From Sphaerolaimus hirsutus (taxonomy: Eukaryota > Nematoda > Chromadorea > Monhysterida > Sphaerolaimidae), in the NCBI GenBank assembly GCA_964036195.1, contig OZ038459.1, forward strand, positions 9,359,206 to 9,423,205: a DNA stretch of 64,000 nt, given 5' to 3'. Shown piece by piece: positions 1 through 64,000 of the stretch. Under the pieces are notes generated by a model, which saw only the letters and a list, made by a program, of their open reading frames with translations, searched no databases and was not told the origin of the DNA. Position 1 is the first letter of the stretch. The number at the start of each line of letters is the position of its first letter. The position numbers and the translations under genes were made by a program.

Positions 1-360
1 GAAGGACGTGGCATCCAAAAAATTAGTTTGAAGTTCCATATACAACTTTTTTTAGGAGGGTTTTGGGGAATTTGGAGCGTGTAGAAAGATGCGTGCATAT
101 CTCATTCAATTTTCGCTCCCCTCCGTGCAGATCCAGGCTGGCGCCCGACAAAATGGTGTCAAAACCGCCAAAAACCGACCAAAAAACGTCGATTTTCGCA
201 GTCAAATTTTGACTGAAAATTTTAGGATACACGCGGTGCTGGGCATGTATAAAGAAAGCCCGTACATTTCTGTACACAAATATCCTCATCGTAATTTTTT
301 GCGCTCTTTACACAATGCTTGTGAAGAGCGCAAAAAAATCGATTAAAATTTCTCATTTAT
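1..360. other. Non-coding stretch, nothing recognised
   Basis: This is AT-rich sequence with short A and T runs. Reading frames on both strands are short and show no domain or splice context. It may be the older part of the LINE remnant that follows, but I see no direct support for that. Confidence 0.4.
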
Positions 361-1290
361 ATGGGCCGACTAGAAATTAAAAATTTTTTCGGGAGGCGCC
401 CCTGTGGCCGCATCGTAGCAGCTACAGGGGCCCTCCCCAGGGTTTTGTGTAGACAAATGTTGGGGCTACACACAAACAAAGTAGCTCGGCCCAACTTTAC
501 TCAAGTGCCAAGAAAAATGTTTTCAAAAAATAAATTTCTAATTTCTCACTTGTATTTGCCGGCTCTTTACATGTCTAGGATCGACAAGACAAGATGGTTA
601 TATAGAGCATGGGACATTGACAGCACCCTGGCAGGAAATAGAAGACTATGTGTCGACAACACGACCAGAGGGCTAAGAGATACAGCCAAAAAAAATTTAG
701 ATCTCAACATAGATACAAATGTTCTGACCAAAGCTGACATAAAAATACATGTTTACACACGGGCAGAGCAGCGACTCTACGGACTTTACGAAGTCAAACG
801 GCACTTGCTTATAGAGATAATGAAGAATCATCTCTAGAGATAAAAGGTGTTTGCTACAATGAGTTAAATTGGTTTGGAGCGAGATTAAACGCTCTACGCA
901 CACGGGGTCATGGTGGCCACAAGCTATGCAGTATGTGCTCAAATAAATATACAAAAATAGTGGCCAATCTGCACCACATACTATATGTGTGCTGCGGAAC
1001 AGACAAAAAAAGAAAAAAAGATAACTAATGTTACATGCTCACTTCAGTGTAGGTGGGCCAGCAACCTGCTGGGTAATTCTGTTTGCCATAATCACAGGAG
1101 AGAACTTGACAAATTATTGGTCTATGGGACCAGCATTTGCATGACAGATAGATTATATAAAAATCTGTTAATACATGTTACAATACACAAGGCTGATCCT
1201 CTCAGCTGTAAATTGGTTGTGACCCGGGAAGGGCGAAACCCTGTAAAAGGGTAGGGCCCTGAATCCCAGTGTTAAACAAACAAACAAACA
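361..1290 (+). mobile_element. Decayed LINE (non-LTR retrotransposon) 3' end
   Basis: Frames broken by stops and shifts encode the tail of a LINE reverse transcriptase. In the frame running from about 834 to 1020 there is a cysteine/histidine knuckle of the form C-x2-C-x11-H-x4-C at about 927-977, preceded by a basic LRTRG-type segment. This arrangement is typical of the C-terminal zinc knuckle of LINE polyproteins. A following segment rich in Arg and His is in a different frame. The element ends in a 3' region with a short self-complementary segment (about 1222-1262) and a tail of four AAAC units (about 1272-1290), as expected for target-primed integration. A related 3' end recurs at 44475-44665. 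The clade is uncertain (R2/NeSL-like or CR1-like). It is non-functional. Confidence 0.55.
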
Positions 1291-2390
1291 AACTCTCTGT
1301 ATCATCATTATATGAATTCTGTGATGTAACACTATGAAAAACGTTGGCAGAACTTGAAAAAGATTGGCTAAAAAGTTGACGAAAACAATAGAAAGGCAGT
1401 CTCCAATAGAAGGGCCTCTCCAATGGAAGGGTGGGTAAAACGTTGATTTAAAAAATAGAAGTGTGCCCTTCTATTAGAACAGGGGTCTCGAATGGGGGGG
1501 GGTTGGGGGGGGGGGTTACCCCCCCCCCCAAACCGCCCAGCTATCTATCTATCCCGGAGGCCGCTCAGCTATCTATCTATCCCGGAGGCAAAATTTTGGG
1601 CTACTACCCCCTAAACCCCCCCCCCCCAAATCGCTCAGCTATCTACCTATCTGGAGCAATTTTTCAGAAACTATACCCCAATTTTCGCTCAAAATCGCTA
1701 TTTTTCATACCTATATATAGATTTTCACCTCCAAAATCACTGGTTCATGCGTCTAACTGCCTATTTTCAGCTATTTTAAGTACTATATGCTCTTGTATAC
1801 CCATTTTGAGCTATTTTACACCTACTTTTAGCAATTGTTCTCCCTTTTCTTCCTTCTATGCCCCAAAAAAGCCTATATATCGAACCACCACAACCCCCCC
1901 CCCAAACCCCCCCCCAACCCCCCCCCCAGAAAATTTTTCAGCTATCTATCCCTCCGGAGGAGCGATTTGCTATCTATCCAACCACTCGGAGGGTCAAAAT
2001 TCAAGATACCCCTGTATTAGAAGAAATATGGTAAAAATACATCATGTACCTTGCATATAAACTGCTGGTTAATATAATTGAGCTTTTGATGACATCTACA
2101 TTCTATCTCACTCCCCAAGCATAGTTGAGCCAAGTGGTCTGGTGTGGAATTGCCCCCAGGTGTTTACTACATGCACCCCTTGAGGTACAGCCTATAAAAA
2201 TTATAATATTTTCATCTGGCCAATTTATCTGGCCTATTTTTACAGGAGGTGCTCCTGTGGCTACATCAGAGCATACTTATGCACACACTTTTACAAAATT
2301 AAAGATATGAAAAAGGCAGAGTCGCATACAAGGGACGGATGTTTTTACATCAAAGTTTTTTTTTCTTTTGAGCAATTGTGAGTAAAAGTG
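1285..2390 (+). repeat. Repeat R1, copy 1 (interrupted by a MITE)
   Basis: This segment is colinear with 14399-15060: the same stretch with runs of CCAATAGAAGGG, then the same 3' part with TGCCCCCAGGTGTTTACTAC and GTGCTCCTGTGGCTACATC. Copy 1 is split by the MITE at 1480-2014, while copy 2 has the empty site. The open frames inside are short and not convincing as proteins. Class unknown; part of the 3' region resembles 390-430 in the LINE remnant. Confidence 0.6.
1480..2014. mobile_element. hAT-like MITE M1 (CTATCTAT family)
   Basis: The 535-bp element starts CAGGGGTCT and ends ACCCCTG, flanked by the 8-bp direct repeat TATTAGAA (1472-1479 and 2015-2022). Its interior has a G-run/C-run palindrome near 1495-1532 and several CTATCTATC blocks. 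It encodes nothing. Relatives are at 40487, 44025, 46356 and 48669, with a truncated copy at 56935. Confidence 0.85.
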
Positions 2391-2395
2391 GGTGT

Positions 2396-4960
2396 CCAAA
2401 AATTTTGAAATTCTAAAAAATTTAAATGTAAATGTATATACCGTTCATCTAATGAATTTATGTAGATGTTTGTTTACACTTCCGAGCTTACAGTAATTAA
2501 AACATTTCAGTTCTACTTCGACGATTGTTTTGGGCGATTCAGTGGGCGAACGGTGCGAACGTGGCGTTGACGTTTTCGTTTTCGCAACGTTGCTGCGCTA
2601 CATTGGCAATGTATATTTCCGTTTTTCCGTACCCCATTGTGTTTTGTGTGTCCATTTGGCCGAGGAAAGGATTGGAGGTATTGAGGATCTGACACAAAGT
2701 TGACGCTGTGATGTAAATAGGTGTTTTTTCAATTTCTGTATATTTTTATCTACTAAAAGTATTTTTTAGAGTAAAGAAGTGTGACAAGTGAGATGGCAAC
2801 AATTTTATTTGTGGCAAATTGACTAAAGAGTAATTTTATAATCTTACCTGCAGTTTAGATTGCATAATAAAGTTTGATCTATTTTCTCTAAGTAAAAAAA
2901 GGAGTGACGCCGTTGTTATGTGTCGTGGTGCGTGAATGGTCAGTGATGACTGAGGACACATAGGTTGACATTTGACTTTAACTTTCGCTGCAGTTTTGGA
3001 GGTGAGGGCCGTGGCTATTGGTCTAGTATGCACTGTGCATTTCTGCATTTCCGGTTGAGAGACAAAAGTTAATTTGCAAGCGATTTTACAAAAGTACACT
3101 GATTATAGTGGTGCGGTGATGATTGGTGTTGAGATGAGAGGTAATTAAAAGAATCGAGTCTAACTCGACAAACATGATTTCATGTTTAAATGCCTACTCC
3201 CTTGGCTTGCTGTGAGAGCAGCCCAGTCCGCCGATCTCACTGAAACAAGCACCCATACAGTGACAAGTGTACTTATTTTTGAATAGATTGGACAGTTCGG
3301 TTATTTTGGGGTGTGGTTTTTGCACAGTGTGTATGGGACCAAAAGCCATGGTTAACTAATTAAAATTCTGGTAGCAGAATGAGTGGTGTAGCAGCGAAAG
3401 TGGTCATTTTCTAGAGATAAGTGTCTTCGGTGGTCAGTGGCTGTTGCGTTTCGGCATGTGGCAGTGGATTCACTTAGGTATTTTGTCCAGTTTCGAATTT
3501 CTAAAGTCATGCGATCTAAACATGCATTTAAGTTAAAAAAGATTGAAGTTGTTAAGTTCCCGGTTGCCAATCATTTGCGTTTGTATTTTGCGTCATACCG
3601 ATTTCACATTTATTTTAACTTTAGATTTGGTAGGGAATAGGTAAAACTCGACTATGTTAATTTTTATCTGATTTTTTAGTTTTGCAACTTCGCTATTTTT
3701 ATCTACCTAATCCTAGATCGTTTTTTTTTTAAGTATTTCCTTTTCCTAAACTGATAACTTGACATTTGAATATTTAGGAATTTATGCAAATTTCGTGATT
3801 GATCTTTATTATACAAAGAGATGAAATAATAAGCCGCTTGGTTTTCCTGTTTTTGCCCGAATATTTTGATAAGTGTAAAGGTGATTTGATTCGAGTGCGT
3901 ATTTTATCACTCTGGTGGAATTTCCGTTCAGTGTCTTTAAAACGGTACCGTAATTTTGTTTTTTCCTTGACAGTCAGTGTGAAAGTTAATTCCGTTCGCC
4001 TTACCGGTATCCTAATCTCATCATGGATTATCCCCCTTATGACATTTTGTCATTGTGCATTAATAATACGTGTGCGTCTTACGTTTTGGATATCAACGTT
4101 GTGTTTGTTTACTATACGCTCTTTTTGCTAATGGGATTATTGTTCGCTTGTCTATTTGTTTCGCTTATTGCCGTTTGTTTTCCTGTTCGTGGTGGTGGTT
4201 TTGGATTTTCGGTAGAGTTCGCTGAATAATTTTTGAATCACCCGCCATTTTTTCGCGCTAAAACTTGTTTTTACAGTATCTCCTGTGTTTTTCCTTTTCT
4301 TTTCATTCTTCTCGCATTCGTTCATTTTTCTATTTTTGTCCCCGTTCCCATCCATTTTTGTGCGTGAATTCTTTGTGTTTTTGTGTGCTTTGATTGACAT
4401 ATCCTGTAAACTGACGCCGTGAATAATTTTAGGTATGCCCATTTTCAAATTCCGTGTGTCCGTCAAATCGGCTGTAAGTATGCTTCTCGTGGTATGTGGA
4501 AGTGCTGTCTGGACTTGGCTTATGTTGTTGCGTATAAAAGCGTACCGTAATTTAGAGTAGGGGTCGATTCAGTTGGATTGCTTCGGTTTTTCTTGGAGTA
4601 TTTTCGAAAGTTTTGTGCCGCTGGTTAGAAACTCGCTCTCAGTTTGTTCCCTGTGCTCTATTTGAATGTGTGAATTCTGATTCTAAAATCGCCTAAAATA
4701 AAAACTCTTCTAAAAAAACTTCGGACCCCTTGGTGTAAATTAGACATTCAACTAATTTCTAGCGCGTTGATAAAAACGCCATTTGCTAAATGCTAACATA
4801 ATTGACGTAGCGTACACCTGTGAATTCACTCCGGTGGATTCACCATTGTGCGTTGCAAATTAAATCGGTAGTCGTTTTTCCGTTGCCTTACTTTGACGCT
4901 CATCCAACGAGTAGGTGTGAGATCGGTAAAACTTGGCAGTGTGCCATAGTAGAATTTGGT
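2396..4960. other. Long unannotated AT-rich stretch
   Basis: Open frames are short on both strands and none shows a family motif, signal peptide or exon context I trust. The plus strand is strongly T-rich. The right end (4527-4735) has an LTR-like promoter and polyadenylation layout, listed separately. Otherwise I see nothing in it. Confidence 0.4.
4527..4735 (+). promoter_or_regulatory. Possible LTR fragment with TATA box and AATAAA
   Basis: A TATAAAAG box at about 4534 is followed about 165 bp later by an AATAAA at about 4697, then a short U5-like tail and a TGGTGTAA string that could be a primer-binding site. This spacing is LTR-like. No paired LTR or retroelement coding sequence is present nearby, so it may be a solo LTR remnant or a chance arrangement. 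Confidence 0.25.
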
Positions 4961-4995
4961 TGAGTAAAAAAGTAGCCAGGTGAAAATTCATGACA

Positions 4996-5232
4996 CAATT
5001 CTGATATTATCAACAATGACGTCATGATGTGTTTCTTTCAAGAAAATGCATAGCATGCGGTCCGCCGAGTATACGTGATGTATCTTATTCCAGACGAGGG
5101 GTATTTCGAGGAGGTTTATTTTTCCTCAGCTCGAAAAAACCTGGGTGTATTTCGGGGGGGGGGGGGTGATTCAAGCGTGGCGGTATTTCGAGGAAAAACG
5201 GTACATGTATGTTGACAAATAGTTTCATGAGT
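4996..5232. repeat. Right-end segment shared with R1 and the 33.35 kb flank
   Basis: The segment with TGACGTCATGATGTG, GCATGCGGTCCGCC and then a G-run bounded by TATTTCGAGG matches 15060-15117 continued at 33344-33520. It gives the uninterrupted form of the site into which the Gypsy element inserted (ATAG followed by CATGCGG). Confidence 0.6.
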
Positions 5233-5576
5233 AGTGATGCGAAAAGCGCCAGAACTTTGGCGCCAAGCGCCAAAAGCGCCATGGGAATAGACTGGGGGAT
5301 AGAATGTTGGGGATAGACTTTGTGAGGCGGAAAAGGAGGTTTCTTTATTTTTTATTCTATTAGTTGCTTTTAAAACTTCGAGAGTTTGACGCAATTTTAG
5401 TGTGTTTTGTTTGGTTAAGCGGGTTCGAATGCTTTGCTGTTTCGAGATCTGGTGTATTTGAAAATTACATGGCAGTGATGAGTTCATGTCTCGTTCGTAT
5501 GATCCGGTGTGATTAGGAGAAAAATTGTCTGAGCCATGTGATGATTCAATCAAAAAGAGCTGTCCGGTCGCTTTAA

Positions 5577-5998
5577 AGCCAGAATTACAGCTCAACGGCG
5601 TTTGACGTGAAATGATGACGTCGTAAAATTGATTACATCAAAATAGACAAAGGTACAGCATTGAAATTTCAGAATTAAATAGTTCTAGTAATTGTGTGTA
5701 ATGTCCAAAAAAAATTTTATCAAATAATCATTATTTAAGTAGTTATTAAGTTAACGTCAAAATTTTTTGGTGACGTAAAATGTTTGACGTGAAATGTTGA
5801 CGTAGAATGTGTAGATTTTGACGTACAATTAATAACTTATTAAATAATAATTATTTTCTTAATTTTTTGGGACATTACACACAATTACTAGAACTATCAA
5901 ATTCTGAAATTTCAACGCTGTACCTATGTCTATTTTAATGTAATCAATTTTACGACGTCATCATTACACGTCAAACGCCGCTGAGCTGTAATTCCGGC
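5577..5998. mobile_element. piggyBac-like MITE (TTAA flanks)
   Basis: Two long inverted arms (roughly 180 bp each) begin AGCCAGAATTACAGCTCA and end TGAGCTGTAATTCCGGC, bounded by TTAA on both sides (5573-5576 and 5999-6002). TTAA duplication is the signature of piggyBac. There is no coding capacity. The termini resemble the larger element at 38286-39584. Confidence 0.65.
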
Positions 5999-6188
5999 TT
6001 AAGGGTTGGCAAAATCTAGAGAGATGATAAAAAATAAAGATAGGGACGCAAAATGTAATATCACTACCATTTCTCAAAAATGAAACTTGACGTATTATGC
6101 AGTGCAATAGAAAACTCGTTTAACCGAAACCATCCCTAGTTGTAGTTTCACTTCCCCCATTTACCGCAACCCCCACTTGAACTTGCAG

Positions 6189-6416
6189 TTTTGCATCAAA
6201 CACGGACTTTCGTCGTCTGATTACACTTCACTCAAGTTGACCATGTTGACTGATTATCGACTGCGCGCTTCCGGGGTGCCCGTCGATCGATTGAGTTTCA
6301 ACTATTTTGATGAAAGTTTTGATCGACCTTTGAGTAATGATAATCCGCCCCAATTTCGCCTCCTAGCTGTAAATAATTTGCTCGTGTCTTTGGGTTGGGT
6401 GGAGGAACTGTTCTGA
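6189..6416 (+). CDS. Possible terminal exon, unknown protein (low support)
   Basis: An open frame runs from a plausible acceptor (ACTTGCAG, ending 6188) to a TGA near 6415, about 75 codons. Its composition is ordinary and not low-complexity. It contains a hydrophilic middle and ends in a hydrophobic stretch. I recognise no domain and found no matching upstream exon, so this is a candidate only. The sequence from 6417 to 7385 holds no recognised gene. Confidence 0.25.
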   Translation, partial: FCIKHGLSSSDYTSLKLTMLTDYRLRASGVPVDRLSFNYFDESFDRPLSNDNPPQFRLLAVNNLLVSLGWVEELF

Positions 6417-7385
6417 TTGCAAATATTCACGTGTATTGAAATTGTCATGTCTTGAATCAAGAGTCTTGATAAACAAATTATGTTGCCCAGTTCGATGCTT
6501 ATTTTTTATTATTTATAGTCGCATTGAAGCCAAGAAAATGAAAACATTCGCAAGACTCAATTGATATCATTGTCGAGCATACATCCAAGTGAAAACACCA
6601 CCGTTCCCATAGCGGTAAAATCAAACACTCTGACAGCTAACAGGTTGTTTAGCGGTCGCCCTGCGTTTTTGTGTGGAATCTTATTTGAATCCTCGATAAA
6701 TAAGTCACTTTGCATGCATAAATATTTGGCATGCATTTACCGTCTACATTTGCGTGAAACGTTTTGAAAAAGCATTTACGCCCCTGCAAATAGATGCCAA
6801 TGCCACAAAGGGCATTTTTACAGTGAGTGTGACCACGAACCTTTTGCTACCGAATGGGGCAGGTCAAAGAATGTCAGTAGTGCCACAACTCTGACTGCGA
6901 CAGCTATCGACCCGTTCAAAGTGGCCTGCTTTTCGTGGTTTAGTTAACTGACAGCATTTTTGTCCGGAATTCGGCTATTGGGGCCCGCACACTAGTTCAC
7001 AAATTTCGTACTGCTTTCAGTTGCGTATTCTAAAAGTGTATAATTTTGTTCCAGCCCCATGGCGCTCTTGGTGCTTTATGCCATTTTGATGTGACACTAT
7101 GTTTGCTGGCGCTAGCACCGAATTTTAAACTTTTAGTTCACAACTGGACGCAGTATACAACTTGTCAAATGATGTGTTGGCGCTAGACTGTGCACTAAAT
7201 GACCTTCCGATGTCGACATTTGACATTTTTACAAAATTTTCGATGTTGACGCTATTTTATGTACGATACACTCCACGCTCTCGATTTTTTACAAATGCTC
7301 TATAGCAGTAACTTCTCTCGATCTTGGCATCAAAAAGTGAAATATATAAATACATCCACACCATTGACATCAAACACGTACACAC

Positions 7386-7595
7386 TCACGAGATGTGCTT
7401 CACATTGATCAGATAGTCCATCATCAGCGCCATCAGGTACCACGCAGCCAAAGTGGCCAGACTTTTCAGCCCCATGCCCATGCCCACGTGCATGGAGAAC
7501 GTGTGGCCCACCATGTACTGCACCATGGTGCCCATCCAAACTGCCATTAGACTGGAGTATGCGGCGCGTCTGAATTGGCAGTTCAGTGCGGACAT
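7386..7595 (-). CDS. Small Met-rich membrane protein (exon or whole gene)
   Basis: An ATG at 7595 opens a 69-residue frame with two hydrophobic, methionine-rich segments (about residues 13-35 and 45-63) separated by a Gly/Met stretch, so a membrane protein is likely. I do not recognise the family. The TGA stop (7386-7388) lies inside a strong splice-donor match, GTGAGTGTG, whose exon would end at 7390. Transcripts could therefore splice here and continue into an exon I did not find. It is divergent from the gene starting at 8287. The first methionine is at 7595; the upstream in-frame codons are non-ATG. Confidence 0.5.
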   Translation of the reverse strand: MSALNCQFRRAAYSSLMAVWMGTMVQYMVGHTFSMHVGMGMGLKSLATLAAWYLMALMMDYLINVKHIS

Positions 7596-8286
7596 GGTGG
7601 TGGTGTGAATTAATGTGTGTTTGGAGTGGGGGTGACTTGAGTTTGTTTTTTCACTTTTTTGATTCACTCAGTTTTTTAATTGTTTCTAAATAAGATGTTC
7701 GGGATCAATTTGTTAGCAATTAGTGACTTGGCGCTTAGTAATTGTTCCGCTTTTAATGTCGACCGCTACGTGGGTAAACAGTCACGCTTATCAATCAAGC
7801 GCTTTTTATCTGCGGTAGTGGAAAATCGCCAGAAAAATGGCGCGTGATTTAAGGCGGGCAAAAAAACGGTGGAAAACAATAATTCGAAGTTATTTTTTAT
7901 TATAAGTATTTTTCGAAATTTTTCAGCGGTCCCGAACCACGCGTAAAAATCCTGGAATAAGTTCTCTTCGAATACCCCCCCCCCCTGTTAACTGACTGGG
8001 GAAAAATAGGGATGGGAAAGACGTCAATGAATTAAAAACGCTGCATGTGTTCATGAAAAAGGTTGTAGGCAGGCATTTTATGTAAAAAAAACTTTGTGAC
8101 TGCTGATACAAAAAATTTTGATAGTTTTTATTCGCACTAATATTTATTCACCCGTTGCGTAACATCTTTGCGCAATTATGGCAGTGATGCCTCGTGTTAT
8201 TGGCATGGCGCCATTCCACCCCTACGTGTGTTATGATAGTAACCGTTAGAAGCATCTCGCTTTTACTCAGCTATTAATTTACAAAT
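7596..8286. promoter_or_regulatory. Intergenic region between divergent genes
   Basis: The 691 bp separates the start of a minus-strand frame (7595) from the start of a plus-strand gene (8287), so a shared bidirectional promoter is an inference. I saw no convincing TATA box. It contains a C-run at about 7976-7985 and otherwise no recognised repeat. Confidence 0.3.
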
Positions 8287-9797
8287 ATGGAGCCCAAACG
8301 TTTGCAATCAATTGTGCTAGCTACGTTGTGTCCAGCGCTGCTTGGATTAATTTTCTACCACACAAATATTATCCCGTTTTCGAGACATGCGGCGGAACGT
8401 ATCTGTGAGTTAATACGCTGGTTGTGTAGGGATGGGAGGGATTTGTAAGCATTCTTTCGCGGGACATCGTAGCTGGGAAAGGTGGGGGGGGGGGGTGCGC
8501 TACGCAGCCTGATAGTGATTTTTTTGTGTAAAAAAACCCTTTCAAATACTTGAAATGACTGACGAAGAAACGTCCACATGAGAGTTACTATTTAGGAGAA
8601 CCACTCTACCAAAAAGGAGAGTTATCCGTTGGCGAGACTTATCTACCGTATTTGCCCGAAATACCCCCCGGGGGTGATTCTTTCAGAGTGAGAATTTTGA
8701 GGGGGGGTATTTCGAGGGGGGGGCTTATCATTTCGCCATAAATTTTTTGAAATTCCAGTACTAAATTGTCGTCTGTAACGTACACAGACGTAGAAAAATG
8801 CAACAATTACCGCTATAAGAGTCTATTGACTTATTTAAGTGTGTAAAAATTCATTGTTTTTAACGTGTGTTTTGCATCGCCCGAATCACAAACCGCAGTT
8901 TTGTTATGTACGTACTCTGTACACTCAATAGGGGGGGGGGTATTTCGAGGGGTGGGTAATTATATCATAGTGTCCATTTTGAGGCGGGGGGGTGTATTTC
9001 GAGACGGGGGGTATTTCGAGAGGGGGGGGGGGTATTTCGAGACGGTGGGTATTTCGAGAGGAGGGGGGTATTTAGAGGAAATACGGTATCAAACCATAGG
9101 TGTTTTGATAAGTTAAATAACTACTGAATAAACTGCCGCACACTCTCAGTGGGCTTCAACACACTGGTTCAAATCGTGATGCACTTGGCTTTCGGTGTAA
9201 TGCTGGAGCACCTGCAGCACGTCGACCACGTTCGGTCAGTTTCTGTGAGCGTGACGAAACACTCCGAAGTATTAAATTTATGGATAGGGTCACGTATGTT
9301 ATCTTGGATCAAGTCCAACTTTGTATTGGATACCGTTGGATACAATTGGATATCGTACGAACGAGAGTACCTGAGTAAAAGACACAGGATTTCCGTCCAC
9401 GTCACCAATAATGGCCGCGGAATCCAATCAAACGACCGGAAATGGTCGTTAATGGCGGCCGACACACTAATTGACACATGAATATGATGTTAGGTATATA
9501 TTTATGTGTACAAACAGGGGTATCCAAACGGCTGTTTTGGCTAGCTGCCAAGATTACATACGGAGTCTCTACCGAATTTATCAATTGCCAAAGTTTAGTT
9601 TCGACAAGACTTGGCGATCTGACCACGGGCTGGGCGTGTTGGGGCTGTCCACCAGAGTGGGCGGCATCTTGACCCTGCTGTTGCTGCCGCACGCGCTGTA
9701 TGAAAACTACGGGGTGGCCCAGTTTCTGGCGGACAGGGTTTTCGATTTCGCAAGCGTCACTTGCATGGCAGCGGTGCTGGGAGTCATGAAAAGATGA
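8287..9797 (+). CDS. Three-exon gene, small 4-TM protein of unknown family
   Basis: Exons 8287-8404, 9150-9234 and 9599-9797 join in frame (phases 1 and 2) to 133 residues plus stop. Donors are GTGAGT and GTCAGT; acceptors are CACTCTCAG and AAGTTTAG. The product has four hydrophobic segments: about residues 8-30, 43-58, 81-98 and 113-130. There is no cleaved signal peptide, since a basic PKR precedes the first segment, so it should be an integral membrane protein. I do not recognise the family. Intron 1 contains a CCGTATTT-type MITE (8646-9086). An AATAAA at 10113-10118 could be the polyadenylation signal. The exon joins are inferred by hand; the coherent phases and the hydrophobic pattern crossing both junctions support them. 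Confidence 0.6.
8646..9086. mobile_element. CCGTATTT-type MITE in intron 1
   Basis: The termini CCGTATTTGCCCGAAATAC and the inverse AGGAAATACGG are flanked by TA on each side, suggesting a Tc1/mariner-type TA duplication. The interior is dominated by G-runs punctuated by TATTTCGAG. No coding capacity. Related copies lie at 11397, 33385, 35806, 35923 and 61838. Confidence 0.6.
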
Positions 9798-10241
9798 TAA
9801 ATGTTCCATGTGTTTGAGGCTTTTGTATTGTGGTTGTTCAAGTTGTGACCTGTGTCCCTGTGAAGGCTGTGTTTGATGAAACATGTATCACTGTTTGTAG
9901 AATTTATAGAGGATTGTCCTTAAGATGCAATAGTTTACGTGCCTCTTGATATCGATGCTCTTTAAAAAGTTACGTAACGGATTCAAACACACGGATTTAA
10001 CACAATAATTTTTATAAAAAAGGTAGAATGCAAAAGAACAAAGTCTGATGGAATGTTTTGTATGTATTTGGTGTATTTATATGCGTGGACGATGCTTAGC
10101 AAATGTAGGCGAAATAAAGCATATTGATTGACTAGAGTCCAAAATTCTGCGTGTCGAAAAAGCGCTCCAAACATTTTCAAAAAGACGGAAACCTGTCGCA
10201 AAATCTCGATTGCTCTAAATCGATATCACCGATCAAGTAAA
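9798..10241. other. Intergenic, 3' flank of both neighbouring genes
   Basis: This is the tail-to-tail interval between the plus gene ending at 9797 and the minus gene ending at 10242. It contains the AATAAA at 10113. No other feature is seen. Confidence 0.4.
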
Positions 10242-11945
10242 TCACTCAGCAGTGCAGCAGCAGACGCCGCTCTCGCAGCTCGCATCAACCAGAGTATTCT
10301 TGTGCCTCCTAGCTATCTTGGCGCACTTCTTTTCGCACTTCCGGCCGTTGCGCTTGCACAGATTCTGATTTTGGTGGGCGACATTTTAAATATTGTATGC
10401 AATTTTTTTGACAAAGTTTTATGGCATGAAATACCGTATCTCTTTTAATAGAAGAGCGCCGTTCTATTTTTTCGTCAACCTTTTTTACCTGCCGTTTTAT
10501 TGAAGTTATGCCGCTCTATAGAATAAATACGGTATACTCGGCGTACATGATACTCTGCCCTCGCACTTATTTATGTCGCGTGTTGGAAGCGTGCCAATGA
10601 TTATATAATCATGCGATTTCCATGAAAAGATGAAAAAATTTCATCGATGTGAATATGTTAAAGAATAACATTATAACAACCATCAATTTTGTCATCTTTT
10701 TATGAAACTCACACGCGTTAGCCATTGTTGGCACACTTCCAACGGGAACTACGCGTGCAAGGTGTCAAGTAACCGGAGTATATATGCTGTGATGGCAGCA
10801 ATTTTGTGAAAATGTGATCAAATACCTTGAACTTCTTCGGCAGACAGTGCACGTGGCCGGATGGCTCCTCTGTGGATTCTTCAGGTGCTTCAGTTGTCTC
10901 TTCCGGCTCTTCAGTTGTCTCTTCCGGCTCATCAGTTGACTCAAGTGGCTCATCAGTTGACTCAAGTGGCTCATCAGTTGACTCTTCGGGCTCATCAGTT
11001 GACTCAAGTGGTTCGTCAGTTGACTCAAGTGGTTCGTCAGTTGACTCAAGTGGTTCGTCAGTTGACTCAAGTGGTTCGTCAGTTGACTCAAGTGGTTCGT
11101 CAGTTGACTCCTCCGGCTCATCAGTTGACTCAAGTGGTTCGTCAGTTGACTCAAGTGGTTCGTCAGTTGACTCAAGTGGTTCGTCAGTTGACTCAAGTGG
11201 TTCGTCAGTTGACTCAAGTGGTTTGTCAGTTGACTCCTCCGGCTCATCAGTTGACTCTTCTGGCTCATCAGTACCTTCTGGTTCTGGTTCTTCGGTCTCC
11301 GACGGTGCTTCCGTTTCCTCGGTCTCGCCCAATGGCTCCTCGGTTGCCTCCGTTATACCTGTGCAATGCAGGGCAAGCGTACATCGGTATATTTACCGTA
11401 TTTCCTCGAAATGCCCCCATGGGGTTATTTTTACTGAGTGAAAATTTTTAGGGGGGCTTATTCAAAGGGGGTTTATTATTCCGTCAGAAATTTTTGTGTT
11501 CATAGTAAAGATAAATAGGTAATAATGTGAATATTTAGGATATTTTTGAACATCGACGTGCATCGTTGCACAATCTAGTATAATATGTGTAGCTGTGATG
11601 CAATCATGAATAAATACATCATGTAAATATCTAGATCACATAAATACATGATGTACAGTCCAGATGGTAGTATTTCGAGCGGGGGTTTATTTTTTCCACA
11701 GCTCGCTCAGACCTGGGGGTATTTCGAGGGGTTGAATTCAAGGGTGTGGGGGTATTTCAAGGTGGTAGTGTTGTGGGGAAAACACGCATCTCAAAGAATG
11801 GGTGCCGTGTAAAATCTAGCACAGCACCCTTCTATATAGGTACCCAACACAATCTGCACGGACCCTCAGTAGCGGTTCCCTCATCCTGGGCGCAGGCGAA
11901 CGCGGCCAAGCCGAACAGCAAGACTAGCACGGACAGCAGACGCAT
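10242..11945 (-). CDS. Secreted acidic-repeat precursor with defensin-like Cys-rich C-terminus
   Basis: Exons on the minus strand are 11945-11864, 11358-10826 and 10364-10242 (phases 1 and 0), giving 245 residues. Residues 1-19 form a clear signal peptide ending ACA|QD. Exon 2 is a Glu/Thr/Ser/Pro-rich region with about 19 heptads related to ESTDEPL, strongly acidic and probably O-glycosylated. It ends in a basic HCLPKKFK. Exon 3 encodes 40 residues that are highly cationic and hold seven cysteines, including C-x3-C, then 15 residues, then C-x4-C-C-C, which fits a CS-alpha-beta defensin spacing (C-x3-C ... C-x4-C-x-C). A secreted antimicrobial or toxin-like peptide with an acidic proregion is an inference. 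The exon 1 donor, GTCCGT, is weak. Introns 1 and 2 each hold a CCGTAT-type MITE. Confidence 0.6.
10434..10532. mobile_element. Short CCGTAT-type MITE in intron 2
   Basis: A 99-bp element running from CCGTATCTC to AAATACGG with TA at both sides and AATAGAAG motifs inside. It lies wholly in an intron of the acidic-repeat gene. Confidence 0.55.
10903..11270 (-). repeat. 21-bp coding minisatellite
   Basis: Tandem 21-bp units of the type GTTGACTCAAGTGGTTCGTCA encode the heptad repeat of the secreted precursor. Some units carry a CTCCGGCTCATCA variant. The repeat has no stop codon in several frames on either strand, which creates long spurious open frames. Copy number is expected to vary between individuals. 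Confidence 0.8.
11397..11765. repeat. Degenerate CCGTATTTCCTCG repeat in intron 1
   Basis: It begins ACCGTATTTCCTCGAAATG and contains G-rich TTTCGAGGGG blocks to about 11765. It lies in intron 1 of the acidic-repeat gene, whose introns are therefore mostly MITE-derived. Confidence 0.5.
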
Positions 11946-12453
11946 CTCGACCGATTTGGATTGACTTTTCTTGTGTTACGAAGAATGAATGAAGACAATG
12001 ATTGCGGCTTGTCTTAACGGAGAGCTTTTGTACTGGTCGTTTGTTTGTCGAATGCTCAGCTGCGTAAATTTATGTGCCCAAGTAAAATACAGATAATATC
12101 CATGTAGTGGTACCACAGAATGCCGACATACTGTCATCATGTGTATTTTTCCAACGTATTTACATTTATACATTCAATATTCTCATTTTCAGTGGCAACC
12201 AATTAGTGGGCTAATGGTGCGTCAGCCGCGCGGCGCTGAATACAATGTTTAATCAGGTGCTATCCTGAAATGATGTTTTACTCAAGATAAAAAACTCGTT
12301 TAAAGAAATATTTCTTTTTCGAACGCCACTTCATTCGAGCAAAATGGGAGGAATGTGCGGTGACATTTTTCGTTTCAATCGCCACATTCAGTAAATTCAG
12401 TAAACTTCAAAGGGTTCAATTTGTTCAATATAAAATCGAATTCACCTAATCTA
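11946..12453. other. 5' flank of the acidic-repeat gene
   Basis: Presumptive promoter side of the minus-strand gene. No TATA box or repeat stands out. Confidence 0.35.
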
Positions 12454-13001
12454 CAGGGTGCGGCAATTTAGACCAACACTTTAGATTTTGAATAACTTGA
12501 CACTGGGTCGCTGGATGAAAGCCAAATTTTAGGTGAACATTAACAACTAAATAGGAAAGGTTTCCACACAATATTGCTGTTATCGCTTTACTGGTTCAAG
12601 AGTTATTCAAGCAAACACTTTACGACCACCTTGCTTTATAACCAATTACGCAAGCGTCTGCCGATTTCCTTATCGGCACGGCGGATTAGTGGCAGCGCGT
12701 ACGCATTTAGGCACGCCGCTGCGAAAATAAAAAGAGAACAAAATTGAAAAAAACGATCCCGATCCCTTTCCCGGTCTCGAAAAGTCATCCCATTTGAACC
12801 CTCTCACGAGATGGTGGTAAACTGACAGTTATGCGTTAGCATGAATAACGTGTGACAAAGTGAACCTATTTATCACAGCTATAATTTGTGGAAACCTTTC
12901 CTATTTAGTTGTTAATGTTCACCTAAAATTTGACTTTGATCCGGCAACCCAGTGTCAAGTTATTCAAAATCTAACGCGTTTGTTTAAATTGCCGCACCCT
13001 G
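12454..13001. mobile_element. mariner-like MITE
   Basis: A 548-bp element with inverted arms beginning CAGGGTGCGGCAATTTA and ending AAATTGCCGCACCCTG, flanked by TA (12452-12453 and 13002-13003). The arms extend well over 100 bp. No transposase frame remains, so it is a non-autonomous Tc1/mariner-type element. Confidence 0.75.
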
Positions 13002-13425
13002 TATTTATGTTCATGTAGTGAATGACGCAATTGCCATTACAAACAGGTTTTGCAACATATTTATTCCAAAAGAATGACATACCTCCAATAGAAAAGCCAA
13101 GGACGTATCCAGGGGGCGGGCGGGGGGAGGCTGTGTCCCGCCCCATTCCCGGGTGAGACCCAAAAAAGTTGGTGAAAAAGCAACTGTTAGTACCACTTTT
13201 GAAGTTGTAATGTAAACATTTGAGATAAATTTTTTCACAGTGAAAATTTTGAGGGTTTTTTTTTCGAGGGGGTCTTATTCGAGGGGGGTTTTATTATTTC
13301 CCCTGAAATTTTAGAGATGGGTTATAGTAAAGGTGGGCTTTTGCACTGGTAATATACCCAAAACTGGTAATAAACGTGATAAAACTGGTAATAAACGTGA
13401 TATTTATACACATCAACGTAGATAA
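13002..13425. other. Non-coding, repeat fragments
   Basis: Contains a short GGACGTATCCAGG piece like that at 63917, a G-rich TTTCGAGGG fragment at about 13245-13290, and a two-unit tandem of AAAACTGGTAATAAACGTGA near 13360-13400. No gene. Confidence 0.4.
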
Positions 13426-14103
13426 ACTCGGCATACATGATACTCTACAATGAGTTGCATGATGTCATATCATGCAAGCTGTATCCAACCCGTAGAACTC
13501 TGTTTTGGTGACTGGTGCTTATGCATATACGGAATGAAACCATTCAATTGTGCCTGCACAATTCAAACACTCGATCAAAGTGTAATTGAGTTATTTGGCA
13601 TGATGCCATCCAAGCGTCGTCTGGATGGACAGCATCTGAATAAATACAAAGCGGGAACGTTTTCCGAATTCAAAATTTTGAACTAAACAAGTTTTCTTCA
13701 AAATGAATCGATAGCCTGTAACTTTTCTAAATATGAATCAGATTAAACGTAGGTAAACGTATAATCAAAAATTTGCTGCACCTATCGGCACAAAAATTGG
13801 AGTAAACGAGTGCGTAAAGAACAGCACATTTTTATTTTCCTTCTTACTATCTTCATATTTTCTTTTTTACTAATTTCCTTTCTCGTTCGCTCTACAAGAA
13901 CAAAATATAACTTTCCGATTTTGTAGAAAGATATGTCTGTTGACTCTACATATTCACATATTCACAACCCACTGTGCACCGTTTTTCTACTGTATTTAAG
14001 ATGTATCGCACTTCGCTGTTCAGTAAGGCGTTGAATTTCATTGACGCTCAGCGAAGCGAAACATAAGTAAACCAAACTTGTAGAGTATCATGTATGCCGA
14101 GTA
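13426..14103. mobile_element. TIR element with ACTCGGCATACATGA ends
   Basis: Inverted termini ACTCGGCATACATGATACTC and its reverse complement bound about 680 bp, with TA near both edges. An isolated end of the same family begins at 10535. No transposase is recognised inside. Small frames at 13450-13686 are not convincing. Confidence 0.55.
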
Positions 14104-14398
14104 TAACTAAACAAACTAGTTTTTTGTGTAGCTGCGATACTGGCATCAATCATCATATTTCTTCTAATATAAGGGCTGGTTTCCAATAGAAATGCGTCTC
14201 CAATAGAAGGTACACTTTTTTGACTTATTCACCTAATTTGGGTCACCAAATAAATAGAAGAGCGGTCTCCAATAGAAGGTACACCAAGTGCTGGAATTGT
14301 GCCAAATGCATCAAAAAATAAAAAATATCAGCGGACGCTGTGATTTAGTGACTTTGGTCCATTGATTTTGTGCTTTTTTAACATCAAATGTTGAATGA

Positions 14399-15113
14399 AC
14401 TCTCTGTATCGTCATTATATGTATTCTGTGATGTAACACTATGAAAAACGTTGGCAGAACTTGAAAAAGATTGGCTAAAAAGTTGACGAAAACAATAGAA
14501 AGGCAGTCTCCAATAGAAGGGCATCTCCAATAGAAGGGTGGGTAAAAAGTTGACGAAAACAATAGAAAGGCAGTCTCCAATAGAAGGGCATCTCCAATAG
14601 AAGGGTGGGTAAAAAGTTGACAAAAAATAGAAAGGCAGTCTCCAATAGAAGGGCATCTCCAATAGAAGGGTGCGTAAAAAGTTGACAAAAAATAGAAGGG
14701 CGCCCTTCTATTAAAAGAAATATGGTAATACATCATGTACCTTGCATATGAACTGCTGGGTAATATAATTGAGCTTTTGATGACATCTACATTCTATCTC
14801 ACTCCCCAAGCATAGTTGAGCCAAGTGGTCTGGTGTGGAATTGCCCCCAGGTGTTTACTACATGCACCCCTTGAGGTACCACCTATAAAAATTATAACAT
14901 TTTTATCTGGCCAATATATCTGGCCTATTTTTACAGGAGGTGCTCCTGTGGCTACATCAGAGCATACTTATGCACACACTTTTACAGAAAAAGATATGAA
15001 AAAGGCAGAGTCGCGTACAAGCGACGAATGTTTTTACCTCCAAGTTTTTTTCTTTTGAGCAATTCTGATGTTATCAACAATGACGTCATGATGTGTTTCT
15101 TTCAAGAAAATGC
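14399..15113 (+). repeat. Repeat R1, copy 2 (empty for M1, target of the Gypsy element)
   Basis: Colinear with 1285-2390 but lacking the MITE: the junction reads CTTCTATTAAAAGAAATATG. The copy continues past the Gypsy insertion at 33344. Within it, 14478-14700 is a tandem array of about three 68-bp units containing CAGTCTCCAATAGAAGGGCA. The preceding stretch 14104-14398 holds more AATAGAAGG motifs and no gene. Confidence 0.6.
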
Positions 15114-15117
15114 ATAG

Positions 15118-15289
15118 AGTTAAGTAGGTGTATTTGGGTAGATTGTGTAAACCCGTGATTATTATGTTTCAATGATTGTTGACTAGGGCTCACTTTGGTT
15201 GTGTACTCAGATCAGTTCAGTCTAATAAAGTCCCAGTATACAAACTCGGACCCGGGGTTTAGGGACCCCCTCCTAAGTCCCTCCAAACT
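15118..15289 (+). repeat. Gypsy 5' LTR
   Basis: 172 bp with AG...CT termini, as in Drosophila gypsy-like elements. An AATAAAGTC polyadenylation-type signal sits near the middle. It differs from the 3' LTR by a handful of substitutions. Confidence 0.9.
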
Positions 15290-15604
15290 GGTGCCGCGAC
15301 TGTTCCCGACTTGGCCCAACTTTGCCCAACTTCACCTGACTACCCGACTTGCCCGACTATTGGCGCCCAACATTGTCGACTCGACGCCGACAACTTGTCT
15401 ACATCGGGATCCAGCGAAACTGACGTCGTCAACGACTACAATTGCCTGACTACCAACGGCATCAACTACGTCAAGCGACCATCGACGTCTGCCGACTACT
15501 CACCGCTATCAACTATCTACGGCAGTTCAACTTGACGGGAACGTCCATCGCAGCAGGCTACAGCCGTGCTGACAACCGACTCTCCCGAACCACAACGACA
15601 CAAT

Positions 15605-16792
15605 ATGTCAACAATTTTGTATGATGCATTCATTGGCTTTGTGGACCAGTCGCTTGCTAACAAGGATCGAGCGAAATTCGACCAGCTGCACAACATTTTG
15701 AAGGCTCACAACCCAAGGGACCTGCCTGACAATGAAGACATGTGGCGCAAGATATCGTATGAGTGTTACGCAGAGAAGCTGAAAACGGTGGCTGCTGCAA
15801 TTCGAGACACGAGGGTCACCAATTTGCTGGATCCATTACCACAGCAAGCTGTGACTGCGACTACTGCATCGTCATCGGCCCCCGCCACTGCATCGGAATC
15901 ACCGGAACTTATCAAGCAGCTGTGCACATTCATGAAATCTATGATGGAACAAGAAACGCAAGGGCAGGCTGCTATGATGGAACAACAACGACAGATGCAA
16001 GTCGCCATAATGGAACAACAGCAACAAATGCAAGCAGCGCTGATTAGAGAGCAAACGGAACAACAAGCGGCGATGATGAACAAACAAAAAGAAATGTTGT
16101 CGCTGGTTGTGAACAAGTTGACAAATTCGACAGCGGATACCGGCAAAGCGGAGACTAGCAATGCATCACAACCGGCTGTCACCAACCTGACATCACCAAA
16201 GTACTCTGTACACGAGAAACGCTTGTGGGCGCCGCTGCTGGATGAATGTTTCCCTACATTCGATGGTGAAGATCCACTAAAATTCAAGCTGTGGATCAAC
16301 GATTTGAAGGCGCGCATCCAACTGACAGAGGCTCCAGACAAGTATGCTATCATCCATGTGCGCAAGTGCCTGACTGGTCACGCGCTACGTCAATTCAAAC
16401 GCCTACCAGATGAGGATCGTGAAACGTTTGAGCAAGTCTGCGACTTTTTGGAATCACAGTACGGGGATCATTTTGCCACCCAGAATGCGATGAACAAATT
16501 GCTGAACCTGCGCCAACAACCAAAGGAACATGTCCGCGACTATGGTCTACTCATCGACAGTTTAGTGCGCCAGGTGATGCCTGATATTCAGCCAACTGCT
16601 TTGAAGATCCAGTTGAAACACTACTTCATGTCTGGTCTCAACAGCAATGTGCTCCAAAATTTGCTCTACATGCTGCCGACTTATGAGATGATGTCATTTA
16701 AGGAGCTGATTGATAATGCGGAGCGGCTAGAATTCGCCGACAAGCGAGTGAAGACATGGGAAACCAGAAATTTTCTGCATTTTTCACAATAG
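15605..16792 (+). pseudogene. Gypsy gag (capsid region), frame lost before the zinc knuckle
   Basis: From an ATG at 15605 an open frame of 395 codons encodes a Gypsy-type Gag. It has a hydrophilic N-terminus, a Gln/Met-rich coiled-coil segment at about residues 120-165 (many MEQQ repeats), and a retrotransposon capsid-type domain at about residues 215-385 with the usual W-I-N-D-L and Y-L-x-G-H features. The frame closes at a TAG about 20 codons after a one-base shift near 16760-16770. The zinc knuckle that should follow is in the next frame. Gag would package the element RNA in cytoplasmic particles; this copy probably cannot make a full protein. Confidence 0.75.
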
Positions 16793-17227
16793 CAGAGGGC
16801 ACACTACGAATGAGTGCACCATGGCCCAAGAAATGGCTAAAGGTGCAACTTTCAACAATCCAAGGATTCAGCGTGGCGGAACGTCAAACAACTGTGGTTT
16901 CAATCGGCAATCAAGCAACCGAGGTCGTTTCCCGCCACATACATCGTCATTCCCGCGCCAATTTCAGTCAAATACAGATTGATTCCCTGCCCGACAGAAT
17001 TCGGAAAAGTGGTGCACATTCCACAACTCTTGAACACACAACACGGAGGACTGCTCCAGTCAAAGGCAGTTCAACAGACCATTCAATGCCGCCAGACCTC
17101 CGTTCAATGCTGCGAAGTCGCCAATGAAAACTGAATGGCGGTCGTCGAAAGTGAATTATGTTCAATTCAGAGCTGATGTTGAGACTGAACCGGAGTATAG
17201 AGCTCAGCAGATCAATCGCATTCAACA
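16768..17227 (+). pseudogene. Gypsy nucleocapsid and protease start, broken
   Basis: In the frame after the shift there are two knuckles of the form C-x2-H-x4-H-x4-C, at about 16778-16819 and 17013-17051. The second is interrupted by an in-frame TGA (17031-17033). The frame then runs into the BEL insertion; the sequence resumes at 29821 after the duplicated TGTGA. Confidence 0.65.
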
Positions 17228-17232
17228 TGTGA

Positions 17233-18531
17233 TGTGATGAAGCCACCGAAGTCAGCGTCTTCTACCACCGAATCCAGCAGCTCCAAGACCGTAGTGAGAA
17301 ACGGCCTTTAGAGTGGTTGATTTCCCGTTGTAGCCAAACGTCCACTTGTCGACAGCCAAGTTGAGTTTATTTCGTGGTTGCGTGTTGAAAGGGGTTCGAA
17401 ATTGTTTCAGGTACTTTATTTGATCAGATACAGCCACATATAAAAGCGCAAAGCCTAGCGAGCTTCCTAGTCGAAGTTTCTATCGCTAGCTTATTTTCGT
17501 TCAGAAGCTTGGGGTCCGCAGACTGGAGTAAAAACTCTCAAAGTAGCTAAGACACGGAAATCACGTATAGAAAAACAGCTACAGTAATTTCCTAATACAA
17601 ATGCACAAATAAGACATAAATGCAACAAATAAACACATCTAGCCGAAACAGTTGCCTTATACTGCGCGTGCATACATTCAAATAATTATGGTAAAGAAAT
17701 ACCAGGTACAAATTGGGCTAATGGAAAAACTATTAATCTTGAGGCGCGAAGTCGGCAAACTCGGCCGATTTACTAATTTGCTTCAATTTGTCAGAAAACA
17801 TTGAACAAACATTGGAACTAATAAATTAGGGTTTGAAACTGTAAATAGTAGTGCAAATGTTCCTAATGACGTAAATAGAATAAGGTATATTCAACATGAT
17901 AATAATAATCACTTCCTGGAAACGTATGTTGAATAATCTAGTAAAATTGGGACTTATTCGAGGTAAATGGGTATTGTAATTGAGCAGAGTCTTTAATATA
18001 TTTGATTGAGCGGGGTATTATAATTATTAAGTAAATATAAATAGTTGTGAGCGAGGTTATGACAATTATGCCTATGCGAAGGGCTTTGTACAGTAAATGC
18101 TAGTTGTACGCAGGGCACCATTTCTCTATTAGGACGCTGGTCTAGATAATTACGCGGTACGTAAATAATTACAAGATTTGACTTTTGTAAATTGCAAGTA
18201 AATAATGCAAATGTATATATAATAATGATCAGAAAATTACGGCGAGTTGAATGAGCCTAATTTCATATTAATACACCTAATAATAACTTATTTGACTTTT
18301 TAACCTAAATATTTCACATAAACATATCTTTTACTCATAAAACACTTTCCTAATTAAATATTCTCCATGGATAAATAATATAGTGCAGGAAATATATTTT
18401 GATATTTTGCGTGGTAAATAAATATAGTGCATGAAAAGGTAAAACAGTGCAAATAAGTAAATGTGCGAATATGAGCCTAATTATCAATTCTCTGTATTTC
18501 TTTATCCATTCATTTTGCCACGGTCAGCACA
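17233..18531 (-). repeat. BEL 3' LTR (left copy)
   Basis: 1,299 bp, near-identical to 28518-29815. Contains a TATAAAAG box on the plus strand at about 17440, but transcription of the element runs on the minus strand. Short reading frames inside both LTR copies are not genes. Confidence 0.92.
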
Positions 18532-18573
18532 CTCCGGGCGGAAGAGTTGCTGCACTCCGTTGTTGCAGCAACG

Positions 18574-21500
18574 TCACATGCTGGTGGTGGTAGGCGCCAA
18601 AGTGATGAGTGGCGTTTCCACAGTCGCTTCGGTGGTGAACGTGGTCGTGCGCGAAGTCGTGGGCGTGCGTGAAGTTACAGGTCCAGTTGCTGGTGATGCC
18701 AACGCCGACCTAGCCTGATGATGAAGCAGGTAGTTGCCCGTGTCGCTTCCTGCGCGTTCGCGTGAGGTGAATTTGCGGATATCAGGCATGTGAACACTGT
18801 CTCTGTTCCTGGCTCTGACTTGTCCCTCATCAGCTGAACTTTCATCTGGCTGAACGTATGCTGATAGTGACTTTGCCATTCTGTCCTCTGTTTCTGCTCT
18901 CCTGGCAAATCTGACGGACTGTGTTGAGTTGGATCTGGCTCTCCTCTTGATTGCTGGTTTCAACTCTGTCTTGCGCACTTTCCTTTGTGGATAATTGGTC
19001 TCTTTTTGAGTTGACTTCTTGATAGTGTATCTGACGGCTCTGAAGCATAGCCATATGCACTTGAATGGACACACTATGCATTTCCATATGCATGTGTATA
19101 CGCATGGTGGAATCACTGGTTTCCCTGTGGCAATTCTCCAATTGTACCACAGGTATCCTGCAGCAACAATTCCAGCTACCAGGATTGTGATTCCCAGCAG
19201 CATTGCGATTGTGTTGATGATCACTTGAAAGGGTCCTTTCAGCATTCCTCCCATAAAGTTGGTATACCCCTTTGACACTCCAGATATATAGTGACCATAT
19301 GCTTTGCCGATTCCTGCTGCTGTCTGTCCAATTCCAGCTCCAATGCCTTCTATTGAATTTCTGATCACTCTGGGATCCAATGACATGTCTGCTGTATAAT
19401 CGATCAACTGGTTCTGCACATGCTCCAAATTCTGTAGTCTCTGAATCTGGCCTCTGACATCCATGAAATTGGTCGCTCTGTTGACAATGTTGGTGAATAG
19501 GTGAGGCGCATCAAACGTGAAAGCCTGCCACTGTCCCTTCCATGTCATTTCAATTGGCGTCTCTGTGACATGCACCATTCCATGTGCGGACTTCCATTGT
19601 CCATGCTCATTTCTGTACAGGTGCGGTGTAGTGTGGCTGCAGTCCTCTTCTGGTGATTTCTCCACCAAGTCTCTGCTGCCTGGGCTCTTGAACCACAAGG
19701 GCCCGTCTTTATCCAATCTCATTGGTGTGTATTTGTAGCATGTCTCTCCCACTTTTCCCGTCTGATAAACTATGTACGGCTGTACTTCCTTGCATTCCCA
19801 AAACATAATTGCTTCTCCAGCCCATTCTGCATGAACATCCTGTCTTCCCAGCATGGCTCGAATCCCTAATGTTGGATCGATGCGGAAAAGCTGAGTCAAC
19901 ATGTCCAGCTGGTTCTTGCGAAGTTGACATAGCTGATGCCATACAATCGCAAATTGTGCCTGAGTCATCTCTCTGACCACATGTTGCAGGAACTGAAACT
20001 TGGAGTTTCTGTCGTCCAATCTGGCATACAATGTTCCACTGATTGTTGACTCTCTCGCCTCCACTATCTTTCCTGGCATTGCCCATTCCACAGGCACATC
20101 TTCTCTTCTGTCAAACTGGATGAATACACCTCCTTGATCGGTGTAGTATGTGTCTCCCGGAACACATTCTGAGCCAATTGGCCTCTTTGTCTTGTTGCTG
20201 TGGGAGTATGCTGCTTGCAATTTTGACACAATAATTGTCTGGCCAGATATCTCTGACTTGAATCTGCCAATTCTCTCATATGCGCATTGATGCTTGAAGT
20301 TCTCCGTGTCCCACACTGTGATTCCATAGTTGTGGTCTCTGCAATGTCCCATCATGGCTCTGCACTGGCTGAAATCTTGCAAGTCGCTGATTACAGTCTT
20401 TCCATCAAGTGAAGCCACGGTTCCTTCTTCCATGTAGAAGTTACTGACGACATTCTCTTTGTCATGGCAACACCATGAATATTCCACTTTCAAGGTTTGA
20501 TTGGTTGTCCACACTCTGGGCTCCATTTCCACCAAAGGTGTTCCTCTGAACATCTTGTGAATTCTTGCATAGTTACAGGCTACCACGCCAACTTGCTGGT
20601 ATTTCTCAAAATTGCCTGTAATGCCTTTCGCTCCCCAGAAACTGGTGTGTGTGATGATTTCTTTGATTCTGATGTAGCATCTGTATGCTTTCTCTTTCTG
20701 TGGAATCTGTCTCTGTGCGTAAAGTGTAACTTTCATTGCCTTGACAAAATTCCTTGGTGGGATATGGCACTGCACTTCTTCAGGAACTGTAAGCGCATGT
20801 CCATGTCTTCCACTGGTGCAAATCTGATACTTCTGGCTTTGTGAGCTGATCACCTGTTCCACAGGATGATCTTTGATTGCATCCTTGAATCTCTCATAAG
20901 TCTGCATTTCTCTGACAGATTTTGGTGGCCATTCTGAAGGCAAAGGCGGCAATCCATGATGCGCTGCCAATGATGGTGGCCTTACTGTCGAGGTTTCCAG
21001 AACGTATGTTCTGGAAAATACTTCGCTGTAAGCTTTGCCAGCTTTTCTCAGCGTTGCTGACTCTGACATGCCTGTCAGCATCAACACCATGCACAGCATT
21101 CCAATCACCAAACTGCTGGTGGTTGCTGTGGCTTTCCCTGTCGCACTCCTCAGGACTCTATCCGATGCTGAGTTCCTCTGAGCAGGGTTTTGAACAGGGT
21201 TTGATACAGAGTCTCTGTTCGAGCTCTGATTTCTGACATGTTTCTGGACAATTGCTGGGTCCAGTAGATCCACTTTGACTGTCACTGCTGTCTCTGGGAT
21301 ATCCATTGTCTTTGAATTGATTTCCAACGGATACAATTGATTGAGTGGTCTGCTGACCACATTTCTGTTGGCAGTTCTGACTTTTGCTGAGCGAATCTGT
21401 CCATCTTTGCTACGCTCTAACTGCTCGATGCGACCCATCCTCCATGCACCTCTGGGCATGTTCTCTTCATAAATCAGCACAACTTCATTCACTTTGGGTT

Positions 21501-24500
21501 CTTGAGTCGCTGTCAATCTGCCATGTTTGTGTGTCACCTGAGTCCTTTCCCTCAAGCTCGGGATATACTCTTGATGCCACAAGTCCCAGAACTTATCCAA
21601 AGTTTGCTGGGTTGTCTCCCAATATTTCTGCAGTTTCGCTGCGTTATCCATTCTGGGCACAAATTCTCCATCTTTGTCTGCGTCAAACTGTGGTGCTCCA
21701 ATCTGACCTTCCCCTGTCAGGAAGTCTTTTGGCGTCAGCACTCTGAGGCTCTTTACATCACCATAGATGTAAGAGATTGGCCTGCTGTTGATCACTGCTT
21801 CGACTTCTGGCAGAAGTGTCAACAATTCTTGCAGGGTTAACATTCTGTGCCCCACAGCTGCCTTGAAATGTTTCTTGGTGATGCCCACCATTCTCTCATA
21901 GACACCTCCCTGCCATGGTGCCATAGGAGTAGTCATGTTCCACTGGATTTGTTGCTGTGAGCAGTAAGTCTGTACTGCTCCACTTTTGACCATTTCTGAC
22001 CATTCTTTCCCAGTATTAATGGCCTTGTCAGTGCTTGTGCTGAGCACTTTCTCTGTCAATTTGAATTGCGTCGCATTGTCTGAAATCACTGCCTCAGGCT
22101 TTCCGCGCCTGGCGATGAATCTCCTGACTGCATTCAGGAATTCTTGTGCTGTCATGTCCAGCACACTTTCCAGGTGAACTGCACGTGTCACCATGCATGT
22201 GAACAAACAAATCCACATTTTCCTGTGATCTTTGTCCACTTTGTACCAAACTGGTCCCAAATAATCCAAACCCGTGTACTGGAACGGTCTGGCTCTCTGA
22301 ACTCTGGTTTCTGGCAAATCTGGCATTGGTGGAAGCTGGTACGGCTTCGCTCCCAATTTCTTACAGGTTGGGCAGGTTCTCGTCACATTGTAGATCACCC
22401 GTCTGCCCTGTGTAATCCAGTACTTTTGTCTGATCGCTGCCAATGTATGTTGCACTCCTGCGTGCATCAACTTCTCATGCTGGTCTCTGACAATCAGCTG
22501 AGTCACTGTAGCCGTTGCTGGCAACAGTATGAGTGGCACTGTGACCTCCTGTGGGTCTGTATGCTCCATTCTGCCGTGGCACTTCAGGATTCCATCCTGA
22601 TGCATTTGCACATTGAGCCATTTGATCAACTGCTGGTCTGCAGCTGCTTTCTTGCCATCCTGGCTGCCTTTGCTGTGGCCTGTTGCCAGAATCTTTGCCA
22701 CTTCTTTGTAATGATTCTGTTGCGTCACTTTGATCCAATATTTCCACGCACTCTCTCTCTCTTCAATACTGATAATTCCCTGTGGTTTCATTGTACCACA
22801 GATACTTTTCATGATTTCTGACAATCCATTCTGACTGTCATTTTTGCTGCGCTTTTTGTGCATCTGTCGCACAAATCTCATCACGTATACTGTTGCATCC
22901 AGTAACTTTGTCAGTGATGAGAATCTCTGAATCTCAATTCCCAATGGGTTGCTTTGCTTGCTTTCATCAGCTTGCACATTGCTGGCATCTGGGTCCCTGA
23001 CCACTTGCTGTGTGGCGCCCAGGTAAATTGGACTGGCTTTTGGGAACTTGAGCTCTTCTCTCTTGATTTCTGCCATTACTTCTGGCGTGACTGGCTCCAC
23101 TTTCGGCTCTGGCCACTCTCCAGTCATTAGCCATTCTGGCCCTTTCCACCACAGGTTACTGCCTTCCAACTCTGACATATTCATGCCTCTTGTGGCCATG
23201 TCAGCTGGGTTCTCCAGTCCTGCTATGTGTCTGATGTGCATGTTCTCTGTCTCACTCTGAATTTTCCTGATTTCATCCAATCTGTTCTTGACAAAACATG
23301 CCAGTGGCTTCGCTGTTGTTAGCCACTTCAGACAACAGGTTGAATCTGACCATACAACTGTTTGACTGAATTTGACGTCCTTGAGCTCTTTGTGAATAAA
23401 CTTTGACATTCTGCTGCCGATCAACATCGCTAACAATTCCAGCCGTGGAATTGTCACTTCTGGTTTCTTTGGAGCTAGTCTCAATCTGGAGTACAGCAGG
23501 CTTGATGTGCCGCTGTCATTTTCTGTTTTCTGGCATATGTATGCCGCTGCGCTGTATGCCATTGCTGAGGCATCGACGAAAATGTGCAGTTGTGCATCTG
23601 CACCACTCTGATAATTCAAATTTCGGTTGAACTTGATCTGTCCAACCTTGAGCAATTCTATCTCTAATTGCTGCCAAATTGCTGTCTGTTCCTCAGACAG
23701 GGGAGTATCCCATTCTTTGGCACTTGGTCCTGAATGCCATAACGTTTGCAAAAATCTCTTTGCTGGCAGTAGGACAGGACTGACGAGTCCCATTGGATCA
23801 AAACATCCCGCAGTCACCTTTGCAACTGTCCTTTTCGTGGGAAGTTTGATTTTCTGGTCAGTTTCTGATAATTGTGATTGCTGGACTGTTTTTGGCGTTT
23901 TCAGCCACATCTGGTCGCTTTCTGTGTCCCATTTCATTCCTAGGACTGTTGTGACAATTTCCTTGGCCACATCTGACTCTGCCAATTGCCAAGTAAAGCT
24001 CTTATTGTTGCTGTTCCATTCTCTCAGATTCATCTGTGCCTCTGTGAACAGCACTTTGGATTCCTGGTACAATTCGATTGCTTTCTGCTCTGTGTCCACA
24101 CTGAGGATCAAATTATCCACATACAGATTTTCATCGATCAATTTTGCATTTTCTGTGCCAGCTTGATTCAGGTGGTATCTGACTGTCAGCGCCAGCAGCG
24201 CTGGGCTGCAGATTATACCAAATGGTACTCTGGCAAATCTGTAAATCTGAATGTTGTCCTCCATAGATGGTTTCGTGGGATCCTTGTACCACAGAAATCT
24301 TGTCACATCTCTGTCACTGTCCTGCAGACTAATCTGCAGAAACGCTTTCTCTATGTCTGCGACCAGTGCAATTCTATGCAATCGAAATCGCATCAGCATC
24401 CCTACCAGCTGTGGTAGTATAACTGGACCGCGGTACATGCACTCATTCAAGCTTGGCATGCCTGGCGGTTTCGCTGAGGCATCATATACCTCTCTGACCT

Positions 24501-27288
24501 TTGTGGTAGTTTTCTCTGGCGTTATCACTGGTTGATGAGGCAAAATATGGAATTTTCTGCCATCCATAATATCCTCTTGGACCTTCTCAATCACTCCTTG
24601 CTCCTCCTGTGCTTTCATGATTGCCTGAATTTTCTCTAGTAATTCTGGGTCTCTCTTGAGCCTGTTGGTGAGGTACCTGAACCTCTTGAACGCCATTGCT
24701 TTGTTATCTGGGAGTTCATGCAAATTCAGTTTGTACATGAACTTTACAGAGTACCGTCCATCTGGGTTTCTCTGTACACTCTCATTGAATTGCTTGATGG
24801 CCTCATCGTCCTCGACGAGGTCTGGCTGGTCCATTATGCCAATGGTATCCAGTCTGTCCATGTCTTTGACATTTGGTACAGGAGCAATTGACAACGGTGC
24901 TTCCTCGTACCACTTTTCTCTCTGAATTTGATGCACAATTGTGTTGACCACCACCGGATATGCACCATCCGTGGTCCATTGATTTCTGTTGCTCGTCAGC
25001 TGCCCACCTCCCATCAGCAATCCCAATTCTGATGGAATGACATACAATCCTGACGGAAGTCTGGTGGTGCTGGTGTTTCTGGACATCAAGTCCCAGAAAT
25101 AATTCAAGCCTACTATAATGTCTGGCTTGAACTTGCACTCTGTCCCTTTTCCTTTGGGAATTCTGTCTGCAAAGTAACTCTCATCCGGGAAGTACTTCTG
25201 CAGATACTTTTCGTCCTGTTCTGACACAGGCACTTTGACTTGTTCTGTGGTCAATGTCGGGACCACATCAGCCACCATATCAACTTTCTGGCCATTTCTG
25301 AGCCGCATTCTGAATTCCACTTGCTGTACCACTTTATAGTGCGGCTTTTCATTTCCGAAAGTGTACACCTGGATGTGGTGTTCACCTGTACTCTTCAGAT
25401 TGAGTTTCTTGGCCACTTTCTCTGACATGTACGTTCCCTGGGATCCTGTGTCCAAGAACGCTTGAATCTGTAGTGGTGGCTGTTCAGGCTCCATCTCTGT
25501 ATCCATTTCTGAAGCCTCAATCACGGTTCTGGCTGTCATCAGCATTGACATATTTCTGTTTACTGACAGGTTCACTGACGTATTCTGTTGCTTTGAATTT
25601 GGTTCTTTAACCACTGTGCTGGATATGGTTTCTGTCTCTACCATTTCTGGTCCAGCTTCTTCCACAGTGACACAATTCACTGTAGCCTTTCTCTGTTGGC
25701 TCTGTGCTGGTCGACCGGCCGTCGGCACAGACTTTCTGCCATTGTTTGCTGATTGCTGGCCATTCTGTTGACCATTCGCTCTGAACGCTGGAATTTGCCG
25801 TCCAGCGTTTCCATTGCCATTGTCACCAAATTTCTCTGGGCACACCGCAGTGTGGTGCCTATTGGACTTGCAATAGAAGCAACTTCTCGTAAATTGACAT
25901 TGATTCATGTAATGCCCTTTCTGCAGGCATCTCAGGCATCGCTCTGCCTTTGACAAAATCACTCTCCTTTCTCTGGCAGTTTTGAACTTTGGACACTTAT
26001 CGTTAAAGTGTAATTGCTGTGTGTCATTGCAGAACACACACGGCCTCCCAGGATTCATGAATCCAGCCTGTGGTGCACTCTGACCATTCTGGATCACAGA
26101 CATGCTCCCTGTGCTGGTCCTTGGGTTCTCTGGCCCTCTGAATCGATTCCCATTGCCTTGGAATCGATTATTGAATTGCTGTGCGCGTGGATTATTCCCA
26201 AATCCCTGGCGCGATTGCTGAACTGGTGCCTCAGTTTGCTGTGCATGCTGTACAGCCTCACTGAGCGCTAGCTGCTTGCCAAACAGCTTTCTGAATATCT
26301 CCACCGTCAAGGCTTCCTCAGTTCCCTGTTCCTTCTGGATTTCTCTGAGAACCTCGGGTGGCACTTTCTGTTGTAGCTGGCTCAACAGCATTGGATGTTC
26401 CACTGATTCACCCAGTGACTCCAACTGCTGGAGCAGCCTTTCAATTGCATCGAACAAAATTCTCATATCCTGACAGGTATTTCTGGCCTGTCGCAGCTTC
26501 ATGATATTACTCATCAGCGTGTTTCTGACCACAACTGGCTGGTCATATCTCTTTTTGAGCATTGCAATTGCGGGTGCATAATTCTCTGCTGTCACACTCA
26601 ATCCACTGATCATGCCAAATGCTGAGCCTTTCAGCAAGCTCCTCAAGTATGAGAACTTGGAAATGTCCTCCAAATCTGTCCGATTGTGGATGTGGGATTC
26701 GAACATTTGCCACCATGATCGAAATTTGACAATTTCCCCAGTAAACTGTTCCACTTCCAGTTTCTGTAATTTGACGCTTTTTGCTGTGGTTGCATTGGTT
26801 GAACTGGCCCCCGGAGCAGCTCCCTGAGCTGTCAGAGCCATCTGGGCAGCCATCTGCTGTATGAATGCTGTATTGACTTCATACATGGTATTTCCGCTCT
26901 GTTGCTGGATCATGTCTTGCAACTCTTCGATGTACACATTCATGGCTACAACTTTCTGTGTCACCAAGTCTGACATATTTGCATATTCCTCATATGAGTC
27001 TTGGTATATCTTCTGTTCTTGTTCCATCTGATCGGGTTCGTCAATGTCCTTGACGATGTCCCTCCATGCGTCAAATTGAGTTCTCACTGCAGTCATTGCA
27101 CTTTCCAATTTTGCACCCTCCTGTTTGATAGTTGCAATCACTCTTCTCATCTCTGTTCTCTTATCTTCCTTTGATGCTTCCGCAAATAGCTCCAGGCCAT
27201 ACTTGGCAAATTCTCTTGCCAATCTACTTTCCACCCTGTGCTTTGCTGGCCCCAGGGTCTTTCTGATGTGACCTGTTGGCGAAACCAT
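18574..27288 (-). CDS. BEL/Pao Gag-Pol-Env polyprotein, 2,904 aa
   Basis: One frame carries all functions. Gag is at about residues 1-400. Zinc knuckles at about 415-485 include C-x2-C-x4-H-x4-C at about 449-462 and a further knuckle at 471-484. An aspartic protease has DTGS at 613. The reverse transcriptase has its first aspartate near 978 and YVDN at about 1056-1059, the BEL form of YxDD. RNase H starts near 1238 (VDAS). The integrase has an H-H-C-C zinc motif at about 1600-1643 and catalytic D, D and E near 1672, 1734 and 1796. From about 2050 there is a hydrophobic signal-like segment, then a cysteine-rich ectodomain, a transmembrane helix at about 2675-2705 and a long basic tail. That is an envelope-like layout. 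The glycoprotein class is not identifiable by eye; class III (chuvirus-like) and class II (phlebovirus-like) envelopes are both known in BEL elements. No stop or frameshift is present. Confidence 0.92.
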   Translation of the reverse strand: MVSPTGHIRKTLGPAKHRVESRLAREFAKYGLELFAEASKEDKRTEMRRVIATIKQEGAKLESAMTAVRTQFDAWRDIVKDIDEPDQMEQEQKIYQDSYEEYANMSDLVTQKVVAMNVYIEELQDMIQQQSGNTMYEVNTAFIQQMAAQMALTAQGAAPGASSTNATTAKSVKLQKLEVEQFTGEIVKFRSWWQMFESHIHNRTDLEDISKFSYLRSLLKGSAFGMISGLSVTAENYAPAIAMLKKRYDQPVVVRNTLMSNIMKLRQARNTCQDMRILFDAIERLLQQLESLGESVEHPMLLSQLQQKVPPEVLREIQKEQGTEEALTVEIFRKLFGKQLALSEAVQHAQQTEAPVQQSRQGFGNNPRAQQFNNRFQGNGNRFRGPENPRTSTGSMSVIQNGQSAPQAGFMNPGRPCVFCNDTQQLHFNDKCPKFKTARERRVILSKAERCLRCLQKGHYMNQCQFTRSCFYCKSNRHHTAVCPEKFGDNGNGNAGRQIPAFRANGQQNGQQSANNGRKSVPTAGRPAQSQQRKATVNCVTVEEAGPEMVETETISSTVVKEPNSKQQNTSVNLSVNRNMSMLMTARTVIEASEMDTEMEPEQPPLQIQAFLDTGSQGTYMSEKVAKKLNLKSTGEHHIQVYTFGNEKPHYKVVQQVEFRMRLRNGQKVDMVADVVPTLTTEQVKVPVSEQDEKYLQKYFPDESYFADRIPKGKGTECKFKPDIIVGLNYFWDLMSRNTSTTRLPSGLYVIPSELGLLMGGGQLTSNRNQWTTDGAYPVVVNTIVHQIQREKWYEEAPLSIAPVPNVKDMDRLDTIGIMDQPDLVEDDEAIKQFNESVQRNPDGRYSVKFMYKLNLHELPDNKAMAFKRFRYLTNRLKRDPELLEKIQAIMKAQEEQGVIEKVQEDIMDGRKFHILPHQPVITPEKTTTKVREVYDASAKPPGMPSLNECMYRGPVILPQLVGMLMRFRLHRIALVADIEKAFLQISLQDSDRDVTRFLWYKDPTKPSMEDNIQIYRFARVPFGIICSPALLALTVRYHLNQAGTENAKLIDENLYVDNLILSVDTEQKAIELYQESKVLFTEAQMNLREWNSNNKSFTWQLAESDVAKEIVTTVLGMKWDTESDQMWLKTPKTVQQSQLSETDQKIKLPTKRTVAKVTAGCFDPMGLVSPVLLPAKRFLQTLWHSGPSAKEWDTPLSEEQTAIWQQLEIELLKVGQIKFNRNLNYQSGADAQLHIFVDASAMAYSAAAYICQKTENDSGTSSLLYSRLRLAPKKPEVTIPRLELLAMLIGSRMSKFIHKELKDVKFSQTVVWSDSTCCLKWLTTAKPLACFVKNRLDEIRKIQSETENMHIRHIAGLENPADMATRGMNMSELEGSNLWWKGPEWLMTGEWPEPKVEPVTPEVMAEIKREELKFPKASPIYLGATQQVVRDPDASNVQADESKQSNPLGIEIQRFSSLTKLLDATVYVMRFVRQMHKKRSKNDSQNGLSEIMKSICGTMKPQGIISIEERESAWKYWIKVTQQNHYKEVAKILATGHSKGSQDGKKAAADQQLIKWLNVQMHQDGILKCHGRMEHTDPQEVTVPLILLPATATVTQLIVRDQHEKLMHAGVQHTLAAIRQKYWITQGRRVIYNVTRTCPTCKKLGAKPYQLPPMPDLPETRVQRARPFQYTGLDYLGPVWYKVDKDHRKMWICLFTCMVTRAVHLESVLDMTAQEFLNAVRRFIARRGKPEAVISDNATQFKLTEKVLSTSTDKAINTGKEWSEMVKSGAVQTYCSQQQIQWNMTTPMAPWQGGVYERMVGITKKHFKAAVGHRMLTLQELLTLLPEVEAVINSRPISYIYGDVKSLRVLTPKDFLTGEGQIGAPQFDADKDGEFVPRMDNAAKLQKYWETTQQTLDKFWDLWHQEYIPSLRERTQVTHKHGRLTATQEPKVNEVVLIYEENMPRGAWRMGRIEQLERSKDGQIRSAKVRTANRNVVSRPLNQLYPLEINSKTMDIPETAVTVKVDLLDPAIVQKHVRNQSSNRDSVSNPVQNPAQRNSASDRVLRSATGKATATTSSLVIGMLCMVLMLTGMSESATLRKAGKAYSEVFSRTYVLETSTVRPPSLAAHHGLPPLPSEWPPKSVREMQTYERFKDAIKDHPVEQVISSQSQKYQICTSGRHGHALTVPEEVQCHIPPRNFVKAMKVTLYAQRQIPQKEKAYRCYIRIKEIITHTSFWGAKGITGNFEKYQQVGVVACNYARIHKMFRGTPLVEMEPRVWTTNQTLKVEYSWCCHDKENVVSNFYMEEGTVASLDGKTVISDLQDFSQCRAMMGHCRDHNYGITVWDTENFKHQCAYERIGRFKSEISGQTIIVSKLQAAYSHSNKTKRPIGSECVPGDTYYTDQGGVFIQFDRREDVPVEWAMPGKIVEARESTISGTLYARLDDRNSKFQFLQHVVREMTQAQFAIVWHQLCQLRKNQLDMLTQLFRIDPTLGIRAMLGRQDVHAEWAGEAIMFWECKEVQPYIVYQTGKVGETCYKYTPMRLDKDGPLWFKSPGSRDLVEKSPEEDCSHTTPHLYRNEHGQWKSAHGMVHVTETPIEMTWKGQWQAFTFDAPHLFTNIVNRATNFMDVRGQIQRLQNLEHVQNQLIDYTADMSLDPRVIRNSIEGIGAGIGQTAAGIGKAYGHYISGVSKGYTNFMGGMLKGPFQVIINTIAMLLGITILVAGIVAAGYLWYNWRIATGKPVIPPCVYTCIWKCIVCPFKCIWLCFRAVRYTIKKSTQKETNYPQRKVRKTELKPAIKRRARSNSTQSVRFARRAETEDRMAKSLSAYVQPDESSADEGQVRARNRDSVHMPDIRKFTSRERAGSDTGNYLLHHQARSALASPATGPVTSRTPTTSRTTTFTTEATVETPLITLAPTTTSM

Positions 27289-28517
27289 TTTTGCTGATGA
27301 ATTTTTCCTTCACTGTTTATTTTTATAGTGCGTCGCCTGTGACGCTTGTGACGCTTCTCTGCGTCTTTCTGTGCAGTGCTCTGTGCACCACGGATTTGTT
27401 GTGCCACGCACAATACCAATGCAGTCCTACAGGCCCCTGACGTGTTCTCACGCGTTGACCTTTACTGCACTGGCACCAGGTGTGTTCCTAAAGCCCCTGA
27501 CGTGATTGTTTACACGCGTTGACTTCAACACACCGGTCAAATCCACCTGGACAATAAACAATTTATTTGCCCAGCAGTGTGCGCCCAAAGAGGGTCCGTA
27601 CACACTCTTCCTGAGCGCTCTGGCGCTCTTTCTGGCACGCCTGTGTGCCTTGTGACCACGCCAGCCACTTGCTTTCCTGAGCGGCTCCTGTGCCGCTGTG
27701 CGCAGTGCTGCGCTTGCCGTGTCACCTGTGACACGTTTCTGTGCACTCTGGTGCACTTTCTGATTCTGGGCAGTGTTTCTGTACACTGCTCTGCAATTGC
27801 GCCTGTGCAATGCAGAATTTCTGGCACTTTTATGCTGTCTGATCTGATGGTACCGAGCAGGCACAGCGTGTATATTTGATGGGAGCTCCGCAAAGCCCCT
27901 ACACGCTACCAAGTATCCTAATACTTGGTTTTCAAATCCACTCTCTGTCAGCTACAGCCCTCTGTCAGCTACAGCCCTTTGTACACTGATACCCCTACTT
28001 TTGCACTTCCGAGGTATGAGTCCACTCTCACCCAGTGGAGCGAGGGACCTCCGCGAATGCCCAAAAACAGCCCTTTGACTAGCGTGGCTTTGTGGCGATC
28101 CTGTCTCCGTCAGGTCACCCTCCCTTGGCATAGGAAGGACGTGCGAGCGGTCACTGGAGTCCAGATGTCCAGGAGCGTCCAGCGAAAGTTTGACCACCGT
28201 CCGACAATGACTCCTTGTCAAATGCCGGTGCCGCCCAGCGTCTAGCACCTTGCCAGAACACTGGTGAAAGCTGCCTGAAATCCTGACAGGCTTGTCAGAA
28301 CTCCAGTGTCCTCCGCGCGTGAGCGTAGAACCGCTCCCAGGATGTAGACAGGAGTGCCGTGACTTTGGCACAGTGCTGTCTGCAAATCAACAGCCAACGC
28401 TCAGCCAAGGCCAATTGATGTTCAGCAGGACTTTTGAAGTTCTGCCAACTGCCGCACAATGTCCGTTCCGGCTTGGTGATAGCACAATGTCATGCAATCA
28501 CCCTGCTCGCTGCGCCA

Positions 28518-29815
28518 TGTGATGAAGCCACCGAAGTCAGCGTCTTCTACCACCGAATCCAGCAGCTCCAAGACCGTAGTGAGAAACGGCCTTTAGAGTG
28601 GTTGATTTCCCGTTGTAGCCGAACGTCCACTTGTCGACAGCCAAGTTGAGTTTATTTCGTGGTTGCGTGTTGAAAGGGGTTCGAAATTGTTTCAGGTACT
28701 TTATTTGATCAGATACAGCCACATATAAAAGCGCAAAGCCTAGCGAGCTTCCTAGTCGAAGTTTCTATCGCTAGCTTATTTTCGTTCAGAAGCTTGGGGT
28801 CCGCAGACTGGAGTAAAAACTCTCAAAGTAGCTAAGACACGGAAATCACGTATAGAAAAACAGCTACAGTAATTTCCTAATACAAATGCACAAATAAGAC
28901 ATAAATGCAACAAATAAACACATCTAGCCGAAACAGTTGCCTTATACTGCGCGTGCATACATTCAAATAATTATGGTAAAGAAATACCAGGTACAAATTG
29001 GGCTAATGGAAAAACTATTAATCTTGAGGCGCGAAGTCGGCAAACTCGGCCGATTTACTAATTTGCTTCAATTTGTCAGAAAACATTGACGCACATTGGA
29101 ACTAATAAATTAGGGTTTGAAACTGTAAATAGTAGTGCAAATGTTCCTAATGACGTAAATAGAATAAGGTATATTCAACATGATAATAATAATCACTTCC
29201 TGGAAACGTATGTTGAATAATCTAGTAAAATTGGGACTTATTCGAGGTAAATGGGTATTGTAATTGAGCAGAGTCTTTAATATATTTGATTGAGCGGGGT
29301 ATTATAATTATTAAGTAAATATAAATAGTTGTGAGCGAGGTTATGACAATTATGCCTATGCGAAGGGCTTTGTACAGTAAATGCTAGTTGTACGCAGGGC
29401 ACCATTTCTCTATTAGGACGCTGGTCTAGATAATTACGCGGTACGTAAATAATTACAAGATTTGACTTTTGTAAATTGCAAGTAAATAATGCAAATGTAT
29501 ATATAATAATGATCAGAAAATTACGGCGAGTTGAATGAGCCTAATTTCATATTAATACACCTAATAATAACTTATTTGACTTTTTAACCTAAATATTTCA
29601 CATAAACATATCTTTTACTCATAAAACACTTTCCTAATTAAATATTCTCCATGGATAAATAATATAGTGCAGGAAATATATTTTGATATTTTGCGTGGTA
29701 AATAAATATAGTGCATGAAAAGGTAAAACAGTGCAAATAAGTAAATGTGCGAATATGAGCCTAATTATCAATTCTCTGTATTTCTTTATCCATTCATTTT
29801 GCCACGGTCAGCACA
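28518..29815 (-). repeat. BEL 5' LTR (right copy)
   Basis: 1,298 bp, the promoter-bearing LTR for the minus-strand element, one base shorter than its partner because of a small difference near 29087. Confidence 0.92.
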
Positions 29816-29820
29816 TGTGA

Positions 29821-32800
29821 TGCAGTCAATGGGCCTGTTAGCGCATAAAGTGTGCAACAAAATCAACCGACCAGCTGCGTACCTGAATGGACCTGATAAT
29901 GGGGCGGATGTGTCGATTGTGACCCATCGTGTGGTCAAGAAGCTGGGGCTGACTGTCAAACCCACCAGTGAGAAACTACATGCTGTAAATGGAACTGCAT
30001 TGGACACAAACGGTTGTGTCAACATTCAAATTGAATACGCCGGTGGCAAAGCGATGCACACCTGCTTCATATCTGACAACATTGATTATGACATCCTACT
30101 GGGTGAGGATGTGCTGCCAAAACTGGGCATCCGCATGACAGCTGCAGATGGAAGTAACCTGTTACCGGAAGCTGACACTGTCAATGCTTCACCTGACATT
30201 CGCCAACAAATGGTGCAGCACTGCAACCTGGAAGACGACGATGAATCAGTACTGGTGATTTTTGCTGACAAGGAGGGCCAGCTGATACAAGCTGCCCACG
30301 TGCCGCTGTTAGATTGCAAACCGGTCACTGAATTGGTAATTAACAAGCTGCATGAGCTGACAAAGGACGATTGGTTGAAAATGTTAAATATTGGAATGTG
30401 TTCTGACAATGATTGACAGAAAGTGGTTGACACACTCTTCACGCTACGTCACGCATTCAGCTCCAACTACAAGGCTGGGACATGCCAGAATGTCGATGAA
30501 ATTGGCTGTACCGAGGTTGAACATGAAATCGACATGGGAGATACGCTACCGTTCAAAGTACCACCGCGCCGCATTCCACTCAAGTTACGTCCTGAAGTGG
30601 AAAAAACGCTGAAAGATTTGTTGGATCAAGGCTGCATTGTGCCGTCGAACAGCAACTACAGCAGCGCTTTCGTTTTAGCAAAGAAGAAGGATGGATCGTG
30701 GCGATTTTGCGTTGATTTCCGCCAGCTGAATTTGAACACGAGACGCGACAGCTACCCGCTGCCACATATGGACGACATGCTTGATCTGTGGCCTGGTCAA
30801 AAATTTTTTATCCACCCTGGATATCAAGTGCGGCTACTACAACATCAGAATCAAGAAGGAGGACCAGCACAAGACTGTGTTTACTGCCCTCGACCAGCTC
30901 TTTGAGTGGCGTTTGGATTGCACAACGCTCCTGCGACATTTCAACGTGCCATGAACAACATCCTGATGGATCACAAGGCATTTTGCCGTGCTTATTTGGA
31001 CGATATTATCGTTGCTTCTGCAACTTTCGATGAGCACATTGAGCACTTGAAAGCTGTCATCTCCACCATGTGCAATGCTGGCATGAGACTGAATCCCCGC
31101 AAATGTCATTTTTTGAAGGACAGAATCCAGTACCTGGGCCACGTGATTAGTGCCGATGGAATCAGTGTTGATCCTGATAAAGCAGCTGCGATTCACGACT
31201 ACGCGCTACCCATCACCAAGAAAGATGGAGCAGGATTTTTGGGACTCGCCAGCTACATGCAAAGGTTCCATCACAACTTGTCGCATCGTCTCGTGCCGCT
31301 ACGTAAATTTTTCCAAGTACCGGAAATAAAGGCAGAGAAATCGGAATGGACAGATGAGCTGAAGAAGTTGTTTCAGCAAATTTGCAATGAGATGGGTGAC
31401 CCACGAAGTTTGGCTATGCCCGTGCCTGGCCGTGACTATGTCATTACCACTGACGCAAGTACAGATGGACTTGGTGCGATGTTGGAGCAAGCCAATGATG
31501 CTGGACAACTGCAACCGATTGCAAGCCGAGTCACTGCACCTGCTGAGAAATGCTACTGGGCTACGGAATTGGAAGCTCGTGGAGTGATTTATGCTCTGGA
31601 GACATTTCGCCCATACATCACTGGGGAAAAAGTGACTGTGTTCACTGATCACCACCCGCTGACTCACTTGTTCCAGAAGAATAGCCCCTCACATTGCCTA
31701 TACCGATGGTGCTTAGTGCTACATCAATTTGACGTCACTCTTCGCTACAAGCCTGAGATCAAGAACCAGGTAGCAGACACACTTTCATGCGCACCTGCGG
31801 GCACCATTCCTGTTCGCATGGGGGGAGGAAAGTCAATCGATGAACATGAAATGACACTTGACACAGTGTGCAACATTCAAGTGTCACACATGTTGGCAAA
31901 ACCGGTGACAACAAAGCCTGTTGCTGTGAACAACATTGTTTTGGCTGACAAGAAGGAGAGAGAAGAGATGCTGCAATGGCATCATGAGGGACGATGGGCC
32001 GCACATGCAAGCGCGCAGAAGACATATCAGCATCTACGCCCATTCTATTCCCATGCAACTTGGCCGACTCTTGCTACTGATGTACAAGCATACTGCAAGC
32101 AATGCAATGTCTGCAAGCAACGATTAACTCGCTACGAGGTGCTGCCGCTACTGCCAAGGCCGCCTCCAGATCAACCACGCCGCCGATGGCACATGGACTA
32201 TTCCACATTCATGCCAAACTCCTACAAAGGTCCGCGCTACTGTCTCGTCGCCATCGATGCAATGTCGCGCTTCATCGAGGCAAAATCGTGTAATGCGACT
32301 GATGCAAAAAATGCTGTCAAGATGTTTAATGAGATTGTGACAAAACACGGAGTTCCTGAAGAAGTGGTTACAGACAGTGGAACGCACTTCAACTGCCATG
32401 AGTTCCAGTCAATGCTGCAGAAGCATCAAACCAAGCTACACACAACTACACCTGGCTCGAAGACAAGCAACGGCATCTGTGAATGTGCCATCTGCACCTT
32501 ACAGGATATTCTCAGAAAGAAACAAGCTGACGATGGTCGAGCATGGAATCTGATACTGCCTGATGCTGTAGCTGCCTACAATGCAACTGAGCACTCGGCT
32601 ACTGGCGCTACACCTTTTGAAGTCCACTATGGTTCGAAACGTGCAACAACAGGACATGAGTTTGAACCAGCTCCTCCGCTGATTGACTTCTGGAAGTGCA
32701 TCAACAAACGTGTGGAGGCTGCACAACAGAAAGCTGCCAACACTGCTTTCTCCACCAATCCGAACACTCGCTTCAGAATTGGTGATGCTGTTTTTGTCCG

Positions 32801-32969
32801 AGACGCACCCGCCATGGGAAGCTGCAAAGCGAAACTCGACTTGCCAAATTCCCGCAAAGGAGAAATAGAATCGTTTCCATCACCAAAGGCTGCAGTGATC
32901 AAGTTCACGAATGGCAAGCATTGTACTGTGCCAATCAACATGCTGCAACCCAGATTCACAAAGACTTGA
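29821..32969 (+). pseudogene. Gypsy pol: protease, RT, RNase H, integrase, defective
   Basis: Protease: the active site reads D-N-G instead of D-T-G at about 29898, probably inactivating. A TGA near 30414 stops the frame between protease and reverse transcriptase. RT continues in the same frame, is shifted at about 30810 and shifted back at about 30905, leaving roughly 95 nt out of frame. The catalytic YLDD motif is at about 30992. RNase H has TDAS (about 31450), an ELEA glutamate and TDHH (about 31650). The integrase has an H-H-C-C region at about 31980-32115, then catalytic D near 32195, D in TDSG near 32370 and a glutamate near 32480. The stop is at 32969. This copy cannot make a complete Pol. 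Confidence 0.85.
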
Positions 32970-33171
32970 TTTTGATATTTGAATATTTTGTGATTGTGTT
33001 CTTTCTCAAATTGTATCTCTCACCTTTTGTAAACAAATCTTAATGTGTGTTTGTGATAAGTGCACTTGTGTGAAACCATTTTGTGTGATCTTGTGTGATG
33101 TGTTTTTTATTACTCTTTCTCATATCTTTTCTGATTATTCGTGGTCATATAATCTTTGTTTGCCCCCGAGG

Positions 33172-33343
33172 AGTTAAGTAGATGTATTTGGGTAGATTAT
33201 GTAAACCCGCAATTATTATGTTTCAATGATTGTTGATTAGGGCTCACTTTGGTTGTGTACTCAGATCAGTTCAGTCTAATAAAGTCCCAGTATACAAACT
33301 CGGACCCGGGGTTGAGGGACCCCCTCCTAAGTCCCTCCAAACT
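33172..33343 (+). repeat. Gypsy 3' LTR
   Basis: 172 bp, colinear with 15118-15289. The interval 32970-33171 is the short 3' untranslated part of the element. The preceding purine run is weak (CCCCGAGG). Confidence 0.9.
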
Positions 33344-34010
33344 ATAGCATGCGGTCCGCCAAGTATACGTGATGTATCTTATTCCAGACGAGGGGTATTT
33401 CAAGGGGGTTTATTTTTCCTCAGCTCGAAAAGAACTGGGTGTATTTCGGGGGGGGGGGGGTAATTCAAGCGTGGCGGTATTTCGAGGAAAAACGGTACAT
33501 GTATGCTGACAAATAGTTTCATGACTGTTTTGCATTGTTTACGCTGATAAAAAATAATTCGCCGGTTCAACTTCAAAATTTCAACGAAATTTCATACCCA
33601 GATTCAGAAAGATTTTGAGTACAAAAAACGTTAAGTAAATTTTATTACTTTTACTCATGAGTAAACGCGAGAAAAATTATTGGGTATTGTTGAGAAATTT
33701 TTGCATCATTTTTCACTAAAAAAATCAGGGTATTCACCAGTACGCATACGTTTGAAATGGTTTGGCACAAGTTATAACAACTCCGAATTCAAAGCGGGTA
33801 TTTCGAGGAAATACGGCATGTTCAAATGAAATATCTGTGAAAGAACGGGGAAAATAGAACGGCAGCCTCCAATAGAAGGGCAGGTAAAGTAGTTGATGAA
33901 AAAATAAAACGGCGCTCTTCTATTAGAAGAAATACGGTTGAAATTCTTTGAAGTTTATTTTGTTTATCCGGGAATGGTTTTTCCATTTACCTACGTCAAT
34001 GGAGGCCATT
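33344..34010. other. R1 right end and repeat fragments, no gene
   Basis: 33344-33520 continues repeat R1 beyond the Gypsy insertion, with a G-run bounded by TATTTCGGG and TTTCGAGG. 33790-33935 holds two more pieces of the CCGTATTT/AATAGAAGG families. Nothing else is recognised. Confidence 0.45.
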
Positions 34011-34018
34011 CTCAGAAG

Positions 34019-35035
34019 TAGTGATGGAATGGCGCCATGGCGCTGGCGCCCTTAAATGGTGCCAAGGGGCGCCAACTAGGGCTCGAAACTCGATTTTTTT
34101 CAAACTCGAGTTCGAGTCGCAACCCAAAAATTTTTCCGGTCGAGTCGGCGAGTCGAGTCGGTCGAGTTAGTGAAAAGTCGAGTCGAGTCAGTCAAAAATC
34201 TCGAGTCTCGAGTCGAGTCGGATGTGTTACATTTTGGAATGATGCTTGCAGAAATTTCAGATACTGGTTTCTCTACCAAAGTTTTCACACACACTTAATG
34301 ACTTCTAATGCCAACAGTTCATTTTGGTATCAAGATATAGCAAAACTATAACTTTTTGTCACACATTTTCACTCTCTTGATGTTGCCACAAAAAAGTTGC
34401 ATAAAAAACCAGCCTGGCAATGGAAAAACAACATATTTTATTGACCCAGTTTTTATGATATGTCACAAATATTCTGTAGAATTGCATAGCAATCAGAAAC
34501 TCAACTTTAGACATCATTCTATGCATACAGCAGACCAATTAATGATATATTTTGCATTTGGCGTCGAAATGCGCGATTGCGCGCAAAAATTTTGAAAAAT
34601 ATGTTTAAAAATTCATATTAAATTAGATATCTTTGACATGATTCAATGGTGAACCCCGACTCGAAATTTGCCAAAATTTCGAGTCGAGTCAGGCCAAAAC
34701 TTCGAGTCTCGAGTTTGGGCCATATTTTTCCGGTCGAGTCTGTCGAGCCGAGTCGGTACCCAGTTTTATCCTCGAGTCACGAGTCGAGTCGAGTCGAGTC
34801 GAGTCGAGTTCGAGCCCTAGCGCCAACGCCATGATGGAATGGATTTTGGCGCCTGGCGCCATTGTTTCTGGCGCCCTTTGGCGCCCGGCGCCATTTTTTC
34901 AGATGGCGCCATGGCGCCATTGGCGACTGGCGCTATTTTCTCTGGCGCCCTTTGGCGCCCGGCGCCAATTTTTCTAGTGGCGCCATGGCGCCATTGGCGC
35001 CTGGCGCCATTGTTCCTGGCGCTTTTCCATCACTA
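34019..35035. mobile_element. hAT-like MITE M2 (GGCGCC family), contains M3
   Basis: Ends TAGTGATGG and CCATCACTA, flanked by CTCAGAAG (34011-34018) and CACAGAAG (35036-35043), seven of eight matching. The parts outside M3 are rich in GGCGCC and CTGGCGCC motifs. Relatives: 36493-36622, pieces near 5235, 51265-51470 and both flanks of M14. Confidence 0.75.
34077..34819. mobile_element. hAT-like MITE M3 (GAGTC family), nested in M2
   Basis: Ends TAGGGCTCGAAACTCG and CGAGTTCGAGCCCTA with perfect 8-bp duplication GCGCCAAC (34069-34076 and 34820-34827). Both subterminal regions are arrays of GAGTC, inverted with respect to each other. The core contains TTGCGCGCAAAAATTTTG. Confidence 0.85.
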
Positions 35036-35268
35036 CACAGAAGCAACAACTGCAAATTTATCAGGCGATACGATCACCATGCGCAGATTGTTCGATCTGA
35101 TAATTAGTGAAAACAACACAACAACGATACGAATACGGCAGAGGTAGAGTATTTATTTACATCGCTTACACTTAAAAACGATACCAAAAACGACTGCAAA
35201 TCAAAAATCACCAAAGGACCACTTTCTCATTGCGAAATCACCGAAATACGCAAAAAATACTGTCAAAA

Positions 35269-38200
35269 ATGCATGCATCACTGCTAATCTTGACAGCGCT
35301 GGTATCATTGGCTCAGTGCCAAGACTTGGCTGCCCTCACAAGTTTGTTCAGCGGCGTCGGCGGCGGCGGCGGCTTTCCCGACATCAGCAAGCTGGGCAAC
35401 CTGGCCAATCTGGGCAAGTTGAGCGACCTATCCAGGTGACAATCCCAGACACTGTAAAATGCCCTGTAAAATGTCAAATGTCATGCAAAGTGGCAAAAGT
35501 CGTGTAAAATACCCTGCAAAATGGATACCGAATTGCCATTTTGCAGTGCTTTTCACACGACTTTTGCCATTTTGCATGACATTTGACATTTGACAGGGCA
35601 TTTTACAGGGTCTGGGACTGCCCCAGTTTGACAAATCTCGGCGGCGGCGGCATTCCCGGACTGACTGGAGGTTCCGCTACTGGAAGCTCGCCGCAGGATT
35701 GCAACAAGAAATACGGATCTAACCCGAGGTCAGATTTTTGAGTTACGACGAAGTGAGCTGTGGAAAGATCTGGCGAGGCGATACGCACGCGTGCATACAT
35801 TTACCGTATTTCCTCGAAATACCTTTCCCCTTGTTTAACCCCCCCCCCCCCTCAAAATTTCCACTCTGAAAAAAAAAAACCCCGGGGGGGTAATTCGAGG
35901 AAAGACGGTATTTAATTATGTACCGTATTTCCTCGAAATACCCCCCTCGTTTAACCCCCCCCCCCCACTCTCGAGACCACTATGAAACAATCACCCCCCC
36001 TCGAAATCCCCTCCCCCCAGATTGAGTGTAAAGAGAACGCACATGACAAATACTGCAGTTTGTGTTCTGCGTAGTGCAGAACACACGTTAAAACAATGTC
36101 GTAATCACGTTAGAACAGTGTTTATACCATCCACGTACTACTATTAGTCTACAGGAGTCTATACATGTCAGTTATTGATGCATTTTTCTACCCCAGTGTA
36201 CATCACAAACGACGATTTTGTACTAGGATTTGAAAAAATTTCTGGCGAAATAATACCCCCCTCGAAATACCGCCCCCTCGTCTAACCCCCCCCCCCTCTC
36301 GGGACCACTATGAAACATCAAACAATCACCCCCCGAGGGGTATTTCGAGGAAATACGGTAGGTAAATAAACAACCATTTGAAAAATACAGAAAGTCAACC
36401 CCGAAGGCATAAATGAAAACAAAAAAAAAACAATGGAGATAATTTGTGAGTTGGGTAGAAAAATCAGTGAAAATGTTGGGTGGGGAAACTGTTAGTGATG
36501 GAATGACGTCACAGAGCTGGCGCCGGAGGGAGTCCCCAAATATCGTGTTTTCTCTGCTGGTGTCGTTGGCTCCAGGCGCACTTTCTGGATAGCGCTCTTT
36601 TTCTGGCGCTTTTTCATCACTAGTAACCAGAGTTGGAAAAACGTATTTACGTTTACCCGAAATACCCGGTTATTCGGGTATTTATACTTACGTTTACGTT
36701 TACGTTTTCCAAAAATACCATTACGTTTTGTTACGTTTTCCTGGCACAATTACCCGGGTACCAGAGAAAACGTAAAAATCCAGCTACACAAAACCACGCA
36801 TCTGTAAAATGTGCTCTATTACCGCAGTCACATATTGATTTTGTGTAAATAGCTATACCACTGCACCTAAATAATGCCAATTAAGTTGTGTAATTGTCTT
36901 TTTGACAGTGAAAATATTGTAAATAAATGCAACCAATGAATTGTAAATGTAATCAATGTGTCAATTTTGGAATATGAAGAGTGTCTAGGAATGTGTTACC
37001 TATAAATACAAGCAGAAAAGTGGAATGTGTGTAGGGTTCAAACGATATATCGTATCGAATATCGAATATCGGATATCGACCATTTTTTCATATCGAATAT
37101 CGAATATCGATATCGAAAATTTTGAAAAAATATCGAATATCGATATCGAAAATTTTGAAAAAATATCGAATATCGATATCGAATATCGACCATTTTTTCG
37201 ATATATCGAACCTGTATTGTGTCCCTAAATTAAGTTATCATTTTCATTTTGACATATTTATGATTGATCTGATTTGCTTATAGTATTGTATCTGATGAGT
37301 AAAAGTACAGTATTTATAATGTTATTTTTGTTGGAGTGCTAAATTTGGAGCTAGAAAATGCTGATATGCTATTTTTTGCAACATGCCATTAAGCAATTAG
37401 GTTATAAGTATGAACTGTAATATCTACCAATTGTTATTTGTCTGATACACTTTGGTTCATTATGTTTTTCTTCCATGTTCTACTTTTGACTGATGTAAAC
37501 CTTTTTAAATCACATGTAACATTCACATTTCAGTAAAGAGATGATTAACCATGTGTGCAACCACATGAAAATACAATATGCCACTTGAAATATGCCTTGC
37601 TACACCAAAAGCAAATCGCAATATCGAATATCGAAAATATCGAAATATCGAATATCGAATATCGACCATTTTTCAATATCGAATATCGAATATCGATATC
37701 GAGGTTCCATATCGTATCGATATCGAATATCGAGTTTCAGAAAAAAATATCGAATATCGAATATCGATATCGAAAAGTCATATCGTTTGAACCCTAAATG
37801 TGTGTATGTATTTCTGTTGTGGATTTTACAATCATTCACTGTTTTGTTTTATTCATATCCTGCTGAAGTTTTGCTGTAATGTAATTTTTCATGAAGAAGT
37901 GTGCTAATCCATGTGTTTGCTAAACTGCATGGCCATCAGCACCAACATTTAAATAAACAAATAGACCAACATTCTAATAAGTTTTTTTTGTTTGCTATGA
38001 AATGTAAGTGAAAAATGTGGATGGAAATTATGTAGGTATACATTGTTGAAAATGTCACAACAATGGTTTTTTCAGAAGCTCTGCTCATATGGGGCACTTC
38101 TTGAAATTTTTACGTTTACGTTTTATTTTACGTTTTCCCCGGTATTTTAAAAATACCTTACGTTTTAGTATTTATACTTTTGATTTGGAAAACGTATTTA

Positions 38201-41200
38201 CGTTTACGTTTACGTTTTTCAAAAATACCAGTATTTGTACAACTCTGCTAGTAACTGCGCCTGATCTAAATATTCATGACGTTAAAGCGGGAATTAGAGC
38301 TCAGCGTCGATTCGACGTGAAATGACGACGTGAAATGATGTCGTGAAATTAATTACACAAGTGTGGATCATGCTACAGGTCTACAATTTTCTAAGGATAA
38401 TATATGAATCAATACCTTAATCGTGTCCAATACTGAGTGTTATCAGCCACAACTAGAGCGAATTGAAAAATTCAATTTTTATCATTTCACATCATCATCA
38501 TTTCACGTCACAGTGTCAGGGAACAACTTGACATTTCACGTCAGACTTTTGCAAGCAATAGTCTGACGTGAAATGTCAAGTTGTTCCCTGACGTAAAATG
38601 ATGACGTGGAATGATAAAAATTGAATTTTTCAATTCGTTCTAGTTGTGGCTGATAACACTCAGTATTGGACACGATTAAGGTATTGATTCATATATTATC
38701 CTTAGAAAATTGTAGACCCGTAGCTAGGGTTCAAACGATATGACTTTTCGATATCGATATTCGATATTTTTTTCTGAAACTCGATATTCGATATCGATAC
38801 GATATGGAACCTCGATATCGATATTCGATATTCGATATTGAAAAATGGTCGATATTCAATATTCGATATTTCGATATTTTCGATATTCGATATTGCGATT
38901 TGCTTTTGGTGTAGCAAGGCATATTTCAAGTGGCATATTGTATTTTCATGTGGTTGCACACATGGTTAATCATCTCTTTACTGAAATGTGAATGTTACAT
39001 GTGATTTAAAAAGGTTTACATCAGTCAAAAGTAGAACATGGAAGAAAAACATAATGAACCAAAGTGTATCAGACAAATAACAATTGGTAGATATTACAGT
39101 TCATACTTATAACCTAATTGCTTAATGGCATGTTGCAAAAAATAGCATATCAGCATTTTCTAGCTCCAAATTTAGCACTCCAACAAAAATAACATTATAA
39201 AATACTGTACTTTTACTCATCAGATACAATACTATAAGCAAATCAGATCAATCATAAATATGTCAAAATGAAAATGATAACTTAATTTAGGGACACAATA
39301 CAGGTTCGATATATCGAAAAAATGGTCGATATTCGATATCGATATTCGATATTTTTTCAAAATTTTCGATATCGATATTCGATATTCGATATTTTTTCAA
39401 AATTTTCGATATCGATATTCGATATTCGATATGAAAAAATGGTCGATATCCGATATTCGATATTCGATACGATATATCGTTTGAACCCTACCCGTAGCAT
39501 GATCCACACTCGTGTAATTAATTTCACGACATCATTCCACGTCGTCATTTCACGTCGAATCGACGCTGAGCTCTAATTCCCGCTTTAAAGTGACGGTAAA
39601 AACCACTTAAACTCACATCATAAAACTGAATTAATTTTGGGTATCACTCCGATGACCAACGAACAAAACCCTCTATTCACACGCAGATGCCAAGGAAAGC
39701 TGGATTCGAGCGTGATAGTCAGTGGTTTGGCGTCAAAGTCCGGCCTCCCACTGGACATGTTCGCGGGCGGCGGCACCCCGGCGGACATGTGCGCACAGAG
39801 ACAAGAGGAGAACACTTGGGACACTCTGATGAAGGCTATCAGGACGGGCAAAATTAACAACGCGGCAGTGTGCAAGTACGTGCACTCTGACTTTTTACGC
39901 ACATTGGAGAGTGCAACTGCTGATTCCGAACACAGATTCTCTATCAGAGAAACACAAATAAATGTAGAAGAAACTAGCAAAAATAACAAACAGGTACAAG
40001 GCGCTTTTGGCGCTAATGTTTACGCTAGTGCCAGTCGCCAAAAACGTGATGGTAAAATGGCGCCAAGCGTCACGGCGCTTTCTGAGACTGTGGCGCCACA
40101 GAAATTTAGCGCCAAGGCGCTTCTACATTACTATTCAACTAACAACTCTCTTGCCACTATTTACGTCGCGGTATAGCGAACAATAAACATTCATTCAGGG
40201 CGGCTATTAACAAGGAGAAGCGAGAGTGCGAGCGCAACCTGAAGACAATGTGCGAATTGCTGAACAGTAACACCCAACTATCCATGCAGTCTATGTGAGT
40301 CGTACTTACATGCAATGAATGGCGCCCTTAAAGATAAACCTGGGGTCCATTCCGCAAGTGGAAAAGTAAAAAAAACCATCTGAGAAGTGAAGTTAACTTC
40401 TTACTTTACACTTCACTCAGGCTTAAACTTTTTACATGCCATTTCATTTCTCACTTCTTCATTTTATCTTACGTCTCTACTTGCGGCAGAGGTATCTTGA
40501 ATTTAGACCCTCCGAGTGGTTGGATAGATAGCTGAGCGGCCTTCGGGATCGGGATAGATAGATAGCTGGAAAAAATTTGGAGGGGGGGGGGGGTTGGGGG
40601 GGGTTGTGGTGTTCGATATATAGGTAGGCTATTTCAGGGTGTAGAAGGAATAAAATGGAGAAAAATCGCTAAAAGTAGGTGTAAAAAAGCTCAAAATCGG
40701 TATATGAGAGCATATAGTACTAAAAATAGCTGAAAATAGGAACAACAACTAGTATTTTGGAGGTGAAAATGTATAAAAAGGTATGAAAAATATCGATTTT
40801 GAGCGAAAATTGGGGTATAGTTTCTCAAAAAGCGCTCCAGATAGGTAGATAGCTGAGCGATTTGGGGGGAGGGGTTAGGGGGTAGTAGCCCAAAATTTTG
40901 CCCCCGGGATAGATAGATAGCTGAGCGGCCTTCAGGATAGATAGATAGCTGGGCGGTTTGGGGGGGGGGGTAACCCCACCATTGGATACCCCTGACTTGC
41001 GGAATTGGCGTCAGGTCCCAGTCCCAGAGCCTGTGATACATATAATGCCAAATGTCCCACCCACAGTAGTTGGAAATCTCGGTTGTCAACTAGTGTGCGT
41101 ATGGCCAATATGTCGAAAGTCATGTAAAATGGCAAAAAAAAAACTTTTTTACTGGCCATTTGACACTTTGTCACACATTTAACATGTGACATGTCTGGAA

Positions 41201-41638
41201 GTGGCCCCAGAGCGAGACTTACACACTACCCCCCATTTGCAGCTTGGACCCGTGCCTGGCCAAGCTGGTGTTCAACGGCGCGTCGAAGTCAAAAGCGGAC
41301 AAGACGCTCGAGCGCGCCTGCCAGCAGATCGGCGACACGGCCAGCGGCAAGTCGGACGCCACCGGCCTGGTGCCAATCCCAGACCCTGTGAATTGCCCTG
41401 TCAAATGTCAAATGTCACGCAAAGTGTCAAAAGTCATGTGAAATGCCCTGCAAAATGGCAACTCGGTTGCCATTTTGCAGGGCATTTTACATGACTTTTG
41501 ACACGTTGCATGACACTTGACATTTTACAGGGCATTTTACAGGGTCTGAGACTGCCCCAGATCGACACGCTTGTCGGGGGTGGCAGGGATCTGGCCGGGG
41601 CGGCCGTTGTTAATAAGTTGCTGTCTGGCGCCGGGTAG
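35269..41638 (+). CDS. Six-exon gene, secreted Cys-containing protein of unknown family
   Basis: Exons 35269-35435, 35627-35728, 39687-39875, 40199-40294, 41243-41369 and 41561-41638 join in frame to 252 residues plus stop. The phases are 2, 2, 2, 2 and 0, with GT-AG at every junction. Residues 1-18 are a signal peptide (cleavage after QC or at CQ|D). The next 60 residues are Gly/Leu-rich with two GGGG blocks. The rest is mostly helical with eight cysteines, suggesting disulfides and secretion. I recognise no family. Introns 1 and 5 are both 191 nt and are related inverted-repeat elements (introner-like). Intron 2 (35729-39686) is filled by MITEs, and intron 4 carries M8 and another introner relative. 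Intron 3 is short and rich in GGCGCC motifs. Confidence 0.7.
35436..35626 (+). mobile_element. Introner-like intron 1 (191 nt)
   Basis: The whole intron is one imperfect palindrome. It starts GTGACAATCCCAGACACTG and ends TCTGGGACTGCCCCAG, with the arms meeting near 35531. The terminal inverted repeat supplies both the GT and the AG. By eye it is about 85% identical, without gaps, to intron 5 (41370-41560). The flanking exon bases are AG|GT-like. No clear target duplication is visible in the exons. Confidence 0.8.
35806..36360. repeat. Two CCGTATTTCCTCG MITE copies in intron 2
   Basis: A short copy (about 35806-35911) and a longer one (about 35923-36358) each begin ACCGTATTTCCTCGAAATAC and end with the inverse CGAGGAAATACGG. 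The interiors consist of C-runs and TCGAAAT blocks. Confidence 0.6.
36493..36622. mobile_element. Short TAGTGATGG MITE
   Basis: 130 bp with ends TAGTGATGGAATGACG and TTTTTCATCACTA and GGCGC motifs inside. I could not match an 8-bp duplication. The M4 element inserted right at its right edge. Confidence 0.5.
36628..38247. mobile_element. hAT-like MITE M4 (TTTACG family), contains M5
   Basis: Ends CAGAGTTGGAAAAACG and a matching ACAACTCTG, flanked by perfect CTAGTAAC (36620-36627 and 38248-38255). Subterminal arrays are TTTACG/GTTTAC repeats. It is closely related in its ends to the element at 49567. Confidence 0.85.
37032..37796. mobile_element. hAT-like MITE M5 (ATCGAATATCG family), nested in M4
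   Basis: Ends TAGGGTTCAAACGATAT and CGTTTGAACCCTA with perfect 8-bp duplication AATGTGTG (37024-37031 and 37797-37804). Subterminal arrays of ATCGAATATCGATATC flank a unique core of about 400 bp. Its siblings are M7 (opposite orientation) and M14. Confidence 0.88.
38286..39584. mobile_element. piggyBac-like MITE, contains M7
   Basis: Inverted arms start AGCGGGAATTAGAGCTCAGC and end with its complement, with TTAA on both sides (38282-38285 and 39585-39588). Inner arms contain repeated TTTCACGTCA motifs. The ends resemble the 5577-5998 element. Confidence 0.7.
38725..39490. mobile_element. hAT-like MITE M7 (ATCGAATATCG family)
   Basis: Same family as M5 in the opposite orientation, with duplication CCCGTAGC (38717-38724 and 39491-39498). 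M5 and M7 lie about 1 kb apart in the same intron and could pair in the transcript. Confidence 0.88.
40487..40994. mobile_element. hAT-like MITE M8 (CTATCTAT family) in intron 4
   Basis: Ends CAGAGGTATCTTGAA and TTGGATACCCCTG, with perfect duplication ACTTGCGG (40479-40486 and 40995-41002). It is the reverse orientation of the M1 family, with GATAGATAG blocks and a G-run near 40582-40606. Confidence 0.85.
41011..41210 (+). mobile_element. Degenerate introner relative inside intron 4
   Basis: The left end GGTCCCAGTCCCAGAGCCTGT and the right end ACATGTCTGGAAGTGGCCCCAG match the termini of the 191-nt introns. AGTCATGTAAAATGGC lies between them. It is about 30 nt from the exon 5 acceptor and may be the original 3' part of this intron. 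Confidence 0.5.
41370..41560 (+). mobile_element. Introner-like intron 5 (191 nt)
   Basis: The exact intron between exons 5 and 6 (phase 0). It starts GTGCCAATCCCAGACCCTG and ends GGTCTGAGACTGCCCCAG, fully palindromic around about 41465. It has the same length and architecture as intron 1 of this gene, so both introns come from one element family. Confidence 0.82.
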
Positions 41639-42960
41639 ACAAATGTTTATATTGTTTTTGTTTTGTATGATTTGTTTTTTAAATGGGATTGCTGAAATGA
41701 GTGAGTTTTTGTGTTGTCATACCGAGTGAACTTCGCAGGTATTTCTTCTCTTACTTATCACTGACATGTATTTGTAAATGTGCTCGCCACCTCAGTTTCA
41801 TTTGGCATTGCTGTTGTGTATTTACGTAATTTTCAAATGAAAAATAGAAAATTGAGCACTCTTAACATTGTATTTTCCATCGTATCACGTGTACAAAAAC
41901 ATGTCAATAACAATTATTTTGAGAGAATTAAAATCATCGTTTGATCGCTAAATTGTGTGCATGTAAACATCTATGTATACGGCGACCGGCTTTCTAAATA
42001 TAAATATAATCTTTTTAAACCGTGAATTTCGATAAAACGATACACAGCACGGCTTCATTTGTTTTAATACAAGTGATGTCATATAGGCAAATAATGAAAA
42101 CGCGATTATTACGCCAGACACCCGTTTGCCGCACTAGCAAATGTGTCGAAATTACAGCAAATCCTTGAATAAGTCCCATCCCTATTGACCACATAAAAAC
42201 CTGCTCTGTCTTGGATGGGTGATGCTGATGAACATAAATTTTAGTTGAATTGAGGTACTGCAAACTTGAGCAAATTGTTAATGGAGGAACCGATTGGCAC
42301 AATCAATTGATTGCAAACTCTCTTGAAAATTCTGATAAAATAACACCACGCCATACCTCCAGTCAAAAAAAAACTGATTCAAAAATAGCCCCCCCTACCT
42401 GTGAACTTATTCGAGGATTTGCTGTAGATTTGAATTTAGCATAAATTCTTGTTGTGAGAAACTGTAAAAATGAAAGAATAAACAACCTTCTCTAACTTGA
42501 ATGGGTGAAATTCGGAATATGAATTTTTTTCTTTTCAAGTGGATAGTATGCAATGATGTTCAGAGATGATCCACATCTGTGGTGCATGACCTAATAGGCC
42601 TATTGTGCGGACGGGCGTCAATTTCGCAATTAGATCAGTGACAAAGAAGGGTGGTGAGTGGCTTAAAATTTAGTTAAAATTCGAGTGCTATGTTTGGTGT
42701 TCATGAATTTGTGTGACAATGTAAGGAGGGTTCAGAGGGGATTGACGTCCAAGATCGGGAGTGGCATTTAAGAAATTGTTCAGATCGTAAAGTTTTTCTC
42801 TGATTTTCCACAAAAATGGTCTAAAATACACCTGAATGCCATAAAAGTGGCATAAAAAAAACACTGGAGGTTTCCGACCACATGTCTTAGTGCAAAGTCA
42901 TATATTACTTTTTTATCATTGCCACTAATTTTTGTGGGATCGGGATTGGGGTCACGGGAC
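41639..42960. other. 3' flank, no gene recognised
   Basis: AT-rich, with scattered short frames only. 42600-42950 includes GATCGGGATTGG-type sequence that continues after M9 (43613-43700) and ends CTCGTTTGAACCATAG. M9 may therefore sit inside an older element of the M16 type. Confidence 0.4.
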
Positions 42961-43604
42961 TAGGGTTGGAAAAAAAACGTTTTTTTTTAACTCGATGTTT
43001 TTTTTAAAAGCTCCCAGATATGACCTAGTGTCAACATATATAGGTATATCAGACACTGGCAATACTCTGTGATGTTAAATATGACCATATAATGGCTGTG
43101 GAGCCATGGGATAGCATTATAAGTGGTGATTTGTGTCAAAAATATCCATTTTTGTCGACATATCGTTTGTATATCGCCTTATAGTCGAATGTTTGTGACT
43201 TCAGGTAAAGTTTGGCACGGAATGGTGATCAAACAAGGTTATAAAAGGAGGTTGTTACTTTGGGAGTGAAGTTACACACTGTGGAGGTACATGGAAGCAC
43301 ATTACCTCAATATTATATATTACAGCAACATATGTCGGCTTATTCACCCATGGTAGCACATAGAAATGGATGTTTTGATACTAAAAATGCAACAAAACCA
43401 ATGAAAACAACCACCAATGTCAATTTGTGTGTGAAATTGCGCGCTTGCGCGCAAAAATTTTGCAAAATACCTAGTGCTTAGTACTAAAAATTTCGGTCGA
43501 TGTTTTTTTAAAAAAAAAAAACATTTCGGACGTCATGTTTTTTTTATAAAAAAAACGTTGTTTTTTTTAAAAAAACGTTTAAAAAAAAACATCGGCCAAC
43601 CCTA
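42961..43604. mobile_element. hAT-like MITE M9 (AAAACGTTTT family)
   Basis: Ends TAGGGTTGGAAAAAAAACG and GGCCAACCCTA with perfect duplication CACGGGAC (42953-42960 and 43605-43612). Subterminal arrays are A-run/CG/T-run. The core includes TTGCGCGCTTGCGCGCAAAA and is homologous to the cores of M13 and M15. Confidence 0.88.
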
Positions 43605-44024
43605 CACGGGACACAGATTTGAAATTTTTTCGGGATCGGAACCGCTAAATACCGACAATTTTCCGAGATTCGGGATTGGGATCTCGTTTGAACCATAGTT
43701 GTAAGTTCACTTCACGCTTACCATCTATAACTTGGTTGGCACTAACCACTTTTCTTGTCAACTTGCGGAATTGGCCAGAGGTACTCAACGATACGATACA
43801 ATACAAATCAACATTGGCACTTAAATAGACGTTTCAACTTTTAAGAGTACAAACATAAATCAACAATATTTCCATACGGCTACAGTGATTGTGCCCGCGC
43901 AAAATTATAACTAAATTAGCGACAAAGCGATGCATTGCACTACCTGTACAATTTAATACTTTAGAAATTATCCATGGTATAATACATGCATTTATATATG
44001 TGCGTTGTGCTACCGCGGGCACAT
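43605..44024. other. Non-coding spacer
   Basis: The right part of a probable older element ends near 43700. The remainder is AT-rich with no recognised feature. Confidence 0.35.
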
Positions 44025-44729
44025 CAGGGGTTTAGTAGGGGGGGTTGGGGGGGGGGGGTTACCCCCCCCCCCAAATCCGCCAGCTATATATCTATCTATC
44101 TATCCCGGAGGCCCGCTCAGCTATCTATCTATCGCGGAGGCAAAATTTTGGGCTACTATCCCCTAACCCCCCCCCCCCAAATCGGCAGCTATCTATCTAT
44201 CTGGAGAGATTTTAAAGAAATTTTGCCCCAATTTTCGCTCAAAATCGCTAATTTTCGTACCATTTTATAGTTTTTCATCTTCAAAATTCTAATTCATGTT
44301 CCGTATTGCCTATTTTCGGCTATTTTTGTACTGTATGTACTTATATACCTGTTTTTAGCTGTTTTTCTCCTACTTTGAGCGATTTTGTAGCCTTTTCTTC
44401 ATTCTATAACTTGGCAAAGCCTATATATTGAACCCCCGCGAACCTCCCCCCCAAATTTTTTTCAGCTATCTATCTAAAGCTTTTCAGTCATGCACACAGA
44501 AGATGTATTGACAAACTATTAGTCTACGGGACAAGTCATATGCATGACAGATAAGGATAGAAGGTACGAAACTATCACTATCGAATATTATGAGGAAGAG
44601 TAAGGGAAGGGCGTAACCCACCAAGGGTAGGGTCCTGTATCCCAATAGCATGTAATAATAAATCCCTCCGGAGGAGCGATTTACTATCTATATGAACCCC
44701 CGCGGGAGTCCAAATCTACAAAACCCCTG
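44025..44729. mobile_element. hAT-like MITE M10 (CTATCTAT family) with LINE insert
   Basis: Ends CAGGGGTTTAG and AAAACCCCTG, perfect duplication GGGCACAT (44017-44024 and 44730-44737). A G-run/C-run palindrome is near 44039-44073. It is interrupted by a LINE-like 3' fragment at about 44475-44665. Confidence 0.85.
44475..44665 (+). mobile_element. LINE 3'-end fragment inside M10
   Basis: Shares TATGCATGACAGATA and the AGGGCGTAACC...GGGTAGGG 3' structure with 1130-1265, and ends in an AATAATAAA tail. A 5'-truncated insertion of the same LINE family. Confidence 0.55.
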
Positions 44730-44737
44730 GGGCACAT

Positions 44738-45394
44738 CCTACTTAAGGCTAGCAAGTTTTGACAGGCCCTTATCTATGTATTTACCTGGGCTAAACGAAT
44801 ACTAAATTCAAAACTTTCGGAAATTACACTCACATGGGCAGAATGGCAATTATCCAATTTATCAACCTATATAAACATAAATACTACAGTACCGCCATGT
44901 TTCACGATCGCAAATGCAAAACCGTAATCGCGAAATCGTAACTGCAAATCGACGAGTTTTCAAACCGTTTTCACCAAAAACAAAGGTTTTTGGAGTGAAA
45001 ATGTTATGCGCACGCGTACGGCTGAAAATAATAGTTTTTTACAACCCCGTTTCAAAACCCTTTTAATAAAGTTAAAAAAATATGGTTTCGAGTCGACATA
45101 TGCACCTAGCTATATAAGACACGTCTTGTATGACAGTACGATGAAATAATTTTAGTGAGGTTTCAACTAGCCATAAATATAATGACTGTGGTGCCATGAG
45201 ATAGCAATATTTAGAAGTGGGAATTCCTGCCAAAAATACATTTTGGTTGACTCGTTATGTATATCGTCTTTCAACGATAGTTTTCTTAAAAACCGTAAGC
45301 AGGCTTAGTTAAGATTTCGCGCGACCGGATTTGCATAAATAAATATAGCACATAAATAATCTTCCACTTAAGTCACCTGAAATTTTAACCCCCG
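44738..45394. other. Intergenic, 3' flank of the elongase gene
   Basis: The segment 45100-45300 has faint resemblance to M9/M15 core sequence (TGGTGCCATGAGATAGCA). No gene seen. Confidence 0.35.
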
Positions 45395-47889
45395 CTACTC
45401 AGAGTGAATTTTCTTTCCCTTCACCACGCCATTCAGTCCATGGACCCCGTGGGGTTCCTTGCTTGGCACTTTGCCAGCTGGCGCCTGCTGCTGCACCCGT
45501 CTCTTGCTGATGTAGGCCATGTAAAAGTAGCGCACGAACAGCACGAAGTAGGTGGAGTACATGGCGAAGCAGAAGTACATGTTGGACAATTCGATTTTGC
45601 ACGGATGTCCAAGGAGTGTCTCCTTTATCGTGATATAACACACGGTGCACCCGACCACCATTTGGCTGGGTTGAATGGGAAAATTGGTTATGGAAGATTT
45701 TTTAAAATATTATGTGATCACTACTAAATATTTACTGATCTATTTGTGTGAAAGACAGACTAGCTTATAAACTAAAACGCTGAATCCTTTCACAATTTTT
45801 GGAATGAATGACAGCTCGATGCATAAACAGTGATTGAAAGTCATTTAGGGCTCCCACACACTAGTTGACATCAAAAAAATGTCAACTAAATTCAGCTAGA
45901 TTTTAGTTAATTATGTGATTTCAACATACCTATGTGATGGAGCAGAGTTTATTTAGTTGACATTTTTTGCGATGTCAACTAGTGTGTGGCCCCTTACTCG
46001 TTCAAGCATTGGGCAGCGCCAAATTTGCGCAAATGTATTTCTACATTCCCCATTCCACCCCCCCCCCCAACCCACCTAATCTGCAAGGTCGTAACACCGG
46101 CACTGAGCCACTTTGGCGGGCGGGTAGCTAGCACGCTGGTGCCGGCGTAGTAGGCGTACATGAGCGCGTGCACGCAGTAGTTCATCCAGGTGAACCAGCG
46201 ACCGGCGCAGGTGTGCGCGCGTACCGCGTGCCAAGTGTAGGAGAGCACGGTCGCGTGGTGGAACCAGTGCAGGAAGGTCACCGGTCTGCGAGGGGCGTAT
46301 ATACCCACTTGAATGGGGTCACGGCTGGGTTTCATCGTACATATTTGTATAGCGCGGGGGTTCAATATAAATATATTGTTTTTCAAGGTTTAGAAGAAGA
46401 AAAGGGGGAAAATGGCTGAAAATAGGTTACAAATCGCTGAAAACAGGTGAAAAATTATTTTGTTTCATCGAAATTATACCTGAAAATACGCGATAACCTA
46501 CGTGAACTAGTAATGTGAAAATCGCTATGATTGTATGAAAATTAGCGATTTTGAGTGAAAATTGAGGCAAAAGGTTTCAAAAATTGCTAAGATTGTATGA
46601 AAATTAGCGATTTTGAGTGGAAATTGAGGCAAATTGTTTCAAAAATCGCTTATAGATAGATGTCGATTTGGGGGTGGGTCTAGCGATAGTAGCCAAAAAA
46701 TTTGCTTAGGGATAGATAGATATTTAGCTGGAGGGCCCCGGGGCATGAGAGATAGCTGGAGCGTTTCCATACTGAACCCCTGTATAGCGCTGAAAGACAT
46801 AAACCGAAAAATTCGGTTTTGTAATTTCCGGCACCAGGCAACAGACTTTTATTATTTATCGGTGGGATCATTCTTCAGCATACCCTAGACCAAGCTGGAA
46901 AGTTGAACGATATCTGTAAAACTGTAAAAAGTCGCCCAAAACTGCCCGCAACCGTCGCCTACCTCTTTCTCAACACCAAAAACGCGGTGTCTCCCAATTC
47001 CAAAACCTTGCTCAGCGCGAACTTCTCCTCCCAAAAGGCGGCGAAACTATTGCCAATGTCAACTGTGCACACGCTGGGGGTGAACCCATAATTTGTCAAC
47101 ACATGAATCAACTCTGCAGTGCAGCGCCAGGCGCCCAGCGCGCTGAACACCGCCAGGGCCACGTTCCACAGGAACAAACAGCCGCGCAATTGGAACGCGG
47201 CCCTGTGGCGCATCAGGCGCTGCCCCAGCACGATGCCTGATAGGTAGACTGTGATAACGATAAGTGAGGCCGGCCAGAAGTAATTCTGCGAGTGAATTTT
47301 TTATTGATATTAAGGGATGGCGGAATGTGGATATCAGCAGTTTCCCCGCTAGGGCGTGAGTTTTAGGATAAGTTTTACCTGTCACTGGAGAAGATTTGAA
47401 AAAGTTTCGAAAATATCTTATGCACTGCATCTGGTGCCTGTCCCAGGCCTGTAACATGTAAAGTGTAAAAGACCCTGTAAAATGTCAGGTGTCATGTAAA
47501 AGCCACTTTAAAGTGGCATGTGTATCCAAAACTAATTGTATCGTATCCAAATCCCATGTATTTGTATCCAGATCTTATGTTCAAAATTAAGATTTGGAAC
47601 CGATACAATTCGCCACTTTACAGGGCCTTTTACATGACACCTGACATTTTACAGGGTCTTTTACATGACACAAATTTTACATGGTATGGCACTGCCCCTG
47701 GCTACAAAAAACTCAACCCAGAAAAACCGAAACCACGCAAAGAGAATGAAATTCACCTACCCACAGGAACATCGTGGTGGGTTCCACATCGAAATTTTTC
47801 TCAAAATCGAACACATATCCATCATATCTGGCCGCGCCAACCGTCCCATCTTCATTAGTTTTAGGCCCACTTAAGCCCAATTTTTCCAT
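45395..47889 (-). CDS. ELOVL6: Very-long-chain fatty acid elongase, ELOVL6-like
   Basis: Exons on the minus strand are 47889-47761, 47285-46963, 46285-46076 and 45665-45395. Phases 0, 2 and 2 give 310 residues, against about 265-300 in the family. The N-terminus has FDFEKNFD, as in ELOVL6. Exon 2 carries two membrane spans and the LSKVLELGDT segment. The junction of exons 2 and 3 builds RKRPVTFLHWFHH, containing the HxxHH iron-binding box of ELO condensing enzymes. Exon 3 continues with the MNYCVHALMYAYY signature, and exon 4 has the last spans and a basic tail. ELO proteins catalyse condensation of malonyl-CoA with acyl-CoA in the endoplasmic reticulum; ELOVL6 prefers C16 substrates. Each of the three introns contains one transposon: an introner relative, M11 and a hairpin element. 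Confidence 0.88.
45848..45990. mobile_element. Short hairpin MITE in elongase intron 3 (Harbinger-like)
   Basis: Inverted arms with CACACACTAGTTGACATC and GGG/CCC ends, bounded by TTA on both sides, suggest a PIF/Harbinger-type 3-bp duplication. A second member is at 48211-48439. Confidence 0.55.
46356..46782. mobile_element. hAT-like MITE M11 in elongase intron 2
   Basis: Ends GGGGGTTCAAT and ACTGAACCCCTG, perfect duplication TATAGCGC (46348-46355 and 46783-46790). It belongs to the CTATCTAT group by its GATAGATAG blocks and AATCGCT motifs, without the long G-run. Confidence 0.8.
47431..47701. mobile_element. Introner relative inside elongase intron 1
   Basis: Left end CTGGTGCCTGTCCCAGGCCTG and right end ATGGCACTGCCCCTGG, with inner TGTAAAATGTCAGGTGTCATG arms and a central loop of TATCCAAAT-type sequence. 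It occupies most of the 475-nt intron but not its splice sites: the host intron's own GT and AG lie outside. Confidence 0.65.
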
Positions 47890-48660
47890 TGTCCTGGTTC
47901 GATTTTTTGGCACAAAAGCGTCCGTGAGCGGTAAAAATATAATTGAGCTCGAATAGGGTTAGAAAATAAGTTTAGTAGAGATTATTGCGGATTTTTGGTG
48001 AATGGTTAAAGTAGGAGGCAGTGAAATTTGTTTGAGTGCGGGAATCCTGTTTATGCGGACGGAATTATGGCTGGGAAATAGACAATCGTTGAGAAAAATT
48101 TTGAATATTTAAATGTCATGAATTTGACCAAGCCTGCAAAAAATTCAATTGTGAACACGTCCGATTAAACATCTGGTATTATTTATGTTTACATAAACAT
48201 TTACACTTTTGGGCCCCCACACACTGGATGTCAACTGAATTCGTGTCAACTAAATGTCAACTGAATTTAAGTGATACTGTGATTTCAACTTATCTATCTG
48301 ATAGAGCATAGTTAGTTTTACATCATGACACTTCATTTTCATTGTTCCTGTTAAGTGTGATGCTTTTTACAAACTTCTTGTATTATTCAATTGACACTGA
48401 GTTGACGCGAATTTGCGATGTCAACTGGTGTGTGGGCCCTTTACAGCATGGAGCATGATCACTATGGTGCGTAGTCAAGTAAAAACGATCGTTAAGTAAA
48501 TAACAAAACAGTTGTTATTCTTTGATGAGATCTGTGAACCGGCAACCGAAACACAACCGCGTAACTAAGAAAATGAATCAAGCATGAGCTGTGTTATACG
48601 CGATTCCATGCGGAATATTTAAATGCAAAATAGAATTTGGAAATTCGTCACTGCGCAGTA
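47890..48660. other. 5' flank of elongase gene, with hairpin MITE
   Basis: Presumptive promoter region for the minus-strand elongase gene. 48211-48439 is a second CACACACTGG...CCAGTGTGTG hairpin element related to 45848-45990. No TATA box was identified. Confidence 0.45.
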
Positions 48661-48668
48661 GAGCGCAG

Positions 48669-49054
48669 CTGGGTATCTTTCACCCCCCCCCCCCGGGCGG
48701 TTGGATAGATAGCAAATCGCTCCTCCGAAGAGATAGATTTTTTTAGATAAAATAGATTTATGTAGGTAGATAAAAAATTATAATGTTGGGCGAAGTTGGG
48801 GGGGGGGGGGGTTGGTGGCTTCATATATAGGCTTTTTCAAGGTGTAGAGGCAAGAAATTTGAGAAAAAATCGCAAAAAAATAGGGGAAAAAGGTAGCTAA
48901 AATAGGTACACAAGCACACATATAGCAAAAATAACTGAAAAAAGGCTATCAACTAGTGATTTTGAAGGCGAAAATCTATAAAGAGGTACAAAAATTATCG
49001 ATTTTGAGAAAAATGGGGGTAAATTTTCTCAAAATCCCATTCGAGTACCGCCGG
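48669..49054. mobile_element. hAT-like MITE M12 (CTATCTAT family, diverged)
   Basis: Perfect duplication GAGCGCAG at 48661-48668 and 49055-49062. The ends are diverged (CTGGGTATC, GAGTACCGCCG). A C-run near 48683 and a G-run near 48799 flank GATAGATAG-type sequence. Confidence 0.75.
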
Positions 49055-49062
49055 AGCGCAGA

Positions 49063-49566
49063 ATTTCACCCCCTCGCATTAACAAATGTCCATATCCATG
49101 CCATTGCTAAAAACACCCGCGACTGTTAAAAGGCACCGGGTCTGCCAAGCAACCAAACGGGGCCAACCTCCATTTCGAGCGGGCTGTTCATTAGTCTGTC
49201 AGCGAGTACATACATACAAATCATTGTGATGGATTATAGGTTCATTATAGGGCCGGGCCGGAGCTGCGCGCTTTCATGCGGCACTAGACATTATCGTACG
49301 GATTCGATTACTGCGACGTGCGGGGAAGGTGCGGTTACGCATGACGAACGTCAGTGAGACAAAAAAGTCTGAGCTGGGTTTTAGAAATGTCCATTGTCAG
49401 TGGGCACTATGTCCATGAAGAATCGTTCTCGGCGAAAAGAGCAGACAAATTAGTCATATTGGTATATCTAAAAGTATAATGCTGTCTACGTGGAGCTAGG
49501 ACTGTTTGATGTTCACATGCGCATACATGTCTGGCGCGTAAGTCTTCAAATATTCAAGGCATGCAT
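49063..49566. other. Non-coding spacer
   Basis: No gene, repeat family or conserved motif recognised. Confidence 0.35.
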
Positions 49567-49966
49567 CAGAGTTGTTAAAAGTACTGAACTTTTTTCAAAG
49601 TGAACGTGAGTAAAATACTTTTTTTTCTGGGAAAACGTAAAACTGAGTATTTTTCTCTCACAGAAAACGTAAAAATGAGTATTTTTCTCACAGAAAACGT
49701 GAAAGTGAGTATTTTTTCTCACAGAAAACATAAAAGTCAGAAATTGTGTAAATTTCTACTCTAGAATACATCAAAAGACGTGTGGTTTCTCCCGATAAGT
49801 ATTTCTTAGGAAAATGTCGTATTTTTGTTACAATCTGTCTGTCAAAATGTCGGTTTGATGTCCCGTTAAAATACATTTTCGTTACTCGCGTACATTCAAA
49901 AAGTACGCGAGTAAGTGTGTACCGGTATTGTTTACGGGAGGAAACGTAAACGTATTTACGCAATAC

Positions 49967-51010
49967 TAGGGTTGGCCGATTTTTTTTTTTTTTACGTTTT
50001 TTTTTTTAAACAACGGGTTTTTTAAAAAAAACATGACATCCGAAAAGTTTTTTTTTAAACATCGGCCGAAATTTTTAGTACTAAGCACTACCGTATTTCT
50101 CCGTTGATAGCACCCCCCCATGCATAACACCCGGGGTGTTATATAGTTTTATAGCACCCCGGGGGTGCTATACAAATGTTCAAAAAATGGCTCAAATTGA
50201 ATGGTTTGAATACTGTATTTGGTGCCACTCATTGTAATTCCGCATTACAGCACCTGCACCACGCATATTTTTTCCATTGAATTAGCTGCGCTGCGAACCA
50301 AAACAATAGGTAGGGGTGTTTGTATTTAGAAAATGAGAGAACACGGTAATTTTTATGCTCTTTTTTGCTGTATTGTTCGGTTCAATGTAAATTCCATGTA
50401 TAGCACCCCCATTGACCTAACACCCGGGTGCTATACAAGTTTTTAAAAAGTTCGCTGAAAATTGCTCCGATTTTGTATAACCCCCGGGTGCTATAAACGG
50501 AGAAATACGCAAGCGCGCAATTTCACACACAAATTGACATTGGTGGTTGTTTTCATTGGTTTTGTGGCATTTTTAGTATCAAAGTACCCATTTCTATGTG
50601 CTACCATGGGTTAATAAGCCGTAATATGTTGCTGTAGTATATAATATTGAGGTAATGTGCTTCCATGTACCTCCACAGTGTGTAACTTCACTCCCAAAGT
50701 AACAACCCCCTTTTATAACCTTGTTTGATCACTATTCCGTGCCAAACTTTACCTGAAGTCACGAACATTCGAATATAAGGTGATATACGAACGATATGTC
50801 GACGAAAAATAGATATTTTTGACACAAATCACCACTTATAATGCTATCCCATGGCTACACAGACATTATATGGTCATATATAACATCACAGAGTATTGTC
50901 AGTGTCTGATATACCTATATCATGACACAAGGTCATATCTGGGAGCTTTTAAAAAAAACGTTTTTTTATAATAAAAAACAGAGTTAAAAAACGTTTTTTT
51001 TCCAACCCTA
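49967..51010. mobile_element. hAT-like MITE M13 (AAAACGTTTT family), nested in M19
   Basis: Ends TAGGGTTGGCCGAT and TTCCAACCCTA, perfect duplication CGCAATAC (49959-49966 and 51011-51018). It is the inverse orientation of M9 and shares its core. It is itself interrupted at 50090-50509. Confidence 0.88.
50090..50509. mobile_element. CCGTATTTCTCCG MITE nested in M13
   Basis: Ends ACCGTATTTCTCCGTTGATAG and CTATAAACGGAGAAATACG. The interior has CACCCCC/GGGGTG blocks. It uses the same outer CCGTATTTC as the TCGAAATAC family but different inner motifs. The M9 core gives the approximate empty site. Confidence 0.65.
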
Positions 51011-51207
51011 CGCAATACTCGAGTAAACGTAAATACCTTTTAACAACTGTGGCATGCATGCATAGTTTTGTTTTACATAACCAAATGAAACCTTAACTAT
51101 AAATATTACGCAGCGACTGTCATACACAGAACACTGTTGTTTGGGAAGCAAATCGGCACGTAAAAGGGCGCAAAAATAATGGTGTATTTATAGGCTCACG
51201 GGAATTT

Positions 51208-51521
51208 CCAACGCAGAACAACATTGTGTCGCGCAGTTTCTGCGCGACACAATTTTGTCGCGCAGGTAGTGATGGACGGGCGCCGTGGCGCTGGCGCCAT
51301 TTAAGGGCGCCAGAGTGTTGTACCATTGCACCACTTGTAGACAACAAACTTTTGTTGCGCAAAAAACTGCGCGACAAAATGTGTGTCGTGCACAAGTGGT
51401 GCAAGCGTACAACACTCTGGCGCCCTTAAATGGCGCCAGCGCCACGGCCCCTTCCATCACTACCTGCGCGACAAAATTATATCGCGCAGAAACTGCGCGA
51501 CACAATTTTGTTCTGCGTTGG
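51208..51521. repeat. Large near-perfect palindrome (foldback)
   Basis: The segment from CCAACGCAGAACAA to TTGTTCTGCGTTGG reads as one inverted repeat of about 150-nt arms. The arms include GCGCGACACAATTTTGTCGC, GTAGTGATGG and GGCGCCAGAGTG, with the centre near 51360. An RNA copy would fold into a long hairpin. Confidence 0.75.
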
Positions 51522-51842
51522 AACTTATTCCGACCCGTATTTATATTACAATTTACAATCTAACCGCGGTCCGAGCGTTACAAGGATATTATTATTTTTG
51601 AAATATTTTTAGGTTTTGTTTTTGTGCACCCAATTAACTATGCTGTTAAGTTAAGTCGAGTTTGTGTGTTTGGTGGTTTGTTTCCACAAGTGCAGTGCCA
51701 TTTTTTCTGTCGAAACCACCACCTCTGAATACTAGATAGCATTAATAATACTAGTGATGCAGTGATAATAAAAATAATGATGGAATCGTGCCATGGCGCT
51801 GGCTCTATTTGAGCTGATTGAGGGATTTGAGGGCGCCATGGT

Positions 51843-52570
51843 TAGGGTTCAAACGATATATCGTATCGAATATCGAATATCGGATATCGACCATTTTTTC
51901 ATATCGAATATCGAATATCGATATCGAAAATTTTGAAAAAATATCGAATATCGATATCGAATATCGACATTTTTTTCGATATATCGAACCTGTATTGTGT
52001 CCCTAAATTAAGTTATCATTTTCATTTTGAGATATTTATGATTGATCTGATTCGCTTATGGTATTGTATTTGATGAGTAAAAGTGCAGTGTTTATAATGT
52101 CATTTTTGTTGGAGTGAACTAAACTTGAAGCTAGAAAATGCTGATATGCTTTTTTTTGCAACATGCCCTTAAGAAATTAGGTTATAAGTATGAACTGTAA
52201 TATCTACCAATTGTTATTTGTCTGATACACTTTGATTCATCATGTTTCTCTTCCATTTTCTACTTTTGAGTGATGTAAACCTTGTTAGAATCACTTGTAC
52301 CATTCACATTTAAGTAAAGAGATGATAAACCATGTGTGCAACCAGATGAAAATACAATATGCCACTTGAAATATGCCTTGCTATACCAAAAGCAAATTAC
52401 AATATCGAATATCGAAAATATCGAAATATCGAATATCGAATATCGACCATTTTTCAATATCGAATATCGATATCGAGGTTCCATATCGTATCGATATTGA
52501 ATATCGAGTTTCAGAAAAAAATATCGAATATCGAATATCGATATCGAAAAGTCATATCGTTTGAACCCTA
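51843..52570. mobile_element. hAT-like MITE M14 (ATCGAATATCG family)
   Basis: Ends TAGGGTTCAAACGATAT and CGTTTGAACCCTA, duplication GCCATGGT/GCCGTGGT (51835-51842 and 52571-52578). Same orientation as M5. It sits inside GGCGCC-type sequence of the M2 family (about 51760-52680). Confidence 0.85.
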
Positions 52571-52578
52571 GCCGTGGT

Positions 52579-54236
52579 GCCATTTTGTACTAGGCGCCCT
52601 TTTTCTGTGGCGCAATTGGCGCCTTTTCTGTAGCGCCCTGGGCGCCTGGCACACAGTCCATAAAGGGCGCGAGTATGTCAGCGTGGGCAAATTATTAAAA
52701 CGTGTTTTAATTTACAAGCTTGTGAAGTGTGATACACTACAATTAATGTATTCAAAGCTTATAAAATAAAACACTATACTGGTAAAGAGTGTCGGCTTAT
52801 GTCAACAACATACGATGAAAGGCAATATTTTTACAATGAGTTGACATAAAAATGCTTCTTCAAGAAGAAATCATACCTACTTATGTCGTCATTTCTTGAG
52901 TCAACAGCTAATATCTTATGAAAATACACATACAAACGTAGTGTGAATAGTGTTTAAATATTTACTATCGTATTTAAATATTGTAAACACTATTTAAATA
53001 TTGTAAATAGTATTTAAATATTATAATATAGGCTAGCTCATACACTTACACCGGGGGTGGGACTCATATTTGAGCAGGAAGATTTTATGTTTTTTCACTG
53101 TTTTATTCTGTTCACTGTTCAGTGTTCACATGTTTTATTCAGTGATTTAACATAATCGCAAAAAAAAGACCTTTTACATTGAAAATTAGATTTTGGATGG
53201 ACATCAAATGAGCAGCAACGCACCCCGAAATCTAAAAATCAACACGTAACAGACACCTTTTTTCTAACTCTAGTCTGGCACACAATTTTCACAATTCCAA
53301 AAAATTAAAATAAAGCATTATTAGCCATGATGAAGTCAAGCACCACAAGTGCGGAATTTACCAGCAGTCACAAATGAACTGCGAAGCTCCCGCAAACTTT
53401 CAGGTGTGCTAGTTAGAGTAAAACCTTCATACTCCCTCCCTCGGAATGTCAGCCTGTCTGAGTGTAGCAATACTGTGCAAATATTTTCGACAATCGACAC
53501 ACGGCACTCGCAGACTTGCCGCATTGAAGCCAGTGCGAGGGTTAAAGCGGGGCGGTTTCCGTTTGGAAATACCGCGTACATAAGTACGTATCGCAAAAGT
53601 TGCCATGCCGGGGCGCTAAAAAGCTTTTATCTCAAATGGAACATTCGGCTGAATATTTGGACCACAATAGTAGCCGCAAGTGTACACTTTTCAGTTTTAG
53701 TGCACCTTATTGATTTTCCAGCCAACCCGCGGCTGCACATGATCTACATAAGGGGCAAAATTGTGCACCGCGAGTGAACGAGTAAATTGGCTCCAGCGCG
53801 AGAGTGGCGGCGCGTGGCACTCTCAAGGCGCCCTGGGAAGCTACAAGCCATAACCACACAAGCTAAAAGGTGAAGCGCCGTGAGTTGCAAATCCCGCGCC
53901 AATAGGTTTGCTCTACCATATGCTTTGAGGAGGAGTCAATTTTGACCACGGCGGCCAGCGCAACACACTAATCCGCTCAATAAGACGCCTTTGTCATGCC
54001 GCTTCACAGTAATTGTCCTCCAGCGGAAATATTAAAAAACTTATCCGCGGATATGGCGGCCCAGCGGCAATATAAAAAACATTATCTGCGGAAATGCCAA
54101 TGTTGTCAGCGGACACGTTTTGGTAGCGCGCGCATGCGCCGCCATGTCGACGCAGTGCGCGGCCGAGTTAAGGCGGCCGTTCACTGTGTCGCCGCGACGC
54201 CGCGGGATTTGGTGAAGGGCACCGCGCGGGCCCGCG
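52579..54236. other. Non-coding; overlapping unassigned frames at 53336-53777
   Basis: 52990-53040 has short ATTTAAATATTGTAA repeats. At 53336-53777 both strands are open (142 codons plus, 86 codons minus). Neither shows a family motif or a coherent exon partner, so I make no gene call. From 54110 the sequence becomes GC-rich ahead of the TATA box. Confidence 0.35.
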
Positions 54237-54243
54237 TATAAAA
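54237..54243 (+). promoter_or_regulatory. TATA box
   Basis: GCGTATAAAAGCC lies in a GC-rich context about 30 bp before a likely start region (about 54268) and 383 bp upstream of the ATG at 54626. It fits a promoter for the five-exon gene. Confidence 0.5.
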
Positions 54244-54625
54244 GCCGCCGCTCGGTTCATATTTGGCAGTTGAACGTTTTTTCCCATTTTCCCTTTCCTT
54301 TCCCATTTCCATGCCCCTTTCCGAGAGCACATGAAATGGAGTGTTGAACGAGTTGACCCGTGTCGCGCGGCGACAGTTCCCCAGAAATTAATTGTCAACT
54401 CAACACAAACGTTCCTCCTCCTCGGTCGCCAGCCCCTTTGGGAATCTAGCACTTGCTCGCTCAGAGTTCCCGTGGCTGGTCTTCTTGACTGGAACTTGGA
54501 AAACGGATTTTGTATGCCCCGTGCATACAACACCAACTAAATAATTATAAAATTAAGCACGTGGACACAATGTTGATGTTTGTGACCAGCTGGTTACACG
54601 GAAAATCATTTGAAAAAAATGCAAA

Positions 54626-55861
54626 ATGCCTCGTATTTCACATCGATATGCCAACAACAATGGCGAACCTATCATTGCACATTTTGTTAAAAATCAACAA
54701 TATCGAAATACACAAAATGGAGATGGCACGTCAAATTTATCGGGTCTGGCTGCAATCGTTCCACTGCGCGGATCCGACAGCCACCTTTGCCGCCGTTTCC
54801 AGCGTAAATGTGCCAAATCAAATGGACGACACCAGTACGTTTGCAGAGGGTGCATGCATCTGAAAGAACGTTGGTTTTCATGCTTTATTTTTGGAGTTTT
54901 ACATGATTGTACCATTTTGTGTATGCGTTTGAATCATGACAGGCGGTCAGAATGGTTCAGCGCGATTGATTTTGATACATGGAGACAATCATGAAGTATT
55001 CAGTTGTGCGGGAAGTCCACACGATGGTCACTTGGTGGGCTGCATGCCTATTCCTATCGCAAATGAAATTGTAAAACGCATGCGGGTCGAAATTTCGGAG
55101 GAGCTAAATAATGACCCAAATGCAGACATTGCAAAGGTGTGTGGGGTCTTATGCAATGGTTGTGAAATATCATGCCTGCATTATTTATTGTCTGCAACTG
55201 TTGTATCAACTCAGATGCGTGAAAAAATACAAGTGTGCGCTGTAGACGCTATATAGGTGCGACAAAAGCTCGGTGCCCTTTTTGCTTATTTCCGACGTCA
55301 GTGGATGGGATATGGCCCGCGTATGACATTTGCGCAGCGGCAGCGCTATCGAGAATCATGGTCGCATTTTGGCAGTGTGGTAGCAAAGACGACAAACCAT
55401 CTTGTAAGTTTTGTATGATAAAAACGCAAAAAATATGATGTAAATATATGTAAATGTACAAATCTCAGGAAGGCAAGCACTCAAACTATCAAACTACATA
55501 CGGGCGCATGCAGAAGGGCACACTTGCACACCAAATTCACTGGCTGCAGAAGCAAGAAGTGTGCAGTTACACTACGATAGTTACACTGGATTCCGGCACG
55601 CAGGTATAATATTATTAGATTTTTTACATGTATTTACAAAGATAAGATAATGAAATGTGCATTCAGGCGCGACCACGCCACCCAAAGTACGTGCAGCTTG
55701 ATCGAGATTTGCGCCAGACCGAGATTGGGTTGCAAGTGTTTCTGCCAGCCGCACCGATTCCACTTGATAACATTCAACTTGCAACATTGCGGCGGTATTT
55801 GCGACGCGTTTCATGGCTGACAATTAGGTGTAGATATGAAGTGCAAAATGGTGTTCACTGA
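54626..55861 (+). CDS. Five-exon gene of unknown family, 304 aa
   Basis: Exons 54626-54869, 54943-55136, 55257-55403, 55469-55603 and 55667-55861 join in frame (phase 1 then 0, 0, 0). Introns are 63-120 nt and no stop interrupts the join. Donors are GTGTGT, GTAAGT, GTATAA and a weak GTTGGT in the first intron. Residues 60-85 hold four cysteines (HLC, RKC, VCRGC) that could bind zinc, and the following exon has a HGDNHEV/PHDGH segment with further Cys/His. The middle is basic (AQRQRYRESW). No signal peptide or membrane span is seen, so a nuclear or cytoplasmic nucleic-acid-binding protein, possibly domesticated from a transposon, is an inference. I do not recognise the family. Confidence 0.55.
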
Positions 55862-56925
55862 TGCGATTGTTTTTTCGTACCTTTATCAACATTTTGTAAT
55901 ATTTACCTACATGAATATGCAACGTACTTATATGAATGTTTTTCATGCCTGCGTCATTCAATACACAAATCACAACTAGAAACCTGTACGCACTGAGTGA
56001 CACTAAGCAAACAATGCAACGATAATCCCTCACTAATACCTTCCGCGAGGGGTCAACGCGTGCTCAATGCTCATTGGCTAGCCATCTTTTTGCCTAAAAA
56101 TGACTAAGTCCAATGGCGCGGGAATTGCATATAACCGTGAAGCGCACAGCCACAAAATATACATCAAATACCACTGGCTTAAAACGGGAGGTCGATCCAA
56201 GTTTCTCGAGTCGGATTTTCCCAGTCCAAATCTCAGAAATCAAATCACTAGTCTCGAAACCCGACCCGACAAATGAGTCCGGCCCCGACTATCAAGGAAA
56301 AATGCAACCCTACTTTCAATGCGAGTCCGGCAATAAGTCCCGATTTTGCAGTCGGAATGTAGATTCCGGCAGCTAGTCGGACAAATACAAATCCGGAAAG
56401 CGAACAATCCAAGTTCGAATCCCACAAGAAGGTAGACATTCCCATGAGCCGGTGCATCAGCGCGCGCCGGCAGAACAAACAAATAGAGTGCAAAAGTTAG
56501 CACCGACCGGCAGAATTGTGTAACTACGAGTATGAAGTATTCTTCTGTATGTTTACGCGAATGTCATGAATTATTACAGCCAAGGTCATAATTTTAGCTT
56601 CACTGTCGCGTCATACGTAAAATAAAAACATAGGTAAGCTGAATAGGCGCGCGGCAGGTTTCAAGCATCAAATACCCGCGAGTGTGACGCACCGCTGCGC
56701 GCAGACGCGTAAATATGAAACCACCGCATACGCACGAAATTCGCCGCCTGCCAATACTAAACACCCAGCCGGCGCACCTGGCTGCCAGTGAAGTTTGCCA
56801 AAGTTTAAGCGTGAAATACGTACGTCGGTTCAGGCCTATTACGCATGTAAACCCAGGTCAGGCCTATTACGCATGTAAGCATGTAGACGCATGTAGACCC
56901 GTTATAGACACATTTTACCAGCAGG
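55862..56925. other. Intergenic
   Basis: Contains AGTCCGG/CCGACT-rich sequence at about 56175-56420, reminiscent of a degenerate M3-type end array, and CCTATTACGCATGTAA short repeats at 56835-56880. No gene. Confidence 0.35.
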
Positions 56926-56934
56926 GATAACACC

Positions 56935-57130
56935 CCAAACCACCCAGCTATCTATCTATACCAGAGGCAAATTTGTTTGGTTACTTTCCCCTGAACAGCA
57001 CCCCTCCCCGCAAAATGCCTAGCTATATGGCACGCTTTGAGCAATTTCACAATAATTTTCACCCAAGGTAACTAATTTTCATACTTTTTATAGATTTTTA
57101 TCTTTAAAATCACTAGGACATGTTTTATTG
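56935..57130. repeat. Truncated CTATCTAT-family MITE
   Basis: CCCAGCTATCTATCTAT followed by the GGCAAATTT, TTTCACCCAA and ATTTTCATAC motifs in the order seen in M1 and M10. One end is degenerate or missing, and the sequence passes into TGCGTGATGGGTCTATATGC-type repeats. Confidence 0.5.
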
Positions 57131-58372
57131 CATATTTTCAACATGCCGGGTATAGTTAAATGCGTGATGGGTCTATATGCTTGATGGGTTTACATGCGTA
57201 GTGGCACAGGGCCACGTACGTCGAACAGACGCTATCCACACCCAAACAGACAAATACACGCGTGGACAAGTGCCGCAAAAATAAATTGCCAATTACGAGT
57301 GAGCAGTACGAACTGCGAACCAAACCAGGTCCTAGCCATGTGGCAATGTGCCTGCGCACACTCGTTTTTACACGTACTTTCGAAAACTCCCAAATCAGCG
57401 TAGAACGCATTTGAGTTCTCTACAATGAGGTGGTCGTCAACTACAGTTGACGGAGATTAACAAGGGCTCATTGTGGAAAACTCAAACACGTCTAAAGCTC
57501 ATTTTTGTGTTCTCGAAATTTCGTGTGAAAACTAGTGTGGGCAGGGCAAATGGCACTTAAGGGCACCCGCTGCACATAAACTTGTCAATTTCTACATACA
57601 TCCGGCGACCCACGTAACGTAATAAATTCACGCGAAAAAAACCCCAAGAAGACACAAAAAAGCCCGAAAACATCCCAGGCTAAAAAAAGTTCACCAATAA
57701 AAGCTCACCTCAAAGGAAGCTCAGATCAACTCCAACTTGTGGACGGCGTCACCGCGATAAAGGAAGTACCTATTTCTGGCGCCGATCTGCAACGCAACTC
57801 ATTGAGACAGTGCAATGGACCCATTCATTCAGTATACTGTACAGTATTTATGACAGATAATTTCGTATGCATGAATGGCATTTACTAGCCCTGTGCTGGC
57901 TGGAGGAAACGATGGTGCAACTAGGAGTGAGATACATGGTTCATTTTCATTTCTGAGAGGTTTTCAGCAGCGTGTAATTATTTTTGTGGCACATGGCTGC
58001 TTTATGTCATTGAAGAAATGATTGAATTCTCTATTAATGACATTTAATTAAAACGACACGTACAACCATCAGAAATAGATCAATCCATGGTTCAGTAGTG
58101 GGGCACGAGGGGCTGGCAAACTTGTGAGTAAGAATTTATTTTTAATTTTTTTATGCTTCATATTCTAAGTTGTCTATTCCGCCACCTTTCCACGTTTTCA
58201 ATATTTCACAAGTAAAATCACAGTTGAAACGAAATAAAAGATGCTCTGCGAACGTCTAGCACCCAACATTCATTAATCTGTATTGAAATCCGTAGCTCCA
58301 TATATCCTAAACTGGTGTGTTTAGCAGGATTTTAACAGCGCCAAAATCTAGTGCACCATGGAAAAATCGAGG
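57131..58372. other. Intergenic, 3' flank of zinc-finger gene
   Basis: No gene recognised. An AATAAA on the minus strand at 58135-58140, about 235 nt beyond the stop of the zinc-finger gene, is a candidate polyadenylation signal. Confidence 0.4.
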
Positions 58373-60484
58373 TTACGGTGACAAACAATCGTTGACAATA
58401 ATCTCATCCGCCTCGAGCAGCTTGTCAAAATCGTCCACATGTGTAAACTCGTTGCCGCTAGTCGGGCAAGACAGCGATTCAAGTGGCACTGACACGACGT
58501 TGGGCACCAGCTGAATGTCCATTATGTCGGGCAAGTTGAGCTGTGTGCGGAAAAGATTTCGCGGGTTTATAGAGATGTATACTATTGGATAGTGAGTATC
58601 GAGCGTTTTTTCAGACAGAACTTTAATATCTGAAATGTTGAAACAAGGGGTGGCACTTGATTATTTCAACCGATAACATCTTTTAAAAATCACAAGGCCG
58701 AAGTTTCATAATCCTTCTAGCAACAAACGTATATTCAAACCCAATGCCTCCACTCACCACAATTTTCCCCTTCTCCTGCATCTCTCTGACCATATCATGA
58801 TACCTCTCATGTTGGTTAAAGTCCGCATTATGATCAAATTGTCGCATGCAAACCTCGCAAAACAGATCGTCGCCAACGCGGTCAGCATCGTCGACGTGAA
58901 CTTGGTGCACGTGTTGGACGCAATCCAAACGGGAAGCGCATTGGATGGTGCAGGAGGTGGATGGGCACGGGTAGGATTCGAAGGGGATTAATCGCATCGC
59001 TGAGAGGTAGCCGCCCAGTGTGCCGCCTGGGTGAAGGATAGTGCAGTTTGCGTGTTGAACAGGAGATAATGAAGATGAGTTTACGTGTATACTTGGCTAG
59101 GGTTGGAAAAAATCAATTTTTTTTAAACGACTTGATTTTTTTAATAAAAAAATCAATTTAAAAAAATATATGATTTTTTTAAATTAAAATCAGATTTTTT
59201 TAAAATCGCCAAAAATGGGGGTATAGAGAAAAAATATATGTGTATGTTTAGTGTCAGACAATGTATTGTTATGTCTATTGTGGTGATATTATGACTGTGG
59301 AGTCATGGGATAGCATTATAAGCAGTGATTTCTGTCAAAAACATCCATTTTACATCGACTTATTTTACATCGACTTTCGTGACTTCAAGTGAAGTTCAGC
59401 ATGGAATAGTGCTTAAATAAGGTTGTAAGAGAAGGCTAATACATTGACAGTGATGTTACACACTGTAGAAGTATGTTGGAGCACATTGGTTAAATATTAT
59501 ATACTACACTAGCATATCACAGCTTATTATTGCACGGTAACATGAATGAATGGAAGATTTTATACTAAAAATGCTCCAAAACCCATGAAAACACCACAAA
59601 TGGTAACATGTATGAGAAATTGCGCGCTCGCGCGCAAAAAAATCTACCAGAACTTTGACTTTTGATTATTTTAAATTAAAATCAGTTTCCACCCTTTGAT
59701 TTTATTTAAAATCAGATTTAAAAAAAAGTCAGTTAAAAAAATCAAGTGCCAACACTATACTTGGCGGACTGGAAAGTATGTACAGAATCCTACCATAATT
59801 TAACGAATAAAATCTTGTGATAAATTTCGTAATGAATTGTTCCATAGTAAAAAGTTGGTAAAAAGTAAATATTATGATGAAAAACTGTATAATTTTTGGT
59901 CCATAATTCAGATGGGTTATGGTTGGTTTCCATACTAAGTGTGATATCTGTCGTGTTTATTTGCGGTCAACTTTCAGTGTGTAGTTGGTACGACTACGAT
60001 ACGGGGCTTGGTACGACTACGGAAAACGTTGAAGATGAAATAATTTTACAACTAATTTTGAAAGTGCTTTTTTTAAATAAAGCACCATTTGAAACCTTAA
60101 TATACAAATAAAACCACGCAGACCACACGGACCATTTCTCTCCACGTCGCGCAGAGAAGCCTCAAGATACGCAAACTTTTCTCCATCCGACTGCGTGGGT
60201 AACAGTTCGCCTGATCTAATTCTCGCGATCCATTGTTCTGGCCCAGTGCCAAGTCCCAAACCCAGCGGCTGTGTCCGAAAAACGCCTCTAGACACCCTTT
60301 TTATTTTGTAGCCCTTGCTTTTTGCAATGCTCGCTGTATTCAATGACTCATTTGACCTGCTGTTGCCCATCCTTAAAGGGAGTTTATCCGCGGTCGGTTG
60401 CACTTCGCTGCGGACTATCACCGCCCCGTCGGGTATTTCGCACGGCGGGCGTCGATTACTGCGATCGGTTATACATCGTATCAT
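58373..60484 (-). CDS. C2H2 zinc-finger gene, at least three exons
   Basis: On the minus strand, exon 3 (58540-58373, 55 residues plus stop) joins in phase 0 to exon 2 (about 59092-58758, donor GTGAGT). Exon 2 carries a finger-like CPSTSC...HVHQVH and a classical C2H2 finger, C-x2-C-x12-H-x3-H (FCEVC...HERYH), then a short coiled segment. Exon 3 is acidic with a DFDKLLEADEII stretch, like an activation or interaction region. An upstream frame opening at ATG 60484 and running to about 60110 has coding-like composition (LGLGLGTGPEQW, basic N-terminus) and is probably exon 1; its donor is unresolved. MITE M15 lies exactly at the 5' edge of exon 2. A nuclear DNA-binding role is inferred from the fingers only. 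Confidence 0.55.
59098..59757. mobile_element. hAT-like MITE M15 (AAATCAG family) at an exon edge
   Basis: Ends TAGGGTTGGAAAAAATC and AGTGCCAACACTA, perfect duplication TACTTGGC (59090-59097 and 59758-59765). Subterminal A/T-runs carry AAATCAG motifs. The core contains TTGCGCGCTCGCGCGCAAAA and is homologous to the M9/M13 core. Confidence 0.87.
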
Positions 60485-61048
60485 CTTTGTGACACTTGGA
60501 TTTTTTTGTTGTGACAAGTGTCACGCACCAGTGTTACAGTTTTCGAATGACGGGGGATGTTGTAAATGGTCTAACCAGAAAAACAGTTCGAACGCATAAC
60601 ACGCTAACACTTGTGTGGTGCGCTAACAGTTCTCAACCATCACATGGGGAGTTACTCAAGAGCGGAGATATTTCCTCTTACTGAGGCAACGGGGAGGACA
60701 AGTATCACGGAGAGAACTTATTTACGGTAGGTAGCGTTGGGACGATATCGATATTCGATATTTTTTCTGACACTCGATATTCATATCGATACGATATTGA
60801 TCCTCGATATTCGATATCGATATTTTCGATATTTTCCTCCTGGTCACAAACATGGTTGATCATATCTTTACTGATATGTAAATAGGACTGGTGATCAAAA
60901 CAAGGTTCAAAGTGGTATAAATAACAGTCAAGTGGTATAAAAACATGAAGAATCAAATTGCATCAGCCAAAATATAATTAGCGGACATTACAGTTTATAC
61001 TTGTAACCCAATTGGTTTAGGCATTTTGCAAAACAGCAGCATAGCAGC
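60485..61048. other. Spacer with degenerate ATCGAATATCG-family copy
   Basis: 60735-61046 resembles the left half of M7: the ATCGATATTCGATATT array, then ATGGTTGATCATATCTTTACTG and CATTACAGTTTATACTTGTAACC. Its right half is missing where M16 begins. No gene. Confidence 0.5.
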
Positions 61049-61133
61049 TAGGGTTCAAACGGGACCAGTTTTTCGGACCGGGACCGGGACCAGAAATTTT
61101 CTAATGTCGGGACCGGGACTGGGGGGTCGGGAC

Positions 61134-62729
61134 TAACGATGGCACAAAAAGATTCGAAAATATTTTCGAGTTTTCGAATTTTTTCAGAATTTTCATTCCA
61201 CCACTGGAAAAAACACTTAAAAATCGATATATTTTTTGAAAAAATTCAAAAATTCATAAATTCGAAAATAGCTTTCGAATTTTTCAGAGAATTCAAGGAC
61301 ATAAAACACATTCTTAGGTTCTATGTGATAAATCGATCGATAATTGATACGCGGTGCATCTGAAAAAGTCTATCGAAACGAAAAAAAAACGTCAATGAAC
61401 ATTGAAATGGCATCTGTGGCAGACCCATGGCTGGAATCAGGGAAGGCATTTTAGGGGGTGGGTCCACCCGACTGTGTCACCCCATTCTGTTACACACATC
61501 AACCAAATTGTTTTGTTTCCTTGAATCGTTCCCCAATCCCAAGAAGGGAGGTCGATAAAAAGGTGTTGACTTTACATGACCGATCTGGCTAGTTGACGTT
61601 GAAGCTTAATAACTCAGCCATTTCTTGGCCGATTTGGACTGTTAAATACTTAAAATGATCTGCACAACCTGTAGATTCTATTTTTGAGGTTGGATTAGTG
61701 ATGTATAAATTCATTATGCCAAGTTGACCCAGTATTTCAACATGTAAAATAAGTTTTTCTGGGGGGGGGTATTTTTTGTCAGTGACTTTTGAGGGGACTT
61801 ATTCGAGGGGGAATTATTCAGGGATAAATGGTAAATACCGTATTTCCTCGAAATACCCCCGGGGGGTTTATTGTTTCAGAGTGAGAATTTTGAGGGGGGG
61901 TTAAACGAGGGGGGGGGGGTATTTCGAGGGGGGGGTTTATTATTTCGCCAGAAATTTTTTGAAAACCAAGTATTAAATTGTCGTCTGAAACGTACGCAGA
62001 CGTCGAAAATGCAACAAAAATCGCCATTTATAAGACTCTAAAGACTTGTATAAGTGTGTAGACGTATAATCATTGTTCTCACATAACAGAGTCATCGTTT
62101 TTAACGTGTGTTTTGCATTACCCAGATGACAAACCGCAGCCTTTGTCATTTACGTTCTCTATACACTAAATTTGGGGGGGGTATTTTGAGGGGGGGGTTT
62201 ATAAGTTCATAGTGTCCATTTTGAGGGGGGGTATTTCGAGGGGGGGGGTATTTCGAGGGGGGGGGGGTATTTCGAGGAAATACGGTATATAGATAAAAAT
62301 CACATAAATACACGGTCAAATTGCATAAAATTTTTGCAATTACATAATCAGCAAATGTACAACAGAATGGAATGACACAAAAGTCTGGTGGACTTCCCCA
62401 TAACAGCCACCCACAATTCCAGCTATGCGTAGACCCGGTTACATTGAAGAATGCACAGGAATGCACCGAGCACCCACAACTAATACAACATAACTACTTA
62501 ACAGCTTCAAAAAGCTCTTAATTCAATATTTTTCCAAAAAATTCAAAAAGTATGTTAAAAAAATTCGAAAATTAAACCTAAAAATTCGAAAATTGCCCAA
62601 AAAGATTTAAAAAATTCGAAAATTTGAAAATTAAATATGAAAATTCATTTGAGGAAAAATTCGAAAATTCATTTTGGAAAAAACACTTAAAAATTTAAAT
62701 ACTTTTTTTTGGAGGGTTTGCCATCATTA
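61134..62729. mobile_element. hAT-like MITE M17 (TTCGAAAATT family)
   Basis: Ends TAACGATGGCA and TTTGCCATCATTA, flanked by GTCGGGAC (61126-61133 and 62730-62737). Subterminal arrays are TTCGAAAATTT. It contains a CCGTATTTCCTCG MITE at 61838-62285 bounded by TA. Confidence 0.8.
61838..62285. mobile_element. CCGTATTTCCTCG MITE nested in M17
   Basis: Runs from CCGTATTTCCTCGAAATAC to GAGGAAATACGG with TA at both sides. The interior has multiple G-runs with TATTTCGAGG spacers. Closest in layout to 8646-9086. Confidence 0.65.
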
Positions 62730-62737
62730 GTCGGGAC

Positions 62738-63746
62738 CAGGGTTGGCAAAATCTCAGAAAAGAATAAAAATAAAATTAAAATAAAATGGAAAATTGAAGA
62801 ATAAAATAAAATAAAATGGAAAATTTCAAAATAAAAATAAAAATGGTATAAAAATTCCAATTTTTGTAAAAAATTTGTAAAATTGTATACAAATTCATAT
62901 TTTTGTAAAAATTGTATAAAAATTCATATTTTTTGTAAAAAAAATTCTGTTGTTTATATTTCAGCCTGTTCATTCGCGGAGCTGGGGCAGTCCCAAGCCA
63001 TGTAAAGTGTCAAAATGTCATATGTAATGGAATGGAAAGTGTCAATTTTCATGAAAATGTTAAGTAAAGTGTCAATTGTCATGACAAATATAAATTAAAG
63101 TGGAAACTGTAAAGCAAATTGTATCCAAATCTTATCTTTTGTATCCAAATCTGGTTGTTTTTGTAACCAAATCTTCTGTGAACATTTGGATACAAAAACA
63201 TAAGATTTGGATACCAAAATATAAGGTTTGGATACCAAGACATAAGATTCGGATACACAATTTACACTCTGCACAACATTTGTCATGACAATTATACTTT
63301 GCTTGACATTTGAGATGCCAATTGACTCTTTACTACATTAGTCATGACAATTGACACTTCACATGATGTTTTACAAATGCGCCCAGCACACTCCAGTAAT
63401 CCTTCTACTGAAAATGCAAACCATTCTTATCGATAATTGTAACGTAACACTTGCAACTAGCTAACAATACCTACTGCATGCAACTTTTGCAAAGTAATGG
63501 AAAAATTTGTCACACGTTTTTCATGTTTAGGTCTAATTATCACATTTTTCTGACCTTGCATGCAAGATTCTGATTTTTTGTAAAATTTCTGTAAATTTTT
63601 TTTGTAAAATCGTCCATTTTATTATTTTATTATTATTTTGGAATAAAATAAAATAAAATGAAACAAGAATAAAATTAAAATAAAATTCATTTTTATACAA
63701 TTTTTATACAATTTGTATACACATGATTTTTATAAAACCAACCCTG
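62738..63746. mobile_element. hAT-like MITE M18 (AAATAAAAT family)
   Basis: Ends CAGGGTTGGCAAAATC and AACCAACCCTG, flanked by GTCGGGAC (62730-62737 and 63747-63754), sharing its left duplication with M17. Subterminal arrays are AAATAAAAT. An introner relative is at about 62982-63386. Confidence 0.82.
62982..63386 (-). mobile_element. Introner relative inside M18
   Basis: Begins CTGGGGCAGTCCCAAGCC and ends near AATGCGCCCAG. The arms are of ATGTAAAGTGTCAA/TTGACACTTCACAT type, and the centre has ATCCAAATCTTAT motifs like those of the copy at 47431. No gene context, so it shows the family also inserts outside genes. Confidence 0.55.
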
Positions 63747-63878
63747 GTCGGGACCGGGTCTGGCTTTTTTCAATTGTCGGGACCGGGACTGGGGGGTCGG
63801 GACCGGGACTGGGGGGTCGGGACCGGGACTGGGATTTGCCGAACCATGTACCGGCACCGCAGTCTTGTTTGAATCTTA

Positions 63879-64000
63879 GTGGTACGTAATATCCAGCCAA
63901 TGTTGTTTCACACAGGGACGCATCCAGGATTTTTGAGCGGGGGGGGGGCTGCTTGTTTACGGAGGCCGGCGAACAGGGCGGGGGGCTCAGCCACCCCCCC
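63879..64000. other. Window end, repeat fragment
   Basis: GGGACGCATCCAGG followed by a G-run and GGCGGGGGGCTCAGCC resembles the piece at 13095-13140. Probably one end of another element cut by the window edge. Confidence 0.35.

Follow-up and report, generated by a model that had tools for sequence, protein, structure and literature searches.

The origin of new introns is a long-standing question, and it is raised directly by a gene in which two introns carry the same inverted-repeat sequence: were these introns made by the insertion of a mobile element, and if so, where did their splice sites come from? The gene lies in the window, the whole stretch of 64,000 nucleotides that was analysed. 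Its features, together with those of related elements in the window, are as follows.

35269..35435, + strand: exon 1 of the gene for a Gly-rich host protein (spliced frame; N-terminus hydrophobic by eye)
35433..35435, + strand: first copy of the target triplet, CAG, at the end of exon 1
35436..35626, + strand: intron 1, GT-AG, consisting of the putative introner element (35436-35623) and the second target triplet, CAG (35624-35626)
35627..35728, + strand: exon 2 (spliced frame)
39687..39875, + strand: exon 3 (spliced frame)
40199..40294, + strand: exon 4 (spliced frame)
41012..41210, + strand: degenerate relative of the element within intron 4, an ordinary intron, with CAG on either side at 41012-41014 and 41208-41210 (weak blastn matches; ends by eye)
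41243..41369, + strand: exon 5 (spliced frame)
41367..41369, + strand: first copy of the target triplet, CTG, at the end of exon 5
41370..41560, + strand: intron 5, GT-AG, consisting of the element (41370-41557) and the second triplet, now CAG (41558-41560), hence a discordant CTG/CAG pair
41561..41638, + strand: exon 6, including the stop codon (spliced frame)
47431..47700, + strand: diverged relative of greater length (element 47434-47697), bounded by CTG left and right and placed by eye within an intron of an ELO-type elongase gene on the minus strand
62982..63391, - strand: longer diverged relative amid other repeats, left side without a clear CWG

The six-exon model gives an open frame of 252 amino acids, with introns 1 to 4 in phase 2, intron 5 in phase 0 and GT-AG ends on the three ordinary introns. 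The Gly-rich product is probably secreted. No orthologue of it was found in a large protein database, where not one of 2,608 candidates reached E <= 1, and Rfam gave no match in the window at gathering thresholds. As the original prediction had stated, introns 1 and 5 are each exactly 191 nt and align without gaps, with 165 of 191 positions identical (86%, against an estimate of about 85%), and the element alone separates the exons at both sites. Their palindromy, described as full, proved to be near-perfect, the arms of 85 and 89 nt being 91% and 90% complementary around loops of 11 and 3 nt. For intron 5 with short flanks the predicted fold has an energy of -144.5 kcal/mol (z = -20.8). The proposal that the inverted repeats supply the splice sites holds for the donor, since the element itself begins with the GT, but not for the acceptor, whose AG comes from the duplicated target triplet.

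The original prediction had called for a genome-wide search with the 191-nt sequence; the search made here used a 22-nt pattern comprising the target triplet and the start of the element. This pattern has 3,286 exact matches in the 348-Mb source genome, whereas the reversed control has none; no match to the 19-nt end of the element was found in viral contigs. We fetched 130 loci, of which five with identical 20-nt left flanks were dropped, leaving 125 unique loci for the triplet counts. Forty of the loci were ranked by similarity, include intron 5 of the window and are biased towards it; the remainder are consecutive on one contig and were chosen with an intact left end, such that loss of the donor is not visible among them. 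Orientation was read from the ends of the copies, the element being palindromic (L012, L014, L029, L030). Most of the unique loci have the layout CWG-GTGCCANTCCCAGACC...GGTCTGGGANTGCCCC-CWG, in which the element starts with GTGCCA. Length is not fixed, as had been supposed, and ranges from 119 to about 440 nt among consecutive copies bounded by a CWG at each end. The commonest length among the similarity-ranked copies is 192 nt, and introns 1 and 5 measure 191 nt because they have one C fewer than most copies. Terminal inverted repeats, a target duplication of fixed length, a high copy number and a size too short to code are the features of a MITE, a non-autonomous cut-and-paste DNA transposon, and we consider it very probable that this hairpin-shaped element acts as an introner.

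A 3-bp duplication of CAG or CTG was present at 103 of the 125 unique loci, and the target logo drawn from 87 clean loci of 105 is itself palindromic (C-N-N-Y-CWG-R-N-N-G). The pairs of left and right triplets were CAG/CAG (44), CTG/CTG (38), CTG/CAG (17), CAG/CTG (4) and other (22), the last being loci where at least one side lacks a clean CWG. Harbinger target duplications are also 3 bp long, and a 3-bp duplication in a palindromic, CWG-centred target is what is expected of the PIF/Harbinger superfamily. Harbinger3_DR in particular is described as having a palindromic target with a CCWGG centre (PMC3016246); the likeness concerns the target, with the CWG triplet duplicated here, and not the inverted-repeat sequence. 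On this basis the element resembles PIF/Harbinger transposons in its target, and its membership is putative. The source genome contains at least 163 matches to PF13359 (DDE_4), with 150 of 306 candidates scored. Ends like those of the element were absent from 4.3 kb at one of these 163 Harbinger-type transposase loci (L131). A transposase family of this type, with a frequent 192-nt surplus in the DDE match, was considered as a candidate introner-bearing gene and rejected, as by eye the L131 copy contains two short ordinary GT...AG stretches and no introner or matching ends.

Flanks with a GC content of at least 50% were found at 43 of 85 consecutive unique copies compared with 53 of 292 distant stretches (p = 1e-8). 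The other 42 of the 85 lie in flanks below 50% GC, and the element is therefore not confined to DNA that resembles exons. At 15 loci the element plus one triplet makes up the whole intron, with boundaries predicted from the sequence, and the introns of these unrelated genes, like introns 1 and 5, are alike right up to those boundaries. A protein match spans the junction in 13 of the 15, the exceptions being a Wnt gene and the cadherin-like L126. Removal of the element and one triplet restores conserved proteins, including a glutamate receptor (iGluR), a vesicular amine transporter (VMAT), AMPK gamma, innexin and OSCP1. Among CTG/CTG copies the match runs across the junction in iGluR, VMAT, AMPK gamma, OSCP1 and CHGN, and begins at the junction in the Wnt gene; among CTG/CAG copies it spans the junction in guanylate cyclase, CHGN and innexin, and among CAG/CAG copies in an M23/LECT2-like protein (just under the Pfam cut-off), a kinase, EAAT (weakly) and OSCP1, with a spanning LRR_4 match below cut-off in an LRR protein. 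The alignment is gapless at the junction in iGluR, VMAT, AMPK gamma and innexin, which shows insertion into an exon with the frame restored, and for iGluR and VMAT the exact joins are gapless against solved structures in highly conserved stretches.

A blind Pfam scan of 150 open reading frames from the sense flanks gave 11 families with one member each, probably representing 8 loci when four Ig families are counted as one, and the 150 antisense-flank frames gave no match; wherever homology was found, the element lies in the sense orientation. In three batches, 3 of 10, 10 of 10 and 4 of 10 peptides had no Pfam match. L012 had none and was excluded from the evidence, and a GBF1-like assignment of L037 was dropped, since neither Pfam nor the PDB gave a match. 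A codon-usage score, crude, self-trained and too weak to stand alone, called 25 loci sense (10 of them seed loci) and 4 antisense. Two of the antisense calls, L015 and L107, looked wrong by eye; the others were L035 and L062. The original proposal of introner-like intron gain is thus supported by the target duplications, the palindromic logo, the thousands of copies and the restored conserved frames. Genome-wide spread, variable length, an acceptor from the CWG duplication and GT-TG introns implied by CTG targets are features beyond those first proposed.

From these sequences we infer the following route. A DDE transposase would insert the element at Y-CWG-R sites, which often lie within coding exons, and insertion would duplicate the CWG triplet. 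Since the element begins with GTGCCA, its 5' splice site would immediately follow the first triplet. The other copy of the triplet would form the last three bases of the intron, its acceptor being taken from the duplicated target, and splicing out the element with one triplet would regain the original coding sequence exactly. A CAG target would yield a GT-AG intron and a CTG target a GT-TG intron, in which TG is probably used because the hairpin draws the two ends together and an AG precedes the TG by a few bases. Selection would then favour the T-to-A change from CTG to CAG, as in intron 5. By comparison with the consensus, the donor GTGCCA is weak. The stem of the element leaves little room for the usual branch point and pyrimidine tract.

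Across the genome the left triplet is CTG in 1,522 of 3,286 cases and the right triplet in 934 of 2,271 (Fisher p = 0.00013, the ends being treated as independent samples though many belong to the same copies). Compared with the first triplet, the second is enriched for CAG, a pattern that resembles a maturation of TG acceptors into AG. When L013, a near-duplicate of L008, and L111 and L117, whose right ends are unclear, are left out, the discordant pairs number 14 against 4 (p = 0.03). The four CAG/CTG pairs run counter to the maturation trend. In six CTG/CTG genes frame restoration would place the 3' splice site at TG, and 34 of the 38 CTG/CTG copies have an AG no more than 28 nt upstream of their end. 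We lean towards the view that hundreds of young introns in an animal genome derive from a CTG-targeted hairpin transposon, have TG as their exact frame-restoring end, are spliced with the help of the hairpin and a nearby AG, and are evolving to AG by point mutation.

Alternatively, only CAG-target copies might be real introns, the CTG/CTG copies being unspliced, damaged or recent alleles with no GT-TG splicing at all. In the cited account of human genes TG occurs only as an alternative acceptor (PMC2374985), and the bias of 17 to 4 in the discordant pairs suggests that TG is inferior. Against this, CTG/CTG copies interrupt five conserved and otherwise open domains with a match across the junction, as well as the Wnt gene, where the match starts there. 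Furthermore, two of the genes presumably carry a second introner (OSCP1, L070 and L071, 835 bp apart; CHGN, L088 and L089, 1 kb apart). In GC-rich flanks the two classes are equally common (28 CTG/CTG, 24 CAG/CAG), and arm identity, a rough measure of age, is 0.903 for CTG/CTG (n = 23) and 0.895 for CAG/CAG (n = 22; p = 0.47). We regard this alternative as unlikely.

It seems less probable still that CTG copies are spliced at different, canonical sites, with a small number of residues gained, lost or exchanged; a GC donor at position +2 combined with the TTTTACAG acceptor of the element, for instance, would insert 7 residues. Alternatives do exist in five of the six CTG/CTG loci checked, with 11 in-frame GT/GC-AG options at L002, 2 at the VMAT locus L036, 10 at L033, 21 at the AMPK gamma locus L095 and 8 at L089, and the GC-AG pair just mentioned is in frame at L002, L036, L033 and L089. 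However, L070 has no such option within the searched range, and altered or extra residues would disturb the conserved iGluR and VMAT stretches that are gapless with the exact join.

Ciliate internal eliminated sequences are removed from somatic DNA with precision, and a comparable excision between CWG repeats, at the level of DNA rather than RNA, would fit the exact CWG...CWG layout, the tolerance of both triplets and the strong hairpin. Yet DNA excision needs neither a GT at the 5' end nor Pfam matches on the sense side only, as in the blind scan, nor does it require a right triplet biased to CAG, and we consider it very improbable. That an ordinary MITE simply jumped into older introns, as some relatives within longer introns (41012-41210; 47431-47700) might suggest, is hardly credible when the element and one triplet form the entire intron in 15 loci and the match spans the junction in 13.

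The preferred reading, young introns made by a hairpin transposon, has parallels in other systems. The introners described by Gozashti et al. (2022; PMC9860276) are likewise non-autonomous DNA elements of small size whose insertion into exons gives rise to introns, with one splice site carried and the other obtained from the target duplication. In the Chrysochromulina example given there, the element supplies the 5' site itself and recruits the 3' site, with a 4-bp duplication, in contrast to the 3-bp CWG duplication seen here; the present family also differs in that a single hairpin takes up almost the entire element, TG acceptors are predicted for CTG targets and the host is apparently an animal. 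The Amoebophrya introner elements, as reported (PMC7789003), similarly have an inverted-repeat hairpin joining the exon ends, direct repeats of 3-5 nt at their borders and tolerance of non-canonical ends, but these occur in a dinoflagellate with varied repeats and splice motifs, whereas here one family has a GT start and a CWG triplet. The tunicate Fritillaria borealis is an animal in which the triplet before the 5' splice site is also described as matching the last three bases of the intron (YAY there, CWG here; PMC13326754). Its commonest non-canonical ends are given as AG/AC and AG/AT, with 5% of introns canonical, unlike the GT kept here. Human TG 3' splice sites (Genome Biol. 2007, PMC2374985) also lie near an AG, with a 28-nt limit, but are reported as alternative sites only, in 36 genes, while here TG would be the exact frame-restoring acceptor. 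For human U2 introns the same source states that TG never occurs as the sole acceptor.

Among the animals and land plants of the introner survey (835 of 3,325 genomes), introners are described in only two groups, both animals (PMC9860276). A single family, of which more than 3,000 copies can be recognised in what is apparently an animal genome, displays the entire course from target choice through duplication to splice sites contributed by element and target. It also provides a natural contrast between introns that are otherwise equal but carry AG or TG acceptors. The host offers a test of TG as the sole 3' splice site and of how weak splice sites improve. If the TG-ended young introns are real, intron birth and splice-site maturation would be visible within one family.

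The original prediction that introns 1 and 5 of the window gene are copies of one 191-nt inverted-repeat element was borne out: both are exactly 191 nt, the window copies being one C short, and they are identical at 165/191 positions in an ungapped alignment. Each is a near-complete palindrome, and intron 5 folds as a single hairpin (−144.5 kcal/mol, z = −20.8 relative to shuffles). The six exons of the gene give a 252-aa open frame, and introns 2, 3 and 4 (3,958, 323 and 948 nt) are all GT-AG.

Element copies and other features of the window
10718–11392, minus strand: coding frame of tandem repeats ESTDEPLESTDEP
18574–27309, minus strand: one uninterrupted 2,911-aa frame, by eye resembling a retroelement of gag-protease-RT-integrase layout that has additional C-terminal sequence
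29745–32969, plus strand: Gypsy-like retroelement pieces with reverse transcriptase, RNase H and integrase domains; aspartyl protease match under cut-off
35436–35626: intron 1
37031–39591: nested palindromes within intron 2, arms 448 and 187 bp, 100% complementarity, rich in ATATCGAATATCG repeats; perhaps very recent insertions
41012–41210: degenerate element relative inside intron 4
41370–41560: intron 5
45400–47890, minus strand: ELO-type fatty acid elongase gene (Pfam E 8.5e-22 for one exon)
47431–47700, antisense: long element relative, by eye in the first intron of the elongase gene
about 62982–63391: element relative

The assembly containing the window comprises 348 Mb in 762 contigs, and genes such as Wnt and innexin (listed below) point to an animal host. 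A similarity search with intron 5 as query returned 3,349 candidates, of which 40, intron 5 among them, were scored and all read. A pattern combining the target triplet with the 19 nt that open the element was matched 3,286 times genome-wide and its reversed control not once; the first 90 listed sites of this pattern (L041–L130, all on contig C1) were also read, a selection independent of similarity. Where CWG flanks both sides, intron length ranges from 119 to about 440 nt (first 70 of these sites), and median divergence from the consensus is 6.7% among 67 copies of 180–200 nt. The GTGCCANTCCCAGACC...GGTCTGGGANTGCCCC element is flanked by CAG or CTG on both sides in 103/125 unique loci, and the reconstructed empty site has the palindromic preference C-N-N-Y-CWG-R-N-N-G (87 clean loci of 105). 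Judged from sequence, such a preference together with a 3-bp duplication is the mark of cut-and-paste insertion. The CWG rule is not strict, since one copy (L027) has CAT on both sides.

Removal of the element with one triplet restored conserved proteins.

Proteins at element loci, with left/right triplets (bar, junction)
Ionotropic glutamate receptor, CTG/CTG: SYTANL|AAFLTVERM, ungapped against solved structures
Vesicular monoamine transporter (VMAT), CTG/CTG: MGYL|VDLRHV
AMPK gamma, CTG/CTG: KL|VVFDT
OSCP1 copy, CTG/CTG
Chondroitin N-acetylgalactosaminyltransferase (CHGN) copy, CTG/CTG
Wnt, CTG/CTG: Pfam match begins at the junction instead of crossing it
Guanylate cyclase, CTG/CAG
CHGN, other copy, CTG/CAG
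Innexin, CTG/CAG: FTDAW|EQYTENYCW
M23/LECT2-like protein, CAG/CAG: slightly under the Pfam cut-off
Kinase, CAG/CAG
EAAT, CAG/CAG: E 0.0009
OSCP1, other copy, CAG/CAG
LRR protein, CAG/CAG: junction-spanning LRR match under cut-off
Cadherin-like protein, CAG/CAG: match stops at the junction, under cut-off
TRP-type channel (L021), CTG/CGG: frame-restoring intron would be GT-CG

The distance between the two copies is 835 bp for OSCP1 and 1 kb for CHGN. Within each pair the copies match consecutive profile parts, so that they presumably belong to a single gene. Intron phase was 0 or 2 in all 15 loci for which it was tabulated. Other peptides speak against exon insertion: in Pfam, 3/10 of the first set lacked a match, two of which (VMAT and EAAT) matched in PDB; all ten of the second set (three of them mistyped) and 4/10 of the third were without one.

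So that sense frames were not preselected, we also conducted a blind Pfam scan of 150 sense-flank ORFs (86 loci) and 150 antisense-flank ORFs (105 loci). The former gave 11 families with one member each, probably from eight loci, and the latter none; all eight loci thus lie on the sense side (two-sided p = 0.008). Flank GC was at least 50% at 43/85 consecutive unique loci versus 53/292 distant stretches, indicating that copies are enriched in exon-like DNA, yet about half lie elsewhere. Overall, the family shows those sequence features of introners that could be tested, consistent with the introner-like intron gain originally proposed.

Given the GT start, CTG on both sides means that an exactly frame-restoring intron must end in TG. 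Among the 125 unique loci, CAG/CAG was found at 44, CTG/CTG at 38, CTG/CAG at 17, CAG/CTG at 4 and other pairs at 22. The discordant pairs are thus skewed, 17 versus 4 (p = 0.007), or 14 versus 4 without doubtful rows (p = 0.03) and 12 versus 1 in GC-rich flanks. Exact genome-wide counts concur (CTG left 1,522/3,286, right 934/2,271, p = 0.00013). CTG/CTG copies showed no sign of being younger than CAG/CAG copies. At one CTG/CTG locus, L070, no in-frame GT/GC-AG alternative was found within the searched range; the other five checked have such alternatives, and those at loci L002, L036, L033 and L089 include a GC-AG option with seven additional residues. An AG lies at most 28 nt upstream of the end in 34/38 CTG/CTG copies, most commonly at 19 nt, a distance inside the range reported for human TG-AG tandems, in which TG is reportedly never the sole acceptor (PMC2374985). 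The hairpin's first pair is near both ends in 106/123 folded copies.

The present element appears to work like those known introners in which one splice site belongs to the element and the target duplication supplies the other (PMC9860276). The target of Harbinger3_DR resembles CWG (PMC3016246), Fritillaria introns also have a repeated border triplet, there YAY (PMC13326754), and in Amoebophrya the introners form hairpins whose ends are non-canonical (PMC7789003). In the open-licence literature, judged mostly on titles and abstracts, no paper on the present family was found. The Harbinger-type transposase family PF13359 is abundant in the source genome (163 matches, 150 of 306 candidates scored), with more than 100 near-equal in score. 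The sole copy read (L131, C15:6823000-6827300), a gene apparently interrupted by short ordinary introns, lacks the introner ends, and the element is therefore not assigned to the PF13359/Harbinger group.

In the mechanism proposed here, a transposase would insert the hairpin at a Y-CWG-R target. The donor would come from the first bases of the element and the acceptor from the duplicated triplet, and splicing would restore the message. GC-rich CTG/CTG loci make up 18/85 consecutive copies, which by rough extrapolation would mean some 700 of the 3,286. At CTG targets the initial TG acceptor would be tolerated although inferior, with drift or selection towards CAG, and window intron 5 (CTG/CAG) would exemplify this change from TG to AG.
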